Origin: Brevundimonas sp.
Lineage (GTDB): Bacteria > Pseudomonadota > Alphaproteobacteria > Caulobacterales > Caulobacteraceae
Direction: 5' to 3'
Length of the DNA: 64,000 bases
Assembly: GCF_016463295.1 (NCBI RefSeq)
Contig: NZ_JAEMRO010000002.1
Span: 119,860-183,859, forward strand
In this document: positions 1-64,000 of the stretch, piece after piece
Layout: every line of letters starts with the position of its first letter
Position numbering within the stretch: position 1 is the first letter of the stretch
Notes under the pieces: model-generated
Database searches by the model: none
What the model saw: only the letters and a program-made list of their open reading frames with translations
Told to the model about the DNA's origin: nothing
Position numbers and translations under genes: made by a program

Positions 1-1
1 T

Positions 2-433
2 GCGATCACCGAGACCGGCGCGACCGTGGCCTTCGATGCGATCGGGGGCGGATCGCTTGGCAGCGATATCATGCGAGCCATGGAACGGTCCGCCGCCCAG
101 CGCATGACCGACTACAGCCCCTACGGCTCCACCACCTTCAAGCAACTCTATATCTACGGAGCGCTCGATCTCTCTCCCACGACCCTGGACCGTCTGTCGT
201 TCGGTTTCCAGTGGAGTGTGTCGGGCTGGCTTTTGACACCCTTCCTTCAGAAAGCCGGTCCAGAGACGGTGGCCCGACTCAGAAAACGTGTATTCGACGA
301 GCTGACCACCACCTTTGCCACGCACTACACGCGCATGATCGGCTTGGCTGAAGCGCTCGATCCGGCAGTCTTGAAGGCGTACGAGCGCAAGGCGACCGGC
401 GAAAAGTTCTTGATCGATCCAACCCTCGGCTAA
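2..433 (+). CDS. Zinc-binding dehydrogenase (quinone reductase-like), C-terminal part
   Basis: The reading frame is open from the left edge, so the gene starts outside the window; the ATG at 26 is internal. The first residues read TGATVAFDAIGGG, typical of the end of the Rossmann domain in medium-chain NADPH:quinone or alcohol dehydrogenases. The remaining ~130 residues look like the substrate-domain tail (FLQKAGPETVARLRKRVFDEL). The likely role is NAD(P)H-dependent reduction of a quinone or enone in the cytosol. The substrate cannot be told from this fragment. The gene ends 160 bp before a convergent membrane-protein gene, with one GTCCGC-type repeat between them. Confidence 0.7.
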   Translation, partial: AITETGATVAFDAIGGGSLGSDIMRAMERSAAQRMTDYSPYGSTTFKQLYIYGALDLSPTTLDRLSFGFQWSVSGWLLTPFLQKAGPETVARLRKRVFDELTTTFATHYTRMIGLAEALDPAVLKAYERKATGEKFLIDPTLG

Positions 434-545
434 GGCCGGCGCGAGGCCGATTGCAGGGCGGCGAGCGCCCTAACCGGCCGTGCCCTTTTCGGGAATGGCG
501 GTCAGGCGAGACAAGAGTCCAGCATCTGTTGTTGAGCTGAAAGCT

Positions 546-577
546 AATGTCTATTTTCGACCCAAAACGGACCTCTG
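546..577. repeat. GTCCGC/GCGGAC intergenic repeat, copy 1 (diverged)
   Basis: The element reads AATGTCTATTTTCGACCCAA followed by AACGGAC. It shares the TTTCGACCCA core with the other copies, but its left arm is decayed. It sits between convergent genes. Confidence 0.6.
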
Positions 578-593
578 CCGAAGCAATATTCAT

Positions 594-1289
594 CTAGACA
601 GATCCGTCGTCGTCCGAAGCCTTATCTCCATCCGACTCGAGGATGTTAGCTCGCCGCCTGGGCCACATCGCGATCAACCCAATCAAAATGACGCTGACCG
701 CTAGAAAACCATAAGCGACCAGTGTGGGCCATGGGACTGCACGATATCCGAGACTCTCGGCGAACGTCTTTGGCGGCAGCTCAAGCGGTTCCGACTGTAA
801 TCCAAACAATGCGCGGATCGCGTTCGCTTTCTCGCTTCCGCGGCGAAAGACCAAGGCTCCAGAACAGATGCCGCTGACGACGGAATAGGCGCTGGCGTCC
901 GGCAATCGCGATGCTTCATTAATCCGCAACGCCATCAGATAGGCCCCACGCATTTCCTCAGGCGGGCCGTTGTTTAAGCCGTTGTGCCAGTCGGCGGTGA
1001 CCGTCGTCGGCACGGACCCGGCAAGCGTTTCTGCGACCCGCAAAGTTACCAGCGCGGGTGCGTCGCGCCCTTCATTGCCGTCTTTTCCCAGCAAGCGCTG
1101 CCAAACGCGAGCAGGGAAGGGGCGCTCAACACGCTGCACCGATTTGAAGTCAACGACATACCCGATCACCACGGCATCCGACTCGAGCGTCTCTTCTATG
1201 GGAGTGTCGATATGCATTGGGCAGGCGCAGGCGGGCTGAGCTGCAACCATGAGCGCTGCCGTCGTGACTGCTACGGCCAAATACTTCAT
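594..1289 (-). CDS. Exported, C-terminally membrane-anchored protein of unknown function
   Basis: This 231-residue protein has an N-terminal signal peptide (MKYLAVAVTTAALMVAAQPACAC). It also has one strong C-terminal transmembrane segment near residues 187-208 (PTLVAYGFLAVSVILIGLIA) followed by a basic WPRRR stop-transfer patch and an acidic tail. The topology is therefore a periplasmic domain of about 160 residues anchored in the inner membrane. A short CPM motif follows the signal peptide, and one further cysteine lies in the domain (SGICSG). I do not recognise the family. Its ATG overlaps the stop of the small lipoprotein gene upstream (ATGA), so the two are translationally coupled. Confidence 0.6.
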   Translation of the reverse strand: MKYLAVAVTTAALMVAAQPACACPMHIDTPIEETLESDAVVIGYVVDFKSVQRVERPFPARVWQRLLGKDGNEGRDAPALVTLRVAETLAGSVPTTVTADWHNGLNNGPPEEMRGAYLMALRINEASRLPDASAYSVVSGICSGALVFRRGSEKANAIRALFGLQSEPLELPPKTFAESLGYRAVPWPTLVAYGFLAVSVILIGLIAMWPRRRANILESDGDKASDDDGSV

Positions 1290-1393
1290 TGGGCTGCCTC
1301 GAGGATGCTGGGTGGTCGCGGAACTGGCGGCTCAGCCTCGCATGACGCGAGCCCGAAAACAGCAAAGGCGATGAGAGGCACGGTCCAACGCAT
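1286..1393 (-). CDS. 35-residue predicted lipoprotein (below the ORF-track cutoff)
   Basis: Reading the minus strand from the CAT at 1391-1393 gives MRWTVPLIAFAVFGLASCEA and then a proline-rich tail (EPPVPRPPSILEAAQ) ending in TGA. The lipobox is LASC. An AAGGA Shine-Dalgarno lies about 7 nt before the ATG. The stop codon overlaps the start of the membrane-anchored protein downstream in an ATGA. The gene is absent from the ORF track because of its length. The small size, lipobox and coupling suggest a small outer-membrane or periplasmic partner of the next gene. The function is unknown. Confidence 0.55.
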   Translation of the reverse strand: MRWTVPLIAFAVFGLASCEAEPPVPRPPSILEAAQ

Positions 1394-1490
1394 ATCGCTT
1401 TCCTTGCTGGGAGCCGCTACTCCCTACATCGGCTGCCGTTAACGCCAGCTACCCCCTAACCGAAAGGTCCTGGGTGTCCGGTCCTGTGCT

Positions 1491-1525
1491 GGAAGCTGGT
1501 GTCTAAAAACGACCCATTGCGGACT
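1491..1525. repeat. GTCCGC/GCGGAC intergenic repeat, copy 2 (left arm decayed)
   Basis: The element contains GAAGCTGGTGTC, then CGACCCATTGCGGAC. The right arm and CGACCCAT core are intact, and the left arm reads GTCTAA. It lies just upstream of the lipoprotein gene at 1562. Confidence 0.6.
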
Positions 1526-1561
1526 ATCCGGTTCGCTACAAAAGTGCTTCACCACTGACGT

Positions 1562-1999
1562 ATGAACCAGACGATGATCCTGATTGCGTGCTCGATTGTG
1601 GCGTTGAGCGGTTGCCAAGCGATAGACCCGCAGCCCTCTGCGCAAGTCGTAACGGTAATCGAAGTGAAGCGCGATCTTGACCGATTGGAAGATGGGCAAG
1701 CCATAGTCATTGAGACTGTGCTGGAGAGAGCTCTCGCCTATCCGGACGCTGAGGTCTCGAACGTTGTCGTCAGCCCGAATGGTCGTTTCGTGTGCGGTTT
1801 GATCCGGGATGGCAAACGACAACCCTATGCCTTTCAGGGCTTCTTCCATGATGGCTCATGGGGAGTCGTAGGCCCTCGTTTGGTGCGAGACGGCAGTTGG
1901 GATGAGCCGGAGAACCTGAGGAGGTCTGCCAGGCATGCAGCGGAGTGCAGCGGTGTCGGCGCCGCTTTGGCGGTCCCGGTCGCCGCATCAGAGAACTGA
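1562..1999 (+). CDS. Predicted lipoprotein of unknown function
   Basis: This 145-residue protein begins with a lipoprotein signal (MNQTMILIACSIVALSGC), with LSGC as the lipobox. The mature part is small and soluble and has a VVVSPNGRFVCGLI strand segment. No known family is recognised. The gene is flanked on both sides by copies of the GTCCGC repeat, so it looks like a one-gene unit. The minus-strand ORFs across the same region (1439-1849, 1770-2159) lack signal sequences and recognisable domains and are taken as shadows. Confidence 0.5.
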   Translation: MNQTMILIACSIVALSGCQAIDPQPSAQVVTVIEVKRDLDRLEDGQAIVIETVLERALAYPDAEVSNVVVSPNGRFVCGLIRDGKRQPYAFQGFFHDGSWGVVGPRLVRDGSWDEPENLRRSARHAAECSGVGAALAVPVAASEN

Positions 2000-2051
2000 C
2001 GTCTGTTTCACCCACAAGCGACCGTCCGCTTTCGACCCATTGCGGACATTT
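1996..2051. repeat. GTCCGC/GCGGAC intergenic repeat, copy 3 (intact arms)
   Basis: This copy has perfect 6-bp arms GTCCGC (2024-2029) and GCGGAC (2042-2047) around TTTCGACCCATT. It is preceded by a degenerate first half (ACGTCTGTTTCACCCACAAG). It overlaps the last codon of the upstream lipoprotein gene. Confidence 0.7.
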
Positions 2052-2093
2052 GGCGTGCATGACGGATATGGGAGTGGCTGCTATCGTCGCGTC

Positions 2094-2615
2094 ATGCGCT
2101 TGCCGACATTCACAACTGCTTTGGTCGTTCTTGCGTCCGGCTGCACGGCCAAGGCCCAAGATGCGTCTATACGCTTCGACCGGCTAGTTTCGATCACGGT
2201 TGCCGAAGACCGTCCCCATACGCTCGCCCATGAGATCGTCATCAGGGCGGGAGAGCCGGTCGCGGCTCGCACAGAAGCGCAACTAGAGGGTCGGCTCTGG
2301 ACAGCCACGCGCGTCTCAGAGAGGGGCGTCGAGGAAGTCAGGTCTGATGCCTGCCCCGCGCTTGAGCGTCTCGCCCTGTCCTTCTCTTACCTGCCCGACA
2401 TACCCGTGAGCCCTTTGTCGTCCCGCATCCATGACGACGCTGAACCAATGCCGCCGACACGCAAGGACGGTTTCTCGACCCGCTTGAGGTTCGCGACGCG
2501 GACGGATGACGGTTCTTACGGCACGGTCGAGGTCGCAGGGGGCAACGCCTATGCGCGATGGGGGCACGACGCCGTTTCAACCCTACTTGGCTGCTGGGGG
2601 CCGTTGACACCCTGA
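2094..2615 (+). CDS. Exported protein of unknown function, likely lipoprotein
   Basis: The ORF track starts at 1935, but that start overlaps the upstream gene and a repeat. The ATG at 2094 gives MRLPTFTTALVVLASGC, a lipoprotein-type signal with ASGC as the lipobox, and leaves 173 residues. The mature domain is soluble with two further cysteines (DACPA, LLGCWG near the C-terminus). No family is recognised. Repeat copies lie both upstream and directly downstream. Confidence 0.5.
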   Translation: MRLPTFTTALVVLASGCTAKAQDASIRFDRLVSITVAEDRPHTLAHEIVIRAGEPVAARTEAQLEGRLWTATRVSERGVEEVRSDACPALERLALSFSYLPDIPVSPLSSRIHDDAEPMPPTRKDGFSTRLRFATRTDDGSYGTVEVAGGNAYARWGHDAVSTLLGCWGPLTP

Positions 2616-2629
2616 CGCACCTTGGCTGT

Positions 2630-2661
2630 CGGACGTCCGCTTTCCAACCATAGAGGACACT
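2630..2661. repeat. GTCCGC/GCGGAC intergenic repeat, copy 4 (degenerate)
   Basis: The element reads GGACGTCCGCTTTCCAACCA followed by TAGAGGAC. The left arm is intact and the right arm is GAGGAC instead of GCGGAC. Confidence 0.55.
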
Positions 2662-2683
2662 GGATAGGTCCGCTTTAGGCGGC

Positions 2684-2713
2684 TCAGTGTAGATCAAGAC
2701 AAAGACACTCAGT
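2684..2713. repeat. CAGTGTA...CACTGA dyad element, copy 1
   Basis: The sequence is TCAGTGTAGATCAAGACAAA followed by GACACTCAGT. It shares the GTGTASATCAnnACAAA core with five other intergenic sites between here and 11.4 kb. This copy lies between the ends of convergent genes, which argues against it being only a promoter operator. The rest of the 2616-2856 gap shows no gene. Confidence 0.6.
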
Positions 2714-2856
2714 CACGATCGCCGCTTAAATTTGGCCGTCACTTGTAGCAGAAGGTCAAGCAGCGGATTGTGGTTTGGCAATGGTTTGTTGGCGATCGGC
2801 TGGGTTAACTCGCAACACAGAATTGGGCTTGTCTGAAATCAAATGACCAGCTCAGG

Positions 2857-4245
2857 TCAAAGCTTGTGCTGGTTAGCGAGATCGCGAAGAGCAGTCCGGA
2901 AGCTCTCTTCCATCGTTGGATGGTAAAAGGGCAGCTCGAGCACATCATTCGCCGTCATTTTCAACTGGACCGCCCACGCCAATAGATGAGCGAGATGCTC
3001 CACGTCCGGCCCAAACAGTTCACCGCCGATCAGCGCACCGCTCTTCGCATCAGCATAGACCCTCAACATTCCGGATGGCCTCGCATCAACCCTCGCTCTT
3101 CCGACATCATCACTGCATCCAATGTTCCAGCCCTTCGCTGCCTCTTCGTCCCAACCGGGTCCAACGCTGGCGATATCGGGGTCTGAATAGACCACGGCCA
3201 TAGACGGCATTGGGTCACGTTTCTCTAGCCTTGGCGCGCGAGCAGCATTGCGACCTGCCAGCTCACCCTGAAGCGATGCCTCGTGCAGCACCGGACGGTC
3301 GTCGTTGGCGTCGCCGGCGATGAAGACATTGGATCGCCCGCAACGGAGCGTGGCTGGATCAAAAAGTGGCACGCCTTTTTCATCGCACTTCAAGCCCGCG
3401 ACGTTCAGATCCAGCCCGTCCAGCGCCGGCTTGCGGCCTGCCGCGACGAGCACGTATTCGAAGGTTCTGCGTCGCGACTTACCACCAGCGTCTTTCCAGC
3501 TGACCAGCACATCGCCGTTTGCGTTGCGCTTCGCGACGACCTCTACGCCCAGTTCGATGATCAGCTCGCGCTTCATTTGATCAGATACAGCTTTTGCAAC
3601 GACCGGATCTCTGACCGCGCCGATCGTGTCGCCATCGTCAAACACTGTGAGTTTCACGCCAAGCCGAGCGAAAGCGAGAGCCATTTCAAGACCGAGCGGA
3701 CCGGCTCCGATCACAGCCAGTGAGCGGGGCAGGGTCTTCAGATCGAAGATGGTCTCGTGAGTGACCACCCGTTCTTGGCAAGCCTCGGCCAAATCATTGG
3801 GGACGACCGGGCGTGCACCTGTGGCAATCACGATGGATCGGGCTTCGACAAGCGTGTGCTCGTCGATCGTCAGGGCGTCCGGAGCAGAAAACCGCGCCCA
3901 GCCTCGCTGTTTGTCTGAGTTTGGGATGTCAGCGACTTGTGCAAGGACACCTTTGACGAAGTGATCGCGCTCGCGTTGCACACGAGCCATGACGGCCTTG
4001 CCATCGATCTCGAGTTTGTTGACGCGCACGCCGAATGTGTCTGCAGCTTTGACATCACGCGCTGAGCGCGCAGCTGCCAGCAGAAGCTTCGATGGCATAC
4101 ATCCGTAGCGGGCGCAGGTCGTTCCGCCAGGACTGGCTTCAATCAATAATACCTTCGCGCCGGAAGCCTTTGCTGCGCGGTAAGCTGCCAGACCTGCTGT
4201 ACCTGCCCCAATGATCGCGACGTCGCAGGTCCTGTGCTTAAGCAT
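2857..4245 (-). CDS. Dihydrolipoyl dehydrogenase-like FAD disulfide oxidoreductase
   Basis: This 462-residue protein has the class I pyridine nucleotide-disulfide oxidoreductase architecture. There is an FAD-binding GAGTAGL near residue 12 and a redox-active pair in CARYGCMPSK (Cys-x4-Cys). An NAD(P)-binding GAGPLGLEMA, an FAD-contacting FIAGDAN and a C-terminal dimerisation domain with HPTMEE (catalytic His-Glu) follow. It should transfer electrons between NAD(P)H and a dithiol or disulfide in the cytosol. The active-site text differs from canonical Lpd (CLNVGC), and there are no 2-oxoacid dehydrogenase genes nearby, so a free-standing reductase is more likely than a complex E3. It ends 8 bp from the ester cyclase-like gene and is probably co-transcribed with it. 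Confidence 0.8.
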   Translation of the reverse strand: MLKHRTCDVAIIGAGTAGLAAYRAAKASGAKVLLIEASPGGTTCARYGCMPSKLLLAAARSARDVKAADTFGVRVNKLEIDGKAVMARVQRERDHFVKGVLAQVADIPNSDKQRGWARFSAPDALTIDEHTLVEARSIVIATGARPVVPNDLAEACQERVVTHETIFDLKTLPRSLAVIGAGPLGLEMALAFARLGVKLTVFDDGDTIGAVRDPVVAKAVSDQMKRELIIELGVEVVAKRNANGDVLVSWKDAGGKSRRRTFEYVLVAAGRKPALDGLDLNVAGLKCDEKGVPLFDPATLRCGRSNVFIAGDANDDRPVLHEASLQGELAGRNAARAPRLEKRDPMPSMAVVYSDPDIASVGPGWDEEAAKGWNIGCSDDVGRARVDARPSGMLRVYADAKSGALIGGELFGPDVEHLAHLLAWAVQLKMTANDVLELPFYHPTMEESFRTALRDLANQHKL

Positions 4246-4253
4246 TCGGTGTC

Positions 4254-4664
4254 TCAGACCGGTGCCGCGCCGATCTGCTTTAGAATGCCAAGCTCGTCGG
4301 AAGACCCCCAGCGCTCGACCATCTTGCCATTCTCGAAGCGGCCGATCTGCATTCCGCGGATTTCAATGGGTTTGCCGGTGCCAGCAATACCAAGAAAATC
4401 GCCCTGATGGGTTCCAGTCAGCGTATAAGCAAAGGCCACCTTGTCCCCTTCGCTGACCATGGTCTGAGGCTCGACTTTCATGTCGGGGAAGGCCTTCCGC
4501 ATGCCGGCGAAAAAGGTCTTGAACCCGTCAGGACCAGCACCCTGTCCCGGTGCTGGATCGTTGTCGACACAGCTTTCAGCGACGACTTCCGAAAAGGCGT
4601 CTAGGTCGCCGGTGTTGACGATTTCGCCGAAGCGTTTGGTGGCGGCAATGGCGGCGTCGGACAT
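4254..4664 (-). CDS. SnoaL-like / ester cyclase family protein
   Basis: This 136-residue protein has the NTF2-like SnoaL pattern: an N-terminal helix (AATKRFGEIVNTGDLDAFSE), an aspartate-rich VDNDPAPGQGAGPDGFKTFF segment, and strands ending in EIRGMQIGRFENGKMVERWG. These proteins form small alpha+beta cones that bind hydrophobic or polyketide-like ligands, and many have no known reaction. It is the upstream gene of a probable two-gene operon with the disulfide oxidoreductase. One dyad element lies 112 bp upstream of its start. Confidence 0.75.
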   Translation of the reverse strand: MSDAAIAATKRFGEIVNTGDLDAFSEVVAESCVDNDPAPGQGAGPDGFKTFFAGMRKAFPDMKVEPQTMVSEGDKVAFAYTLTGTHQGDFLGIAGTGKPIEIRGMQIGRFENGKMVERWGSSDELGILKQIGAAPV

Positions 4665-4775
4665 TGAGATTTCCTGCGTAAAGTTCGACGCGGTAACCTT
4701 CTGATGCGTGATTGGTTGCGGTGAGGTCAGTGTCGACGCTGCACGAGCGCTTGGTCGGAGAAAGCTGCAGCATAC

Positions 4776-4803
4776 TCAGTGTACATCAGCACAAATGCAC
4801 TGA
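4776..4803. repeat. CAGTGTA...CACTGA dyad element, copy 2
   Basis: TCAGTG and CACTGA form a perfect 6-bp inverted repeat around TACATCAGCACAAATG. It lies between the divergent ester cyclase-like and HDAC-like genes, so a regulatory role is possible for this copy. Confidence 0.65.
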
Positions 4804-4978
4804 GACGGCGGGAGGGGCGGCGGGCGCACTGCGCGAAAGCGCGCCTGACCGTCTTGCCGAAGTAGACGGATTGGCCATGTCTGCTTGCAGTTGGCGTCTT
4901 GTTGAGACGGCGAACCTGCAGCGCCATCTGTCATGCAAACACAGCCTTGCCTCCGCTAATCTGTTAGCCTCCATCCGC

Positions 4979-5932
4979 ATGCCCTCACCGCGCCCGCTTC
5001 CTCCGATCGTCTACCACCCGGCCTACAGTCCCGAGTTCCCGGCGGGTCATCGTTTTCCCATGCAGAAGTATGCGCGACTGGCTGAGGTGCTGGGCGAGGA
5101 GGGTCTGATAGGGCCCGAGGGGCTGCATACCCCCGAGGCCGCGAGTTTCGAGCTGCTCGCCGCGGTGCACGAGCCCGTCTACGTGCGCGAGGTCTTGGAT
5201 CTCACCGTCCCGTCCAAGGTGGAGCGTGTCATCGGCCTGCCGATGACGCGGGGTGTATCAGACCGCTCTAGGATGGAGGTCGGCGGCACGCTGTTGGCAG
5301 CGCAGCTTGCCCTTCGCTATGGCCTCGCCTGCAATACCGCCGGGGGCAGTCACCATGCTGGACCGACTAAGGGCGCTGGCTTCTGCGTCTTTAACGACAT
5401 CGCCGTAGTCTGCCGCGCAATGATCGACGCAGGCGAAATCGAGCAGGTCCTTGTAGTTGACCTCGATGTTCACCAGGGCGACGGAACCGCCTTCATTTTC
5501 GAGGACGAGCCTCGCGTTTTCACCTTCTCAATGCAGGGCGAAAAGAACTATCCCGTTCGGAGGGGCCCAAGCGATCTCGACATCGATTTGCCGGATGGGA
5601 CTGGCGACGAATTGTACATGACCGAGCTGCGGGCGACCCTTCCCGGTCTGCTCGAACGCGTCGCACCAGACCTCGTCTTCTACATCGCTGGCGTCGATCC
5701 TCACGTTAGCGACCGTCTCGGCAGGTTGGCTTTGAGCGACGAAGGGCTTCTCGAGCGCGACAGCTATGTTCTCGAGACCTGCCTGCCTATGGCACCGGTC
5801 GTTGGCGTCACGGGCGGTGGCTATGACCTCGACATCTACAAGTTGGCACGTCGCCATGCCACTCTTCATCGCGCGGCCGCTACTGCATGGCGCAGTGGTT
5901 TAGCTCGCCCGGCAGCCTTAAGCGATGTCTGA
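4979..5932 (+). CDS. Histone deacetylase-like amidohydrolase
   Basis: The ORF track begins at 4712, but the upstream 89 codons are not domain-like and cross a repeat. The ATG at 4979 gives MPSPRPLPPIVYHPAYSPEF, the normal start of the family, and 317 residues. Visible HDAC features are AGGSHHAGP (the paired histidines), VVDLDVHQGDGT (zinc ligands Asp and His), AGVDPH and TGGGYD. These enzymes hydrolyse acetyl-lysine or acetylpolyamines in bacteria; the substrate here is unknown. The 3' end overlaps the 2'-5' RNA ligase-like gene by 8 nt, which implies co-transcription. Confidence 0.85.
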   Translation: MPSPRPLPPIVYHPAYSPEFPAGHRFPMQKYARLAEVLGEEGLIGPEGLHTPEAASFELLAAVHEPVYVREVLDLTVPSKVERVIGLPMTRGVSDRSRMEVGGTLLAAQLALRYGLACNTAGGSHHAGPTKGAGFCVFNDIAVVCRAMIDAGEIEQVLVVDLDVHQGDGTAFIFEDEPRVFTFSMQGEKNYPVRRGPSDLDIDLPDGTGDELYMTELRATLPGLLERVAPDLVFYIAGVDPHVSDRLGRLALSDEGLLERDSYVLETCLPMAPVVGVTGGGYDLDIYKLARRHATLHRAAATAWRSGLARPAALSDV

Positions 5933-6485
5933 ATACCCACCCCTGATCGTCACGGCGGCGCTAGATGAAGGAGCCTTCGCCTGGTTTGAAGACCTGCGTC
6001 AGTCGCACTTCCCGCGCCACCGCAACAAGGTGCCGGCCCATCTGACACTGTTTCATGCACTCCCAGGGCAGCACGAGCGCGACATCGTGCAGACGTTGGA
6101 AAGGGCCTGCCAGAGCCGATGTCCTTTTGCGTTGGATGTCCGCGGCCCTTGGTCAATAGGTCGCGGAGTAGCCTATCGGCTTGGGTCGCCTGGCTTTGAT
6201 GATTTACGGCAAGAACTTGCAGAGGCATTTTCGCCATGGCTGACACGGCAAGACCAGGCTCCGTTTCGGCCGCACATCACTGTGCAGAACAAGGTGGAGC
6301 CCGATGAGGCAAGCGAGTTGCTTGAGCAGCTCCAACTGGAGTTCGAGCCATTCCAAATCGTCGCTGAGGGCTTGCTGCTCTGGCGCTATCTCGACGGGCC
6401 TTGGGGGTTGATCGACCGGTTCGCGTTCGACGCACCTACGAGTATGCAGAACAATACAGCACCAAAACAGGTCACCAGATCGTAG
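5925..6485 (+). CDS. 2'-5' RNA ligase (LigT/2H phosphoesterase) family protein
   Basis: This 186-residue protein carries the two HxT motifs of the 2H phosphoesterases: HLTLFHAL near residue 40 and HITVQNKV near residue 123. The spacing and overall length match LigT/ThpR-type proteins. They act on 2',3'-cyclic phosphates or 2'-5' linkages in RNA and nucleotides. The physiological substrate is not evident. It is translationally coupled to the HDAC-like gene. Confidence 0.8.
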   Translation: MSEYPPLIVTAALDEGAFAWFEDLRQSHFPRHRNKVPAHLTLFHALPGQHERDIVQTLERACQSRCPFALDVRGPWSIGRGVAYRLGSPGFDDLRQELAEAFSPWLTRQDQAPFRPHITVQNKVEPDEASELLEQLQLEFEPFQIVAEGLLLWRYLDGPWGLIDRFAFDAPTSMQNNTAPKQVTRS

Positions 6486-6507
6486 GCTTTATTGGCCACT
6501 CAGTTGC

Positions 6508-6535
6508 TGAGTGTACATCACGACAAACACACTGA
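6508..6535. repeat. CAGTGTA...CACTGA dyad element, copy 3
   Basis: The element reads TGAGTGTACATCACGACAAA then CACACTGA. It ends 8 bp before the ATG chosen for the nuclease lipoprotein. The ORF-track start at 6511 lies inside this element and is therefore rejected. Confidence 0.65.
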
Positions 6536-6543
6536 CGCGATTT

Positions 6544-7347
6544 ATGCGCGCGCTCGCAGCGATGGTGAGCGTGCTGTGTCTCGCGAGCGTCGCTGCGTGC
6601 GATCAGCTGGCAACGGTCGTGGGGGAGGGGCTCTCGTCATCGCAATCTGAAACTGCCGTTTCGTTTAGAGCGACGGTGGTCGGTGTCAGCGATGGTGACA
6701 CCATCACTGTGCTCGATGCGACCAATCAGCAGCACAAAATCAGATTAGCTGAGATCGACGCACCAGAACGCGGTCAGCCCTGGGGGGATCGCTCGAAGCA
6801 AGCGCTGTCTGCGCTCGTCTTCGGCAAGATGGTGTCGGTGCAGCAAACCGATACCGATCGCTATGGTCGTGTCGTGGCGCGCGTCTTCGGTGATGGCCAA
6901 GACGTCAATCGCGCGATGGTCAAAGACGGACATGCTTGGGCATACCGTCGGTACCTCACGGATCAAACGCTACTCGCAACTGAAGCGCGTGCGCGTGGTG
7001 AGCGCAGTGGTCTGTGGTCGATGAGCGATGCTCAGACCGTGCCGCCCTGGGAATGGCGACAGGGGGTGCGGGTAGCGCAGGCTCAACTCGATCGTAGGGC
7101 GGCGAGTGTAGAACTGCGCGAGCGGTCATCGGCACCACCAGTGCAGTCGCTGCTGTCACCGGCTGAAGAGCCTGCGGATGCGCCATCGCTATCGAGCGGG
7201 TCGTTCACATGTTCGGGCAAACGCTACTGTCGTCAGATGAGCTCGTGCGAAGAAGCGCACTATTATCTGCAGGTGTGTGGTGTCTCTTCACTCGATGGCA
7301 ACAGCGATGGTGAACCGTGTGAGATGCTCTGTGGCACGGCGGGCTGA
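6544..7347 (+). CDS. Lipoprotein thermonuclease (SNase-like) with C-terminal excalibur domain
   Basis: Starting at the ATG at 6544 gives 267 residues with a lipoprotein signal ending SVAAC. The staphylococcal nuclease domain follows: VGVSDGDTITVLD, then IRLAEIDAPERGQPWG (catalytic Asp/Arg region) and DRYGRVVARVF. After a low-complexity linker the C-terminus is a calcium-binding excalibur domain with FTCSGKRYC and DGNSDGEPCEMLC. The enzyme should degrade DNA or RNA at the cell envelope, probably Ca2+-dependently. Overlapping antisense ORFs are shadows. It converges with the glutathione transferase gene, 5 bp away. Confidence 0.85.
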   Translation: MRALAAMVSVLCLASVAACDQLATVVGEGLSSSQSETAVSFRATVVGVSDGDTITVLDATNQQHKIRLAEIDAPERGQPWGDRSKQALSALVFGKMVSVQQTDTDRYGRVVARVFGDGQDVNRAMVKDGHAWAYRRYLTDQTLLATEARARGERSGLWSMSDAQTVPPWEWRQGVRVAQAQLDRRAASVELRERSSAPPVQSLLSPAEEPADAPSLSSGSFTCSGKRYCRQMSSCEEAHYYLQVCGVSSLDGNSDGEPCEMLCGTAG

Positions 7348-7352
7348 CCGTC

Positions 7353-8339
7353 TCATTCTATCGCGTTGGAGTACTTGCGCTTGTCTCGGCCCCAATGTGG
7401 GATCGGACCGACCGGGATGATGGCTGACGGGTTCAGGTCGAGGTGGCTGGTGAAGTAGTGCTGCTTGATCTGGTCGAAATGCACGGTCTCGGCGATCTCG
7501 GGGATGGCCATCATGCGCTCGAGAAAACGCGACAGACCATCGTAGTCGACGATCCGTCTGACGTTGCATTTGAAGTGTGTGTGATAGACAGCGTCGAAGC
7601 GGATCAGGGTCGTGAACAGGCGGATATCGGCTTCGGTCATAAGATCGCCGAAGAGCCAGTCGGATGAACTCAGTCGTTTATCGAGCGCATCGAGCTGCTC
7701 GAATAGCGGAATGACGGCCTGCTCATACGCTCGCTGCGTGGTCGCGAAACCGGCGCGGTAGACACCGTTGTTGACCGCTTCGTAGACCTGGTCGTTCACT
7801 TCATCGATCTGCGTGGCGAGCACACTTGGATACAGATCAAGCGCGGCGGCTCCCAAGCCATCAAACGCGCGATTGAAGATGCGCATGATCTCTGACGATT
7901 CATTGTTGACGATGCGCTGTTCGACGCGGTCCCAAAGCACCGGCACGGTCACCTTACCAGTGTAGTCAGACCGGCCCTTCGCATAGAGCTGCCAAAGATA
8001 GTCCAGCCCGTTCTCGAGATCGCCGGTTGAACCGTCTTCAACCTTAAACATCCAACCATTCTCACGCATCAAAGGGTGTACGACCGAGATGGGGATGAAC
8101 GGCTCTAGCTTCTTCAGAGCGCGTACGATCAGCGTGCGGTGCGCCCAAGGGCAGGCAAAGCTGACGTAGAGATGGTAACGATCACACTTTGCTGGAAAGG
8201 CGTTCCGACCGTCAGGACCAGGCTCACCATCGGGCGTGATCCAATCCCGAAACCCGCTGTCTTGCCGCTTGAAACTGCCGCCCTTGCTGGCCTCGGTCGC
8301 TTTCCCCGATTGCCACTGTCCGTCGATCATCTGACCCAT
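7353..8339 (-). CDS. Glutathionyl-hydroquinone reductase (Omega/Xi-type glutathione S-transferase)
   Basis: This 328-residue protein matches the YqjG/PcpF group. The catalytic cysteine lies in SFACPWAHRTLI near residue 61, in a thioredoxin-fold N-terminal domain. The helical domain follows, with LFGDLMTEADIRLFTTLIRFD near residue 240 and PHWGRD near the end. These enzymes use glutathione to reduce glutathionyl-hydroquinones in the cytosol. The start is typical (MGQMIDGQW). The gene stands alone and is convergent with the nuclease. Confidence 0.85.
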   Translation of the reverse strand: MGQMIDGQWQSGKATEASKGGSFKRQDSGFRDWITPDGEPGPDGRNAFPAKCDRYHLYVSFACPWAHRTLIVRALKKLEPFIPISVVHPLMRENGWMFKVEDGSTGDLENGLDYLWQLYAKGRSDYTGKVTVPVLWDRVEQRIVNNESSEIMRIFNRAFDGLGAAALDLYPSVLATQIDEVNDQVYEAVNNGVYRAGFATTQRAYEQAVIPLFEQLDALDKRLSSSDWLFGDLMTEADIRLFTTLIRFDAVYHTHFKCNVRRIVDYDGLSRFLERMMAIPEIAETVHFDQIKQHYFTSHLDLNPSAIIPVGPIPHWGRDKRKYSNAIE

Positions 8340-8483
8340 GTTACGTCTCTCTTTGCTGCGCGCTGTCCAACGTGTCGAGGGCGTGGATGATCCGCCACTG
8401 TTCGCTTGAACAGGGTGTTCGGACTTCTTCTGTCCGAGGGCAGAAAGTGGTGAACCGATCGAGTGCGGGACGGTTGGCTTGTC

Positions 8484-8891
8484 ATGACCACTTCAACAGT
8501 TCCCTACGCCCTCGCCGTCGATGATGACGTGATCATACGAATGGATGCGCGCGCCATTCTGGAAGAGGCGGGGTTCCGCTGCATGGATGCTGAGAGTGGC
8601 GATGATGCGCTCGAGGTGCTCGAGCAGCATGCATCATCGGTGGTCGTGCTGTTTACAGATGTCGAGATGCCAGGGTCAGTGAATGGCTTTGCGTTGGCTC
8701 GCCATGTCGCAGATCGATGGCCCCACATTGAGATCGTGGTTTCGAGCGGAAATGTTCAGCCGCTAACCGGCGAGATGCCGGCCAAGGCAGCCTTCATAAC
8801 CAAGCCGTTCTCGGCAGAGGTGGTGCATGAGGAACTGCGGCGGCTCCTGCCAGATGGCAAAAAGCCTGACCCGCTGAAGATTGCGGTCTGA
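8484..8891 (+). CDS. Single-domain response regulator
   Basis: The start at ATG 8484 (MTTSTVPYALAVDDD) leaves a 135-residue receiver domain and no output domain. Conserved receiver residues are visible: the acidic cluster in AVDDDVIIR, the phospho-acceptor Asp in LFTDVEMPG, the switch Ser in VVSSG and the Lys in FITKPFS. It is probably phosphorylated by a histidine kinase encoded elsewhere, since there is no kinase in the window. It is similar in size to CpdR/FixJ-receiver stand-alone regulators of alphaproteobacteria. The track start at 8463 adds seven less likely residues. Confidence 0.8.
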   Translation: MTTSTVPYALAVDDDVIIRMDARAILEEAGFRCMDAESGDDALEVLEQHASSVVVLFTDVEMPGSVNGFALARHVADRWPHIEIVVSSGNVQPLTGEMPAKAAFITKPFSAEVVHEELRRLLPDGKKPDPLKIAV

Positions 8892-8960
8892 ATAGCCCTC
8901 GATCATCAACGACTCATGTCGGTCCGCTCCGAGGCGGAGCTACAAACCCAGATCGTACTC

Positions 8961-8987
8961 TGAGTGTAGATTTAGAAGAATGTGCCC
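8961..8987. repeat. CAGTGTA...CACTGA dyad element, copy 4 (degenerate)
   Basis: The sequence TGAGTGTAGATTTAGAAGAA then TGTGCCC keeps the left arm and spacing, but the right arm is decayed. It lies 125 bp upstream of the alcohol dehydrogenase. Confidence 0.4.
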
Positions 8988-9112
8988 GCATCTGGCAGGC
9001 GCTGTGTGCTGCTGGCGTATCGTCGTCAGACGCGCAGCCGAGACTTCACGGTACGGAACCCCCATAGCGGCTGCGGCTTTTTCTGTCTCATCTCAAAGCC
9101 ACGGAAGTTCTC

Positions 9113-10195
9113 ATGAAGTCGATCGCTTGGGGCGCAAAGACCGCCCGCTCCAAACTCGAGCGCATGGAGATCGACCGGCCCGATCCGAAGGACAATGAGG
9201 TGGTGATCGAGGTGCTTTACGCGGGGGTCTGCCACTCTGACATCCACCAGGTGAAGAATGAATGGCACAACACCGTCTATCCCTGCATCCCTGGCCACGA
9301 GATCGTTGGTCGTGTGAAGTCCGTCGGTGCCTCCGCTTCGCGATTTAAGGAGGGCGACATGGTTGGCGTCGGCTGCATGATCGACAGCTGCCGCACATGT
9401 GAACCCTGCAAGGATGGCGACCAGAACTATTGTGAGGGGCCGAACGGCTGGCTTGCTACCTATAACGGCCCGATGACTCCGGCGACGGAGACAGCGGATG
9501 GCACGAACATCTATGGTCGCGACAACACCTTCGGCGGCTATTCCGATATTGTCGTCGTGCCGGAGGACTTCGTACTGACCTTGCCCGAGGGGCTGGATCC
9601 GAAGAAGGCCGCTCCCATCCTCTGCGCCGGCGTTACGACCTGGTCGCCGATGCAGCACTGGGGCGTAGAGAAGGGTGACCATGTCGCCGTTCTCGGCTTC
9701 GGCGGGCTGGGTCATATGGCCGTCAAGTTGGCAAAGGCCATGGGCTGCAAAGTCACAGTCCTGACGTCAAACCCCGACAAGCTGAAGGATGCGAAAACGC
9801 ACGGCGCGGACAATGCGGTAATCGAAACCGACAAGACCGCCCTTGCCGAATTCGAGAACGCCTTCGACTTCATTCTCTCGACCGTGCCCGAAAAGCATGA
9901 GGTTGGTGCTCTGTTCGACCTGCTGAAGCGCGACGGTCAGTTCGTGGTGGTCGGCAATCTCGACGTCATCGACGGGGTCGACAATTCCAAGCTGGCGTTC
10001 AAACGCCAGAGCCTCGCGGGCTCGCTGATTGGCAATCTGCAGGAGACGCAAGACGTGTTGGACTTCTGTGCTGCCAACGACATCGCGCCCGAGGTCGTGA
10101 TGATCGACATCAAAGACATCAACGACGCCTACGTGAAGATTGAGAACGGGGAGGTGCGGTACCGCTACGTCATCGATATGCAGAGTTTGAGCTGA
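9113..10195 (+). CDS. Zinc-dependent NAD(P) alcohol/aldehyde dehydrogenase (YahK/CAD-like)
   Basis: This 360-residue medium-chain dehydrogenase has catalytic zinc ligands in AGVCHSDIH and GHEIVGRV. The structural zinc cysteines are in SCRTCEPCKDGDQNYC. The Rossmann motif is LGFGGLGHMAVKLAKAMG, near residues 195-212. The pattern fits the YahK/cinnamyl alcohol dehydrogenase group, which reduces a broad range of aldehydes, usually with NADPH. It is a single gene in the cytosolic redox cluster of this region. Confidence 0.9.
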   Translation: MKSIAWGAKTARSKLERMEIDRPDPKDNEVVIEVLYAGVCHSDIHQVKNEWHNTVYPCIPGHEIVGRVKSVGASASRFKEGDMVGVGCMIDSCRTCEPCKDGDQNYCEGPNGWLATYNGPMTPATETADGTNIYGRDNTFGGYSDIVVVPEDFVLTLPEGLDPKKAAPILCAGVTTWSPMQHWGVEKGDHVAVLGFGGLGHMAVKLAKAMGCKVTVLTSNPDKLKDAKTHGADNAVIETDKTALAEFENAFDFILSTVPEKHEVGALFDLLKRDGQFVVVGNLDVIDGVDNSKLAFKRQSLAGSLIGNLQETQDVLDFCAANDIAPEVVMIDIKDINDAYVKIENGEVRYRYVIDMQSLS

Positions 10196-10296
10196 CCAAC
10201 CTCGACGAGGCAGCTTCTCTTGGTGTGCGGTTTGAATGTTCGCTTCGTTCGCTAGTCGCGGATTTGGTCTTGGTGAGTAACAGCCACTTCCGCCCA

Positions 10297-10324
10297 TCAG
10301 TGTGGATGTAGAAAAGTGCACTCG
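10297..10324. repeat. CAGTGTA...CACTGA dyad element, copy 5 (diverged)
   Basis: The element reads TCAGTGTGGATGTAGAAAAG then TGCACTCG. It lies in the gap between convergent genes (10196-10470). I see no gene in that gap. Confidence 0.45.
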
Positions 10325-10470
10325 CGTCGGAAAGCCAGGGGCGGGTTTTGGCGTGTAGTGGCGGTTTCTAGGGTCCGCAGAGCAGGATGGCGTGTCGTCA
10401 GCATCCGTTCGTCGAGAAACAAGACGCCAACATTCGGCGCGCCCAGCTCGTCGCTACGGCGTTGGCGATG

Positions 10471-10662
10471 TCAGCTCCCCTCGACCGAGACGTGGGCACC
10501 AACGCCGTCGGTCTTGCCGGCTAAGCCAGGCACCTCATCCAGTTGGCGTAGACTTGTGAAGTGACCACGCTCCTCGCGATATCGAACGATCTCGAAGCCG
10601 TGGCCGCGCAACCCGTCGATGGCGTCGAACTCTTCGGCAGTCGCGGTGTTGAGGTCGATCAT
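10471..10662 (-). CDS. Small helix-hairpin-helix (ComEA-like) protein
   Basis: This 63-residue protein begins DLNTATAEEFDAIDGLRGHG and continues to LDEVPGLAG. These are the two HhH signatures seen in ComEA and related DNA-binding modules. There is no signal peptide. Its ATG overlaps the stop of the upstream 69-residue gene, so the two are coupled. Non-specific DNA binding is plausible from the fold. Confidence 0.65.
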   Translation of the reverse strand: MIDLNTATAEEFDAIDGLRGHGFEIVRYREERGHFTSLRQLDEVPGLAGKTDGVGAHVSVEGS

Positions 10663-10868
10663 TTCTGACTGCCCTCGGACAACCCAGTCGGGCGATGGGC
10701 AAGCGCAAAATCGATGGCCTCGATGTCCACCTTCAGTTTGACCAAATCGCGGATACGTTCGTGGTCGCCGGATGCTGCCGCGTCGACCGCTGTTGGCCAG
10801 ACCTTGGCTTCCAGTTCCTCGCGGATCGCCTGAAGCTGGGCGGCGACCGCCTCGTTATCAGTTGTCAT
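10659..10868 (-). CDS. Small acidic helical protein of unknown function
   Basis: This 69-residue protein is predicted to be almost entirely helical (AVAAQLQAIREELEAKVWPT). No family is recognised. It sits 6 bp after the DUF2171 gene and overlaps the HhH gene, so the three form a minus-strand operon. Tight packing is the main support for it being real. Confidence 0.5.
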   Translation of the reverse strand: MTTDNEAVAAQLQAIREELEAKVWPTAVDAAASGDHERIRDLVKLKVDIEAIDFALAHRPTGLSEGSQK

Positions 10869-10874
10869 GCTGCG

Positions 10875-11138
10875 CTATTTCAAGTCGGCGATCGCTTCGC
10901 CGGCCTCTTCTTCTTCGAGGAGGGCGGCGTTATCGGCGTTGGCGGACAGCCGGACTTGATTGCCTTCGACGGCGGCTACCAGCCCGCCGGAGAGGTAGTG
11001 GTGGTGATCGCTGTGCGACCCGCTGTCGGCCTTGGTAAGCTTAATTCGATCGCCTTCGACTTTGTCGACTGTGCCTAGGTGGACTCCGTCGGCACCAATG
11101 ACTTCCATATGTTCTTTGATCTGCGAAAGATCGGTCAT
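10875..11138 (-). CDS. DUF2171 (PRC-barrel-like) protein
   Basis: The ATG at 11138 gives an 87-residue protein starting MTDLSQIKEHMEVIGADGVH and continuing GTVDKVEGDRIKLTK, which is the DUF2171 signature. A His/Ser cluster (SHSDHHHYL) precedes the second strand pair. The fold resembles PRC barrels. Such proteins are common in stress-associated alphaproteobacterial operons, but their biochemical role is unknown. The longer ORF-track start at 11273 is not supported. It is the first gene of a three-gene operon. Confidence 0.7.
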   Translation of the reverse strand: MTDLSQIKEHMEVIGADGVHLGTVDKVEGDRIKLTKADSGSHSDHHHYLSGGLVAAVEGNQVRLSANADNAALLEEEEAGEAIADLK

Positions 11139-11397
11139 CGCGGGTCTCCTTCTGACTGCCATAGCTAACGGAGACTGGACTACGACGTTCCAGAAAGTTG
11201 GGCAGATCACCGCAACGGCAAGGCTGACAAGGCCCTGCGATGGTGATCGCGCTGAAGCTTGTCCGACTAGCACCTCAAAAGGCCTCTAATGTCGGCGGCG
11301 GCGGGGCAACAAGCGCGCGACAAGGCTAACAATAGCTGCGTCGCATTCCGCCGAAGCTCGAAGGTCTCCTTTCGGCGCTTAGCAGCCAACTTGGCCC

Positions 11398-11425
11398 GTC
11401 GGTGTAGATCCATACAAATCCACCT
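11398..11425. repeat. CAGTGTA...CACTGA dyad element, copy 6 (diverged)
   Basis: The sequence TCGGTGTAGATCCATACAAA then TCCACC retains the GTGTAGATC and ACAAA core. The gap 11139-11615 holds this element and the next repeat, and no gene that I can support. Confidence 0.5.
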
Positions 11426-11488
11426 TGGTTGCTAAGGCTCAGTGGCAGGTGTTTTCGAGAATGCCGATTCGGCGAGGCGACGGGCCAG

Positions 11489-11540
11489 AGTCTGCTTTGG
11501 GGATCGAAGCTAAAGTCTACTTTCGACCCATAGCGGACAC
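11489..11540. repeat. GTCCGC/GCGGAC intergenic repeat, copy 5
   Basis: It contains both halves: AGTCTGCTTTGGGGATCGAA, then GCTAAAGTCTAC, TTTCGACCCATA and GCGGAC. The GCTAA-GTC segment is shared with copies 1 and 6. Confidence 0.65.
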
Positions 11541-11615
11541 GGCTGGTGTTGTTTGCGGGCGCTACCACTGGACGTAAGCGCATTTCTGGGAGACCGTGTC
11601 CGGTGGAGGATGCCG

Positions 11616-12095
11616 ATGCTCATACCGCTGTACCTATTGTTGGTAACGTCGCCCCAAGAGCCATCCTCACAGACACCCCCGGGTCTTCACCCAGCCGATC
11701 AATACTCACAGGAGCAGGTCACTTATGGCCGTCCCAGACCGCCACTAGAACCCGCGCCTGTGCCAATTACCTTCGGCCCGCCCCCGGTCCCGCCTACCCT
11801 GGATGGCTCGTGGAGCGTCGACCTGTCGACTGAGCCTGACACGCCCTATCAAAAACCAATGATGCTTCGGCTTGCTCCGGACGGCTCCGTCACCGGTGAC
11901 TTTTACGACAGCCAGATTGAGGCGGGCCGCTGGACCAGTCGGCGCGGCCGCACGTGCGCCGCTTTTCGGACGACCGATGGCGTTGGTCCGTATCACACCA
12001 CCGTATGTGCGGTAGGCGACCATGCCGAAGGTCAGACCTGGGCCGAGCACCGGGATTTCGTCTTCCTCTGGCGAGCCGAGCCGGTCCGCGAATAG
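11616..12095 (+). CDS. Exported proline-rich protein of unknown function
   Basis: The start at 11616 is chosen because a GGAGG lies 6 nt upstream; the ATG at 11610 directly abuts it. The N-terminus (MLIPLYLLLVTS) is a short hydrophobic export signal, followed by a proline-rich stretch (PPLEPAPVPITFGPPPVPP). The C-terminal domain is beta-rich, with DGSWSVDLS, LAPDGSVTGDFYDSQIEAG and two cysteines (RTCAAF, TTVCAVG). It resembles small periplasmic domains, but no family is assigned. The stop TAG directly abuts the next ATG at 12096. Confidence 0.5.
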   Translation: MLIPLYLLLVTSPQEPSSQTPPGLHPADQYSQEQVTYGRPRPPLEPAPVPITFGPPPVPPTLDGSWSVDLSTEPDTPYQKPMMLRLAPDGSVTGDFYDSQIEAGRWTSRRGRTCAAFRTTDGVGPYHTTVCAVGDHAEGQTWAEHRDFVFLWRAEPVRE

Positions 12096-12353
12096 ATGCG
12101 CACAGATCGTCTTGCCCTGTCAGCGATCGCTGCCGCGGCCGGTCTTACCGGCTGCACAACGATACCGGTCGAAGATGCCTGCCGGGTCGAAGCCTCGGCT
12201 CAAGGCGTAACACTCACCGGCGACCCTGCTGTCGAGCCGCTGCCGGCATCAGACCAAGTGCTGTACCAGTGGTTCGGCAGCGGCGTGGATTGCATGACGA
12301 AGCGGGGGCACGTTCAGAGCGTCACGGTTTCTCCAGTCACCCTTTCAAACTAG
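12096..12353 (+). CDS. Small predicted lipoprotein
   Basis: This 85-residue protein has a lipoprotein signal ending GLTGC. The mature chain carries two more cysteines (EDACRVE and VDCMTKRG), perhaps a disulfide. It starts immediately after the stop of the upstream exported protein, so the pair is co-expressed. Function unknown. Confidence 0.5.
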   Translation: MRTDRLALSAIAAAAGLTGCTTIPVEDACRVEASAQGVTLTGDPAVEPLPASDQVLYQWFGSGVDCMTKRGHVQSVTVSPVTLSN

Positions 12354-12459
12354 AGAAGCCCGCCACCCCCAAAGGAGTAACGGGCAAGAACGTCGTGCAG
12401 GGTGATAAGTATTTGTCTGAACGAGGCTAGACGTCAGCCGGGACCAAGTCAGGCCCCGG

Positions 12460-12513
12460 GTGTCCGCTTCCGGACTAGAAGCTAACGTCCGCAATCGACC
12501 CATTGCGGACATT
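12460..12513. repeat. GTCCGC/GCGGAC intergenic repeat, copy 6 (best full-length copy)
   Basis: The first half is GTGTCCGCTTCCGGACTAGA, then AGCTAAC. The second half has perfect arms GTCCGC (12487-12492) and GCGGAC (12505-12510) around AATCGACCCATT. Confidence 0.75.
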
Positions 12514-12571
12514 TGGAGAAAGCGCTTGAGTTCAACACGGGAGCTCGCCTGAGCAGATCGGGGTGCCAAGG

Positions 12572-13000
12572 ATGATGTATAGACGGTGCAGCCTATTATT
12601 GGCCCTAGCCATGGCGGGGTGCGCGACCTCTCCTCAGTCGTCGAGCGGCCTCATTTCAGATGCCCCAAGTGTTGCGCAAGTTCAAAGTGCCTATCGTGCC
12701 TACAGCGCGCGACTGCCTTGCCCGGAGCCAGCAATCTGCGGGAGTAGACCAGCAAGCTCTGTTTCCGAGGCTAGCTGTGAGCTTCACGGCTCTGCGCGCG
12801 CGTCCTGCCTCTTTACAATCGTTGGTCCTCTTGGCCAGCCACGCTACTCATGCTCAGGCCTGTTCGAGGCTAACGGAGCGGATTGGTGGATGGTGAGCCT
12901 AGTCGAACCCTGTAGATCCGTGCCTTGGGAGCTTCCAACGGCTCGCGACCTTGCACGGCTTGAGACCGTCCTCCGCCTAGAGGATGGGACAAATAAGTGA
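12572..13000 (+). CDS. Predicted lipoprotein of unknown function
   Basis: The signal MMYRRCSLLLALAMAGC ends in a clear lipobox (MAGC), and 142 residues follow from the ATG at 12572. The track uses GTG 12563; either start keeps the signal. The mature part has several cysteines (LPCPEPAICGSR, ASCELHG, YSCSGLF, EPCRSV), suggesting disulfides in the periplasm. No known family. Repeats lie on both sides, as with the other lipoprotein genes here. Confidence 0.5.
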   Translation: MMYRRCSLLLALAMAGCATSPQSSSGLISDAPSVAQVQSAYRAYSARLPCPEPAICGSRPASSVSEASCELHGSARASCLFTIVGPLGQPRYSCSGLFEANGADWWMVSLVEPCRSVPWELPTARDLARLETVLRLEDGTNK

Positions 13001-13021
13001 GGGGCTGATGTGGGCCGAGGA

Positions 13022-13133
13022 AACATCCGCTTTCCACCCCCAGCCGCCGCTCGGATGTCGGCTCGCGGGCCGCAGGCCGGATGTCTGCTTTTCGGCAGCG
13101 ACCTGGTGTCCGCAGTCGACCCATAGCGGACCT
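13022..13133. repeat. GTCCGC/GCGGAC intergenic repeat, copy 7 (compound)
   Basis: Two decayed first halves (ACATCCGCTTTCCACCCCCA and GATGTCTGCTTTTCGGCAGC) are followed by a full second half, GTCCGCAGTCGACCCATAGC then GGAC. This suggests insertion or duplication within the family. Confidence 0.6.
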
Positions 13134-13164
13134 TGCAGGTCAGCTTGTGCAGGTTAGATTGGGG

Positions 13165-13230
13165 TCGGGAGTAGTTTAAATAAAACGCCGGTTACAACCG
13201 CAGTTGCGGGTGGAAATCCCGCCTCCCGCT
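13165..13230 (+). other. tRNA-like sequence, probable decayed tRNA
   Basis: A 64-66 nt stretch folds like a tRNA. The acceptor arms are CGGGAG (13166-13171) and CTCCCG (13223-13228). The D-arm is GTTT-AAATA-AAAC (13174-13186), and the T-arm is GCGGG-TGGAAAT-CCCGC (13206-13222). The anticodon arm is CGGT-TACA-ACCG with only a four-base loop, and the T-loop lacks TTCRA, so it should not be a working tRNA. It lies between two copies of the GTCCGC repeat. Confidence 0.45.
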
Positions 13231-13235
13231 CGCTC

Positions 13236-13292
13236 GATGTCCACTTTTCGGACCGATCTTGGGGGCCGCAATCGACCCAAAGCGGACGTCTG
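13236..13292. repeat. GTCCGC/GCGGAC intergenic repeat, copy 8
   Basis: The first half is GATGTCCACTTTTCGGACCG. The second half is CCGCAATCGACCCAAAGCGG then AC. It lies upstream of the PadR operon. Confidence 0.65.
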
Positions 13293-13343
13293 CACAGCCT
13301 CCCGTAAGCAGATGAAGCCGTCACCAATTCAGAACGCTTGACT

Positions 13344-13369
13344 CATAACTCGACATATGGCGAGTTATG
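13344..13369 (+). promoter_or_regulatory. PadR-type operator overlapping the padR start codon
   Basis: CATAACTCG (13344-13352) and CGAGTTATG (13361-13369) form a perfect 9-bp inverted repeat around ACATATGG. The right arm contains the ATG of the PadR-like gene. The placement predicts autorepression of this operon. Confidence 0.65.
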
Positions 13370-13684
13370 GGAATGACACGTCCCGCAAACGCTTCTAACC
13401 AGACCCGCGTCCTCCTCGCCCACTTTGCCGACCAACCCCAGGCGTGGCGATATGGCTATGAGTTGAGCAAGTCGACCGGGCTTGGATCAGGGACCCTCTA
13501 CCCGACCCTCGCCCGCCTTTCGGAGCAAGGTCTCCTGGAGTCCGAGTGGAGGCCGTCGTTGCAGCCGGGTCGACCCCCCAGACATGCCTATCGGCTTACG
13601 AGCGCAGGGATCGAGTTCGCCCGATCCCAATCCGTCAAGCCGGTCAGGGCGTCCAAATCGCGTTCCAGACAGGTTACGGCATGA
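13367..13684 (+). CDS. PadR family transcriptional regulator
   Basis: This 105-residue winged-helix protein has the PadR signature GYELSKSTGLGSGTLYPTLARLSEQGLLES, with the recognition helix at SGTLYPTLARL. It continues into RHAYRLTSAGIEFARS. It lacks a long C-terminal dimerisation helix, as in short PadR members. It probably represses its own operon through the inverted repeat at its start codon, and a small-molecule or envelope-stress ligand may release it. Its stop overlaps the start of the following membrane protein (ATGA). Confidence 0.8.
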   Translation: MGMTRPANASNQTRVLLAHFADQPQAWRYGYELSKSTGLGSGTLYPTLARLSEQGLLESEWRPSLQPGRPPRHAYRLTSAGIEFARSQSVKPVRASKSRSRQVTA

Positions 13685-14220
13685 CCAATTTCACGACACT
13701 GCTTTTTGAATTCGCGATCAAGGTCGGCCCGGCGGACCGTGAAATCTGGCTCAGAGCGATGCAGATGGAGTTCGAGTTCATACCGGCTGCGGAGCGACTG
13801 CGCTTCGCAAGCGGCTGTCTCGCGGCGGCGGTCGTCTGGCGCATCTGGACGCCGGACGGGGTGCGCAAAGTCACCCAGGCCGGCCTCGTCGCGGCCAGCG
13901 CGTCGCTGGCCGGCCTTGTCACGATCCATGCCCTGCTCGGGACCTTCGGGCCGCTCAATCCTATGATGACCGCCCTCGGGCTCAGCTATGCGGCAGGAGC
14001 TGCGGCAACGGCGCGTTGGAGTCTTCGCGGCATGTCCGTCTTCGCACTCGGCGGCATCGCGCTGAACACCGTGTTTGTGGTCGCATGGGCGGGAGGTGCC
14101 GCCGAGCCGCCGGGGTTCGTCCGCGCCTTGTCCGTAGAGGCGTATATAATCCTGGCCACGTTCCTGGGCGCCGCTGCTCTTGCTCATGCGCTGGCCCGTC
14201 GACTCGAGCGCGGCGCATGA
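13681..14220 (+). CDS. Polytopic inner-membrane protein, PadR operon
   Basis: The ATG at 13681 overlaps the padR stop and gives 179 residues. The N-terminal soluble helix (GPADREIWLRAMQMEFEFIP) precedes about four membrane segments (LVTIHALLGTFGPL, MTALGLSYAAGAAA, VFALGGIALNTVFVVAWAG, AYIILATFLGAAALAHAL). The WLRAMQMEFEFI start resembles small membrane proteins that follow PadR genes in other proteobacteria, but I cannot name a function. The longer track start at 13546 lies in the padR gene. Confidence 0.6.
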   Translation: MTNFTTLLFEFAIKVGPADREIWLRAMQMEFEFIPAAERLRFASGCLAAAVVWRIWTPDGVRKVTQAGLVAASASLAGLVTIHALLGTFGPLNPMMTALGLSYAAGAAATARWSLRGMSVFALGGIALNTVFVVAWAGGAAEPPGFVRALSVEAYIILATFLGAAALAHALARRLERGA

Positions 14221-14582
14221 CCCGGAAGGCCATGTGGCTGCTATCTTTATCGGGTCTGCTCTTGGGCGTCCTGCATCTGGCCCTCACGCTTCCAATCTAC
14301 GGACGCCTTTCACTGGAGGCGTTGTGGTTCGCCGGGAGCGGCCTGGCCGTCGTCTGCTGTGCGCTTATGAACGTTGGCGCTCTGCGCAGCAGCGCGCCGT
14401 TCAGTCGCTGGGCAGCCGTTATCGCGAATCTGCTGATTGCAGGGTTCTTCGCTGCAGCGTGGCCACTGCTGCCGAGCCCCCAAGTAGCAGCCGGCATCAT
14501 AATTTTTGTCGTCCTGGCCGCCTGCTTTGGCCCGATAACCGCTTGGCAAGAGAGAGCCGCTTCCTCCGAGGCTGCTTCGTAG
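14217..14582 (+). CDS. Small polytopic membrane protein, PadR operon
   Basis: The ATG at 14217 overlaps the previous stop (ATGA) and gives 121 residues. There are four hydrophobic segments (LLSLSGLLLGVLHLALTLP, LWFAGSGLAVVCCALMNVGAL, WAAVIANLLIAGFFAAAWPLL, VAAGIIIFVVLAACFGPI). It is the third gene of the PadR-controlled operon and may act with the preceding membrane protein. No function is recognised. Confidence 0.6.
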   Translation: MTRKAMWLLSLSGLLLGVLHLALTLPIYGRLSLEALWFAGSGLAVVCCALMNVGALRSSAPFSRWAAVIANLLIAGFFAAAWPLLPSPQVAAGIIIFVVLAACFGPITAWQERAASSEAAS

Positions 14583-14606
14583 GGAAAGCCAGATCGCAGG
14601 CTCGCT

Positions 14607-14636
14607 AGTGTCCGTTGTCCACCCAAAGCGGACGTC
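14607..14636. repeat. GTCCGC/GCGGAC intergenic repeat, copy 9
   Basis: The element reads TAGTGTCCGTTGTCCACCCA then AAGCGGACGTC. The remainder of the 14583-14906 gap holds no supported gene. A GGTGCC-GTCC-GGCACC hairpin occurs near 14874 without a T-tract. Confidence 0.6.
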
Positions 14637-14906
14637 AGGGACTTCTGCTTTGCGGCGGCTCACCCGCCTCCAATCAGCGGAAGCTCCGAAGGGCAGCTAC
14701 GAGTCACGAGCGGACCTTCGGTTCTAGGATTGCCGATTATGCGCATTTCGCGAACGAGGCGGGAACATCTAGTGCGCGTCCCGTTGAGTCCCCCGGCTAG
14801 CCTGTGCGCCCTTCCTAGTCCTCCGGGGGGGCCATCCTCAAGTTCGAGCCGCTGAAAGCTCGCAGTCGGAAGCGGTGCCGTCCGGCACCGTCGCCGCGCG
14901 GTGCCA

Positions 14907-16088
14907 TCAGTCGTCGTCCATGATGCGATAGACGGCGAGTTGCGCCTTCCAGTCGGCCGGGAGTCGACCTGTGCCGCGCACAAGTTTCTTTAGACGACGA
15001 AGATCGTCCTGAATGATGTCTCTGCCTGCAGAAGTATCGAGGCTCTTGAGAGCCCAGACATCCTGCCAGAACTCGGCCGGAACGCCCGTCATCAAATTTC
15101 TGGCGGCGTCGCCAGCAGATTTGCCGTCATCGCCCATAATTGGGTGGTCATTGAAGGCAATATCGTACTGAGCCTTCAGTTGATCGACGATCATCTCCGA
15201 AAGGGATTGGATCGTCGCCTTCAACACGAGGTTCGGATACCTTCCGGCGTTGTCCGCGGTGATGCCGTACGTCGCGAAGATGGCCTTCCAGATGGCGTAA
15301 AGCACCGAAAGGGCGTCGCTCTCATCCTCCTTCGTCTCCGGAAAGGCGCGCGTGATGGCTTTCAGCGAATTTTCCAGCGCGGTGGGTTGAACAACAGGCT
15401 CTGCGCCTGGGAAACGGTTGTTCACCCAGTTGACCATCTTATAAAATGGACTCTCCGGATCTTCGTTGAGAACGTCGACGAAGGTCGCGAAGCGTGGAAC
15501 GGTGACGGACGCTTGCGTAAGACGGTCACGGAGCGGAATCTCGATCATGTCGAAATTCGCGATCAGCGCCTTGAGATTGTCGGTCGGTACCTTGTGTGAC
15601 TTGTTATTGATGGTGACGAACTGGAACGCGCGCTCCAGTTTGGACATACTAGGGAACAGACAAACGGGTACCGGGATTTCGGCCTCTACCTCGGCCATTC
15701 CGCGTAGCCGGTGTTGCCCATCCAAGATGTATGTGTGGTCCTGAACGGCGTTCGAGAGCGTCAATTCCCACAGATCATCGTCGATCTGCTGCATCGAATA
15801 ACCGGCGACATCATCCGTAAGGGTCGTTGGGTCATCGATATGGGGAAGGCCTTCATCGAAAGCGATGGTCACGCTCGTGGGAATGACGTTGTTCAGGGAC
15901 GCGCCGAAGAAGCGTTTGATTTGGCGCCAACGCGCATCAACCAGGGCGCGCTGCACATTACCCCTGTCCAGCTTGATATTGTCGGCATGCGCCCAGGTTG
16001 TGATTTCCTTGGCGTTAGCGACGAAGACTAGAAATGTCGCGTCTGTCCCCGCCTGTTGCTCGACCAGAAAGCCTCTATATTTATGCAC
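14907..16088 (-). CDS. DGQHR-domain protein (DndB/DpdB-like)
   Basis: The GTG at 16088 is chosen as the start because it overlaps the HNH gene stop (GTGCATAA); the track's 52 extra residues are antisense-type sequence from the HNH frame. The 393-residue protein has the DGQHR signature in YILDGQHRLRGMAE near residue 120, then FQFVTINNKSHKVPTDNL. The C-terminal half is helical. DGQHR proteins include DndB and DpdB, which act with DNA modification systems, but a catalytic role is not established for all of them. Coupling to the HNH nuclease suggests a two-gene module next to the Dpd genes. Whether it belongs to that system is inference. Confidence 0.75.
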   Translation of the reverse strand: MHKYRGFLVEQQAGTDATFLVFVANAKEITTWAHADNIKLDRGNVQRALVDARWRQIKRFFGASLNNVIPTSVTIAFDEGLPHIDDPTTLTDDVAGYSMQQIDDDLWELTLSNAVQDHTYILDGQHRLRGMAEVEAEIPVPVCLFPSMSKLERAFQFVTINNKSHKVPTDNLKALIANFDMIEIPLRDRLTQASVTVPRFATFVDVLNEDPESPFYKMVNWVNNRFPGAEPVVQPTALENSLKAITRAFPETKEDESDALSVLYAIWKAIFATYGITADNAGRYPNLVLKATIQSLSEMIVDQLKAQYDIAFNDHPIMGDDGKSAGDAARNLMTGVPAEFWQDVWALKSLDTSAGRDIIQDDLRRLKKLVRGTGRLPADWKAQLAVYRIMDDD

Positions 16089-16995
16089 GAAGCAGTATCC
16101 CTTCTTCGATCTCGTCACCGCAGGGACCGCAAGCGATCTCCACGTTGAAAAAATGATAGGCGTCCTTTGGGTCGCCGCGGACGATGAATAGACGCTCGTC
16201 GGCCGCCTCATAGAACGGTACGTCGCAGCGCGCGCAGCAACCACGCTGACGCCAGAGCAATGCGAACTTCTTCACACCCCCGAACGTTTCCGTGATCCGA
16301 GAAGGAGTGATCGAAGGGGTTACATAGGTCTCGACCGGCAGGTCCGCAAAGCTAATCAATACATCCTTGAACTTGTTGCATGACTTGCAACTGGCGGCGA
16401 GATTAGACCGATGCCTGCTCCCGCCCCGGCGTTGTGGGAAAACGTGTTCAATCTCGAAAGTCCAGTAATTCTGCGGCGCTCGCTGCTCGGGCAACGCGTC
16501 ATCGGGCAACTCCTCCTCGGCTTCAGCCTCATTGCCGAAAATGAGAGAATGGCCGCAAAGGTAGCAGCGATGGCTGTTGGCTTGGGCGAAGCGGCGAATG
16601 GTCTTCTTTTGACTTTTGGTGGGGTCCGCTCCTCCCGCCCGGATCCGTTCGCAGGCCCGTCGAAGAAACCAGACGATGTTTGCGCGTTCTTCCGCGCTAA
16701 GATCCAGAAGGTCATCGACGAGATTGTCGAGTTCCTGGTCAAGCGCCTCTCCTGGAAGATCATTAAATTCCCCAACGAGTTGCACGCCCCTGACGATCAA
16801 CCGGCTATGGACGAAGTTGGTGAGGCGGTCGCCCAGATAAGCATAGCTGTCGCTTGCCCGGAGGCTGATCGGTGGTGAAACGGGCAACAGTTGCTTGAGA
16901 ATAAGCCACAACTGCTCGCCCCAGTCTGCTGCTTTGGATTCAATTTCCTCGCCGAATAAATAGGTCTTCGTAAGAGCAACGCCGCTTGGAGTCAT
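16081..16995 (-). CDS. HNH endonuclease
   Basis: This 304-residue protein carries an HNH domain. CYLC (Cys144, Cys147) and CKSC (Cys203, Cys206) form a zinc site around EIEHVFPQRRGG (His184) and RSNLAASC (Asn198). A second treble-clef-like cysteine pair set (CCARC near residue 263, CGPCGDE near the end) suggests another zinc site. A strong GAGGAG Shine-Dalgarno precedes the ATG. The N-terminal ~130 residues are helical and of unknown family. It is the first gene of a minus-strand pair with the DGQHR protein and is divergent from the metallophosphoesterase-queE operon. It is a candidate restriction effector. Confidence 0.8.
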   Translation of the reverse strand: MTPSGVALTKTYLFGEEIESKAADWGEQLWLILKQLLPVSPPISLRASDSYAYLGDRLTNFVHSRLIVRGVQLVGEFNDLPGEALDQELDNLVDDLLDLSAEERANIVWFLRRACERIRAGGADPTKSQKKTIRRFAQANSHRCYLCGHSLIFGNEAEAEEELPDDALPEQRAPQNYWTFEIEHVFPQRRGGSRHRSNLAASCKSCNKFKDVLISFADLPVETYVTPSITPSRITETFGGVKKFALLWRQRGCCARCDVPFYEAADERLFIVRGDPKDAYHFFNVEIACGPCGDEIEEGILLRA

Positions 16996-17335
16996 GCCTT
17001 TCTCCTCATAGACCTTTCAATTCGATACATTAACTGTGTCATCCGCCTATTCGAGGTGCCTATAGCGCGATCGCCAAAGCGTAAAGCGGTGCTGTTAAAG
17101 TCAAAATACAGAAAAATGCCAACCATTGAAGGCCTAACTAGTAGGCGCAAATCCTACCCTGACAGAGCCGTCGGGTGGCTGACGGAGCCCCACGTCTTCC
17201 CGTCTCATATGCCTTTGGGCCCGTACGCCGAACCTCCGGCGAGGATGGCCTAAACCGAGGCTGCAACCCCTCACTGAAGTCCCGGCAGGTCGTGATCGCG
17301 CTCGCCTTATCCGCCGACGCCGCTAGGTTGTCGTC
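16996..17335. other. Divergent intergenic region
   Basis: This 340-bp gap separates the HNH/DGQHR pair from the metallophosphoesterase-queE operon and should hold both promoters. A locally A-rich stretch (17090-17130) stands out. I see no convincing gene; the 65-residue ORF at 17056 lacks a domain or a good ribosome site. Confidence 0.5.
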
Positions 17336-18289
17336 ATGAGCTACGACATCATAGGCGACATCCATGGTCACGCGGACCAACTGATTTCGCTTCTTCAAAC
17401 GCTCGGCTACCAGCACCGCGGCGGGGCTTGGCGTCACCCGAGCCGATCGGTGATTTTTGTCGGCGATTTTGTCGATCGCGGTCCGGGTCAACTGCGGACG
17501 CTCGAGATGGTGCGCGACATGGTCGAGGCCGGTTCGGCGCGGGCGGTGATGGGCAATCACGAGTTCAACGCGATCGCATGGGCGACCCCGCACCCGGCGC
17601 AAGAAGGCGCCTACCTGCGCTCACGCGCGGGCCCGGTGGGCGAGAAGAATCGTCACCAGCACCAGGCGTTCCTGGCCGAAGTCGCGGCCGACGGCGCCGA
17701 TCATCAGCGTTGGGTCGCCTGGTTTCTTGAGCTGCCGCTCTGGATCGAGGAGCCAGAGTTCCGTGTGGTGCACGCGTGCTGGAGCCCTCAACACGCTGAC
17801 CACCTAAGACCGCTGCTGCGCGAGGGCGAGCGGTTGAGCGTCGACCTGGTCCAGGCGGCGAGCCAGCGCGGCTCGCCCGAATATGAAGCGGTCGAAACGC
17901 TGTTAAAGGGGGCCGAGGTCGAGCTCCCCGACGGTCACAGCTTCACTGACAAGGACGGACATCATCGCACGGCTATTCGAATACGCTGGTGGGATCCGAC
18001 GCCAACCACCTACCGCGCCGCCTATATCGGTCCGGCAGGCGTCGACATGCCCGACCTGCCGCTGCCCACCTCTGAGCGGCGTCCAGCGCCTGACCGTCCG
18101 ACCTTCATCGGTCACTACTGGTTCGACCCGCTTGGGCCGCTCGCGCCGGTCACCCACCGTGTAGCGTGCGTGGATTTCAGCGTCGCAAAGGGCGGCCCGC
18201 TCGTGGCCTATCGCTATGATGGCGAGCCCGAACTGAGCGCCGCGAAGTTTGTGGCCGTGGACGTCGGAGCGGAGGTGCGGCGCACATGA
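17336..18289 (+). CDS. Metallophosphoesterase (PP2A/ApaH-like) coupled to queE
   Basis: This 317-residue calcineurin-like phosphoesterase shows the metal-binding series: GDIHGH (residues 7-12), FVGDFVDRGP near 44 and VMGNHEFNAI near 69. Later HACWSPQH and FIGHYWFD supply the remaining histidines. Relatives hydrolyse phosphoproteins, dinucleoside polyphosphates or pyrophosphates. Its stop overlaps the queE start (ATGA), so the two are translated together. That context suggests it works with preQ0 synthesis or with the Dpd system, for example on a nucleotide intermediate or a signalling nucleotide. This role is inferred from position only. Confidence 0.8.
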   Translation: MSYDIIGDIHGHADQLISLLQTLGYQHRGGAWRHPSRSVIFVGDFVDRGPGQLRTLEMVRDMVEAGSARAVMGNHEFNAIAWATPHPAQEGAYLRSRAGPVGEKNRHQHQAFLAEVAADGADHQRWVAWFLELPLWIEEPEFRVVHACWSPQHADHLRPLLREGERLSVDLVQAASQRGSPEYEAVETLLKGAEVELPDGHSFTDKDGHHRTAIRIRWWDPTPTTYRAAYIGPAGVDMPDLPLPTSERRPAPDRPTFIGHYWFDPLGPLAPVTHRVACVDFSVAKGGPLVAYRYDGEPELSAAKFVAVDVGAEVRRT

Positions 18290-18921
18290 CTTATGCTGTG
18301 AAGGAGACCTTCCTGACGGTGCAGGGCGAAGGCGGCCAAGCCGGCCGGCCGGCGGTCTTTCTGCGCTTCGCAGGCTGCAATCTCTGGAATGGACTGGAGC
18401 GCGACCTCGCCAGCGCCGTCTGTTCATTCTGCGACACGGACTTCGTGGGCACGGATGGCGACGGGGGCGGCAAGTTCGTGACCCCGGAGGCGCTGGCGGC
18501 TCATGTCGGATCGATGTGGCGAGGCCGCGAAGGCGATCCCAGGCTCGTCGTCTGCACGGGCGGGGAGCCCCTGCTGCAACTGGACAGGCCCCTGATCGCC
18601 GCCTTAAAAAACCAGGGCTTCGACATCGCCGTGGAGACCAACGGCACCATGGCTGCGCCGGAAGGGATCGACTGGATTTGCGTTAGCCCCAAGGCCGCGG
18701 CCCCTGTGACGCAGATCTCCGGTCAGGAGTTGAAGTTGGTCTATCCTCAAGCCTTGGCCATGCCTGAACGCTTTGAGGGGTTGGCCTTCGAGCAGTTCTG
18801 GTTGCAGCCGATGGACGGACCGGATCAGGCGGCCAACACCGCCGCCGCGCTGGACTACTGTCTCGCGCATCCGAGGTGGCGTCTCAGCATCCAGACCCAC
18901 AAATACATCGGGGTGCGCTAG
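18286..18921 (+). CDS. queE: 7-carboxy-7-deazaguanine synthase (QueE, radical SAM)
   Basis: This 211-residue radical SAM protein begins MTYAVKETFLTVQGEG, the QueE signature. The cluster cysteines follow the C-x14-C-x2-C form: one cysteine in FAGCNLW and two in AVCSFCD. This is the arrangement of the Burkholderia-type QueE rather than Cx3Cx2C. VVCTGGEPLLQ and AVETNGT bind SAM and substrate. The enzyme contracts 6-carboxytetrahydropterin to 7-carboxy-7-deazaguanine. It is on the opposite strand from island queD and queC but supplies the same pathway. Downstream, 18922-19147 has no gene. Confidence 0.92.
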   Translation: MTYAVKETFLTVQGEGGQAGRPAVFLRFAGCNLWNGLERDLASAVCSFCDTDFVGTDGDGGGKFVTPEALAAHVGSMWRGREGDPRLVVCTGGEPLLQLDRPLIAALKNQGFDIAVETNGTMAAPEGIDWICVSPKAAAPVTQISGQELKLVYPQALAMPERFEGLAFEQFWLQPMDGPDQAANTAAALDYCLAHPRWRLSIQTHKYIGVR

Positions 18922-19147
18922 GCGGTTTCTGTGATCGCGGGGTGGCGCGGAACTCAGGTGAAGTTGTCCAGTCGCTGTACAAAATCGAACGAAGGGTTCG
19001 TGCCTTCGACGACGACATTTTGAACGCGGTAGGTCGCGATAGCGGCCTTTCAAGCGATCTGGACGTCTCGCTCAGCTTGGGTCGTGTGGGTAGTCAATAC
19101 ACGTCTCGCGCGATAGGCTGATTGCGTAGCGTCGGGGCAAGCGCTTC

Positions 19148-21481
19148 GTGAGTAAGCGCAGGGGGCATGAGGCGTTGAAGGGTTTCAGTGCGTCCACGGT
19201 CAAGTCGTGGTTCCAGTACCGGTGTGAGCGGAAGGTCAGATACGAGCTTTCAAGCGATGACGAACTGGCGGCTGTGCCGGTGCTCAAAGACATTCGCGAA
19301 GCCCCTTGGGCCAGACTCGGCAATGAGTTCGAAGATCGCGTGGTCCATCGCTTGGCGGCCGAAGCGTCAGTTCTGCAGCCGGCGCCAGGCGAGAAAGTCC
19401 TGTCCGAGCGACTGACGCTTGCCTTTCTGCGCGGCGAACGATCGGAGACCTACGCCGCCCAAGTCAATCTGAAGCCCAAAGGCGTTCCGCGTTTTCTGGA
19501 GGGCACCGGGTTAGAACTCAACCGCAACATCGCCGATCTCGTTCGGCGAGAAATCCTGCCCGACGGTCGTGCTTGCTTCACGATCATCGACATCAAGGCG
19601 ACCCGGCGCGCCACGGCTTTCCACAAGACCCAGATCGCCTTCTATGTGCGGGTGCTGGAAGAGCGGCTCGCCGAGATCCGCCTGGCCGCTCCCGCCACCC
19701 TGAACCGAGACGGGGAGGTCTGGCGTATCCCGGACAGCGGGACGGCCCAGGGCGATCGGGCGGAGCCGGAGGTCTTTGCCCTGCGTCCCTATCTGCGTCA
19801 GGTCGACGATTTCTGCAGCCAGACTCTGCCGGTGATCGCCCAGAAGCGTATCGGCCGCGGTCCGTCCGATCAGACCTTCCACCACCTGTATTTCAAATGC
19901 GAACAGTGCGCCTTCCGGGAACACTGCGTGCAATCGATTGCACCGGAGCTGGGCGCGGCGCGGGACGTGTCTGCGGTCCCCGGCGTTACCCACGAGTCCA
20001 AACGTGCGCTCAAAAGGATGGGAATCGAGACTGTCGGGGCGCTGTCGAAAGCCCACGGTCTGGCGAAGACTCCCGGTGCGGGATGGTCGCTGACCCGCAA
20101 TGCGTCGCGGCTGGTCGCCCGGGCGGCCGCCCTGTCGACCAACACCATCCAGCGCACCGAGGAGGAGCACAGCTTTCTCATGCCGCCGAGAGCCGATCTG
20201 CGGTTTCTGGTCTCGGTCGACTACGACCCCGTCGATGATCGGATCGCCGCCATCGGTTATCGCCGCATGGGTTCGGATGGAACGACCAGCGATGACATCC
20301 GCGTCCCCCAGACTGCGGAGCTCAAGGATGAAGCTGACGCCCTGGTGGGGGTCATGGGCCGGCTCATCACCGATCTGGCCGCCGTGGATCAAGCCAATCG
20401 CGAGGCGATGGACCGGGGCGACGAAGCCGCGCTCCAATATGCGCACATATTCTTCTACGAGCCTTCCGAAGCGTTGAGCCTGCAAAAGGCGGTCGGCCGT
20501 CATCTCGACGACCCTCGCGTCCGCGGTGCCCTCCTGCATCTGGTCCGGCTGTTTCCGCCCGAGGACATCGTTCCGGAGCCGGAGTTCAAAGGCGCGCACC
20601 ATCTGCCCGCCACCGCCGTCCGCAGTGTCGTGGAGCAACTCTACGCCTTGCCCGTCTCGGTCGCCTATGATCTGCGCCAGGTCAGCCAGGCGCTCGCCAC
20701 CGTCGGCGCCGCCGCGCCCTATGCGCCGGCGGACGGGTTCGAGCGGCCGTTTTCGTCTCTGTTGTCCATCGACGTCATCCGCGGGTTCCGGGAAGGCGTG
20801 GCCGGTGCGCCCGAAACGGCTGACATCGTCGCCGATGTCGCCGCCCGGCTTGGCGCCCTGCAGGCGGTGATCGCCTGGCTCTACGAACAGCATGCGGTCG
20901 CGGCCGCCGCCGGCGCGCCTATGCTGCGGCTGAATAAGCGGCCGTTCCTGTTCCACGAGACGTTTGATCCGCTCGATGCGGCGGACCTGGATGTTCTCAT
21001 CGCCTGCGAACTTCTGGAGAACCGGGCGGGCCTTCTTGAGGCGCTGGTCAACCTGGCCCAACCCGCCAGCAGACGCCGGGACGGTGGCCGCGCCATGGCG
21101 GGCCTCGAGTTGATGTCCATGGTCAACTACGGCCGCGACAAGCTGATGAGGTTCAGGATTCCGCCCGCCAGTCAGGACAGCGATCTCGGGCCCAACGATC
21201 TCAAACTGATCCTCACCGACGACCAGCCGGACCTGCGCCTGGATATGCTGCAGTGGCCCTTGGTGGAGTGTCGGATCCTCCAGCCGTCCCAGCAGGACCT
21301 AGCCTATCCCAACATCGTCAAGGTGATCGTACGAAAGGATGTCTTCGACGGGCCCCTCTTCCAGGACCTGCTCCGGACAACGCCGGCCAACGGCTGGCAT
21401 CTCGATCGGCATTTCATCGACTTCAACACAGACAAGGCCGCGCGCTTCCTGCGCCATCTGGCCGCGGGGCAGGCGGCATGA
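19148..21481 (+). CDS. RecB/Cas4-type nuclease with Fe-S cysteines, HhH and RNase H-like region
   Basis: This 777-residue protein starts at GTG 19148. The PD-(D/E)XK core is visible as FTIIDIKATR (Asp-x-Lys) followed by HKTQIAFYVRVLEE, the Q-x3-Y motif of RecB-like nucleases. An N-terminal cysteine (WFQYRCERK) and C-x2-C-x5-C (KCEQCAFREHC near residue 250) are placed as in Fe-S cluster nucleases such as Cas4 and AddB. VPGVTHESKRALKRMGIETV resembles a helix-hairpin-helix, and the next segment (LRFLVSVDYDPVDDRIAAIG) looks RNase H-like. This order recalls the nuclease half of TM0106-family RecB-like proteins, where a helicase normally follows in the same chain. Here the helicase is the next gene, coupled by ATGA. 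The likely role is end-processing or DNA cleavage in the restriction arm. Confidence 0.75.
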   Translation: MSKRRGHEALKGFSASTVKSWFQYRCERKVRYELSSDDELAAVPVLKDIREAPWARLGNEFEDRVVHRLAAEASVLQPAPGEKVLSERLTLAFLRGERSETYAAQVNLKPKGVPRFLEGTGLELNRNIADLVRREILPDGRACFTIIDIKATRRATAFHKTQIAFYVRVLEERLAEIRLAAPATLNRDGEVWRIPDSGTAQGDRAEPEVFALRPYLRQVDDFCSQTLPVIAQKRIGRGPSDQTFHHLYFKCEQCAFREHCVQSIAPELGAARDVSAVPGVTHESKRALKRMGIETVGALSKAHGLAKTPGAGWSLTRNASRLVARAAALSTNTIQRTEEEHSFLMPPRADLRFLVSVDYDPVDDRIAAIGYRRMGSDGTTSDDIRVPQTAELKDEADALVGVMGRLITDLAAVDQANREAMDRGDEAALQYAHIFFYEPSEALSLQKAVGRHLDDPRVRGALLHLVRLFPPEDIVPEPEFKGAHHLPATAVRSVVEQLYALPVSVAYDLRQVSQALATVGAAAPYAPADGFERPFSSLLSIDVIRGFREGVAGAPETADIVADVAARLGALQAVIAWLYEQHAVAAAAGAPMLRLNKRPFLFHETFDPLDAADLDVLIACELLENRAGLLEALVNLAQPASRRRDGGRAMAGLELMSMVNYGRDKLMRFRIPPASQDSDLGPNDLKLILTDDQPDLRLDMLQWPLVECRILQPSQQDLAYPNIVKVIVRKDVFDGPLFQDLLRTTPANGWHLDRHFIDFNTDKAARFLRHLAAGQAA

Positions 21482-24400
21482 GCACGCGCGACTACATCCT
21501 GCGTTTTCTCAATCAGCCAGAGACCTTCGCCACCGGCGCGAGCGATCCGGAGGTCTGGCTTCAGGCGCTTCGCGAGGTCGCTGCGCCCCTCCTCAGAGAG
21601 GGCGGCGGGCCTGCGTTGCGACCCGCGCAGGTCACCGCTTGGGAGGGACTGGCTCCCACCCGCGCGGGTCTTGTGCTCGGCCCGCCCGGGACCGGCAAGA
21701 CGCACCTCCTGGCGTGGCTGATCGTCGGCTACATCCTGGCGCGGAGATCGGCCGGCCTGCCGGCGCGCGTGTTCGTCAGCGCCTTCACCCGCAACGCCAT
21801 AGGCAATCTTCTCGACAGCGTTGCCGCCCGGGTCGGACAGTTCGCGCCAGAGGCCTTCGACGTCCATTACCTGGGCGCAGCGCCTCCCGCGGGACTGTCG
21901 CAGCGCATCAAGCATCGGGCCTCGGTCGCCAAACAGGAGGGCGAGGCGGCCTTCGCGGACCTGGACGCCGAGGCGGTCGTGGTCGGCGCCTCGGTCTGGC
22001 AACTGCACCGCCTGCTTTCGCACAAGAAGGCGCCCGGCGACGGCGTCTTGGCTCCTCTGTTTGATCTTGTCTGTATCGACGAGGCGTCGCAACTGGTGCT
22101 CAGCCAAGGCCTGATGGCCCTTTCCGGACTGAAGCCCGATGGGCGGATCGTCGTCGCTGGTGATGACCGGCAACTACCCCCGATCCGTGCGGGCCGCGAC
22201 GTCGATGTCAGCGGACGTCAACTCGGAAGCTCTCTCTACGCCTTCCTGAAATCCGCGGGCGCGCCGGAGTTCGCCCTCGAAGAAACCTTCCGCCTCAACG
22301 GACCCCTCACGACCTTCCCGGAGAAGACCTTCTATCTCGGCAAATATCGATCGGCGGACGCCGTCCGGGACGCGCGTCTGGCCCTCAAACCCGACTGGCG
22401 TGAAGGACTTGAGCCGTGGGAAGCGCATGCGCTCGACCCCGATTGGCCCATCGCGGTTCTCGTCCATGACGGTCCGTCCGCTTCGAGCAGCAATCCGTTC
22501 GAAGCTTGGGCCAGCGCGCGGCTGCTGGAAAAGCTGGCCGAGCGTCTGGAGGATGTGACCGAGGCGGACGGGGCCTACAAGAGCGATCTCTGGCGTGAAC
22601 GGATCGCGGCGGTCAGTCCGCACCGCGCTCAGAACACAGCCATTCGAAACGCTTTGCCGGCGCCGTTGCGCGCCAACGCCTTCGTCGAAACCGTGGACCG
22701 GATCCAGGGCAAGGAGCGCGATGCGGTCGTTCTGTCCTACTGTGTTGCCGACACCGAGTTTGCCCTCGCCGAGGCGGACTTCATCTTCGCGCCCGAACGC
22801 CTCAACGTGGCCGTGACGCGAGCGCGTCACAAGCTGATCGTTCTGATCAGCCGCCGCCTGCTTGAGGCCTCGCCGGTCGACCAGGAACAGATGGACAAGG
22901 CCGAGGGCTTGCGCGAGTTCGTCTTCGACGCGGCACTCATGCGCGAAGTCGAGGTCGTCGACAACACCGGCGCCAAGGTCGACGTTCAGATCCGTCTTGT
23001 CGGCTTTGAAGACTCCGGAGACCTGATCGACCCGCCGGTCCAGGCGCCTGTTGCGCCGCCTTCGACCCAAGCCCTGACCGATGAGGACGAGCATCTCCTT
23101 CAGGCTGTGCGGGATGTCGCGCTCGCCAGCGCCTATGGCACGGCCGCGAGTTTTGCGCTCGAGAAGCGCCTCGGGCCAAAGTCCGTTCTGCCCGGTCTGA
23201 GCCGGTTGCAGGCCGGGGGTTACATCGACCTGTGGCAAGTCATTACGGCCAAGGCCAATTTCTGGAACGCGCGGCCGCTCGACCCGCCCCGCCGGATCTT
23301 CCCGGCCGACCATGAAACCGTCAAAGGCCGCGCTGAGGAGGTCATCAACCAGTCCAAGCGAAGCCGCAAGCCGCCCCTCTATGACGATGTTCGACGCCAG
23401 TTCGCCTGGGTGAACGTTGAGGGACGGGACGTCGTGCGGCCTTCATTCGATCGCCTGCGCGATGAAGGGCTGATCCAGTATTCGAGCGATGGCGAAAAGC
23501 TCAGGATCGAATGGACGGGCGTCGCCACCTTGGAGCCCTTGCCCGAACCGCCCGAAGCGCCGGCCCTGTCCGATGAAGATTTCGCGGTCCTGAACGCGCT
23601 CGAGACCCTGGAGGCCAAACGGATCAATTTCGGGGTCTTTGAAGGCTGGACCTCGGCGGCCACCCTGGCGGATGGCCAAGGCTTCAGTCGACCCCAAGCC
23701 CAGGCCGCGCTGGGTCGGCTCGCGGCGAACGGCTGGGTGCTGTTCGCCGGCGAGGGGCGCGTGCGTAGCCGGATGGCCGAACTCGCCCGCGAGGTCCGCT
23801 ATGTGAAGCAGCGGTTCGATCGGGATGATGCGGATAAGCGCCCCTTCCTGGTTCGCAGCCTGAAGGTGGAATTGCGAGATCGCAACAAGCCCCTCAGATC
23901 CGAACCGCTGGCGGCCGTGTTCGATGATCTGGCGGCGGAACTGGGCGGGACCCATGCCCAAGCCCTGATATCGCTTAAGGACGGCCTCATTGGGCTCTGG
24001 GGCCCGAAGGCGACCATCGCCGGCTTCCAGCGCCGCAGCCTAGAGGCGCTCAGTCGCGCCTGGGCGGGAGTCGGGACCGACGCCGTCGTCATCTCCGCAG
24101 ACACCGGGGCCGGCAAGACCGAGGCGGCGGCCCTTCCGTTGATCGCCGGCGCCGCGGCGGACCGTCTGGCTGGCGTCAAGGGCGTGCGAGCCGTGCTCGC
24201 CTATCCCCGGATCAGGCTCGCGACCAATCAGGCTCAGCGTCTCGTGCGCTATGCGGCCATTCTCTCACGCCAACCCGGAGCCCCCAGACTCACCGTCGGC
24301 ATGCAGTTCAAGGGCACGCCCAATCGGCTGGACGCCCTTCAGGACTGGGACAGAGACGAGGGCTGGCGGCTGTTGTCCGATCGCGAACTCGTCTTCCCCC

Positions 24401-27400
24401 TGTTCGGCTGCCCGGAGTGTGGTCAGACCCTCCATCTCCACAATGGGGGAGGGGACGCCGGCGCCGACCGACTGGCATGCGTGGCGTGCGACTGGTCGTT
24501 CGACGGCTGGATCGGCAGCAAAAATGGCCTGCGCGAGACGCCGCCGGCGCTGTTCATCATCACGACGGACTCGCTGCATCAGTGGATGCACAATCCGATC
24601 GCCGGCCGCCTGTTCGGAGATGATCCGGCGTACGCCCCGCCCCGGGCGGTCATGGCCGATGAGATCCACCTTTATTCCCATGTCCATGGCGCCCAGGTCG
24701 CGCTCGCGCTGCAGCGCCTGTCAGCGCGCGCCGCGATCAATGCGCCGGATGCCCCCGCCATGCTGATGGTCGGGATGAGCGCCACCTTGGGCGACCCTGC
24801 CGCCACCTGGGGCCGGCTCGCCGGGCGCGCCGAGGTTCTGTCGATCGCCGCCAGCGACAAGGAAAAGGAGATCAATCCGCGCGGCCGGGAGTATTTCTAC
24901 TTCATCCAGCCCGAGGTCGAGTCCCGCGGCGCGGACATCGCGGGCGCTTCCACCACGATCCAGAGCCTGATGTGCCTTGCCCATGGCATGAGGCGACGGA
25001 CCGACAGCGATGGCGGATTCCGCAGCGTGGTGTTCCTCGATTCAATCGACAAGGTTCGCCGCCTGCACGGCGACTACACCGACGCCGAGGACGGCAAGGA
25101 ACTCGCAAGCTACCGCACCCGAAAATATCCCGAAGATCCCGCGACCGGAGAACTCCCGACGCAGTGTTGCGGCGAGCCCTATGGGTGCGACCGGTTCCAG
25201 GGTGGCGAATGTTGGGTGTTCGCCGCGCAGGACACCGCCCAGATCGGTGCCCAGGGTTTGCGGCGACCCGGCCAACCGCTGAGCGTCATCGACAGGCCCG
25301 TCACCTCCGCCTCGACGGGACGGGTCGAGGACGCGATCAAGGCGGCCGACGTGGTCTTCGCCACCTCATCGCTGGAGGTCGGCTACGACGATCCGGATAT
25401 CACCCTCGTCTATCAACACTATGCGCCGCAGAATCTCGCCAGCTTCGTTCAACGCAAGGGGCGGGGAGGGCGCGGCAGCGATGACCGCCCCATCACGGCG
25501 GTGACCCTGTCCATCTATACGAGCCGCGATAGCTGGTGGTTCAAACGACCGTGGACCATGCTCGAGCCGACGGGCTTCAACAGCCCCCTCAACCCCGACA
25601 ATTTCTTCGTGCGACGCGGTCAGATCGTCTCGACCATCCTAGACGCCTTCGCGCGCTACGAGCGGCGTTTCGGCGGCTTCGATCCGAACACGCCGCCCCC
25701 GCCGGCGCTGGTCGAGGCCGAGGCGCTCGTTCGGCGCGTGTTCGGCGGCCCTGTCTGGGAGGGTTACGCGGCGGATCTGGGCGCGCTTTGGGCGCTGGCC
25801 CTCGCGCAGCGCAATGGCACAGCCAGGGGCTCCGGTCTGCCGCGTCTACGCGGCGAGCTCGACTGGGCGCCGGACCTTCTGTTCGATTCCATCAACCTGC
25901 CCCGACTGAACGTCATCCGCGCCGGTGAGGCCGAACCTCGCGCGGAGGACGTGTCTCTCGCCGCCGCCACCGTGTCGCCCGGCGGCGCCACGCGACGCTA
26001 TCACGCCGTCGAGGTCGACTGGCGCCCACCGGTGGCGGGGCAGGGGCCATGGTTGGCCGCGCAAGACTATGACTCTGCCCAGAGGCTGAGGCCTTTCGGT
26101 GATGATCCAAACGCCTGGCTTGAGCGTCTGCCAAGGGAGGCGAGAACCTTGTTGCCCGGCCTTGAGGCGGAGTATGTCCGGCCCCGGCAGATCACCCTGC
26201 AGCGCCTCGGTCAGGTGCATGGCGCGACTTGGATCGCCGACTTCGGGCTGGACGCGAGCGATAATCTCGTTCCGGCGCGTAATGCGCCGCAAAACCGGCA
26301 GATCGGCCACCAGTCTCATAGCCATCTGCGCGGCTTTCCTGTCCTGAAGCCGGCCGACGATGAGGCGAGACCGCTGTCCACCGGACGGCTCAAGCCCTGG
26401 GTCGAGGCCTTCAACGCCTTCCTCGGCGACGGCGTTGGCGGCAAAACGACGGGTCTCGGCTTGGCGCGGGTGTTCTGGGGCGCCGACGCCGAACTCGTTC
26501 TGACCGGCCCGCCCCGCGAAACCCTTCCGATCACCCAGGTCTTCACCTCGCCAGGCAAGGGGCCGACCCTGCACGGTTATCACGTGCAGACTGAGGGAGT
26601 TCGTTACCGTCTCGACGCCGGTCGGCTGGGCGATTTCCTCGACAGGGAAGCGGCCCGGCTGACGGTTGATGATCAGGCCCGCAAGCGCGTCGTGAGCGCC
26701 CTGGTCCGTTGGAAGGTGGAGAGCGGCGCCCAGTCGCTCGGGCTGAACATGTTCCAGATGCGCCGCGCCGGTGAGTTGATCTCTAGCGCCCTGGCCGACC
26801 CGGCCTATCTAGACCGGCTCAATCGGATCGCCTTCCTCTGGAACAAGGGCGATATCGCCTCCCTGTTCGAAGATGTGCGGGCGGATCTGCTGGCCTGTCA
26901 TCCGCTCCTGTCGCCCGAGCGCGTGGTCAAGGTGGCCGATGCCTTCTCTGACGACCGTCTCAAGCCGATCCTGTCAGAGGCGCTGCGGGCGGCGGGAGAT
27001 CGCGCCGAGATCAGGGCCTGGCTGCAGTCCGCCGTCGTTCACAGTCTAGCGCTCCGCTTGAAGGACAGCTTCGTTCACATCGGGCACGGAGATGATCGGC
27101 AGGTCCTCGTTCATGCCGCCCTGCCGCTGCAGTTCGGCGCCGACCTCGAGGGAGGCCGCGACATCATCATCTGTGAAGTTGGTAATCATGGAGACGGAAC
27201 GACCCGCGCCTTTGTCGGTCAGGCTGACGACGCCGCCAGCCATTGGCGTGACGGCTTCCTTGGTGATTGCCCGAATGCGACAGAGGACGCCGCGCTGGAT
27301 CGCCTCTTCTCTCTTCAGGAGCACCATGCCGGTTGGCGGGCGCTCGATCCGAACGACCCGGCCGCGCTCCAAACCTTGGCCGAACCTCTCGGCCTGGATC

Positions 27401-27831
27401 CGAACATGCCGCTGCCGGCCGGGGTCCTGAGGGTTCTGTTCGGGGTTGAAGCGGTCGGAAGCGAACGGTTCGATCTCTATGACCTGGCGTTCGCCGTGCG
27501 CGGCTCGAGCCTTTCATTGCAAGCTCGACTGGGGCGCCCGCCGACCGCCTGGGAGGCGACGAGCGTCGCCGTCCGCGGCGCCGAAACCCAGCCCGATTCT
27601 GTCCTGAACCATTTGCTGGCGGCCTATGGCGGGTTGGAGGAAGGGTTGCAAGAGGAGGGGCTCAGCGCGCGAGGCCGGCTGGCGGACCAGGTCTATCGCC
27701 TGAGCGCGCGCCTCTGCGTGGATGGTTGCCCGGCCTGCGTGCATCGGCCGAGCGACCTCATGAGCGAAGGCCTGATGGAAGCATCGACGAGCCGTGCGCT
27801 GCTGAGCCGCTTCCTCTGTGAAGAGGCCTAG
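21478..27831 (+). CDS. dpdJ: DpdJ-like helicase fused to an N-terminal Dna2/UPF1-type SF1 helicase
   Basis: The ATG at 21478 overlaps the nuclease stop; the track start at 21253 lies inside the nuclease gene. The protein has 2117 residues. N-terminal SF1 helicase: GPPGTGKTHL near residue 68, VCIDEASQL near 200, DRIQGKERDAV near 408 and NVAVTRARHKL near 442. A region of probable winged helices follows (~540-800). The second motor is SF2: ADTGAGKTEAAA near 875, a zinc ribbon (CPECG...CVACDW) near 980-1005, MADEIHLYSH near 1060, and SSLEVGYDDPD with QRKGRGGRG near 1295-1330. The C-terminus has the DUF1998-type CVDGCPACVHRPSDL. The SF2-DUF1998 part matches DpdJ of the 7-deazaguanine restriction system. 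The SF1 fusion is unusual. It ends tail-to-tail with the dpdI-position gene. Confidence 0.75.
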   Translation: MSTRDYILRFLNQPETFATGASDPEVWLQALREVAAPLLREGGGPALRPAQVTAWEGLAPTRAGLVLGPPGTGKTHLLAWLIVGYILARRSAGLPARVFVSAFTRNAIGNLLDSVAARVGQFAPEAFDVHYLGAAPPAGLSQRIKHRASVAKQEGEAAFADLDAEAVVVGASVWQLHRLLSHKKAPGDGVLAPLFDLVCIDEASQLVLSQGLMALSGLKPDGRIVVAGDDRQLPPIRAGRDVDVSGRQLGSSLYAFLKSAGAPEFALEETFRLNGPLTTFPEKTFYLGKYRSADAVRDARLALKPDWREGLEPWEAHALDPDWPIAVLVHDGPSASSSNPFEAWASARLLEKLAERLEDVTEADGAYKSDLWRERIAAVSPHRAQNTAIRNALPAPLRANAFVETVDRIQGKERDAVVLSYCVADTEFALAEADFIFAPERLNVAVTRARHKLIVLISRRLLEASPVDQEQMDKAEGLREFVFDAALMREVEVVDNTGAKVDVQIRLVGFEDSGDLIDPPVQAPVAPPSTQALTDEDEHLLQAVRDVALASAYGTAASFALEKRLGPKSVLPGLSRLQAGGYIDLWQVITAKANFWNARPLDPPRRIFPADHETVKGRAEEVINQSKRSRKPPLYDDVRRQFAWVNVEGRDVVRPSFDRLRDEGLIQYSSDGEKLRIEWTGVATLEPLPEPPEAPALSDEDFAVLNALETLEAKRINFGVFEGWTSAATLADGQGFSRPQAQAALGRLAANGWVLFAGEGRVRSRMAELAREVRYVKQRFDRDDADKRPFLVRSLKVELRDRNKPLRSEPLAAVFDDLAAELGGTHAQALISLKDGLIGLWGPKATIAGFQRRSLEALSRAWAGVGTDAVVISADTGAGKTEAAALPLIAGAAADRLAGVKGVRAVLAYPRIRLATNQAQRLVRYAAILSRQPGAPRLTVGMQFKGTPNRLDALQDWDRDEGWRLLSDRELVFPLFGCPECGQTLHLHNGGGDAGADRLACVACDWSFDGWIGSKNGLRETPPALFIITTDSLHQWMHNPIAGRLFGDDPAYAPPRAVMADEIHLYSHVHGAQVALALQRLSARAAINAPDAPAMLMVGMSATLGDPAATWGRLAGRAEVLSIAASDKEKEINPRGREYFYFIQPEVESRGADIAGASTTIQSLMCLAHGMRRRTDSDGGFRSVVFLDSIDKVRRLHGDYTDAEDGKELASYRTRKYPEDPATGELPTQCCGEPYGCDRFQGGECWVFAAQDTAQIGAQGLRRPGQPLSVIDRPVTSASTGRVEDAIKAADVVFATSSLEVGYDDPDITLVYQHYAPQNLASFVQRKGRGGRGSDDRPITAVTLSIYTSRDSWWFKRPWTMLEPTGFNSPLNPDNFFVRRGQIVSTILDAFARYERRFGGFDPNTPPPPALVEAEALVRRVFGGPVWEGYAADLGALWALALAQRNGTARGSGLPRLRGELDWAPDLLFDSINLPRLNVIRAGEAEPRAEDVSLAAATVSPGGATRRYHAVEVDWRPPVAGQGPWLAAQDYDSAQRLRPFGDDPNAWLERLPREARTLLPGLEAEYVRPRQITLQRLGQVHGATWIADFGLDASDNLVPARNAPQNRQIGHQSHSHLRGFPVLKPADDEARPLSTGRLKPWVEAFNAFLGDGVGGKTTGLGLARVFWGADAELVLTGPPRETLPITQVFTSPGKGPTLHGYHVQTEGVRYRLDAGRLGDFLDREAARLTVDDQARKRVVSALVRWKVESGAQSLGLNMFQMRRAGELISSALADPAYLDRLNRIAFLWNKGDIASLFEDVRADLLACHPLLSPERVVKVADAFSDDRLKPILSEALRAAGDRAEIRAWLQSAVVHSLALRLKDSFVHIGHGDDRQVLVHAALPLQFGADLEGGRDIIICEVGNHGDGTTRAFVGQADDAASHWRDGFLGDCPNATEDAALDRLFSLQEHHAGWRALDPNDPAALQTLAEPLGLDPNMPLPAGVLRVLFGVEAVGSERFDLYDLAFAVRGSSLSLQARLGRPPTAWEATSVAVRGAETQPDSVLNHLLAAYGGLEEGLQEEGLSARGRLADQVYRLSARLCVDGCPACVHRPSDLMSEGLMEASTSRALLSRFLCEEA

Positions 27832-28523
27832 CCGCGGACGCGGAAAGCCGACAAGGCGCCCTTCTCCGTCAACCAGGCCATGACCTTGGGCGTGACCATG
27901 TCCAGGCTGGCTTCCTGGCGCGTGACCGCTTCAAGAAAGGTGTCGACTTCGGGTTCGTCGGTAAACGCCTGCATCGCGTCCAGGGTCTGGGCCCGCCTCA
28001 GGCGAAGCGCCGGCGCGCCTTCGGCAAGCTTCTCGGCCGACGGATCACCATTGGCGAGCGTCTGGGCGGCGGTGCTGATCTCGACCAGATCATGCCCGAT
28101 TGCCTCCGCCCCTGCGATCTTCGAAAGGAGGTGGCCGACAGCGGCCAAGTCCACGAAATCCTGCGCCACCAGTTGGGACCAGTGGTTTCTGAGCCGCTCG
28201 ATGACCTGCATCAGGGCGGAGCCGACCATAGGATAGTCCGCCGCGGCCGCCTCAAGTTCATCCGCCGTCTCGGCGTCCTCAAGGCTTTCGCCCACGCTCT
28301 GCGCCTTGGCGATCGCCCCCGACAACCTCTGGCGCAGGGCCGCGTCGTTCAGGCCGTCCAGGTCGTGCGCGCATTGAACAAGGCGCGCCAGCAAGAGCGC
28401 ATGACGGGGGGCCTGCTCGACGGGAACCCGGGCCTTATCAGCCGCTGCGCCAAAGGCTAGGCTCTTCTTGGAGCTAGCGATACGCGGTGCGAGGTCTTCG
28501 AGACGTTCAAGAGCGTCCGTCAT
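27828..28523 (-). CDS. Helical protein in the DpdI position
   Basis: This 231-residue protein is predicted to be almost wholly alpha-helical, with alanine-rich repeats (ETADELEAAAADYPMVGSAL) and a conserved-looking LRNHWSQLVAQDFVDLAAVG. No catalytic motif is visible. Its start overlaps the dpdH stop (ATGA), and it is the last gene of the long minus-strand dpd operon. Its stop overlaps the dpdJ stop on the other strand in CTAG. By position it would be DpdI, but I do not recognise the sequence well enough to use the symbol. A structural or adaptor role with the ATPase is a reasonable guess. Confidence 0.55.
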   Translation of the reverse strand: MTDALERLEDLAPRIASSKKSLAFGAAADKARVPVEQAPRHALLLARLVQCAHDLDGLNDAALRQRLSGAIAKAQSVGESLEDAETADELEAAAADYPMVGSALMQVIERLRNHWSQLVAQDFVDLAAVGHLLSKIAGAEAIGHDLVEISTAAQTLANGDPSAEKLAEGAPALRLRRAQTLDAMQAFTDEPEVDTFLEAVTRQEASLDMVTPKVMAWLTEKGALSAFRVRG

Positions 28524-31500
28524 TTCGCGGCCTCCAGTCGTTCGCGCGCGTGTTCAGCCGCCTCGGCCAGCGTCCGCCCCGCCGTATGAATGTCATCGAT
28601 GTTTACGGTCTTGTCGGCGTCGCCCACGAGATCGCGGACATGGGGCAGGAGGGCGGCCACGGCCGCTTCACCACGACTGAAGAGATCTAGAGCGCCTGAC
28701 AGTTCGCCCGCAGGCGCGGCGATCAGCCAGGCCAGGCCTTCGGGACCGGTCAGCGGTGTCGAGCCGCTTTCCGGCGAGAGCCGCCAGAGCAGTTCGATCA
28801 AGCGATTGTGGGGCTCGGTCTCCAGAATGCGGGCCTGGCGTCGCCGCTCGTCTCCCCAGGCCTTCACCTCCGTCGTCGCCTTGCCGATCATGTCGCTGGA
28901 CACCTGATCGATGAGGGCGACCAACCGTTCATTATGGTCCCGCGGCGCCTTGCCGCGCAGCATGGCCATCAGACGGTTGACGCGATCCTTGAGGATTTCG
29001 TTTTCGCCGCGAACGATGCGCGGCAGATGTTGCGCCAGGCGGTCCGCCATGGGGCGAATATCGCGCCAGTCGAAGGGCAACTCGGGCGTCGAAGGTTCCA
29101 CGCCTGGCGAGAAGGCGAGGGTATTGCGGACTTGAGCAAGCGCCTCGGCCGCCATGCTGGCGTCCGCCAGACCAAAGGTAGCCGCCGTTCCCTGAGGCAG
29201 GCTGATCATGCGGCGCAGAGACTGCCGAACGTTCTGGTGACGCTTGTCGCTGCCCGTCAAGGCCTCCTGCCAGGGCTGGGTCCGCTGACTGGGCGCCGTT
29301 GAAGGCTCGCCTTCGTCGCTCAGCAGGGCGACCCACTGGACGGCGCTGCGTTCGGTCGGCGAGGTCGCGCCGCGTAACCAGGCGCGGACAGCCAGCGCCT
29401 GGGTCGCGGCGGCGACAGGCGACCATCGGCGGCCGTCCGTGGTGAGCGGCAGGAGTCGGTCCAGATGCGAGCGCGCCCGCTGTTCAAGGCGACGGCTGAA
29501 ACGAGCCAATCGCCCTCTGTGAAATTCCGTCTGCTCGCCCGTCAGGTCATCGTCCACGCGCAACCGCGCATAGGCTTCCAGACCTTCGATCAGCCAGGCC
29601 TCTCGCGGGATGACGAAGTGGGTGCTTCCCGTCTGACCGGTGCCGGCGATCTTGATGTTGGACGCGGTGAAGACCTGCTCGAAGGTGCGACGGTCGGTGC
29701 CCAGCCGACGCGGATCCATCTCGCGGACGACGCGGTACACCGCGTCATTCCATTCGCTGACATTGGGCACGATGCCGTCGGTCCGAAGCGTCTCGACCTG
29801 TGCCAGCAGCCTCTGCAGTTCCTGCCGCGTCGCCTGTCGGGGCTCGTTCGTCACTCGCGTCGGCGTCGTCACCGTGCGGACGCGCTGGGCCGGCCCGGTT
29901 GGCGCAGCAGGCTGGCTGTCGCCCTGGGCGCCGGCCTCAGGCGCCGAGGGACGAACCGGCGTCGCCGGAGGCTCGGCCGCGGACACCGTCTGCCCGTCCC
30001 CGATCCAGGGGAGGTTGAAGGCCTCCAGCACGTTGCGCTGCACGCCCGCGAAACGTTCGACGCCGTCCTCGACCGTCTTGCGGGGACGAAGGTCGCCCCA
30101 ATAGCGGAGGACGCGGTTCAGTCGCGCCTCGGCGAGGGGATCATCGGATCTGTTGCGAACCAGGGTCCGCATCGAGCCGTCCAGGAAGGGCGGCTCCAGA
30201 TAGCGGGACTCGATTTCGGGACCCGGATAGGCGCCCGTTTCCAGCCTCTCGGGATTGAGCAATGTCGGATTGAGAACGCCCTGAAGCACGCCGCGGGGCG
30301 TCTTGTGGGTTTGGCCGTCATCATCGTTCTTGAGGGCCTCATAGAAGCCGTCGACCGCCTCCGCCGTGAAGGGAAACAGTCCGATTCCGTCGGCCTGCCC
30401 GAACGCACTGAAACACGGCTCGACGCGGGGGCACATCGGACAGGGATTGGGCGGCTCCAGCGAGGCGTCATCCCGATAGGCGGACCGCCAGGCGACCAGG
30501 TCGTCCACTCCAGTTCGGACCGCGGACAGATAACGCGCCACGAACCGGGTCCGCTCGCCGCGGCCAAGGGCTGCGATCTCGCGGGCCTGGCCATCGCTGC
30601 TGACGCCGAGTCGGATGGAGTGGGTGATGCGCTGCTGATAGTTGGTTTTGAGCTGGCGGTAGTATTCGGTCGTCAGGCCGATCACCGAAATCAGGGGGCA
30701 GACGTCGCCGTCGTCGCGCAAGGTCGCGTCGGCGACCAGGGCGTCGACCAGGCTATCGTCGAGCCCCTCCCACATGGTCACGTCTTCGAGCAGGAGGACC
30801 AGGCGGCGACGGTGGCTCGCCGGCTTGTCCCTATCCTGGCGCGCCAACTCCGCGCGCAACTCCATGAAGAGGCGCTTGAGGGCCTCGGCGGAAACACCGA
30901 GCACGCCCTGCACTGCTTGATTGCGTCGGGCGTTCAGTGCTTGAACCATCATCAGAACGTTGGGGATCTGATCGGCGAGATCGGCCTGGATGTGCTCCAT
31001 GGAGGACCCTTGCGCCAGCGCCTCCTCGATCACGCTGCTCTCCAGGGACAGCTTCATGCCGAGCCGCCGCGCCTTCTCCGAGTCACCGGCCGTATGGCTT
31101 TGCCAAAGCTCGCCGAGTTCGATCACGTCGGGGATGTCGAAGGTGGCTGACGCGGAGTTGCGGTCCTTGCCCCCGCTCATGATGCGCAGGATGCGATCAG
31201 GGCCCTTCCAGTGCTCTCGCACGGGCGCTGACAGGATCAGTTTGTCGGGTTCATGATCACGGCACCATTCGATGTCCTCGGGCGGCGCGTCGAAATAGTT
31301 GGCGGCCAGCATCGCGCCCAGCGTGGTCAAAAACTGGAAGGCGCGGCCTTCGAGTCCGGCCGCATGCCTCTGGCCCAGACCGTCGAAGAGATAGCCCAGT
31401 TCGGCTGGAAGCTTCGCCTTGAGTTGCTTCAGCGCGCCGAGAAGCGAACCGTCTGCGCGCTGAATCAGGAGACAGAAGTCCCGTTCGGCCGGCCAGTTGA

Positions 31501-31771
31501 CCTCCAGCCATCGGATCAGGTGGGACTTGCCCGATCCGGGTTCGCCTTGGACGACGCAGAAGGCGTGGCGACGCGCCGGGTTCGACAGCGTTTTGAGCAA
31601 GCCCTCCTGGGTAGCCGCCTCCAGATCGAACTTTTCTGATGTCGCTTCGAAGTCCCGGACCGCGGTGTGGGTGGCGAGGAAAATGGCCTCCTCCGCCGCG
31701 AGCGCCTGGGTTTGCAGGATCGCGTCCGCATTCGCGCGCGTCCAGCAGGGTGGGTGGTGCAGTTCAGTCAT
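28520..31771 (-). CDS. dpdH: DpdH-like P-loop ATPase
   Basis: This 1083-residue protein has a Walker A GEPGSGKSHLIRW near residue 76 and a Walker B-like RRLVLLLEDVTMWEGLDDSL near 320, indicating a STAND/AAA-like ATPase. A cysteine group (CPMCPRVEPC) near 440 may bind metal. A proline/alanine-rich linker follows near 600-640 and then a long helical C-terminal half. The length and order match DpdH, the large ATPase of the Dpd restriction genes. It probably senses or remodels DNA together with DpdG and the helicases. It overlaps dpdG by 8 nt and its neighbour downstream by 4 nt. The large plus-strand ORFs here are antisense shadows. Confidence 0.75.
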   Translation of the reverse strand: MTELHHPPCWTRANADAILQTQALAAEEAIFLATHTAVRDFEATSEKFDLEAATQEGLLKTLSNPARRHAFCVVQGEPGSGKSHLIRWLEVNWPAERDFCLLIQRADGSLLGALKQLKAKLPAELGYLFDGLGQRHAAGLEGRAFQFLTTLGAMLAANYFDAPPEDIEWCRDHEPDKLILSAPVREHWKGPDRILRIMSGGKDRNSASATFDIPDVIELGELWQSHTAGDSEKARRLGMKLSLESSVIEEALAQGSSMEHIQADLADQIPNVLMMVQALNARRNQAVQGVLGVSAEALKRLFMELRAELARQDRDKPASHRRRLVLLLEDVTMWEGLDDSLVDALVADATLRDDGDVCPLISVIGLTTEYYRQLKTNYQQRITHSIRLGVSSDGQAREIAALGRGERTRFVARYLSAVRTGVDDLVAWRSAYRDDASLEPPNPCPMCPRVEPCFSAFGQADGIGLFPFTAEAVDGFYEALKNDDDGQTHKTPRGVLQGVLNPTLLNPERLETGAYPGPEIESRYLEPPFLDGSMRTLVRNRSDDPLAEARLNRVLRYWGDLRPRKTVEDGVERFAGVQRNVLEAFNLPWIGDGQTVSAAEPPATPVRPSAPEAGAQGDSQPAAPTGPAQRVRTVTTPTRVTNEPRQATRQELQRLLAQVETLRTDGIVPNVSEWNDAVYRVVREMDPRRLGTDRRTFEQVFTASNIKIAGTGQTGSTHFVIPREAWLIEGLEAYARLRVDDDLTGEQTEFHRGRLARFSRRLEQRARSHLDRLLPLTTDGRRWSPVAAATQALAVRAWLRGATSPTERSAVQWVALLSDEGEPSTAPSQRTQPWQEALTGSDKRHQNVRQSLRRMISLPQGTAATFGLADASMAAEALAQVRNTLAFSPGVEPSTPELPFDWRDIRPMADRLAQHLPRIVRGENEILKDRVNRLMAMLRGKAPRDHNERLVALIDQVSSDMIGKATTEVKAWGDERRRQARILETEPHNRLIELLWRLSPESGSTPLTGPEGLAWLIAAPAGELSGALDLFSRGEAAVAALLPHVRDLVGDADKTVNIDDIHTAGRTLAEAAEHARERLEAAK

Positions 31772-32642
31772 CCGAGCCTGCCAGGATCTTGATGGTGAGG
31801 ACCGACTTCACCTCGTGAAAGGGATCAGGCGCCAGATCTACATAGCCGGTGGCGTCCCCACGACGGTCCAGCACGACCCGTCCCTCGTCATGCAGTTCGC
31901 GCAACGCCGCACTGAGCAGGTGAGACAGGCGTTTCGGATCGTCCTTGATCGACGTTGCAGCCGCCACGCGGGCGCGAAGGGTGCCGCGATCCAGATAGGG
32001 CATGCGCTGAGACAGGGCTTGCAGGACCGCATCAATCGGGAGAGCGACGCCGGTCGGGAGCCCGGCGCGCCTCAGTTCGATGGCGATCCGGCGCGTGACA
32101 TCCGGGTGGAAGCTCAAACGTACGGGGAGTTGAACGCCCAGGCCAAGGAAGCCCATCCAACGCCTCCACGCGGTTTGTTTGGTGTCGTTGAAACGTCGGG
32201 CGTCGCCCGTCTGGGCGTTCCCAAGGTCCGCTTCGACCCGGTCAGCGAAGTCGCCTGCAGCCGCCCAGTCCGTGCCTGAACTCTCCGCCTTGAGACCCAG
32301 CCAGGCGAAAGTCTCCAGCATGACGTGGTCAGGATGGTCTGGGGAAGTTCGGCAGAGCCGATCATGCACCTCGTCGGCATAGGCCTCGTAGTCGGCCAAG
32401 GGGTCAGCGGTGAGGACATAGTCCGGTGCTTCGAGTTTGAGGAACTCGAGGCTGGATGCCGCGCCGATCACCTGGCGCTCGGCCTCGCCGGCGATCTGGC
32501 GCGCAACCCCATCGGTGACAAAGGCGGGGTTCAACCAGGTCCAAAGGTCGTCGCGACCGATCCGCCCGCCCTCAGCCTCGACGATCCGGATGGCGGACCA
32601 CACTCTCTCGGGCGTCCCCTGGGTGCTGCTAAGGAGACTCAT
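31764..32642 (-). CDS. dpdG: DpdG-like protein
   Basis: This 292-residue protein lies between dpdF and dpdH in the order seen in Dpd clusters. The N-terminus reads as a winged-helix-like segment (PERVWSAIRIVEAEGGRIGRDDLWTWLNP). A conserved-looking region FLGLGVQLPVRLSFHPDVTRR is near residue 165, and the C-terminus contains HDEGRVVLDRRGDATGYVDL, another winged-helix-like strand pair. There is no nuclease or ATPase motif. The role in restriction is unknown; DNA binding is inferred from the winged-helix look. It has 4-nt and 8-nt overlaps with its neighbours. Confidence 0.6.
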   Translation of the reverse strand: MSLLSSTQGTPERVWSAIRIVEAEGGRIGRDDLWTWLNPAFVTDGVARQIAGEAERQVIGAASSLEFLKLEAPDYVLTADPLADYEAYADEVHDRLCRTSPDHPDHVMLETFAWLGLKAESSGTDWAAAGDFADRVEADLGNAQTGDARRFNDTKQTAWRRWMGFLGLGVQLPVRLSFHPDVTRRIAIELRRAGLPTGVALPIDAVLQALSQRMPYLDRGTLRARVAAATSIKDDPKRLSHLLSAALRELHDEGRVVLDRRGDATGYVDLAPDPFHEVKSVLTIKILAGSDD

Positions 32643-35128
32643 GAGCTCACTCCATCGGACGCGATGATATACTCATCAAGGATCGCTTCGCCATACGGCG
32701 CGTGTTGGGAGGCGATCTGGTGAAGCGCTCGACCATCAACCCGCGAGGTCGGCTCAGCAACCAGGATCAGATGTTGATCAGGGCGCGCCTTCGTCATCCG
32801 CTCAAGCTCCCTTAGCCATGGTCCAAGCGATGACGATGGCGGAGGCAGGAAGGCGGTCGGGAGATCTGGAAGCATGCCGTCACGGCGCAGCCAGTCTTCG
32901 GCGGATTGAACGAAACCGTACCGGACGGGGTGGTCTGCCAAGGCTGCGGCGATGTGGGCGGCTTCAGCCTCTGGAGCCACGATCTGCTCGATCCCGGAGC
33001 GGGCCAGGCGGCTGATGAGCCGGTCCTGGGACCCTTCTGGCGCGACGAGGATCAGCCCGCGCGGAAGGGTCGGACGCAGAGCCTCGGGGGGCGGCCAGGC
33101 GAAGCGCGCAACATCGGAACGAAGCCCCCCAGGCGGAAATACCCCCTGCCGCCGACAGGCTTCGCAGCGGCCACACGCAACGGGCGCAGCATCTGGCTCA
33201 ATCAGACGGTAGGCGGACCTGAGGAGGCAATCGCGATCTTGCCGCTTCATCGCCGTCACAAAAGCTCGCAGTTCGGCGCGGGCGAGGCCCGCCTCCTGAT
33301 CGCGACCGGCGAAAACCCGCGCCCAGACCTTCGACCAAGACGTCTGGTCCTGAGCGTCCAGAATCTCGTCACACAGGATCGTCGCTCGCCAATGCTTGGG
33401 TGTTTCGTCCTCACGCGGCGCCTCGGCCTCGACCGTCAGCACGCCTTGGCGTTGCATCAGGTTCAGAAGGCTGCGGTTCCAGCCCCGATTACGTTCGCCG
33501 GTGTAGCGCGGGTCCAGACCGTCCCGCGCTGCGTCGAGCGGCAGGATCAGGCGCACCGCGCCCGTAGCCGGATCTCTGCTATCGCTGCTGGCGCCCCTCA
33601 ACAGGGCGGTCCAGCGCGCCTCGGCGAGTTCGGCCGACAGCCAGCCATTACCCGCCATCGACGCCGCATCGTCTTCGTCAGAGTCGTAACTATCGACCTC
33701 TTCGGTCGTCCGGCGTCGCCGAGTTGCGCGCTCCGTTTTGCGGGTCCAGAGGGTCACGCCTAAGCCCTGATAGCCGTCGCGCGATGCCCTCCCGACCTCT
33801 TGATACCAACGGGCTGCGCTCTCGGGCAGGCAGGCGTGGATCACCGTTCGCACGTCAGCCTTGTCGACCCCCAGGCCGAAAGCTGATGTCGCGATCACCA
33901 GATCAAGATCGCCGGCCGCCCAACGTTCAACGATATCCCGTCGAGCCTTCGCATCCGAAATCGCGCCAGTGAACAGAGCGATGCGAGTATAGCCGCCGTC
34001 CTGCGTCAGGCGGTCGTGGAGTCGAACGGCGTGCTCGACCCGCGTCGTGTAGACCACGGCGGGTCGCGGCGCCCGGTCGATCAGACGAAGCAGAGCGGTG
34101 TCTCGCTCGGCTTCATCCGCGAAATCCGCAGCGCTTAGATCGAACTGATAGCGTGGCGTGCGCGCATGGATCTCGCCCCAAGCACCGGCGCCATAGTCTG
34201 CGCGCAGGACGGCTTGGGAGGCGGGGACCAGGGTCGCGGAGAGAAGAACGGTGCGCAGGTCCGGATTCCGCGTGCGCAATTCCCTGATGAGCGCGGGGAG
34301 GCGTTGGAAATCAGGGCGGAAGCTTCGTCCCCAACTCTCAATGATGTGGGCTTCGTCAATGAAGACAGCCGAGAGGAGACCTTTCTGGCCGTATTTCTCC
34401 GGCGCGGTGAGGTCGAGAGCCGTTTGCAGAAGATCGGGTCGGGCGGCCCCAAACGCGGCCTCTGGTGAGAGCAGCAGCAGCGGAATGTCGCCATTGCGGA
34501 AGTTGGCGAGTATCTCCTCGCGCTGGGCCGGGGGCGTTGAACCGCTAAGCGCCCGACTGGCCTCCAGGCCCGGCATGGCCCGCAGAGTGCGCTCATGATC
34601 CTCCGCCAGCGCGATGGTTGGCACGATGACGACGGCGCAGGCCCCCGGATTGGTTTCTCTCCAGAAGAGGATGGGAGCCTGAAAAAGCAGGCTCTTGCCG
34701 GCGCCGGTTGGCATCGAGACCATGAGGGAACTCCCTCTGGGAGCCGTCAGGGCGGTCTGCACGGCGGACTTCTGGGCACGACTGCGGTACCGACCGTGAG
34801 GCGTGAGGCGAAGCAGGACGGCGTCTGCCGGTGCCGGCGACACACCGCCCCGCGGCGCGGCGTCGATCCTGAGCGCAACGTCCAGACCGGGAGCAATGTC
34901 CGAGAGATCCTCGTCGAGGATTCGAACAGCGCCATCCGCTGTGGCCGCGAGTCCAAACCGGGGCAGCTGCGCGGTCTCCGCCGCTATGAGCGGCGCGGGA
35001 GGCAGGGCGCGACCGCCGCTCAGCCGCGCCAACTCCCGGAGCAGGGCGAGGCGATCTGAGGGCGCCGTCGCCGTCTGATAGCGCTCTCGCGTCGTCCGAA
35101 GCGTATCCTCCAGCCAGCCGTCAGCCAT
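32639..35128 (-). CDS. dpdF: DpdF-like RecQ-family DNA helicase
   Basis: The SF2 helicase has Walker A MPTGAGKSLLF, DEAH box VFIDEAHIIESWGRSFRPDF, motif III LLSATLVPAS and motifs V-VI (IATSAFGLGVDKADVR, YQEVGRASRDG). A RecQ-like zinc cysteine set is in ACGRCEACRRQG. The aromatic-rich loop after DEAH is typical of RecQ (WGRSFRPDF). An extra basic TRKTERATRRRRTTEE insertion follows motif VI. The track start at 35254 is a TTG with little support. I place the start at ATG 35128 (MADGWLEDTLR), 829 residues, with AGGG about 9 nt upstream; ATG 35158 is an alternative. Dpd clusters carry this helicase as DpdF. It should unwind or translocate on target DNA. Confidence 0.78.
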   Translation of the reverse strand: MADGWLEDTLRTTRERYQTATAPSDRLALLRELARLSGGRALPPAPLIAAETAQLPRFGLAATADGAVRILDEDLSDIAPGLDVALRIDAAPRGGVSPAPADAVLLRLTPHGRYRSRAQKSAVQTALTAPRGSSLMVSMPTGAGKSLLFQAPILFWRETNPGACAVVIVPTIALAEDHERTLRAMPGLEASRALSGSTPPAQREEILANFRNGDIPLLLLSPEAAFGAARPDLLQTALDLTAPEKYGQKGLLSAVFIDEAHIIESWGRSFRPDFQRLPALIRELRTRNPDLRTVLLSATLVPASQAVLRADYGAGAWGEIHARTPRYQFDLSAADFADEAERDTALLRLIDRAPRPAVVYTTRVEHAVRLHDRLTQDGGYTRIALFTGAISDAKARRDIVERWAAGDLDLVIATSAFGLGVDKADVRTVIHACLPESAARWYQEVGRASRDGYQGLGVTLWTRKTERATRRRRTTEEVDSYDSDEDDAASMAGNGWLSAELAEARWTALLRGASSDSRDPATGAVRLILPLDAARDGLDPRYTGERNRGWNRSLLNLMQRQGVLTVEAEAPREDETPKHWRATILCDEILDAQDQTSWSKVWARVFAGRDQEAGLARAELRAFVTAMKRQDRDCLLRSAYRLIEPDAAPVACGRCEACRRQGVFPPGGLRSDVARFAWPPPEALRPTLPRGLILVAPEGSQDRLISRLARSGIEQIVAPEAEAAHIAAALADHPVRYGFVQSAEDWLRRDGMLPDLPTAFLPPPSSSLGPWLRELERMTKARPDQHLILVAEPTSRVDGRALHQIASQHAPYGEAILDEYIIASDGVSS

Positions 35129-35298
35129 TAACGCGGACCCTGCCGAGGCCAGCGTCATCGTAAGGGAAGCGTTCGTGATCGCTAGGCCGCGCCGCGACCT
35201 CGGACTGTAAACCCTGCACTCAAACTCCCCCTTGAGGACATCAAAGCGCAGCAACCTTGCGTTGGCAAATCATTACGCAAGGCAGACCGGTGGATGAA

Positions 35299-35994
35299 TC
35301 AGGCGGAGGCGGCGCGCCAGCGGTCGAAACCACTGCGGCGCAGATCACAGGCGGGGCATTCGCCACAGCCTCGACCCCAAGCGTTGGAGGTTTCGGTTTC
35401 GCCCTGGTAGCAGGTCAGGGTTTCGGATCGGATCAGTTCGACGAGGTCCGGCCCGCCCAACCCATCCGCCAAGGCCCAAGTCTCGGCTTTGTCGACCCAC
35501 ATCAGCGGCGTCTCTAAAACGAGGCGTGTTTCCATGCCGAGGTTGAGCGCCACCTGGAGCGCCTTGATCGTATCGTCCCGGCAATCAGGATAGCCGGAGT
35601 AGTCGGTCTCGCAGACCCCGGTGACTACGTGCTTGAGACCGCGGCGATAGGCGACGGCGGCCGCGAAGGTGAGAAAGAGCAGGTTACGGCCCGGCACAAA
35701 GGTATTGGGCAGGCCGGACGCGGTTGTGACGATCTCAACGTCCTTGGTCAGGGCCGTGTGGCTGATCTCGCCGAGGACGCTCAGATCGAGGACGCGGTCA
35801 TCGCCGAGCCGCTCATCCCAATCCTTGTAGGTACGCATTTTGTTGAGGACGACGGTGCGGGCATCCAACTCGGCCCGGTGGCGCTGCCGGTAATCAAAGC
35901 CAATGGTCTCGACGCGATCGAACCGATCGAGCGCCCAAGCGAGGCAAGTCGCGGAATCCTGGCCGCCGGAAAACAGGACCAAGGCACCGCTCAC
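35299..35994 (-). CDS. queC: 7-cyano-7-deazaguanine synthase (QueC)
   Basis: The GTG at 35994 overlaps the queD stop (GTGA) and gives 231 residues, the normal QueC length; the track start at 36105 is inside que[18 protein letters not shown] is the PP-loop that binds [22 protein letters not shown] and [14 protein letters not shown] are QueC-specific, and [11 protein letters not shown] supplies the zinc cysteines. The enzyme makes preQ0 from 7-carboxy-7-deazaguanine, ammonia and ATP. Its place inside the dpd operon ties preQ0 production to DNA modification rather than to tRNA queuosine. Confidence 0.93.
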
Positions 35995-36362
35995 GCGGTC
36001 GCTTCCCCATAATAGGTCACCCGGTCCTCGGTAGAGTCTCGCAGCACCGTCACGCTGTGGAGCGTGATGATCTCGTCTTCGAGCTTGCGCCAGATATAGG
36101 CACACAGGTTCTCCATCGTCCCCGGGCCGAGGTCATTGATTTCGTCGAGAAAACGATGGTCGAGCGCATCGCGGACCTGGGCCAGCTTGTTGGCCAGCAA
36201 CCCCGTGTCGATGATCATGCCAGTCTGGGGGTCCGGCCTGCCGCGCAGAGTCACTTCGGCACGGTAGGAATGACCGTGAATCCGACGGCTGCCCTCGACC
36301 TCGATCTCGCGCTCGAGGGTGTGGGCGGCGTCAAAGCGGAATTGTTTGGTCAGTTCATACAT
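35991..36362 (-). CDS. queD: 6-carboxytetrahydropterin synthase-like protein (QueD), lacking the usual Cys
   Basis: This 123-residue PTPS-fold protein has the zinc histidines in RFDAAHTL and [11 protein letters not shown], the MIIDTGLL segment, LDHRFLDEI, and ENLCAYIW. In E. coli QueD a catalytic cysteine precedes HGH (CGRLHGH); here that position is serine (SRRIHGH), and no other cysteine is near. Either another residue does the job or the activity differs. The expected reaction is dihydroneopterin triphosphate to 6-carboxytetrahydropterin. The gene follows dpdB1 by 30 bp and overlaps queC. Confidence 0.85.
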
Positions 36363-36392
36363 GGGTCGCCGAGAAGATCATGAGTCGGGTGG

Positions 36393-37496
36393 TTAGAGGA
36401 GCGCGGGTTGCGGCACTTCGGCGTCGGCTGCCCCCGCGCGTCGCGCCCGCAGATCACGGCGGACGATGCCCTCCACATGTTTGGTCAGAAGCGCGACGTC
36501 GCTGCTCGTGACATTGACCGCCTTCCAATGGCGAACGTCGCCGTTACCGAAGTCCCACGATCCCGAAGTCCAGGCCGTGCGCCCTTCGAGGCTGGCCAAT
36601 CCTTTGGCGAATTCGCTCCATGTCCGGGCGTTATCCAGCGTCGCCAGCGTTTCCATGACAAAGCCCATGGCTTGGATCCCGGCCCCGTGGACTAGGCGGG
36701 AGGTGGCGGGTTTGTGACCCCACCAGTCCTCGGGGAACACCATCTGCACGGCTTTGAAGAACTCGCTGATGAGATCGAAGCACTTTCTCTGGCCGTTGGC
36801 TTCGAGTACCAGCAGGCGCATCACGCCGTCGCTCAGTGAGTTCATCAACACCTTCTGGATCGAGGTATCTTTTAGGACGCCGGAAGGGTTGGTGTGTTGA
36901 TAGATCTGGCCCTTCAGTGAGGAGGCCGGACTGAAGTTGAGGCGCTCCGTCAGTTGGGCAGCCAACGCGCGGCTCTGCATGCGATCGGGCAGGCCGTCGA
37001 CCGTTGGCAGCAGCTCGTAAATCAGCGATTTGGGCAGGGGTCGAGTGTTGTTGATCAGGACAAACTGACGCCGGAGTTCGGCTTCGTCGCGACAAACGAG
37101 CAGCGACACGAACAACTGGAAATCCTTGCGGGCCGATAGACTGAGCGCCGTGAGGCGTTGCTGACCATCCACAACGAGGCCTCTGGCACCTTTCGACAGG
37201 TCGATGCTTACGCGGCAGATGCCGTCGCCCAGATCCTCGAGCAATACCCCCTCAATGAACGCGACCACGATCGCGTTGGGCAGCACGGCGGCACCCGTTT
37301 CGAGATAGTCGCGGATCTCGCGGATATGGCCGGCGATCTGAGGGCGCTGGAAGCCGCGCAACGTTCCGGCGTCATCGCGACCGACCCGATCAATTTCGGC
37401 GAAAGACAGCACCTGATCGGCCGTGGCTGCAAACGTCAGGACATCGTGCTCGGGACTCTGGCGTGCTCGGGCCGCGAGGAAGGTCAGTGTCGTCAT
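36393..37496 (-). CDS. dpdB: DpdB-like DGQQR protein, paralogue 1
   Basis: The ATG at 37496 overlaps the dpdA stop (ATGA) and gives 367 residues; the track start includes dpdA antisense sequence. The signature is GLVVDGQQRLTALSLSARK near residue 108, a DGQQR variant of the DndB/DpdB-type DGQHR motif. It is preceded by GFQRPQIAGHIREIRDYL and followed by QFVLINNTRPLPKSLIYELLP and RLVHGAGIQAMGF. DpdB works with DpdA to put preQ0 into DNA and is reported as an ATP-using partner. The strong similarity to the gene on the other side of dpdA marks them as duplicates. Confidence 0.72.
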   Translation of the reverse strand: MTTLTFLAARARQSPEHDVLTFAATADQVLSFAEIDRVGRDDAGTLRGFQRPQIAGHIREIRDYLETGAAVLPNAIVVAFIEGVLLEDLGDGICRVSIDLSKGARGLVVDGQQRLTALSLSARKDFQLFVSLLVCRDEAELRRQFVLINNTRPLPKSLIYELLPTVDGLPDRMQSRALAAQLTERLNFSPASSLKGQIYQHTNPSGVLKDTSIQKVLMNSLSDGVMRLLVLEANGQRKCFDLISEFFKAVQMVFPEDWWGHKPATSRLVHGAGIQAMGFVMETLATLDNARTWSEFAKGLASLEGRTAWTSGSWDFGNGDVRHWKAVNVTSSDVALLTKHVEGIVRRDLRARRAGAADAEVPQPALL

Positions 37497-38779
37497 GGGT
37501 TCTGATCTTTGTTTGATGGGAGGCTGTCCACCACGGTCTTGAAAGCTGCGAGATTGTGGATGCCTCGACGCTTGTTGCGGTTGCTGGCGCGGAAGATCAT
37601 CACCTCGATGCCAACATCCTTGCAGATGGTGCAAGCGCAGTGACGCCAAGGCTTATCGGCCAAGGTGGTGCGATAGCGCCCACGCAGTTTTTCCATCGTG
37701 GGATTGCTGCGGACATGTTCGTAGGCCTGCCCGGTCGCGAGGACAGCATTGTAGGTGAGCACCGTCTCGAGCACGCCCTCCAGGTCGAGGTCGTCATGGT
37801 CATAGGCTCGTAGAGCCGCCAAGGCGCTGGTTTCCATCCGCGTCAGCTCTTCTGCCTTGAAATCCCCTTGGCGTACGTGCCGCTGTAGTCGCGGATTTTC
37901 GATCGCCTGAGGTACGCGGATGGCCGTGTAGTAGGTGAGTTTGGGACCATCTCCGAGCCAATAGTTCTGTTTGTCGTCCTTGAAGGCGCGCAGCAGGGGC
38001 GACGTCGTGTCGATGCTGGTCACGTTGAACGAAGCGAACTCGTGGATGTCGTCGGCCTTGGCGAAGCCCAGGATATGCAAGCGTGTGGAAGCCGGGATGG
38101 CGGCGCGGATTGCCACGAGGCAGCGTTTGATCTGATCTGATTTCAGGGGAACCATTCCGCCGATAGCGAGGTAGTCATAGCCCATGGCCACCAGCCGACG
38201 CGCGGCCTCGGCCATGCTGGACGGCGACCAGCCCTGGATAACTCCCATGGGCGTGAAGCGCCCGGCGTGGCTTGCCTCCTTGAGGAAGTCGGCGGCGTTC
38301 TCGAGCGTGATGTCAAACCGCCGGAGCGCCTCAGCGCTCCCGCCCTCCATCCCTTCCACGGTCTCGTCGAAGTCAAAGATGATGTGGTCGACTGAACACC
38401 CATGCGTGAAGCCGCACTCGTCGTAGAACTCCATCGTGTCAGCGGGCGTGTAGGGGGGCTTGTCGTCCTTGACATAGGTGAAGGCTCCGCAGTCGCCGAA
38501 GAGTGCGAGGTTGGCGAATTCCGGAGTATTGAGACGCAAGAATTCGCGAGCACCCACCCGCCTGAACCGCATGGCCTGAGCCTCGGTATATTTTCCCTTC
38601 ACCGGCCCGTCGCCGACGATGCCGCGCGAAACCAGCATCCCGTGATAGGGCGCGTAGCCGAGGATTTCATGCGGATAGGCATCATCCCAGTAGGGCTTCC
38701 GGCCTGGCGCGTTCCGATCTCTGATGAAGTCGTAGCCGGGATCCACGAAATCCAGGCTGTCTGCGAATATGAACTTCAC
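37493..38779 (-). CDS. dpdA: DpdA, DNA 7-deazaguanine transglycosylase
   Basis: This 428-residue TGT-family protein starts at GTG 38779, overlapping the upstream stop (GTGA). The general-base Asp lies in LFGDCGAFTY (equivalent to DSGGFQ of tRNA TGT), near residue 96. A nucleophile candidate is in TSIDTTSPL, and a zinc site is formed by HCACTICKD with the later RGIHNL. It also has the DpdA-type start FADSLDFVDPGYDF. The enzyme should exchange guanine for preQ0 in DNA. The position between two DpdB paralogues and upstream of queD/queC supports the DNA-specific assignment over tRNA TGT. Confidence 0.87.
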   Translation of the reverse strand: MKFIFADSLDFVDPGYDFIRDRNAPGRKPYWDDAYPHEILGYAPYHGMLVSRGIVGDGPVKGKYTEAQAMRFRRVGAREFLRLNTPEFANLALFGDCGAFTYVKDDKPPYTPADTMEFYDECGFTHGCSVDHIIFDFDETVEGMEGGSAEALRRFDITLENAADFLKEASHAGRFTPMGVIQGWSPSSMAEAARRLVAMGYDYLAIGGMVPLKSDQIKRCLVAIRAAIPASTRLHILGFAKADDIHEFASFNVTSIDTTSPLLRAFKDDKQNYWLGDGPKLTYYTAIRVPQAIENPRLQRHVRQGDFKAEELTRMETSALAALRAYDHDDLDLEGVLETVLTYNAVLATGQAYEHVRSNPTMEKLRGRYRTTLADKPWRHCACTICKDVGIEVMIFRASNRNKRRGIHNLAAFKTVVDSLPSNKDQNP

Positions 38780-39876
38780 CGTGCAGGCCTCGACAGTTCT
38801 CGGTCAAGTCTCAGCAGATGCTCGCTCAGGCCCTTGATGTGTTTGCTTGTCGCTTGAATGTCATCCCAGGCCCAACCCAGATCGTCCCAGCAGCCCTCGG
38901 TCCAACGACAGCGCGGAGCGATACGAGCGAGCGCGGCCGCGACCTCAGCAGCGGGGTTTTCGCTGGCGTCGGCTCGGGTCCAGATCGGATCCATCAGGGC
39001 GCCCATGGCCTGGATGCCCGCAGAGTGCATCAGCCGGCTGTCACTGGAGGATCGACCCCACGCCTCGGGGAAGGCATCGCGCACCGCGGCCCAGTAGAGG
39101 CATAGAGCTTGAAAGGCGGCATCCAGTCCGCTGTCCGGATCATAGGCGCCGAGCGCGCCGGCCGGCCGCAAGTTGGCGGCGATGGCCGTGGTGAGGGCTG
39201 TATCGATGATGACTGCGGATGAGCGGGGTCCTTGAGACTCGCGCTTGACCATACCTTGCAAGGGCGAGTCGGGATGATCGCTCAGGGCAGCGCACAGAGC
39301 GCTGGGAAGTTGGCGGGCCTTCAACGCCTTGGGGAGGGCAATCGACATTGACGGGAGGAGTTCGTCGATGAGGCGTGACGGGAGCGGTTTGGCTTTGTTC
39401 ACGAGGATGAACTGGGAGCGTTGGGTCTCAAGGTCGCCCGAGACAAAAGCGATGACCGGGACGAGTTGGTCTCGCTGCTTCGAGCGAGCCAAGGCCAGCG
39501 ACCTCTGTTGGCCATCGACGATCCAGGCAGCGCGTTGTCCTTCCGGTCGGACGGGAATCTCGAGCTCTCCGCTCCGGACAGCCTCGTCCGCAGAGGCGGG
39601 GCCTCGCGACAGCTTGAAGCGAACCTGTGGCGACAGGGCCAGGATAATGGCGTTCGGGAAGAGTACCGGGCCTTGGCTTAGGAAGTCCGCGATCTCCGAG
39701 ACGTGCGCGCGAATCTCCTTGCGCTGGAATCCGTCCAACTGCCCGTCGCCGCGCCGAAGTCGGGTGATATCGGCGACCTGAGTGACTTGATCGCCAGGGA
39801 GGAAAAAGGCGAACACCTCGATATCCGGGCCTTGATGGGTGCGCAGGGCGCGAACGGAGATTTTGGGAGCTTTCAT
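38776..39876 (-). CDS. dpdB: DpdB-like DGQQR protein, paralogue 2
   Basis: The ATG at 39876 overlaps the dpdC stop and gives 366 residues. The motif is AAWIVDGQQRSLALARSKQR near residue 122. Shared blocks with the downstream paralogue include DGFQRKEIRAHVSEIADFL, QFILVNKAKPLPSRLIDELLP and RLMHSAGIQAMG. The C-terminal SKHIKGLSEHLLRLDREL corresponds to TKHVEGIVRRDLRA in the other copy. It probably pairs with DpdA. Tandem DpdB copies may form a heteromer or give separate sequence specificities; this is inference. Confidence 0.72.
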   Translation of the reverse strand: MKAPKISVRALRTHQGPDIEVFAFFLPGDQVTQVADITRLRRGDGQLDGFQRKEIRAHVSEIADFLSQGPVLFPNAIILALSPQVRFKLSRGPASADEAVRSGELEIPVRPEGQRAAWIVDGQQRSLALARSKQRDQLVPVIAFVSGDLETQRSQFILVNKAKPLPSRLIDELLPSMSIALPKALKARQLPSALCAALSDHPDSPLQGMVKRESQGPRSSAVIIDTALTTAIAANLRPAGALGAYDPDSGLDAAFQALCLYWAAVRDAFPEAWGRSSSDSRLMHSAGIQAMGALMDPIWTRADASENPAAEVAAALARIAPRCRWTEGCWDDLGWAWDDIQATSKHIKGLSEHLLRLDRELSRPAR

Positions 39877-40865
39877 AGAAGGCTCCCGCGAGCACGCCGA
39901 TCGGCGACGGCCCGGAACAGCCCTTTGAACCGGCTCTGTTCGCACGCCAAACCCAGATCGTCTCGCAGTCGGCGCAGCATGGCGTGGGACCGACCGTTCA
40001 CAGCATCCCAGTGGGCCTCGATTGTAGTCACGATTTCGGCGTCGGTTAACCGGATCCGCACAGGAACTACTCGGGCGACGAGACCCTGCTGGGCCGCAAG
40101 AACGGCGTCCCGATCCTGCTTGGCAGAACCGCCGCCGATGATCCCCGTGACGAAATGCCTGGCCGCACGCTGGGCGAAATCTATCTTCGTGCCTCGCAGA
40201 TTAACCGCGATCGAGTCGAGGCGGTCGTCGTAAGGCATCCAGGCGTCCCTCAGAGCAGTCGGCAGGGAGTCAGGTCTTGCCCTGCAGAAGAGGCGCAGCC
40301 GCGCCAAACGCTCAGCAGGCCAAAGCGCCCAAGCGTCAGCGACCATGGCAAGGTACGGACCGGGCAGGGCGGCGAGGATCAGCCCTTGCTCACTCTCGAG
40401 CGCCTGACTCTGGAAGGGAGACAAGCGTCCAAGGGCGTCCCACCAGTCTGGCGCACTCTCGGCCGTCTTGGAAAGGACATTGTCCGCGTCTTTGGAAATC
40501 GTAGTCAGCCCATAGGCTGGGACTGAAGCATGACCATCGATGAGGCCCAGGCCCGCGGACACAATGGCTAGCTTGCCCCCCGATTCCCTGGCCGCTCTCC
40601 GGGCCTCAACGAAGGCGCGGCCACCGTAGAGGTCATCAGCCCGACCTGTGACGGCGGCCGCGCGGATGCGTGTTGCCCAAGCTGATGCGACCGCCTCAGT
40701 CGAGCCCATCGGAAGGTCTCTTGCCTGCAGCGCAGAATCGACCGGCACTCGCTTTCGCTTGCTGCAGTTCGAGATCACAAGGGTCACAGTTTTTGCCCGA
40801 TATTGCGCTGCTGGGAGGCGCAGTTTTTTGCATGTTCTGCACTCAACGTCGCGCAGTTTTTCCAT
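39873..40865 (-). CDS. dpdC: DpdC-like protein (YaaA/DUF6884-like)
   Basis: The ATG at 40865 gives 330 residues and removes an unlikely 56-residue extension. The N-terminus has a cysteine pair (ECRTCKK). The core VTLVISNCSKRKRVPV, DDLYGGRAFVEARRA and KLAIVSAGLGLIDG resembles the YaaA/DUF6884 fold. The C-terminal ~90 residues are helical. By position, first in the operon with dpdB and dpdA, it is taken as DpdC, which converts preQ0 in DNA to the 7-amido form. I am less sure of the family than of the position. The 180-bp gap upstream should contain the operon promoter. Confidence 0.58.
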   Translation of the reverse strand: MEKLRDVECRTCKKLRLPAAQYRAKTVTLVISNCSKRKRVPVDSALQARDLPMGSTEAVASAWATRIRAAAVTGRADDLYGGRAFVEARRAARESGGKLAIVSAGLGLIDGHASVPAYGLTTISKDADNVLSKTAESAPDWWDALGRLSPFQSQALESEQGLILAALPGPYLAMVADAWALWPAERLARLRLFCRARPDSLPTALRDAWMPYDDRLDSIAVNLRGTKIDFAQRAARHFVTGIIGGGSAKQDRDAVLAAQQGLVARVVPVRIRLTDAEIVTTIEAHWDAVNGRSHAMLRRLRDDLGLACEQSRFKGLFRAVADRRARGSLL

Positions 40866-41044
40866 CCAAATGGCGCAAAGGCCAGTCGAAAGTTGAACGA
40901 AAGTTCGATTTCTTAGCCAAATTCGCAGCTTGCCCAGACCCGGAAAAAGCCAATGCCGCACAAGCGAAGTGGATGTCAGCGACTGTGCGGGGATAGTTTC
41001 GACCCGGGCCGGCAGCGTGGAGCGTGTGAACAAGACCTGGAGTA

Positions 41045-42523
41045 CTATTTCGGCCGAGGTCCATCGCGTCGGGCTTCCCGGCCCAGTAGCGTCGTGCGCC
41101 CCCCGCGACCCACCGCCCAGTTTAGAAACTGGCTGATGCTGTCGACCTGGTCGTCGTTTCGGCCGTCGGGGAAGCTGATGAGTTCATGGCGGAGGTCGTC
41201 GAGCCACGGCGCTTCTCGGGGAAGCTGGGCGAAGCCATTGTAGAGGCGTTCGACCGAGGTGAAGAACCGATCCTGCTTGGATCCGTCCGGCCGGATCAAG
41301 ATCGGCGCACAGCCGGGGCTGCAATGCATCGCTTCGCTCAGGCCCCGCATATCCCGTTTGAGATCCGAGAAGAGACCATGCCCGACGGATGCGTTCTCGA
41401 TGAGGATGCGGTCCGCCTTCCAGCGCCGCCGTTCCATCCGAACCCGAGCGAGCAGATCCGTATAGGTCAGCCGCTCGCGGATCACTTCGAGGAGCAACCA
41501 GGCGGTGCCATCGTGGCCCCAAACCGTGCCGACAGAATAATCCGCCTTCGGGTCGCTGGATGAGGCCGGATCCCAGCTGATGACGACGTTTTGCAACCGT
41601 TCCCGCTCGGGAACGCGATCGTAGAACTGCACCTTTTCCCAACGCAGGTAGTCACCCTCGGTGGGCGTTGGGTTTTGCTGGTACTGAGCTTCGAAGGCGC
41701 GTGGACCCATCTCCGCCCGCAGCCGGTCCAGCGTGTCCTGGGACTCCCGTCGGGGGTTAAGCAGGTCGCCGATACGGCGGGCGTGCCGCCGGCCGAGGGT
41801 CAGGGGGATGATTTCGTCGCGGACGGCGATGGCCGGCAGGTTGAGATGACGATAGCCGCCCTTACCCATCAGGTGGGCGCAGACGTCATCCTCGTGCAGG
41901 CGCTGCTGGATCGCGATCACAGCGCCCTTCGCTTTGTCGTCAAGGCGCGACAGCAGGGTCTCATCGACGAATCGTTGGGCGCGCAGGCGGGCCTCGGGAT
42001 AGCGGGCGTCCTGCGCCTTCATAAGGTCGTCGATAATGATCAGGTCGGCCCCCAAGCCGGTCACCGTGCCGCCCAGCGCTGTGGAGAACCGGTAGCCGCC
42101 CTGGCGCGTGCCGAAGTCGTTTTCGGTGTCCCGAACGACCGAAGCGGCGGTCTCCGGAAAGACCGCCGCATACCAGTTGGATTGCATCACCTTGCGGAAG
42201 TCCCGCGCCAGCTTGGAAGACAGATCCTGGCTGTAGCTGGTGCAGATGATACGCATGTCTGGCCTCTGGCCCATCTGCCAAGCCGGGAAGGCCACTGTCG
42301 TCATCACAGACTTCAGGTGCCGGGGCGGGACGGTGATCTGCAGCCGTCGGCTCTCACCGTCGGCCACCTCCATCAGCGCCTGCGCCATGGCTTGGAGGTA
42401 CCAACCGCGCGACAATGGCTTGGACGGGTTCAGGTGATGGAACACCAGCCCGAGGAAGACCTCGAAGTTGGTCCGCGCAACCGTGTGGACGAAGTCCTCA
42501 GTCGGAAGAGGCAATGCCGTCAT
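41045..42523 (-). CDS. Phage terminase large subunit
   Basis: The ATG at 42523 gives 492 residues. ATPase motifs: TVPPRHLKSVMTT (Walker A-like) near residue 64 and LIIIDDLMKAQDARYPEAR (Walker B). RNase H-like nuclease acidic residues are in VISWDPASSSDPKADYS, ILIENASVGHGL and DGRNDDQVDSISQF. The protein looks intact. It normally packages phage DNA with a small subunit and portal. No portal, capsid or tail genes are present in the window, so this is an orphan packaging gene. It overlaps the DUF5681 gene by 26 nt. Confidence 0.85.
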   Translation of the reverse strand: MTALPLPTEDFVHTVARTNFEVFLGLVFHHLNPSKPLSRGWYLQAMAQALMEVADGESRRLQITVPPRHLKSVMTTVAFPAWQMGQRPDMRIICTSYSQDLSSKLARDFRKVMQSNWYAAVFPETAASVVRDTENDFGTRQGGYRFSTALGGTVTGLGADLIIIDDLMKAQDARYPEARLRAQRFVDETLLSRLDDKAKGAVIAIQQRLHEDDVCAHLMGKGGYRHLNLPAIAVRDEIIPLTLGRRHARRIGDLLNPRRESQDTLDRLRAEMGPRAFEAQYQQNPTPTEGDYLRWEKVQFYDRVPERERLQNVVISWDPASSSDPKADYSVGTVWGHDGTAWLLLEVIRERLTYTDLLARVRMERRRWKADRILIENASVGHGLFSDLKRDMRGLSEAMHCSPGCAPILIRPDGSKQDRFFTSVERLYNGFAQLPREAPWLDDLRHELISFPDGRNDDQVDSISQFLNWAVGRGGRTTLLGREARRDGPRPK

Positions 42524-42929
42524 CAGACCCTCCCGCGCGATCCTGAAACTGCTCCAAGAAGCTGCTGACCACGTCGTCGTAGGCGGCGGGCGGGATCTCG
42601 CTCGGGAGCCCCGCATCCGGACTGTGGGGACTAGTTGTCGACCGGCCAGGGTCGATGTCGAGCTTCACCAGCACACTGAATGCCTTGGGGTCGCCTTTCA
42701 CGGCCTTATCGACCTGCTGCCGAACCGCGACCCGGCGTTTGGTCATCAGCTTGGGCCGGCCGTTCTCAGTGACCTGGACCTTTTGGTCGAGTTCTTCGCG
42801 CAGAATGGTCTGAAGGTTCTTCGAGCCGGGCGGGCGGCCCCGCGGGTTACCCGACTGGCCGCTCTTAAATTGGCTGTGCGACGGCGGCCGGCCGTAGCCA
42901 ACCTCGTAGGAGGGAGCGGGAGTGGTCAT
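42498..42929 (-). CDS. DUF5681 protein, probable small terminase-like
   Basis: This 143-residue protein starts with YEVGYGRPPSHSQFKSGQSG followed by NPRGRPPGSKN, the DUF5681 signature. That N-terminus is basic and suited to DNA contact. In alphaproteobacterial prophages this family sits directly upstream of terL, as here, and is thought to be the small terminase subunit. Its start overlaps the ParB-methyltransferase stop (ATGA). Confidence 0.72.
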   Translation of the reverse strand: MTTPAPSYEVGYGRPPSHSQFKSGQSGNPRGRPPGSKNLQTILREELDQKVQVTENGRPKLMTKRRVAVRQQVDKAVKGDPKAFSVLVKLDIDPGRSTTSPHSPDAGLPSEIPPAAYDDVVSSFLEQFQDRAGGSDDGIASSD

Positions 42930-44371
42930 GCATCAGCCGCCAAGGCGACCGGCGTCGCCGGACGGGTGCGGGTGCGAACGCGGGCCTCGGGCATCGCCAT
43001 CGGTGAGGTAAGGGGCGCGATGGCATGCACTTCCTGCCGACGGCATTCGCGAACCTCGCGGAAGGTTTGTCCTGTGGACGCAAGGCGGGCCTCCTGACCA
43101 GTGTAGTCCTGCCAGCGGATGACCCCGACATCGACGTACCGGGGGTCAAGCTCGGTCGCCCGGCCGCGGCGCCGGCTCTGCTCGGCGGCGATGAGGGTCG
43201 TGCCGCTGCCGCTGAACAGATCCAGCACGACGTCGCCCGGACCGCTGCAGTCGAGGAGCGCGTCGCGCACCAGCGCCATCGGCTTGACCGTGGGATGCAT
43301 CTCGCGGGCCTTGGCCTTCTTGGCTCCGAAGCCGTTGACCCCGTCATAGGCCCAGACATTGGAGCGATTGCGACCGTGCTTGCCCAACTCGACCCGGTTC
43401 AGGTGCGACGCGCCCGGCTTTCGGAACAGGAAGATGAGCTCGTGGCGAGAGCGGTAGAAGCTGCCCATACCGCCGGCGGTCTTGTCCCATACCAGGAGGT
43501 TCACAAACTCCATGCCGGTTGCGTCGGCCGCCGCGAGCGTTTCCGACATGTGGCGCCAGTCCATGCAGAAGTAGCAAAGGCCGCCGGGGACGAGCGCGTC
43601 CCGGGATCGCTCAAGCACCTTGGTCAGGAAGGCGGTGAACTCGTCCTGGCTCATCTCACCCGACGCCATAACGAACTCGTCATGATGCCCAGAGCCGGTG
43701 ATGTGGCCTGCGACCGCGACATTGTAGGGTGGGTCTGTGAAGATTGCCCGGACTGGCTCTCCCTGGAGGACGGCGTCCATGCTGACTGTGGAGGTCGCGT
43801 CGCCGCAGTAGAGGCGGTGGTCTCCCAACAGCCAGACGTCATCCAGACGACTGACGGGGTCAGAAGGGCGATCCGGCAGGGTGTCTGCGTTCTCGCCGCC
43901 GCCGTCCCCCTCGATTATGAGCGCATCGATCCGCGCTGACGTGAAACCCGTGACCTCCAGGCTGAAACCCAGATCGATGTTGGATAGCTCCTGCAGTTCG
44001 AGGCCGAGGGCTTCAGTGTCCCATCCCGCCAACTGCGCAAGGTTGTTCTCGGCGATACGGAAGACCCGCAGCTTGTCCTCGTCGAGGTGGGACAAGCGGA
44101 TGCAGGGGACGTCAGTCATGCCCAAGCTACGAGCGGCGTCTAGGCGGCCGTTGCCGGAAACGATCCGGCCGGCTTGGTCGACCAGCACTGGAACGACAAA
44201 GCCGAAAAGCTCGATCGCCTCGGCTAGCGCGGCGACGTCCTTCTTCTTGTGGATCTTGAGCTTGCGCGACAGGGGGGCGAGGTCTGCGATCGGCAAGTAT
44301 TCGATGGAGAGAGTGAGAGACTGGGGAAGAATGGGCGCGATCTGGCTCGCGCGGGCCATACCCGGGGGCAT
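42926..44371 (-). CDS. ParB-domain DNA methyltransferase (N4/N6, beta-type)
   Basis: This 481-residue protein has an N-terminal ParB/Srx-like nuclease-type domain (IEYLPIADLAPLSRKLKIHK, GRIVSGNGRLDAARSLG). A methyltransferase follows with motif IV FTDPPYNVAV near residue 222 and motif I LDLFSGSGTTLIAAEQS near 390. The order IV before I marks the beta class. It modifies adenine or cytosine in DNA; the target sequence is unknown. An AGGTG ribosome site lies 5 nt before ATG 44371. The neighbours DUF5681 and terL make it a phage-type orphan methylase. Confidence 0.87.
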   Translation of the reverse strand: MPPGMARASQIAPILPQSLTLSIEYLPIADLAPLSRKLKIHKKKDVAALAEAIELFGFVVPVLVDQAGRIVSGNGRLDAARSLGMTDVPCIRLSHLDEDKLRVFRIAENNLAQLAGWDTEALGLELQELSNIDLGFSLEVTGFTSARIDALIIEGDGGGENADTLPDRPSDPVSRLDDVWLLGDHRLYCGDATSTVSMDAVLQGEPVRAIFTDPPYNVAVAGHITGSGHHDEFVMASGEMSQDEFTAFLTKVLERSRDALVPGGLCYFCMDWRHMSETLAAADATGMEFVNLLVWDKTAGGMGSFYRSRHELIFLFRKPGASHLNRVELGKHGRNRSNVWAYDGVNGFGAKKAKAREMHPTVKPMALVRDALLDCSGPGDVVLDLFSGSGTTLIAAEQSRRRGRATELDPRYVDVGVIRWQDYTGQEARLASTGQTFREVRECRRQEVHAIAPLTSPMAMPEARVRTRTRPATPVALAADA

Positions 44372-44660
44372 AGTTCACCTGCATGTATCGACTGGCGGGG
44401 CGCGTTATTGCGGCCGCGGATGTGGGGGGACTGGTGAAGCACTTCGGCTGGCGACACGGGCTGCCCAGCGCTTCCATCGGCGCGAAGCGTCGACGTCAGG
44501 TCAGTTGGGGAGTCTCAGACCGAGCGCAAGTGGCACGGGGCCTTAAAGGTCAATGCATACAGGGAATGACGGCTAGGACGGCAAGCGGCGGTGCCCGCGT
44601 TCTGAATTTCTCTTGAGGTAAAGAGCGCTGAGTTGAGCGCGCTCAGGCAACCGCGACATT

Positions 44661-45335
44661 TCATCCACCTTGGTCGCGCTTCCTGTTCCGATGACCTCGC
44701 AAAACGATCGCTCTAGTAACGCCGTCCGGGGACGTTTCGATCAGCGTGTCCGCGATCTCAGCCGGCGTCGGGGCGTTCTCTATGAACTCGTCGACAAAGG
44801 CCGTGAGTGTGGTCGCCAACTCCTCCAGTTCAGCGAGGTGAGCCGGTAGTTCGTGGTCGTGAACCTTGTACACATCGTGGGAACGGTCCCGCAGTTGTTC
44901 TTCAGGAGTACGGAAAACTCCCATTTGAAACGGCAACGATCTGATTTGTTTCGATTGCCCAGGAATCTCCGTGATCGACATGCCAATTCCCATAAGCACG
45001 GGCTGATGAGCGATAACATTCCGAGTTTTGAGTTGTTGGCGGACTCGCTTAAGAATGTGTGTCCATTGCTTCTGGATTGGGCTTTTGTGTTGGCCGCTTG
45101 TCGTCGGCGGAAAGCGAGACTGTAGTAATTCATCAGCTAGTGTGAGGCGCGCTTCTATATTAGGTGTCCTGTAGAAGACTATCGCGGTGCGACGTATGTC
45201 TGATCCGAGCGCAAAATCGCAGAGCGTAAATAGGTGACGTTCGATCGGTGCCCATGCGGTGAGACACCGGCCTACCATCGCGTAAAACCCTTGCTCGAAT
45301 TTCGCTTGGTCGAAATCGTCGTCGCACGGTGTCAA
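44661..45335 (-). CDS. HEPN-like helical protein
   Basis: This 224-residue protein starts at TTG 45335, preceded by AGGAG with good spacing. It is helical and contains LKTRNVIAHQP near residue 105, which fits the R-x4-H motif of HEPN ribonuclease-type domains. The gene is not coupled to a visible nucleotidyltransferase antitoxin. It may be a stand-alone HEPN effector or a domain of unknown use. Gaps on both sides (44372-44660, 45336-45682) contain no clear gene. Confidence 0.5.
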   Translation of the reverse strand: MTPCDDDFDQAKFEQGFYAMVGRCLTAWAPIERHLFTLCDFALGSDIRRTAIVFYRTPNIEARLTLADELLQSRFPPTTSGQHKSPIQKQWTHILKRVRQQLKTRNVIAHQPVLMGIGMSITEIPGQSKQIRSLPFQMGVFRTPEEQLRDRSHDVYKVHDHELPAHLAELEELATTLTAFVDEFIENAPTPAEIADTLIETSPDGVTRAIVLRGHRNRKRDQGG

Positions 45336-45682
45336 ATTCGTCTCCTCTCTTCGGCCCAGGTCAATAGCCCCTGCGCCTCTTAGCTGAACTTCAGCGGACT
45401 GCTCTAGGCAGGCGCAATTCCGATGAGAGTTATAGCGTTGATGGTTGTACTACCTTACGGCATCAACGCCATAACTGACTTGCGCCCATCGCCTTGATTG
45501 GACCGGCCTTGGTAACTTCGCCCTTGCCTATTCCGGGAACTTCGCGACTGTGAGCCGGGAAGATTGGCCGCTTTTCGCGGGATCAGTCGCTCGGTGGTGC
45601 CCCGAAGCCGCGAGGCAACTGTGCCGTGGTGGTCATATCCGATTATCGGCCTTCTCCTTGGGCGAAAACAGGCGAACGAAGC

Positions 45683-45859
45683 ATGGCCGGGTTCCTCAAC
45701 ATGCTGGTCGGCCGCACGCCGCAGCTTGGGACCTCGGCTTCGCTATGCGAAGGGTCGGCCCCAAGGCCGGAGTGGGTCGAGGAGACCGCTCCGCCCCTGT
45801 CAGCGCTAGCGACGTTCGTGCGCGGTCTAGCTGATGCCGCTGGCTTACGAAAACACTGA
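45683..45859 (+). CDS. Possible 58-residue protein upstream of the PD-(D/E)XK-like gene
   Basis: Reading from ATG 45683 gives MAGFLNMLVGRTPQLGTSAS and an ending ALATFVRGLADAAGLRKH. It ends 13 bp before the next ATG. Three overlapping ORFs in other frames compete in this region. The downstream position is the only contextual support. Confidence 0.3.
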   Translation: MAGFLNMLVGRTPQLGTSASLCEGSAPRPEWVEETAPPLSALATFVRGLADAAGLRKH

Positions 45860-45872
45860 GGATCGATAGGAC

Positions 45873-47189
45873 ATGAGCGTCTTCGCCAAGACGGACTTCG
45901 CCGAAGGCCTGGCGCCTACAGCCCTCGACGCGAAGCTCGATGGATGGAGGGCGGCGACCTCCGGTCGGCGTGAACTCTTCGTCGATCCTGAGCGAGGAGC
46001 ATGGCTAAGGGCAGTCGCAACGCGGCTAAGAGTCGACCCGACTCTCCAACCCTTGGTCCAGAAGATCGAAGATGCGCTCGACGCCGATCCAACCCCTGAT
46101 GCCATGCGAGCCTTTTTGGAGGCCTTGGATAACGCGGTGGAGCAAGCGTACCCTTGGATCACCGCGGTGCGGCGCCATCAAGGCTATGCGGCCGGCATCA
46201 CGAGCGATCACAACCTGGATGCCGTGGATGTCGGTATCTTGCGGCAGATCGAGGACGACTCCGTCAGCAACCCCGACACCGCGGCGATCGTCAACGAAGC
46301 CCTAAGCCATCTGAAGGGCCGAACGCTCCTGACCTCGATCCAGGCGGCTGCGATGTACGATGTCTATGGTGAAGCCCTAGTTCAGCGCCTCCTGCGCCAA
46401 CGCTTCGGCGAGGCCCTGACCATCCGCAAGGTTAAGTCCAAGACTTCTGCGCCGGATTTCGAGTGTGTGCTTGCCGTTGATAATCAGCGAGGTCGGACTA
46501 CGCCCCTGACCTTTTACGTCGAGGTGAAGACGCTGGATGTCGCGGGCGGTGCCGCCACGCATGACTTGGCGCGCGAGACGGCGCTAGACGTCAATATCGA
46601 TCTGGAATCGCAGATCGAGGGTGGCAAACGGGTCGCATTCGCGGCGCGCGAGATGGCGCCTTGGCGCAGGCCGGGCGACCGGGACTATCGATCCGACTCG
46701 CTGCGCTTCATCGCTGAACGCTGCATCGACCGGTGCAAGAATGTGTTCAAGGCCACGCAGTTCAAGCTCGGCCCCACCTTCGCCTGCATCGTCTTCGTCA
46801 GGACCCAGTCTTTCGATCAAGGCCCGGCGGCGGTCTTTCCGACCGCTTACGATTTGGAAGCTGATGCTTGCCTCAGCGGCTTCATCTACATGACCGCATT
46901 CGGCCGTATCGGCTGGCAGGTGCATCAGAGGCCGGGCTTTGAAGGCGCAGGCACTTTGGACGGTGTGCTGACAAGAGAAGGTCTTCTTGTCGATGACGCC
47001 GTGGGCCTGAACGCGGCCGGCCTGCTCGTGCTCGACTATCAACGGGGCTATCGCCTAGACGGCGTCTATGATTCCCTTTGGACGGATGTGAATTTCCGTT
47101 GGAGCAACATCGAAGCAGAAGACGTTCTTAGCCTCGCCTGCGATGCGTGGAATGATCTAGAGAACTCCAATCCCGGCAAGGTTTGGTAG
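45873..47189 (+). CDS. Putative PD-(D/E)XK-like nuclease
   Basis: This 438-residue protein has a candidate restriction-nuclease core: an upstream glutamate in VYGEALVQRLL (Glu167), SAPDFECVL (Asp195) and FYVEVKTLDV (Glu217-x-Lys219). A histidine-rich N-terminal section (RRHQGYAAGITSDHNLD) precedes it. The C-terminal half is soluble alpha/beta. The start is well placed and the reading is continuous. No close family is recognised, so the call rests on the motif pattern. It lies inside the island and reads toward the recombinase. Confidence 0.5.
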   Translation: MSVFAKTDFAEGLAPTALDAKLDGWRAATSGRRELFVDPERGAWLRAVATRLRVDPTLQPLVQKIEDALDADPTPDAMRAFLEALDNAVEQAYPWITAVRRHQGYAAGITSDHNLDAVDVGILRQIEDDSVSNPDTAAIVNEALSHLKGRTLLTSIQAAAMYDVYGEALVQRLLRQRFGEALTIRKVKSKTSAPDFECVLAVDNQRGRTTPLTFYVEVKTLDVAGGAATHDLARETALDVNIDLESQIEGGKRVAFAAREMAPWRRPGDRDYRSDSLRFIAERCIDRCKNVFKATQFKLGPTFACIVFVRTQSFDQGPAAVFPTAYDLEADACLSGFIYMTAFGRIGWQVHQRPGFEGAGTLDGVLTREGLLVDDAVGLNAAGLLVLDYQRGYRLDGVYDSLWTDVNFRWSNIEAEDVLSLACDAWNDLENSNPGKVW

Positions 47190-47637
47190 ATCGACCAACG
47201 CACGCTCGCGATCTGTCGGGTGATGTAAGAGCTCCGTAGTTCATCGTCCTTCGTTTCATCTACGTCCGGAGCCGTTCCGCGGCTGTCGAGCGCTGTAACT
47301 CGCAAGGCGCGTCGCGCAGAGGCGAGCGACGGGGTGCCTTGCCGAGGCGCAATCCCTGCCGATGTGAGGCGGTGTCCGAGGTCTACTTTGTCCTGCGAAT
47401 CTAATGTCTGCTCTTGGCACTGGTAGCCCCGACGAAGCCGGTTGCCTTCGCGCCATAGTTTAGCGACCGGGCAGTTCTCACACGCCAGATCAGCAGATGA
47501 CCCGCCGTGTCGATCTCGCTGCACTTCGGACTGGACTATCGCTGCCCGGCAAGCGGTAGTGATCCCGTTCCCGCCCGGCACTCCGGGCTCGGCTCAGTAG
47601 GCGCAACCCCGCGCTCGATGACCCAGGAACACCGATC
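47190..47637. other. Intergenic region with a decayed repeat
   Basis: Around 47365-47420 there are fragments resembling the GTCCGC family (GAGGTCTACTTTGTCCTGCG, then AATGTCTGCTCTTGGCAC). The only other candidate is a 20-codon ORF at 47500, too weak to call. AGGA precedes the DUF3489 start. Confidence 0.4.
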
Positions 47638-47898
47638 ATGCCTCGCAAAGCCAAGCCCGAAGCCAAGCCCGCCTCGACGCCGCGCCCGCCGTCCAAGCTC
47701 GATCGCCTAATCGCCATCCTCTTGCACGAGGACGGAGCCGATATGGCCGCGATGGTCGAAGCCACCGGCTGGCAGGCGCATTCGGTCCGCGGCGCCTTGG
47801 CTGGCGCGCTGAAGAAGAGGGGCCATGCCGTCTTAAGCGAGAAGGCCGGTAAGCGGCGGGTCTGGCGGATCGCCGCACCGGTTGAGGCGGCTCAGTAA
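47638..47898 (+). CDS. DUF3489 protein
   Basis: This 86-residue protein has the DUF3489 pattern: a basic, proline-rich N-terminus, then KLDRLIAILLHEDGADMAAM, VEATGWQAHSVRGALAGALKK and KAGKRRVWRI. It is a small winged-helix-like fold. It is regularly found first in a DUF3489-DUF2924-serine recombinase set on alphaproteobacterial islands, where it may act as a recombination or expression control factor. Its TAA shares a base with the next ATG (TAATG). Confidence 0.8.
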   Translation: MPRKAKPEAKPASTPRPPSKLDRLIAILLHEDGADMAAMVEATGWQAHSVRGALAGALKKRGHAVLSEKAGKRRVWRIAAPVEAAQ

Positions 47899-48326
47899 TG
47901 AGCGACCTGCGCGAAACGCTGGCCAGCCTCACGGCCATGGACATCGAGGCGCTTCGTGCGGTGTGGCGGGAGCGGCTCGGCGAGCCGCCCCCGGTGCGCT
48001 CGACCGATGTCCTTCGCCGGTCTCTGGCTGAAGCGCTCCAGATCGAAGTCGGCGGCCAGTCGGTCGCCCTGGACAACCGGCTGTCCCGCGCGGCGAGCCA
48101 ACACCGGACGGGCAAGAAGCCCCGGCTGCGGACTTCGACCTTCCAACCGGGATCGACCCTGATCCGGGAATGGCAGGGCGTGCGCCACGAGGTCGAGGTT
48201 CGACCGGACGGGTACGTCTGGAAGGATCAGAAGCACGCGAGCCTTTCCAAGGTGGCGCGCCTGATCACCGGGGTCCGTTGGAACGGGCCTCGGTTCTTCG
48301 GCCTGCGTGATGGGGTCGGCGCATGA
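47898..48326 (+). CDS. DUF2924 protein
   Basis: This 142-residue protein matches DUF2924: LTAMDIEALRAVWRERLGEP near the start, then PGSTLIREWQGVRHEVEV and KVARLITGVRWNGPRFFGL. The C-terminal half looks like a DNA-binding fold. It sits between DUF3489 and the large serine recombinase with overlapping stop and start on both sides, so it probably works with the recombinase. It could be a directionality factor; that is inference. Confidence 0.82.
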   Translation: MSDLRETLASLTAMDIEALRAVWRERLGEPPPVRSTDVLRRSLAEALQIEVGGQSVALDNRLSRAASQHRTGKKPRLRTSTFQPGSTLIREWQGVRHEVEVRPDGYVWKDQKHASLSKVARLITGVRWNGPRFFGLRDGVGA

Positions 48327-49963
48327 GCCAGCCAGGACGCGTTCTCCGCTGCGCGATCTACACGCGCAAGAGCACCGAGGAGGGCCTGGAGCAGGACTAC
48401 AACTCCCTGCATGCGCAGCGCGATGCCTGCGCGGCCTATGTGCTGTCCCAGGCCGGCGAGGGTTGGACCCTTCTGCCTGATGTTTATGACGATGGCGGGT
48501 TCAGCGGCGGCAACATGGCTCGGCCCGGCCTGAGGCGTCTGCTCGATGACGTTGAAGCCGGCCTCATCGATGTTGTGGTGGTCTACAAGGTTGACCGACT
48601 GACCCGCGCCCTGACCGACTTCTCACGCATCGTCGATGTGCTCGACCGGGCCGGCGCGAGCTTTGTCAGCGTCACCCAGGCCTTCAACACCACCACCTCC
48701 ATGGGACGGCTGACATTGAACGTCCTGCTGTCCTTCGCCCAGTTCGAGCGGGAGGTCACGGGTGAGCGGATTCGCGACAAGATCGCGGCGTCGAAGAAGT
48801 TGGGCATGTGGATGGGGGGAAACCTCCCGTTGGGCTATGACGCCGCCGGCCGCACCCTGACGATCAACGAAGCCGAGGCCCAAACGGTGCGCTGGATTTT
48901 CAGGCGCTACCTTGAGGTCGGCTCGGCCCACAAGATCGTCCAGGAGCTTGAGGCGGCGGGTGTCGTATCCAAGAGCTGGCCCACCAAGGCGGGCGTGCTG
49001 AGGGGTGGGCGCAGGATTGACCGGGGGGCGCTGTTCCACATCCTGCACAATCGGACCTACGTTGGAGAAATCCCCCACAAGAAGACCAGCTACCCGGGCC
49101 AGCATCCGTCCATCGTGGATCGGCCCGTGTTCGATGCGGTCCAGGCGCGATTGGCCGAGAACGACCTCAAGACGAGGAAGCCCGGCGAGGTGCGGCGGCC
49201 TCAGAAGGGTGCGCCGTTCAAGGGCATCATCTTCGATTCCGCCGGCAATCGCATGACGCCGCTCAAAGCGGCGCGGCCCGGCAAAACCACCTACCGGTAC
49301 TATGTCTCGAGCCCGATCCAGGCCGGGCGGCGTCAGAACCTGGGCGCCGTGCCGCGCATCTCGGCCCACATCGTGGAGGAGATCGTGGCCACTCGCTTGC
49401 ACGAGTTGAAGCTCTGTATCCAGACCGAGGGGGCACCGGACTGGCTCGCGATCCGCAATCTGGTCGACCGTGTTGAGGTCACGAGCGACGCCGTCACCCT
49501 CCAGTTCGATGAGGCGATGCTTGAGCAGGCAAGTCGCAACCTGGGACCGCAGGACCGGATCTCGATCGACCGGCTCGAGCGCCGGGCATCCGACCGGATT
49601 TTGACCATCCCGGTCCGGGTTGTGAAACGCGGCGGGGCCAAGGTGGCCATCGGGCCGGATGGTCAGTCCGCGATCCATCACCGCGCCACCGACCCTGCGC
49701 TCAGCGCGGCCCTGATCCGTGCCGAGGCCTGGAAGCGCCAACTGCTGACGGGGCAGGCCAAGACACTGAACCAGATCGCCGAGGCTGAAGGTGTGACCGC
49801 AGCCTACGCCGCCCGAACGATCCGCACAGCCTTCCTAGCCCCGGACTTGAAGGCGGCGATCCTCGACGGCTGCCTGCCGGCCGGCCTGACGCTGGAGGCG
49901 GTCACCCGCCACGAGATGCCCCTCGACTGGGAAGCACAGCGCCGTCTCTACGCCGGCGGCTGA
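48323..49963 (+). CDS. Large serine recombinase (island integrase)
   Basis: This 546-residue protein has the resolvase catalytic domain with the nucleophilic serine in YTRKSTEEG near residue 17. Other active-site segments are VYKVDRLTRAL and LLSFAQFEREVTGERIRDKI. The recombinase domain follows (MWMGGNLPLGYD, LFHILHNRTYVGEI), then a C-terminal extension with helix-turn-helix-like LNQIAEAEGVTAAYAARTI. It should integrate and excise the island by strand exchange at att sites. Its ATG overlaps the DUF2924 stop. Repeats and tRNA-Ser lie just downstream. Confidence 0.92.
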   Translation: MSQPGRVLRCAIYTRKSTEEGLEQDYNSLHAQRDACAAYVLSQAGEGWTLLPDVYDDGGFSGGNMARPGLRRLLDDVEAGLIDVVVVYKVDRLTRALTDFSRIVDVLDRAGASFVSVTQAFNTTTSMGRLTLNVLLSFAQFEREVTGERIRDKIAASKKLGMWMGGNLPLGYDAAGRTLTINEAEAQTVRWIFRRYLEVGSAHKIVQELEAAGVVSKSWPTKAGVLRGGRRIDRGALFHILHNRTYVGEIPHKKTSYPGQHPSIVDRPVFDAVQARLAENDLKTRKPGEVRRPQKGAPFKGIIFDSAGNRMTPLKAARPGKTTYRYYVSSPIQAGRRQNLGAVPRISAHIVEEIVATRLHELKLCIQTEGAPDWLAIRNLVDRVEVTSDAVTLQFDEAMLEQASRNLGPQDRISIDRLERRASDRILTIPVRVVKRGGAKVAIGPDGQSAIHHRATDPALSAALIRAEAWKRQLLTGQAKTLNQIAEAEGVTAAYAARTIRTAFLAPDLKAAILDGCLPAGLTLEAVTRHEMPLDWEAQRRLYAGG

Positions 49964-49998
49964 TACCCAGGCGCGGCATCCCTGATCCGGCAGAGAGC

Positions 49999-50170
49999 TT
50001 CCCTGTTCCTCTGAAAATATTCCCTGTTCAGCGGTGTGAAATTCCCTGTTCCTCTTCCGGGAAAACGACGCTGAGCCCGCTTGGAATCCCAGTCATAGCG
50101 GGGCTTTCCGGGTTGGGATGAGGGGCGTTCGAATCGCAAATTCGAGCAATTTCCCTGTACTTCCCTGTTT
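49999..50170. repeat. TTCCCTGTTC iterons downstream of the recombinase
   Basis: TTCCCTGTTC occurs at 49999-50008, 50020-50029 and 50042-50051, so the copies are 21-22 bp apart, about two helical turns. TTCCCTGTAC at 50151 and TTCCCTGTTT at 50161 follow directly, the last forming a CCCTG-TTTT-CAGGG hairpin. They are candidates for recombinase or accessory-protein binding sites at the island end. The rest of 49964-50352 has no gene. Confidence 0.65.
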
Positions 50171-50352
50171 TCAGGGACAGGCAAAAACGACCCGTCGCCG
50201 GGCGAGCGGAGACGGGGCCGGCAAAAACGGCGTGTTGCAGGCAAGATCACTCGATCAGAGACAGGCTGTCTGTCTCCGGGTTCGACGAAGGCGCGGTAAT
50301 GTCGGGGTTATTTCCCGTGTTATAGGGACCCGGCGGTTATCCAGGAAGTGCG

Positions 50353-50442
50353 TGGCGGACAGAGAGGGATTCGAACCCTCGGTAGGCTTTCACCTACACA
50401 CGCTTTCCAAGCGTGCGCGATCGACCACTCCGCCACCTGTCC
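50353..50442 (-). tRNA. tRNA-Ser (anticodon GGA)
   Basis: The minus strand reads GGACAGGTGGCGGAGTGGTC and ends TCTGTCC-G-CCA. The anticodon loop is TTGGAAA, giving GGA. The long variable arm (TGTAGGTGAAAGCCTACC) is typical of serine tRNAs, and CCA is encoded. It marks the right border between island and core genes. Confidence 0.95.
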
Positions 50443-50577
50443 GTTTCCACGACGCGCGTGAAGCCGCCGGACGGTCGTTCCAGCGGAGGGCAGGCTGATA
50501 GAACAAGCGGACCCCCTCGGCAAGCGGGGTTGTTGTCCCCATATGGGTGCAAAGCCGATTTCGTGAGGATCATCGCC

Positions 50578-51225
50578 ATGCTGTTTCAGAAAACCGAACT
50601 GCCGACCGCCGACACCGCCCTGCCGGGTCGTGATACGCCGCTGCCGACCGACGAGGTGCATTTCGTCTCGGGTCGCCCGTTGAAGGGGCCGCATCCGGAG
50701 GGGTTCGAGACGGCGATCTTCGGCATGGGTTGTTTCTGGGGGGTGGAGCGCATCTTCTGGCAGCTGCCCGGCGTGTGGGTGACGTCGGTCGGCTATTCAG
50801 GTGGGATCACGCCCAATCCGACCTATGAGGAGACCTGCACCGGGCGCACCGGCCACACCGAGGTGGTGCAGGTGGTCTTCAATCCTGCGGAGATCAGTTA
50901 TGCCGAACTGCTGAAAGCCTTCTGGGAAAACCACGATCCGACGCAAGGCATGCGCCAGGGCAATGACATCGGCAGCACCTATCGCTCGGCCATCTATTAT
51001 CTGAACGAAGACCAGAGGGCCGAGGCGGAGGCGTCGCGCGAGGCCTATCAGGCGGCGCTGTCAAAGGCGGGGCGCGGCCAGATCACCACCGAGATCGCGC
51101 CAGCGGGTCCCTATTATTTCGCCGAGGACTATCACCAGGGCTATCTGGCCAAGAACCCCGCCGGTTATTGCGGGATCGGCGGGACCGGCGTGGTTTGTCC
51201 GATCGGCGTCGGTATCGAGGCCTAG
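50578..51225 (+). CDS. msrA: Peptide-methionine (S)-S-oxide reductase
   Basis: The ATG at 50578 gives 215 residues; the track start at 50413 runs into the tRNA region. The catalytic cysteine lies in [14 protein letters not shown] near residue 52. Further MsrA blocks are [53 protein letters not shown] and the C-terminal [11 protein letters not shown] with resolving cysteines. It repairs oxidised methionine in the cytosol using thioredoxin. It is followed closely by a MmcQ/YjbR gene. Confidence 0.93.
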
Positions 51226-51227
51226 AG

Positions 51228-51569
51228 GTGGACCGGCAGGGTGTAGGCAAGGTCTGCCTGGCCCTGACCGGGGTCACGCTGGATCATCCGTTCGGTGACG
51301 ACCACGACTGCTACAAGGTTGGGGGCAAGATGTTCGCCATGGTCGGCGGGCAGGGTGGGCTGTCGTTCAAGGTGTCAGACATCGCCTATGAGGTGCTGAC
51401 CGAGGATGGCCGCGCCCGCCCGGCCCCCTATCTGGCGCGGGCGAAATGGGTGCATCTGGACGATATCGACACCTGGCCGGACGATGAACTGGCCGAGCAT
51501 CTGGCGATCGCGCACGGGATTATTGCGGCCAAGCTGACGAAGAAGGCGCGGGCGGGGTTGGGGCTCTAG
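51228..51569 (+). CDS. MmcQ/YjbR family protein
   Basis: The GTG at 51228, two bases after the msrA stop, gives 113 residues. The pattern GVTLDHPFGDDHDCYKVGGKMFAM, then GLSFKVSD, YLARAKWVHLDD and HGIIAAKLTKKAR is that of MmcQ/YjbR proteins. Their fold is CyaY-like and their function is unclear. It is probably co-transcribed with msrA. Its stop overlaps the DUF885 stop of the opposite strand. Confidence 0.82.
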   Translation: MDRQGVGKVCLALTGVTLDHPFGDDHDCYKVGGKMFAMVGGQGGLSFKVSDIAYEVLTEDGRARPAPYLARAKWVHLDDIDTWPDDELAEHLAIAHGIIAAKLTKKARAGLGL

Positions 51570-53374
51570 GGCAGAGGCCGAGCCACTTCCTCGCTGATCC
51601 AGCAGTCCATGCGGGCGTCCAGAAGTTCCAGCGGCAAGGCCCCATCGACCAGCAGGGCGTCGTGGAAGCGGCGGATGTCGAACCGGTCGCCCAGGGCGGC
51701 CTCAGCTCGGCTGCGAATGGCACGCAGCCGGATTTCGCCGATCTTGTAGCCTGTCGCCTGGCCGGGCCAGCCGATGTAGCGCTGAAGCTCGGTTTCGATG
51801 TTCAGAGGGGCCAGGGCCGAGTTGTCGCGGAAGCAGGCTCTGGCCTGTTCGATGTCCCAGCCCAGCCAGTGCAGGCCGGTGTCGGCGACCAGACGGCAGG
51901 CGCGCCACATCTCGTAGGATAGCCGACCGAAGCGTTCGTAGGGCGTGCGATAGAAGTCCATCTCCTCACCCAGGAATTCGGCATACAGGCCCCAGCCCTC
52001 GATGAAGGCGGTGACGTCGGCCCCGCGTCGGAAATAGGGCTGGTCCTCGGCCTCCTGCTGCAGGGCGAGCTGCAGATGGTGGCCCGGCACGGCCTCGTGC
52101 AGGGTCAGTGCGGGCAGTTCGTACAGGGGTCGCTGGTCCAGGCTGGAGGTGTTGACCAGATAACCGCCGGCGACGCCGGTCTTGAGCGACCCGGGGGAGT
52201 AGCGTCCGGTGGTGTAATTGGCCTCGATCTCGCGCGGCACGGGCCGGACACCATAGGGCAGGCGGGGCAGGGTGCCGAACAGCGCGGGCAGGCCATCGTC
52301 GGCCCGCTTGGCCATTTCGGACGCCTTCTCCAGCAGATCCTCGCGGGTCGTGGCATAGAACTGCGGATCGGAACGCAGGAAGGCGAGGAAGCCCGCGAAG
52401 TCGCCGGTCCAGCCCGCCGCCTGCATCTCTTCGTCCATGCGGGCGCGGATGCGGGCGACCTCCTCCAGGCCTATGGCGTGAACCTGATCTGGCGTCAGGT
52501 CGGTGGTGGTGTAGCCGCGAACGAAATAGGCATAGAGGTCACGACCGCCGGGCCGCTGGCCGATGCCGGGTTCGGTCTGGGTGGCGGGCAGATAGTCATC
52601 GGTCAGGAAGCGCAGCCATTCTGCTCGGCGGGGCGCAATCTCTCCGGCGACGATGGCGGCGGCAGCGGCGCGTAGGGCGGCCTGATCGGCGACCGGGATG
52701 GTGTCGGGTAGAGCCGTCAAAGGGGCCAGCAGGGGATCGGTCTCGGGCGTCAGGCCGACATCGCTGCGGGCCAAGGTCATCGCGCTTTCGACGACGGACC
52801 GGGGTTGGATCAAGCCTGTCTCCAGACCGCGCCGGGCATGGGCCAGGGTCGCGTCATACATGGCGGGCATGCCGGCGAGGCGGGACAGCCAGGCCTCGGC
52901 ATCGGCCTTGGTCGCAATGCGGGTGACGGAGGCGATATAGGCCAGGGATTGGCCGACCGCCCCTTCGGAGTTCAGGGCCAGACGGCTGGTGTCCAGGCCG
53001 ATGCCTTCCAGGTCGCGGTCGATCAGGAACAGCAGGAAGGCGCGGTTCTGGGCCTCGTTGTCCGACAAGCCAGCGACGGGAACCGCCTCCAGTCGCGTCT
53101 TGAAGGCCTGAAGTGGCGAACGACGCGCCAGTTCGGCCTCGCGCGAAATATCGGGCAGGCGCGAAAGAGCGGCACGGTCGCCGTCCATGCCGGCGGTGAT
53201 CGGATCGTTGGCTTTCAGATAGGCCTCGTAATCCGCGAGCAGTACGGCCAGGTCGGCATTCGATGCTTGGGCTTGCGTCGAATTGCCCGGTGCCTGGCCG
53301 GTGGGCTGGGCGTGCGCGGCTGCGGGCATTGCGGACAGCAAGGCCAGGACACTGACGGCGATGACGGATTTCAT
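51566..53374 (-). CDS. Exported DUF885 family metallopeptidase-like protein
   Basis: The ATG at 53374 gives 602 residues with a signal peptide (MKSVIAVSVLALLSAMPAAAHA). The DUF885 core includes LTLHEAVPGHHLQLALQQE (HExxH-like zinc site near residue 430), FIEGWGLYAEFLGEEMDFY and WPGQATGYKIGEIRL. These periplasmic proteins are zinc peptidase-like and are thought to act on peptides. It starts divergent from nothing nearby and ends tail-to-tail with the MmcQ/YjbR gene. Confidence 0.87.
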   Translation of the reverse strand: MKSVIAVSVLALLSAMPAAAHAQPTGQAPGNSTQAQASNADLAVLLADYEAYLKANDPITAGMDGDRAALSRLPDISREAELARRSPLQAFKTRLEAVPVAGLSDNEAQNRAFLLFLIDRDLEGIGLDTSRLALNSEGAVGQSLAYIASVTRIATKADAEAWLSRLAGMPAMYDATLAHARRGLETGLIQPRSVVESAMTLARSDVGLTPETDPLLAPLTALPDTIPVADQAALRAAAAAIVAGEIAPRRAEWLRFLTDDYLPATQTEPGIGQRPGGRDLYAYFVRGYTTTDLTPDQVHAIGLEEVARIRARMDEEMQAAGWTGDFAGFLAFLRSDPQFYATTREDLLEKASEMAKRADDGLPALFGTLPRLPYGVRPVPREIEANYTTGRYSPGSLKTGVAGGYLVNTSSLDQRPLYELPALTLHEAVPGHHLQLALQQEAEDQPYFRRGADVTAFIEGWGLYAEFLGEEMDFYRTPYERFGRLSYEMWRACRLVADTGLHWLGWDIEQARACFRDNSALAPLNIETELQRYIGWPGQATGYKIGEIRLRAIRSRAEAALGDRFDIRRFHDALLVDGALPLELLDARMDCWISEEVARPLP

Positions 53375-53452
53375 GAGGACCCCCAAACCCCTGACGGGTT
53401 CCGGGTGAATGCATCGGAGGGGCGGGCCCACGTCAAGCCATGATCGCCCGCA

Positions 53453-53959
53453 CTAGGCGCAGAAGGCGAAGAACCGTTCGATGCGGTCGCGCGAGCCGGG
53501 CTGGGGGACATAGGTCTGGCGCGCGCCACCCTGCCATACGGCCAGCCAGCCGATCCGGCGGAAACGCTGAAAGACCGGGGCATCGCCCTCGGCCTCGGCC
53601 GTCAGGATCAGGCCGTCGTGGACTTCGGCGGGCTCTGCGGCGGCTGCATAGCGCTCGGTGTCGCCGCCGGACTCGATATGGATTTCCGGCGACGCTCCCT
53701 TGTCCGCGCTGGCGGTGAGGTCGAGCTTGCCCGTTCCCCGTGCGCACTCCAGACCCAGCTTCAGGTCGTCGCTTTGAGCCGTCCCGTAAGCCAGCTTGGC
53801 GTTGGTGCCGTCTTCCGACAGAAACCAGTCGTAGCCCTCGACGGGTTGCGGCGCGCCGGAGCTTGGGACGGTTGTGGCTGGAACTTCCGGCGTCGTCGTC
53901 GAACAGGCACCGACCAGCGCGGTCGTGGCCAAGAGGATCAGCAGGGACGCGCGACGCAT
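53453..53959 (-). CDS. Predicted lipoprotein, paralogue of its upstream neighbour
   Basis: This 168-residue lipoprotein has the signal MRRASLLILLATTALVGAC. The mature domain contains DYDW-like GYDWFLSEDGTNAKLAYG and one internal cysteine (GLECARGTG). The ending RDRIERFFAFCA resembles the end of the next protein upstream (LAKLRRFAELCSG), and both share a (H/A)PVF-x-(A/R)F block. They are probably duplicated envelope proteins. No known function. Confidence 0.6.
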   Translation of the reverse strand: MRRASLLILLATTALVGACSTTTPEVPATTVPSSGAPQPVEGYDWFLSEDGTNAKLAYGTAQSDDLKLGLECARGTGKLDLTASADKGASPEIHIESGGDTERYAAAAEPAEVHDGLILTAEAEGDAPVFQRFRRIGWLAVWQGGARQTYVPQPGSRDRIERFFAFCA

Positions 53960-53974
53960 GGGATACTCCGACCG

Positions 53975-54412
53975 TTAGCCGGAACAAAGCTCGGCGAACC
54001 GGCGCAGCTTGGCAAGATGGGCCTGCGGGATTTCGATGGTGCGTCGCGTCTCGCCCGCTGTCATCGACAGATTGCCGTCCGCGGCAAAGGCGGCAAAGAC
54101 CGGGTGGTCGGTCCGCAGGGCCAGTTTTGCCGACCCGCCACGTCCAGCCTCGCTTTCGGTCATGGCGGTCGATGAGCCGGCCGCCAGACGGGTCATGCCG
54201 GTCATGCCTGCGGCTTGATACAGGGTGACCCGCGCCACGCTGGACCCCGGTTCGCACTCCAGAGTCGTGCGCAGGCTGGGCGTGTCAGGGATTTCGTTGG
54301 CCAGCACGACGGGCGCGCTGTCGGCATAAAGCGTCCAGGTCCAGGCAGGTTCCTGTGCGGCATGGACGTTGGCGACACCGATCAGCGTCGCCAGGATTGA
54401 AAGTACGGACAA
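53975..54412 (-). CDS. Exported protein of unknown function
   Basis: This 145-residue protein has a signal peptide ending ANVHA and a mature domain beginning AQEPAWTWTLYADSAP. TLECEPGSS and the C-terminal RRFAELCSG contribute cysteines at positions like those in the downstream lipoprotein. A short gap (15 bp) separates the two, so they form an operon. Function unknown. Confidence 0.55.
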   Translation of the reverse strand: MSVLSILATLIGVANVHAAQEPAWTWTLYADSAPVVLANEIPDTPSLRTTLECEPGSSVARVTLYQAAGMTGMTRLAAGSSTAMTESEAGRGGSAKLALRTDHPVFAAFAADGNLSMTAGETRRTIEIPQAHLAKLRRFAELCSG

Positions 54413-54526
54413 TGTCGCGACCCCGCTGTCGTTCGAAGCGATGAACGATCATCAAGCCCGGGATGTTCCGCCGCCGTCAAGGATGCGGCGGCGCCTGCCC
54501 ATCCGAGGCTACACGCGGTTCTGGCC

Positions 54527-55270
54527 TCAGAACGGGCTGAACCGCTCCACCAGGGACTGGGCCGCAGGCGTGGCCTGGACCCGGCTGATGTCGCCGCGAC
54601 CACCGTAGCTGATGCGGGCCTCGGCGATCTGGGTGTGGGCGATGGTGTTGGCCGAGCTGATGTCCTCGGGCCGGACGATGCCGGCGACGGTCAACTCGCG
54701 TACCTCGCGGTTGGTGCGGACTTCCTGACGGCCCTGGATCATCAGATTGCCGTTGGCCATGACGTCGGTGACGACGGCCGCGATGGTCAACGAAACCCGC
54801 TCCGAGCGGTTTACCGAGCCCGAGCCGCTGGCGTTGGACTCGCCCTCGATGCCGACCATGTTCGCCGGGTCGAAACCGCCGGGGAATATGCGACCCAAGT
54901 TGTTCTCCAGACCGAAGAAGTTTGTGACCCCGCCCGAGGCGTCATTGGTGCGGCTGCGCTGGGTGGAGTTCTGCGTCTGGGCGCGGTCGTCGATGTCGAT
55001 GTTGACGGTCAGGATGTCGCCGACGCGACGGGCGCGCTGGTCGCCGAAGAAGGTCCGCGACCCGACCCGCCACAGGCTGTTGGCGCTGGCGGCGCGGTCC
55101 GCACGCTGCTGCTCGGGCGTCGGCAGATAGACCTGGCTGGTCGGGACCAGGGCCGCCGGATAGCCGATGGGGGCCAGTTCCGGCCCGCGGATAGCCTCCA
55201 CGGCCGTCGAACAGGCACCGAGGGCCAGGGTAGAGGCGAGGGCGGCGGTGGTGATCAGGGCGGTACGCAT
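54527..55270 (-). CDS. flgH: Flagellar L-ring lipoprotein FlgH
   Basis: This 247-residue lipoprotein has a signal ending LALGAC. FlgH blocks are SLWRVGSRTFFGDQRARRVGD, ILTVNIDIDDRAQTQNSTQRS and the C-terminal REVRELTVAGIVRPEDISSAN, TIAHTQIAEARISYGGRG. It forms the outer-membrane L-ring around the flagellar rod. It is the last gene of the minus-strand flgF-flgG-flgA-flgH operon, 15 bp after flgA. Confidence 0.95.
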   Translation of the reverse strand: MRTALITTAALASTLALGACSTAVEAIRGPELAPIGYPAALVPTSQVYLPTPEQQRADRAASANSLWRVGSRTFFGDQRARRVGDILTVNIDIDDRAQTQNSTQRSRTNDASGGVTNFFGLENNLGRIFPGGFDPANMVGIEGESNASGSGSVNRSERVSLTIAAVVTDVMANGNLMIQGRQEVRTNREVRELTVAGIVRPEDISSANTIAHTQIAEARISYGGRGDISRVQATPAAQSLVERFSPF

Positions 55271-55285
55271 GAACTGTGATCCCTC

Positions 55286-55888
55286 TTAGCGAGCGGCGAA
55301 CTGGTTGGAGCGGGCGGACTGGGCGGCAGGGCCCGCGATGGCGCGGCCGGGGCCGGTGGCGACGGCGTCGATGGTGCGGCCGGACTGCAGGTTCAGCACG
55401 GCGACGGGCTCGCCCATCCCGGCGTTGCGCTGGGCGCGGCCGGTGACGGTCAGGCGGATGCCGCCGGATTCGAAGGCGACCTCGACCAGGTCGTTGCGGC
55501 TGATGACGCGGTCCCCGTAGGCCGCGCGGGCAGGGGCATAGGTGGGCGCGACAGCTGCATTAGAAGAGGCCGTGGGCGCGATAGTGGCGGAAACGGCGGG
55601 TGCCTCCGCGGCATGACGCACCACGACGCGGCGCAACCCGGTCGGATTTGCCCAGTCCAGGCCGGATTGACGGGCGAGGCTCTGGAGCTGACCGGCCTCG
55701 AACACAATGGAAGGGCCGACCCGGCGGCCCACGACGACGCCAGACGCGCCGCCGGCTCCGTCGAACAGGTCGCCGAATGTGACTTGGCCGTCTGAATCGA
55801 CGGGATTGCTCTTCAGTGTCACCGGGCCAGCGAAGGCGGAACCCGCGACGGCCAAGGCCAGCGCGGCCCCCAGGATCAGCGCCCTCAT
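55286..55888 (-). CDS. flgA: Flagellar P-ring chaperone FlgA
   Basis: This 200-residue protein has a signal peptide (LILGAALALAVAGSAFA) and the SAF-like FlgA end: GDRVISRNDLVEVAFESGGI, then LTVTGRAQRNAGMGEPVAVLN, LQSGRTIDAVATGPGRA. It assists assembly of the periplasmic P-ring. The start overlaps the flgG stop (ATGA). flgI is not in the window. Confidence 0.92.
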   Translation of the reverse strand: MRALILGAALALAVAGSAFAGPVTLKSNPVDSDGQVTFGDLFDGAGGASGVVVGRRVGPSIVFEAGQLQSLARQSGLDWANPTGLRRVVVRHAAEAPAVSATIAPTASSNAAVAPTYAPARAAYGDRVISRNDLVEVAFESGGIRLTVTGRAQRNAGMGEPVAVLNLQSGRTIDAVATGPGRAIAGPAAQSARSNQFAAR

Positions 55889-56673
55889 GACTTCACCTGC
55901 GAGGCGACGGACAGCATCTGGTCTGCGGTGGTGATCACCTTGGAGTTCATCTCATAGGCGCGCTGGGCAATGATCAGCGAGCTGATCTCGGCCACGGCAT
56001 CGACGTTCGAGGCCTCGGTAAACTTGTGCAGCAACTGGCCGAAACCGACCTCCCCGGGTGTGCCGACATTGGCCGGGCCCGAGGCCGTGGTTTCCAGCAG
56101 AAGGTTGTCGCCGACCGCTTCCAGTCCCGCCTCGTTGAAGAAGGTGGCGATCTCCAGCTGGCCGACGATGGAGGGCTCGGTCTCGCCCGCCGTAATGACC
56201 TGGACCTGGCCGGACTTGGAGATGGAGACATCGACCGCATCCTGCGGGATGGAGATGTTGGGCTGAACCGCATAGCCGTCGTCGGTGACCAGCTGGCCTT
56301 CTCCGTTCAGGGCGAAGTTGCCGGCGCGGGTGAAGGCGGTTTCGCCCGAGGGCAACAGAATCTGGAAATAGCCGCGCCCGTCGATGGCCACGTCGTACAA
56401 CCCGCCGGTATTGGTCGGGGTGCCTTGTTCGGTGACGCGATAGACCGCCCCCGCCTTGACGCCTGCACCGATCTGGATGCCGGTCGGGACGACCGTGCCC
56501 TGGCTGGACGACTGTGCGCCCATCCGCTCGACGTTCTGATACAGCAGGTCCTGGAACTCGGCCCGCTGGCGCTTGTAGCCGACGGTGTTCATGTTGGCGA
56601 TGTTGTTGGAGATGACCTCCACGTTCAGCTGCTGGGCGGCCATGCCGGAGGCGGCGGTGCGGAGTGCGCGCAT
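55885..56673 (-). CDS. flgG: Flagellar distal rod protein FlgG
   Basis: This 262-residue protein begins MRALRTAASGMAAQQLNVEV with ISNNIANMNTVGYKRQRAEF, the FlgG N-terminus. DVAIDGRGYFQILLPSGETA is internal, and the C-terminal SSLIIAQRAYEMNSKVITTADQML is a rod-family helix. It forms the distal rod. The gene follows flgF by 14 bp. Confidence 0.96.
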   Translation of the reverse strand: MRALRTAASGMAAQQLNVEVISNNIANMNTVGYKRQRAEFQDLLYQNVERMGAQSSSQGTVVPTGIQIGAGVKAGAVYRVTEQGTPTNTGGLYDVAIDGRGYFQILLPSGETAFTRAGNFALNGEGQLVTDDGYAVQPNISIPQDAVDVSISKSGQVQVITAGETEPSIVGQLEIATFFNEAGLEAVGDNLLLETTASGPANVGTPGEVGFGQLLHKFTEASNVDAVAEISSLIIAQRAYEMNSKVITTADQMLSVASQVKS

Positions 56674-56687
56674 GGTTCAGTCTCTCC

Positions 56688-57425
56688 TTACGACACCCGG
56701 CCCAGCCGCTCGACCGAGCGACGGGACAGGTCGTTGGTGTTTTCGATCATCCGCGATATGCTCTCGTAGGCTCGCTGGATCTCGATCAGATTGGTGATCT
56801 CGAGGATCGGATTGACGTTGGAGCCTTCCAGCATGCCCTGACGCACGCGGGCGTCCGTCGCCTCGACGGGCGTGGTGTTCGAGGCGTTGCGGTACAGGCC
56901 GTCGCCGCCCTTTTCGAGCACCGACAGGGTGTCGAAGCGGACGACGGAGATACGGCCCGTCAGCTGACCGTTTTGGCTGATCGTGCCGTCCGGGCCAACG
57001 GCGGGTTCGCCCAAGGCGCGGTCCAGGATGATGGGGCCACCGTCGCCCAGAACGGCCGCGCCGCCCTCGGTCGTCAGCTGTCCCTCAGCGTTCAGGGTGA
57101 AGGCCCCGTCGCGGGTATAGGCCTCGCCGGCCCCGTCCTGCAGCTTGAAGAAGGCCCCTTCGCCCTCGATGGCGAAGTCCAGGCTGCGGCCCGTCTGTTC
57201 CAGTGCGCCCTGGCCGAAGTCGCGGCCGACGCCCTTGTCCAAGACGAAGCTGGCGCTGGGGCGGATGAAGGCGTTGCGGGCGCGCTCGCCGACCTCTGTG
57301 CCGACCAGCAGCTGCTCGACCTTGAAGCCGGTGGTGTCGGCATTAGCGATGTTGTTGGCCACGATGTCGAGCTCGCGGCGGAGCGTCATCTGGCGCGACA
57401 GTCCGACGTAGGCGGCATTTTCCAT
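56688..57425 (-). CDS. flgF: Flagellar proximal rod protein FlgF
   Basis: The ATG at 57425 gives 245 residues beginning MENAAYVGLSRQMTLRRELD and IVANNIANADTTGFK. FAIEGEGAFFKLQDGAGEAY and the C-terminal LIEIQRAYESISRMIENTNDL confirm FlgF. It is the first gene of the rod/L-ring operon. A sigma-54 promoter lies 28 bp upstream. Confidence 0.95.
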   Translation of the reverse strand: MENAAYVGLSRQMTLRRELDIVANNIANADTTGFKVEQLLVGTEVGERARNAFIRPSASFVLDKGVGRDFGQGALEQTGRSLDFAIEGEGAFFKLQDGAGEAYTRDGAFTLNAEGQLTTEGGAAVLGDGGPIILDRALGEPAVGPDGTISQNGQLTGRISVVRFDTLSVLEKGGDGLYRNASNTTPVEATDARVRQGMLEGSNVNPILEITNLIEIQRAYESISRMIENTNDLSRRSVERLGRVS

Positions 57426-57452
57426 GAGCGGCTCCTTTCGCAAAGGGGCCTC

Positions 57453-57467
57453 GCAACGGTCGTGCCA
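57453..57467 (-). promoter_or_regulatory. Sigma-54 promoter for the flgF operon
   Basis: The minus strand reads TGGCACGACCGTTGC, an exact TGGCAC-N5-TTGC element, 28 bp upstream of the flgF ATG. In Caulobacter, late basal-body operons use sigma-54 with FlbD. Confidence 0.85.
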
Positions 57468-57552
57468 ACACGGTTAATCCAGTGGTGGCGGGCCTTTGGA
57501 CTGGATGAAGCCAGAGTGCACCCGGCAGGATTTGCCGGTTCTTAGCGGCTCG

Positions 57553-57558
57553 TTAACC
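57553..57558 (+). promoter_or_regulatory. Possible CtrA half-site upstream of fliL
   Basis: CGTTAACCAA lies 44 bp upstream of the fliL start, and a second TTAA occurs near 57474. CtrA binds TTAA-type half-sites upstream of fliLM in Caulobacter. A single half-site is weak evidence. Confidence 0.35.
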
Positions 57559-57602
57559 AAAAAACGGTCGAATGGAGGCTGAGATTCTCCGGGGCGCTGT
57601 GC

Positions 57603-58274
57603 ATGCTGAAGTTCGGCAAGAAGAAGGACAAGAAGGGCGGCGGTGACGCCGACCTGCCGGCCGTGTCCGATGCGCCCGCCGCGGAAGGTGAAGGCGGGGA
57701 GGGTGGGGATGCCGCGCCCAAGAAGAAGAAAATCCCGCTGTTGTTAATCGCCATTCCGGCTGCCGTGCTGGTGCTGGGCGGGGGAGGGGCTGCGGCCTTT
57801 TTCATGCTCCAGCCCAAGCCTGCAGCCGCTGAAGCCGAGGGCGGCGAGCACGGCGAGGCCAAGGCCGACGCCGGTCACGGCGAAGAGAAGAAGAAAGGCG
57901 GCGACCATGGCGGCGGTGCCGAGGGCGAGGCCGATCCGTCCATGGGCGTAATCGCCGAGGGGCCTGACGGCGTCACCTTCTTCACCCTGCCGGACATGGT
58001 GATGAACATTCAGGGGCCGGAAGGTCGGCCCATGGTCATGAAGCTGAAGCTGACGCTGGAAACCAAGGACGCGCACGTTGCCGAGCAGCTGCAGGCCGAG
58101 ATGCCGCGCCTGCAGGACATGTTCCAGGGCTTCCTGCGCGAGCTGCGGCCCGAGGATCTGGCCGGATCGGCGGGCAGTTTCCAGCTGAGGGCCGAAATCC
58201 TGCGCCGGGTCAATCTGGTGGCGGCGCCGGGCAAGGTGGACGCGGTCCTGATCGAAGAAATGCTGGTGCAGTAG
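57603..58274 (+). CDS. fliL: Flagellar basal body-associated protein FliL
   Basis: This 223-residue protein has a lysine-rich N-terminus (MLKFGKKKDKKGGG), one transmembrane segment (IPLLLIAIPAAVLVLGGGGAAAFF) and a charged linker. The FliL domain follows, with FFTLPDMVMNIQGPEGRPMV and MKLKLTLETKDAHVAEQL. It sits next to the stator and controls motor output. It is followed 2 bp later by fliM, as in Caulobacter. Confidence 0.92.
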   Translation: MLKFGKKKDKKGGGDADLPAVSDAPAAEGEGGEGGDAAPKKKKIPLLLIAIPAAVLVLGGGGAAAFFMLQPKPAAAEAEGGEHGEAKADAGHGEEKKKGGDHGGGAEGEADPSMGVIAEGPDGVTFFTLPDMVMNIQGPEGRPMVMKLKLTLETKDAHVAEQLQAEMPRLQDMFQGFLRELRPEDLAGSAGSFQLRAEILRRVNLVAAPGKVDAVLIEEMLVQ

Positions 58275-58276
58275 GC

Positions 58277-59335
58277 ATGACGGACGCCGCCTTCGCCGAA
58301 CCGATCGACCCGCTGGGCGAAGAGGACGAGGATCGCGCCTCCGGCCTGTCCGAACGCGTCCTGAACCAGGACGAGATCGACAGCCTGCTGGGCTTCGATC
58401 TCGGCGACGACGACGGGTCCGAAAGGTCGGGCATCCGGGCCATCATCAACTCGGCGCTGGTCTCCTACGAACGCCTGCCGATGCTGGAGATCGTGTTCGA
58501 CCGCCTGGTTCGGTTGATGACGACGTCCCTGCGGAACTTCACCTCCGATAACGTCGAGGTCAGCCTCGACAACATCTCCTCGATCCGGTTCGGCGACTAT
58601 CTGAATTCGATCCCGCTGCCGGCGATCCTGGCCGTGTTCCGGGCCGAGGAGCTGGACAACTATGGCCTGCTGACGGTCGATTCCAATCTGATCTATTCGA
58701 TCGTCGACGTGCTGCTGGGCGGACGCCGGGGCACGGCGGCGCTGCGGATCGAGGGGCGGCCCTATACGACGATCGAGCGCGTGCTGGTCCAGCGCATGGT
58801 CGAGGTCATCCTGAACGACGCGCGCGCAGCCTTCGAGCCGCTGACGCCGGTGCATTTCAACCTGGATCGTCTGGAGACCAATCCGCGCTTCGCCGCCATC
58901 GCGCGCCCGGCCAATGCGGCCATCCTGGTCAAGCTGCGCATCGACATGGAGGACCGCGGCGGTCGGGTCGAACTGCTGCTGCCCTATTCGACGCTGGAGC
59001 CCATCCGCAAGATGCTGCTGCAGCAGTTCATGGGTGAGAAGTTTGGACGCGACAACATCTGGGAAGGCCACCTGGCTACCGAGCTCTGGACCACGGAAAC
59101 CGAGGTCCGCTGCGTGCTGGACGAGCAACAGGCCCCGCTGTCGCAGGTTCTGAACCTGAAGGTCGGCGACACCATGATGTTCAATGTCACGCCGGATTCG
59201 GACATCTCGATCCGGGCTGGAACCATACCGCTGACCACCGGCAAGATGGGCCGCAAGGGCCAGCATATCGCCGTGCGTGTGGAGGCCCCGATCAATATCG
59301 ACGCCGCCGCCCGCCTGACTGGAGGAAAACGCTGA
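58277..59335 (+). CDS. fliM: Flagellar motor switch protein FliM
   Basis: This 352-residue protein has the CheY-binding-type N-terminal motif LNQDEIDSLLGFD. The GGxxG region is in VDVLLGGRRGTAALRIEGRPY, and TIERVLVQRMVEVILNDARAAF lies in the middle domain. The C-terminal SpoA-like domain has LSQVLNLKVGDTMMFNV. It forms part of the C-ring and sets rotation direction. Its stop overlaps the next start. Confidence 0.96.
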   Translation: MTDAAFAEPIDPLGEEDEDRASGLSERVLNQDEIDSLLGFDLGDDDGSERSGIRAIINSALVSYERLPMLEIVFDRLVRLMTTSLRNFTSDNVEVSLDNISSIRFGDYLNSIPLPAILAVFRAEELDNYGLLTVDSNLIYSIVDVLLGGRRGTAALRIEGRPYTTIERVLVQRMVEVILNDARAAFEPLTPVHFNLDRLETNPRFAAIARPANAAILVKLRIDMEDRGGRVELLLPYSTLEPIRKMLLQQFMGEKFGRDNIWEGHLATELWTTETEVRCVLDEQQAPLSQVLNLKVGDTMMFNVTPDSDISIRAGTIPLTTGKMGRKGQHIAVRVEAPINIDAAARLTGGKR

Positions 59336-59910
59336 TGACCGGTCTGATCCTGGATGGTGTCCTGATGGTGCTGCTGGTCGCGGCGCTCGGATACGGCGTG
59401 CGGCTGGAGCGCAAGCTGTCGGCCTTGCGGGCGGGACAGCAGGCGTTCGCCTCGGCGGTGACCGAGCTGAATACGGCGGCGGGCCGGGCCGAGACGGCGC
59501 TGGCGACGCTGCGGGCTTCGGGCCATGAGACCGACCTGCTGCACGACCGCATCGTGAAGGCCCGCGAGGTCAAGGCGCAGCTGGAAGGGTTGATCGCCCG
59601 GGCTCCCGCCGCTCCGGCCCGTGCCGTCGCCGAAGAAGCGCCGCTGGAACTGCGCGTCGCTGCGCCACGGCCTGCGCCCGCGCCTGTCGCCAAGCCGGCC
59701 GTCACGACGGCGGATGACGAGCGCGCTCTGCGCATGGCGGCTCTGGCCGAGCGCATCCAGGGTATGGCCGCGCCGGCGGTGGCCCGTGCCCAAGCGCCCG
59801 GCGGATCGAACGTATCGGCCATCCTGGGCGCGATGACCGCTAACCAAGCCGCGAAGCAAAGCCTCAACCAAGCGCGTCGTAACCTGGACGAAGACCTGTT
59901 CGCCGCCTGA
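59335..59910 (+). CDS. DUF6468 / PflI-like flagellar positioning protein
   Basis: This 191-residue protein has one N-terminal membrane segment (LILDGVLMVLLVAALGYGVRL), a coiled-coil (LSALRAGQQAFASAVTELNT) and a proline/alanine-rich stretch (APRPAPAPVAKPAV). This arrangement, directly downstream of fliM, matches the Caulobacter PflI gene, which affects polar placement of the flagellum. The assignment uses synteny and topology. The first base of its ATG is the last base of the fliM stop codon. Confidence 0.7.
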   Translation: MTGLILDGVLMVLLVAALGYGVRLERKLSALRAGQQAFASAVTELNTAAGRAETALATLRASGHETDLLHDRIVKAREVKAQLEGLIARAPAAPARAVAEEAPLELRVAAPRPAPAPVAKPAVTTADDERALRMAALAERIQGMAAPAVARAQAPGGSNVSAILGAMTANQAAKQSLNQARRNLDEDLFAA

Positions 59911-59981
59911 TTTGTCCTTCTTGCCCTATACCTTCACGCGCGGCGTGCAGGCGACTTGAGGGCTCCTGTGAGTAGCCGACC

Positions 59982-60899
59982 ATGAGCAAGATACCGCGCC
60001 TGTTGCCCCTGATCGCTGTCGCCATCGGCGGGGTGGTGGTCGTGCGCGCCGTCGGCATTGCGCCGGGTCTCTTCGAGGGAGCCCAGGCCTGGGCCGAGGA
60101 GGCCGTACCGGTCGCCGCTGCGGCCGCGGTGAAACCGGCCGCCGCCGTCTGTGCCCTGACGCCGGAACAGCTGGCGCAGCAGGCCGGGATTTCGCCGGCC
60201 GAGTTGCGGATTCTGCAATCGCTGCAGTCGCGCCGGACCCAGCTGGATGCCCGCGATACCGATCTGGCGTCCATGCTGCCGTTGATGGCGACGGCCGAGC
60301 AAAAGCTGGATGCCCGCGTCCAGGCACTGGAGGCCGTCAAGGCCGAGGTGCAGCAGCTGCTGGGTCAGGTCAGCGAGCAGGAAAAGGCCGAGAACGATCG
60401 GCTGGTCGCCGTCTATTCCGCCATGCGCCCCAAGGAGGCGGCGCGGGTGTTCGCGACCCTGAGCGACGATGTGCGCCTGCCGGTCGCGGCAGCCATGCGG
60501 CCGCGCTCGCTGGCGGCGGTCATGGCCCAGATGGAGCCGGCGGCCGCCCGTGAACTGACCGAGAAACTGGCCCGCCGCTTTGCCGCGCGTCAGCAACTGG
60601 CCGCCCGGGCCGCGACCGCTGCGGCGGCCGACGCATCAGTACCGGCCCCGACCGTCGTTCCGACCGCCAATGCCGCCGCCGCGCCTGCACCCGCGCCGAC
60701 CCCGGCGGCTTCGACGGCCACGCCGGCACCGACCCCGCGGCCCGCGGCCCGACGGACGCCGTCGCGCCCGGCGGCGAGGCCGGCGACCCGGGCACCGCAG
60801 CCGACGCCGCGCACCCCGGCTGCCGAAGCTCCGTCGGGACCGCAGCCGTATCAGGCGGGTGCCGCGGCACCGGCGACGCCGCGCCAGTCGGTGGAATAG
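59982..60899 (+). CDS. MotE-like flagellar protein (MgtE N-domain fold)
   Basis: This 305-residue protein has an N-terminal hydrophobic export signal or anchor (LPLIAVAIGGVVVVRAVGIA). A long coiled-coil follows (ARVQALEAVKAEVQQLLGQV), then a MgtE-N/MotE-type domain (AVYSAMRPKEAARVFATLSD, then AAVMAQMEPAAARELTEKLA). The C-terminal ~90 residues are Ala/Pro-rich. MotE is a periplasmic chaperone of MotC and the stator in alphaproteobacteria. Its place after fliL-fliM-pflI supports a motor role. Confidence 0.72.
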   Translation: MSKIPRLLPLIAVAIGGVVVVRAVGIAPGLFEGAQAWAEEAVPVAAAAAVKPAAAVCALTPEQLAQQAGISPAELRILQSLQSRRTQLDARDTDLASMLPLMATAEQKLDARVQALEAVKAEVQQLLGQVSEQEKAENDRLVAVYSAMRPKEAARVFATLSDDVRLPVAAAMRPRSLAAVMAQMEPAAARELTEKLARRFAARQQLAARAATAAAADASVPAPTVVPTANAAAAPAPAPTPAASTATPAPTPRPAARRTPSRPAARPATRAPQPTPRTPAAEAPSGPQPYQAGAAAPATPRQSVE

Positions 60900-60946
60900 G
60901 CCCTACGGTCTTTCGACACTCGGTCCGTCATCGGATCGCCGCCAAT

Positions 60947-60980
60947 GAAAAAGCCGCGTCCCGGAGGGCGCGGCTTCTTT
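60947..60980. terminator. Bidirectional intrinsic terminator
   Basis: AAGCCGCG (60951-60958) pairs with CGCGGCTT (60969-60976). It is flanked by an A-run on the left and TTCTTT on the right. It serves the motE-like gene on the plus strand and exbD on the minus strand. Confidence 0.85.
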
Positions 60981-61002
60981 CGTATGGAACAGGCGTGAAG
61001 GC

Positions 61003-61461
61003 CTATTCGATGTCTTCGTTCAGCAGGCCGACCTTGAAGAAGCCCTTGTCCTGCAGCTCGTTCATGACTTCCATGAACTGGTTGTACTTCACCTCGGCCT
61101 GGGCGCGGACGAAGACGCGTTCGTCCTGGCAGGTGGTGGTGACTTCCTGGGCGGCGCAGACGTCGGCGGCCAGGCGGTCGATGGCGGTTTCGTTCTCGGC
61201 GATGAAGAGGCGACCGCCCTCCTGGATGGAGATGTAGACAGGCTCTTTCGGGTTCGGGTCGTTCGGGTTCGGGATCGCCGGCGGCAGGTCCAGCTTGATC
61301 GAGACGGTGGCCAGCGGTGCGGCCACCATGAAGATGATCAGCAGCACCAGCATAATGTCGACGAACGGCGTGACGTTGATGTCCGAGTTCTGCTCGATCG
61401 TCTTGCCCTTGCCACCGCCAGGACCGGAAAGTTTAGCGCCCATACGCTGGTTCTCCCTCAA
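61003..61461 (-). CDS. ExbD/TolR-family biopolymer transport protein
   Basis: This 152-residue protein has the ExbD pattern: INVTPFVDIMLVLLIIFMVA, with the membrane aspartate in the single transmembrane segment, then PLATVSIKLDLPPAIPNPND. The periplasmic domain has VYISIQEGGRLFIAENE and two cysteines (ADVCAAQEVTTTCQDE). It couples the proton gradient to TonB- or Tol-type transport. No exbB or tonB is in the window, but they may lie elsewhere. Confidence 0.88.
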   Translation of the reverse strand: MRENQRMGAKLSGPGGGKGKTIEQNSDINVTPFVDIMLVLLIIFMVAAPLATVSIKLDLPPAIPNPNDPNPKEPVYISIQEGGRLFIAENETAIDRLAADVCAAQEVTTTCQDERVFVRAQAEVKYNQFMEVMNELQDKGFFKVGLLNEDIE

Positions 61462-61613
61462 GCCCGGCGCGACACGCGGCAGGCGACAACATTAACTCGG
61501 GTCGTTTCTTGGCGTCCCGGTTCGCGCTTGTAAAGCACGTTCGGCACCCATTGCGTTCCCGCATCGCTTCAACCGCAGTTATTCACGCCTTGCGGGCGCA
61601 AAAATGGCGGTGA

Positions 61614-62240
61614 TCAGCCCTTGGCCAGCTTCAGGAAGCGATCCTTCAGCGCCTCGTCGGTTTTGAACACGCCGGTGAAGCGGGTGGTGATCGTCGAGAC
61701 GTGGCGGTGATGCACGCCTCGGGTGGTCATGCACTGGTGCTCGGCGTCGATCAGGATGGCCACGCCGGCGGGCTGCAGATTCGTTTCGATCGCCTCGGCG
61801 ATCAGCTGGGTCAGGGTTTCCTGGGTCTGGAGACGGCGCGAGAAGATTTCGACCACGCGGGCCAGCTTGGAGATTCCGACGACCTTTTCCGTGGGGATGT
61901 AGGCGACATAGGCCTTGCCCAGGAACGGGGCCATGTGGTGCTCGCAGTGGCTTTCCACCTCGATGTCGCGCAGCAGGACCATGTCGTCATAGCCCTGAAC
62001 ATCCTCAAAGGTGCGGCTCAGCTCCTTGGCCGGATCGGCGTCGTAGCCGTCGAACCATTCGGCATAGGCGTCGACCACCCGCTTGGGCGTATCCTTCAGG
62101 CCTTCACGATCGGGATTGTCGCCGGCCCAGGCCAGCAGGGTGCGGACGGCCTTCAGGGCCTCGTCGCGGCTGGGTCGGACCACGACGGTGTCGCGGGCAT
62201 CGTTGACGGTCACCAGGGCAGCATTGGTCGAAGTGGTCAT
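61614..62240 (-). CDS. folE: GTP cyclohydrolase I
   Basis: The ATG at 62240 gives 208 residues; the large track ORF is an extension over the cysS antisense strand. FolE features are [23 protein letters not shown], the zinc site [30 protein letters not shown] histidines and [17 protein letters not shown]. It makes 7,8-dihydroneopterin triphosphate for folate. It would also feed the QueD step of the island's preQ0 pathway, as no island folE copy is present. It is divergent from cysS with a shared 160-bp promoter region. Confidence 0.95.
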
Positions 62241-62402
62241 CTGTCGTGTGTCTGCGGCGAAGTAGCGCCGGGGCGATGGCCCCGGATGGACGCGCGCCGC
62301 GCTCCCTTGAATAATGTCCCCGCCGCTGTTCGCGGAAGGGACGAAACGGCTATATGGGCGACCCCGGCTTGGCCGCAAGCACTTCCAAGGCACCGCAGCA
62401 TT

Positions 62403-63854
62403 ATGACGCTGACGCTTCACGACACCCTGCACCGCGAAAAGCGCGTGTTCACGCCGCGCGATCCGAACCGGGTGACGCTCTATGTCTGCGGGCCGACCGT
62501 CTATGACTACGCCCACATCGGCAATGCGCGGCCTCCGGTGGTGTTCGATGTGCTGGTGCGGTTGCTGCGCCGGACCTATGGGGCGGACAAGGTCGTCTAT
62601 GCCCGCAACGTCACCGACGTGGACGACAAGATCAATCAGAAGGCCGCGAGAGAAGGCGTGCCGATCGGCGAGGTGACCGCGCGCTACGAGGCCGCCTATC
62701 TGGCCGACATGGCCCAGCTGAACGTGTCGCCGCCGGACATCGCGCCGCATGTGACCGACCACATGGACGCCATCGTGGCCCAGATCCAGGCCATCATCGA
62801 TCACGGCTGCGCCTATGAGGCCGAGGGGCATGTGCTGTTCGACGTCTCGTCCTACGAGACCTATGGGCGGCTGTCGGGACGCAATCTGGACGACATGATC
62901 ATGGGGGCCCGCGTAGAGGTCGCGCCCTACAAGAAGAACCCGCATGACTTCGTCCTGTGGAAGCCGTCCAAGGCGGACGAGCCTTCGTGGCCGTCGCCGT
63001 GGGGGGAGGGGCGTCCCGGCTGGCACATCGAATGCTCGGCCATGATCGAACAGACCCTTGGCCTGCCTATCGACATCCACGGCGGTGGCATCGACCTGGT
63101 CTTTCCGCACCATGAGAACGAGATCGCCCAGGGCGTCTGCGCCCACGGCCACGCCCATTCGGCGGACGCGCATCAGGAATATGCCCGCTACTGGATGCAC
63201 AACGGCTTTCTGACCGTCGATGCGGAGAAGATGTCCAAGTCGGTCGGCAATGTGCTGCTGCTGCACGATCTGGTGCAGTCCATGCCGGGCGAGGTGGTCC
63301 GCTGGGCCCTGCTGAGCGCGCACTATCGTCAGCCGCTGGACTGGAACCAGGCGCTGCTCGACCAGTCGAGGAAGAACCTGGACCGGCTGTACGGCGTGTT
63401 GCGCGACGCTGATGCGGCCTTGATCGGGTTCGACATGGCCACGCTTGAAGAGGCCGAGATGGAACTGGCCGAGAATGCGCTGGACCCGGTGCTGGACGCG
63501 CTGGAGGACGATCTGAACACGCCGGCGGCCGTGGCCCAGGTGTTCGGCCTCGGCAATGCCCTGCGAGACCTGCTGAACGACGCCGAGGCCGACATCAACG
63601 ATGTGGCCATGGCACGCTGGAGCCTGATCGAGGCCGCCGGGCTGCTGGGGGTGCTGACCTTGTCTTCGGACCAATGGTTCGAGGGCGGCGATGCGACCTT
63701 GAAGGCCGAGGTCGAGGCCCTGCTGGAGCAACGCGCGACATCGCGCGCCGCCAAGGACTGGCCCGAGGCCGACCGTATCCGCGACCGGCTGAATGCCCTG
63801 AATGTCGTCGTCATGGACGGGCCGGACGGCGCAACCTGGCGAGTGAAGGGGTAG
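62403..63854 (+). CDS. cysS: Cysteinyl-tRNA synthetase
   Basis: The ATG at 62403 gives 483 residues; the track extension to 61701 covers folE. The class I signature is [17 protein letters not shown] (HIGN form), near residues 28-44. The zinc cysteine/histidine region is [14 protein letters not shown] and [13 protein letters not shown], and KMSKSVGNV is the KMSKS loop. A short C-terminal domain ends WRVKG. It charges tRNA-Cys in the cytosol and is a core gene. Confidence 0.97.
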
Positions 63855-63920
63855 GGCGGAGATCGATCGGTTCTTTCTGTTTCTTTGGTCTCTGAAAAAC
63901 CAGGCAGGCTACTTCCCCGC

Positions 63921-63983
63921 CTGCGGAATGCCGCAGCCGGTTGAAGGTGGGATGGGCCGGCGGAGCGCCGGGCTGTCGCCCGG
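63921..63983. repeat. Two short hairpins at the right edge (REP-like)
   Basis: CTGCGG-AATG-CCGCAG (63921-63936) and CCGGGC-TGTC-GCCCGG (63968-63983) are perfect inverted repeats in the non-coding tail after cysS. The region 63855-64000 shows no gene. They resemble repetitive extragenic hairpins. Confidence 0.4.
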
Positions 63984-64000
63984 AGACCGATGGGGATGTG

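Follow-up and report, generated by a model that had tools for sequence, protein, structure and literature searches.

A DGQHR-HNH gene pair that recurs beside 7-deazaguanine and phosphorothioate modification genes: a candidate mark-gated restriction effector

At the left end of a Dpd island in Brevundimonas sp. stand two adjacent genes, one encoding an HNH endonuclease and the other a DGQHR-domain protein, and the question they raise is whether they act with the DNA modification made by the island or independently of it. The window analysed is the whole stretch of 64,000 nucleotides (GCF_016463295.1, contig NZ_JAEMRO010000002.1, positions 119,860 to 183,859) in which the island lies. The HNH gene comes first (16081-16995, minus strand, ATG start, 304 aa), preceded by an AGGAG ribosome-binding site at 17002-17006. 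The DGQHR gene follows (14907-16088, minus strand, 393 aa) with a GTG start at 16088, and the two share an 8-nt overlap, GTGCATAA (16081-16088, minus strand), which likely reflects translational coupling. A GTG at 16244, offered by a mechanical ORF call as the DGQHR start, was rejected because it lies inside the HNH gene. The 8-nt overlap is found again in the related pairs of A. vitis and Mesorhizobium, and a 14-nt overlap in that of Burkholderiales PBB2. The first-pass annotation had described a tight pair whose GTG start overlaps the HNH stop and which diverges from metallophosphoesterase and queE; both features are present, the latter two genes being on the plus strand and the pair on the minus strand.

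The island extends from 17.3 to about 41 kb, in the order metallophosphoesterase (17336-18289, plus strand), queE for 7-deazaguanine precursor synthesis (18286-18921, plus strand; TIGR04508, 336.8 bits against a cut-off of 240), a block of restriction genes encoding a PD-(D/E)XK-like protein, a helicase-DpdJ fusion, DpdI, DpdH, DpdG and DpdF (19148-35254), queC (35299-36105, minus strand; TIGR00364, 209 bits), DpdB2 (36393-37496, minus strand; NF041060, 377.9 bits, cut-off 300), the DNA-guanine transglycosylase DpdA (37493-38779, minus strand; NF041059, 558.8 bits, cut-off 200), DpdB1 (38776-39882, minus strand; NF041060, 410.6 bits, cut-off 300) and a DUF6884-like protein. The combination of dpdA with deazaguanine synthesis genes, by which a Dpd island is defined here, is represented by DpdA, QueE, QueC and the two DpdBs. 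At 19148-27831, the 777-aa PD-(D/E)XK-like protein and the 2192-aa helicase-DpdJ fusion seemingly replace dpdD/E/K, a variant also seen in Skermanella, Caulobacter S6, Methylobacterium XJLW and Azospirillum (L042, L044, L045 and L063); DpdD was not found in this genome by a search that had no positive control. The DUF6884-like protein (39873-41033), upstream of dpdB1, has counterparts adjoining dpdB1 or dpdA in nearly all Dpd islands examined and perhaps performs a DpdC-like step. Past the Dpd genes, a terminase-like protein, a ParB-methyltransferase fusion and a large serine recombinase (41045-44371 and 48323-49963) possibly mark a mobile part or the right end of the island.

The HNH protein has a helical N-terminal region of about 120 aa, then a zinc-HNH core, then a second CxxC/CxxC set. 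Pfam assigns it to HNH_5 (35.2, cut-off 27.5) and HNH (27.1, cut-off 21.4), with no DUF1524-type HNH domain. The catalytic core, EHVFPQRRGGSRHRSNLAASCKSCN (aa 183-207; 16375-16449, minus strand), was located by alignment, in which H184, G191/G192, N198, C203, C206, N207 and K210 are invariant (alignment A5); the nuclease motif is kept in all ten HNH relatives. Both of the zinc-type cysteine sets claimed in the first-pass annotation were found, namely CYLC144/CKSC203, which accompanies the core and occurs in 10 of 10 relatives, and CARC254/CGPC289, which is confined to the five close relatives. Assignment to Septu PtuB was rejected, as the match reaches just 11.7-14.2 bits over some 35 residues of the core and the partner is a DGQHR protein, not a PtuA ATPase; likeness to Septu, IscB and Cas9 in general is confined to the HNH core. 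A structure prediction for this protein (pLDDT 49) was too poor for use.

The partner carries its signature motif at aa 123-127 (15708-15722, minus strand), the equivalent of the DGQQR NTPase motif in GmrS, SspE and DndI (PMC4619093, PMC11662687), and belongs to the DGQHR-domain family TIGR03187 by a score of 86.4 bits (cut-off 58.85), the match spanning residues 64-337 of the mechanical ORF. Exactly three TIGR03187 matches occur in the whole genome, all in this island: this DGQHR and the two DGQQR proteins, which are the DpdBs flanking dpdA, just as the first-pass annotation had counted. The protein is not a third DpdB copy, as it reaches 62.9 bits against the NF041060 cut-off of 300 and falls in a separate clade (98/97). 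It is also distinct from the dnd-island DGQHR proteins (DGQHR_dnd_1, TIGR04172; Serratia dpt cluster), which the ProPhylo paper found confined to dnd-positive genomes and for which no HNH partner is described there (PMC3226654); against that model it scores 51.3 bits, with a cut-off of 450. A Pfam scan to E<=1 returned DndB (PF14072, 19.8 bits, cut-off 29.1) as the sole match, and hence no DUF262 (PF03235). The AlphaFold model (pLDDT 74.7) has among its top matches Spo0J (ParB), PadC and sulfiredoxins, all weak with E > 0.5, and a profile search of the PDB gave no match. Within the DndB/DpdB superfamily, the protein is a probable NTPase of the ParB/Srx type.

A scan of 84,980 species, one genome each and blind to gene context, returned seven relatives. 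Six had enough flanking DNA to judge, and all six lie in Dpd islands: those of Pseudomonas viridiflava, Mesorhizobium, Burkholderiales PBB2, Rhizobium, Nocardioides and another actinomycete. The Dpd-island hosts of the pair thereby span the alpha-, beta- and gammaproteobacteria and the actinobacteria. The seventh, from Desulfobacterales (L013), is a frameshifted DGQHR on a 4.5-kb contig on which the HNH gene was not seen; neither dpdA nor dndC was detected in that genome. Plasmids added four loci, two beside Dpd genes and two beside dnd (phosphorothioate) genes. In A. vitis pUnnamed2 the pair lies between dpdD and queuosine genes, with 57% and 41% identity, and in P. aeruginosa ppae01 HNH-DGQHR directly adjoins dndBCDE. 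Bradyrhizobium pB41S5 and A. larrymoorei pTiAF3.44 carry divergent pairs whose order is reversed, DGQHR preceding HNH, the former beside Dpd modification genes and the latter near dndCDE. No dndFGH were annotated in the stretches examined at the P. aeruginosa and A. larrymoorei loci. A four-gene cassette common to the Bradyrhizobium and A. larrymoorei plasmids was considered and rejected, since DGQHR and HNH are homologous and the helicases and fourth proteins are not.

With the window included, there are thus 11 informative loci, nine beside Dpd genes, two beside dnd genes and none elsewhere; BREX, type I R-M or CRISPR genes stand beside the pair in none of the 11. The HNH-to-DGQHR order, tightly coupled, holds in eight loci, and the recurrence of a tight pair in the same order across classes is more than chance and no local accident. 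Since dpdA is a rare gene, found in 3 of the 399 genomes sampled from the phylum (that of the window among them), a chance linkage of the pair to Dpd is negligible, although the loci are related and therefore represent fewer than eleven independent events. The search for conserved DGQHR-HNH neighbours proposed in the first-pass annotation has yielded a recurrent pair, and the housekeeping setting that it named as a refutation did not appear: among the informative loci of the clade, none has housekeeping genes or an unrelated defence system as its setting. Its suggestion of a separate defence system is weakened by the same counts. The pair is nevertheless an optional part of Dpd islands, as many lack it. 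In the stretches examined, it is missing from the islands of Skermanella, Caulobacter, Methylobacterium and Azospirillum, which have the same fusion and PD-(D/E)XK protein, and from that of Shinella, whose dpdD-K set is about 90% identical to that of A. vitis. Additional whole-genome sampling by class and by order gave no new pairs. A phage-borne pair was also sought and rejected: a single-protein viral scan was empty, and profile scans gave distant DGQHRs and short HNH-core matches with no pair. On one contig (L018), a DGQHR and an HNH-like match lie about 2.5 kb apart.

A maximum-likelihood tree places the ten DGQHRs of the HNH-partnered kind, counting that of P. viridiflava whose HNH has been lost, in a single clade (support 98/97), apart from DpdB1, DpdB2, DndB and DGQHRs that are partnered otherwise. 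Within this clade, the dnd member from P. aeruginosa joins the Dpd members from actinobacteria (99/96), and the one from A. larrymoorei joins the Dpd member from Bradyrhizobium (98/93, on long branches and uncertain). By parsimony on this topology, the lineage would have undergone at least two changes of modification system; the HNH tree was too weakly resolved to inform on such changes.

Single partners have decayed repeatedly. In A. vitis the HNH gene is intact and the DGQHR gene is split by an IS5 element; the Mesorhizobium locus (L010) keeps HNH with a DGQHR from which four residues immediately ahead of QHR are missing, the signature D and G among them; P. viridiflava (L009) keeps DGQHR and has a transposase gene in place of HNH; and Rhizobium (L012) has a frameshift, with a further frameshift in dpdJ of the same assembly. 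L010, L011 (PBB2) and L012 are metagenome assemblies, and single lesions could therefore be assembly errors. Taken together, the decayed copies suggest that loss of either half is tolerated. The pattern suits mutual dependence, with a nuclease unable to act without its DGQHR partner, the pair becoming useless, not lethal, once half is lost.

We consider it very likely that the pair is functionally coupled to DNA modification, and somewhat probable that DNA-modification islands take it up as an accessory restriction effector, with HNH cleavage gated by the mark. This reading draws on gene structure, protein family, recurrent linkage to two chemistries, membership of one clade, optional presence and partner-wise decay. 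The HNH protein would be a nuclease, probably a nickase. The DGQHR protein would bind HNH or DNA, presumably in a complex, and its NTP binding or hydrolysis would couple the status of the DNA mark to cleavage. Host DNA bearing the mark of the island would be spared and incoming unmarked DNA cut, the mark being dPreQ0/dADG made by QueE, QueC, DpdA and DpdB in this genome, and phosphorothioate at the dnd loci. Most likely, the pair cuts DNA lacking the right mark. It lives with genes that mark its own chromosome, where cutting its own mark would be suicidal, which makes sparing of marked DNA the simpler direction.

The closest precedents are restriction proteins whose HNH nuclease is under the control of a ParB/Srx-type NTPase, and the pair is best read as a putative split analogue of DndI, SspE and GmrSD. 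DndI of the Salmonella IscS-DndBCDE-DndI system is, much as predicted for the pair, a ParB-superfamily DGQQR NTPase with an HNH nuclease linked to a DNA-modification operon; it is a phosphorothioate-stimulated ATPase and nickase that nicks unmarked DNA and spares marked DNA, the marks stimulating the NTPase and releasing the enzyme (PMC11662687). DndI, however, is one fused protein with DUF262 and DUF1524, found with dnd, whereas the pair is two genes, a DGQHR protein (TIGR03187) and an HNH_5-type zinc HNH, mostly found with Dpd. SspE of SspABCD-SspE is a mark-sensing GTPase with a DGQQR motif that controls an HNH nickase, and differs in being a DUF262/DUF1524 fusion of the ssp phosphorothioate system that needs the mark for activation (PMC9646914, PMC13251355). 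The type IV enzymes GmrSD/BrxU also join a ParB/Srx DGQQR subunit to an HNH subunit and exist in a two-gene form (GmrS, GmrD), but they target glucosylated hydroxymethylcytosine, use other domain families and have no tie to a modification operon (PMC4619093). Since the proteins are separate and lack DUF262 and DUF1524, we do not file the pair as a member of the GmrSD/SspE/DndI group, though it probably works alike. As for the Dpd system itself (DpdA-DpdK), the pair lies inside such islands and its DGQHR is a distant relative of DpdB, yet it corresponds to none of the named Dpd proteins, falls below the DpdB cut-off and is absent from many of these islands.

Several observations run counter to a mark-gated effector. 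The Desulfobacterales relative resides in a genome without detectable dpdA or dndC, and the structural matches of the predicted DGQHR model to ParB/Srx folds are weak and non-significant. The switch between 7-deazaguanine and phosphorothioate complicates the idea that the same fold reads one chemical mark directly. Gating by marks remains the best fit to the comparative data, as all informative loci adjoin Dpd or dnd; what does not stand in the first-pass suggestion is 7-deazaguanine as the exclusive cue of the family, because two members accompany dnd genes. It is conceivable, as a more tentative reading, that one DGQHR-HNH lineage is a mark-agnostic, exchangeable effector passed between the two systems, the DGQHR protein having re-evolved its mark reader or reading through the resident DpdB or DndB paralogue. 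Most host islands, moreover, already have restriction genes of the DpdD-K type, and the pair may do something else. A rival reading, which we hold to be rather unlikely, is that the pair is a type IV-like enzyme in its own right, cutting foreign DNA with other modifications, complementing Dpd or Dnd against hypermodified phages and co-located because defences cluster. The domain logic of GmrSD (DGQQR NTPase with HNH) and the presence of D-K genes in most pair-bearing Dpd islands speak for this, as does a plasmid on which GmrSD is reported to complement BREX (cited in PMC12839542). A hitchhiker would, however, be expected elsewhere too, and 11 of 11 informative loci are beside Dpd or dnd.

That the pair assists modification itself, its DGQHR acting as a third DpdB-like NTPase and its HNH nicking DNA to give DpdA or Dnd proteins access or to repair failed exchanges, seems improbable. 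DpdB, of the same superfamily, is reported as the driver of base insertion in the Dpd systems described (PMC12839542), but the DGQHR proteins form a separate clade and DpdB-type proteins are present anyway; many complete islands (Skermanella, Caulobacter, Methylobacterium, Shinella, Azospirillum) also do without the pair. A toxin-antitoxin or abortive-infection role, in which HNH would be the toxin and DGQHR its restrainer, is quite improbable. The overlap of the two genes, with the nuclease leading, and their presence on plasmids and in islands would suit it, but DGQHR loss is tolerated, as by the intact HNH of A. vitis with its IS5-split partner and that of Mesorhizobium with a signature-deficient one, and tolerance of either loss argues against DGQHR as an antitoxin. 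The DNA marks themselves may be what restrains HNH.

In Burkholderiales PBB2, a betaproteobacterial metagenome-assembled genome, the island reads HNH-DGQHR-dpdB-dpdA-dpdB-DUF6884-like-triple QueD-like, and no nuclease other than the pair was seen alongside the Dpd modification genes. A search of this genome, which may be incompletely assembled, found no DpdH, and for DpdF nothing above the RecQ-like level of score; DpdF and/or DpdH are present in the other Dpd-positive hosts that were tested. If the reading is correct, this island, apparently made up of modification genes and the pair and nothing else, would offer a compact restriction-modification system open to testing. The restriction side of 7-deazaguanine defence is poorly understood, and the pair would then give it an effector that the literature searched does not name; mark-gated ParB-type NTPase/HNH effectors (DndI, SspE, GmrSD) would be a general design that serves base-modification systems too. 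Our full-text search, which covered few subscription journals and is no proof of absence, found no description of a DGQHR-HNH pair with Dpd; a reappraisal of dnd lists HNH nucleases near dnd genes, in the form of SRA/SBD fusions, with no mention of Dpd or DGQHR (PMC10853773).

Other arrangements were seen along the way. The QueD-like protein of PBB2 (L011:15930-17036), beside its minimal Dpd island, has 368 aa and three QueD-like stretches in tandem. In Bradyrhizobium 41S5 (L043:13082-16679) and Rhizobium WYJ-E13 (L062:11757-15321), a UvrD-like helicase and a PD-(D/E)XK nuclease adjoin Dpd modification genes without dpdD-K in the region examined, and are possibly a further alternative restriction half of Dpd. 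On Providencia and Leptospira plasmids and in an Acinetobacter phage (L067:6929-8799, L068:6971-8900, L072:6854-8789), DGQHR is followed by a protein of about 295 aa without an HNH motif, in the phage behind a DNA methyltransferase; with a non-HNH partner and a position outside the clade, these DGQHRs were not counted with the pair. Finally, a triad that joins an adenine methylase of the Dam type to a small membrane-like protein (157-207 aa) and a DGQHR protein recurs in Roseateles, Acinetobacter TR3 and a genome of the order-level sample, G953 (L069:5542-8092, L071:2062-5051, L106:2102-4600), adjoining a BglII-type nuclease in Acinetobacter TR3; it looks like another partnership of DGQHR with a DNA-modification enzyme.
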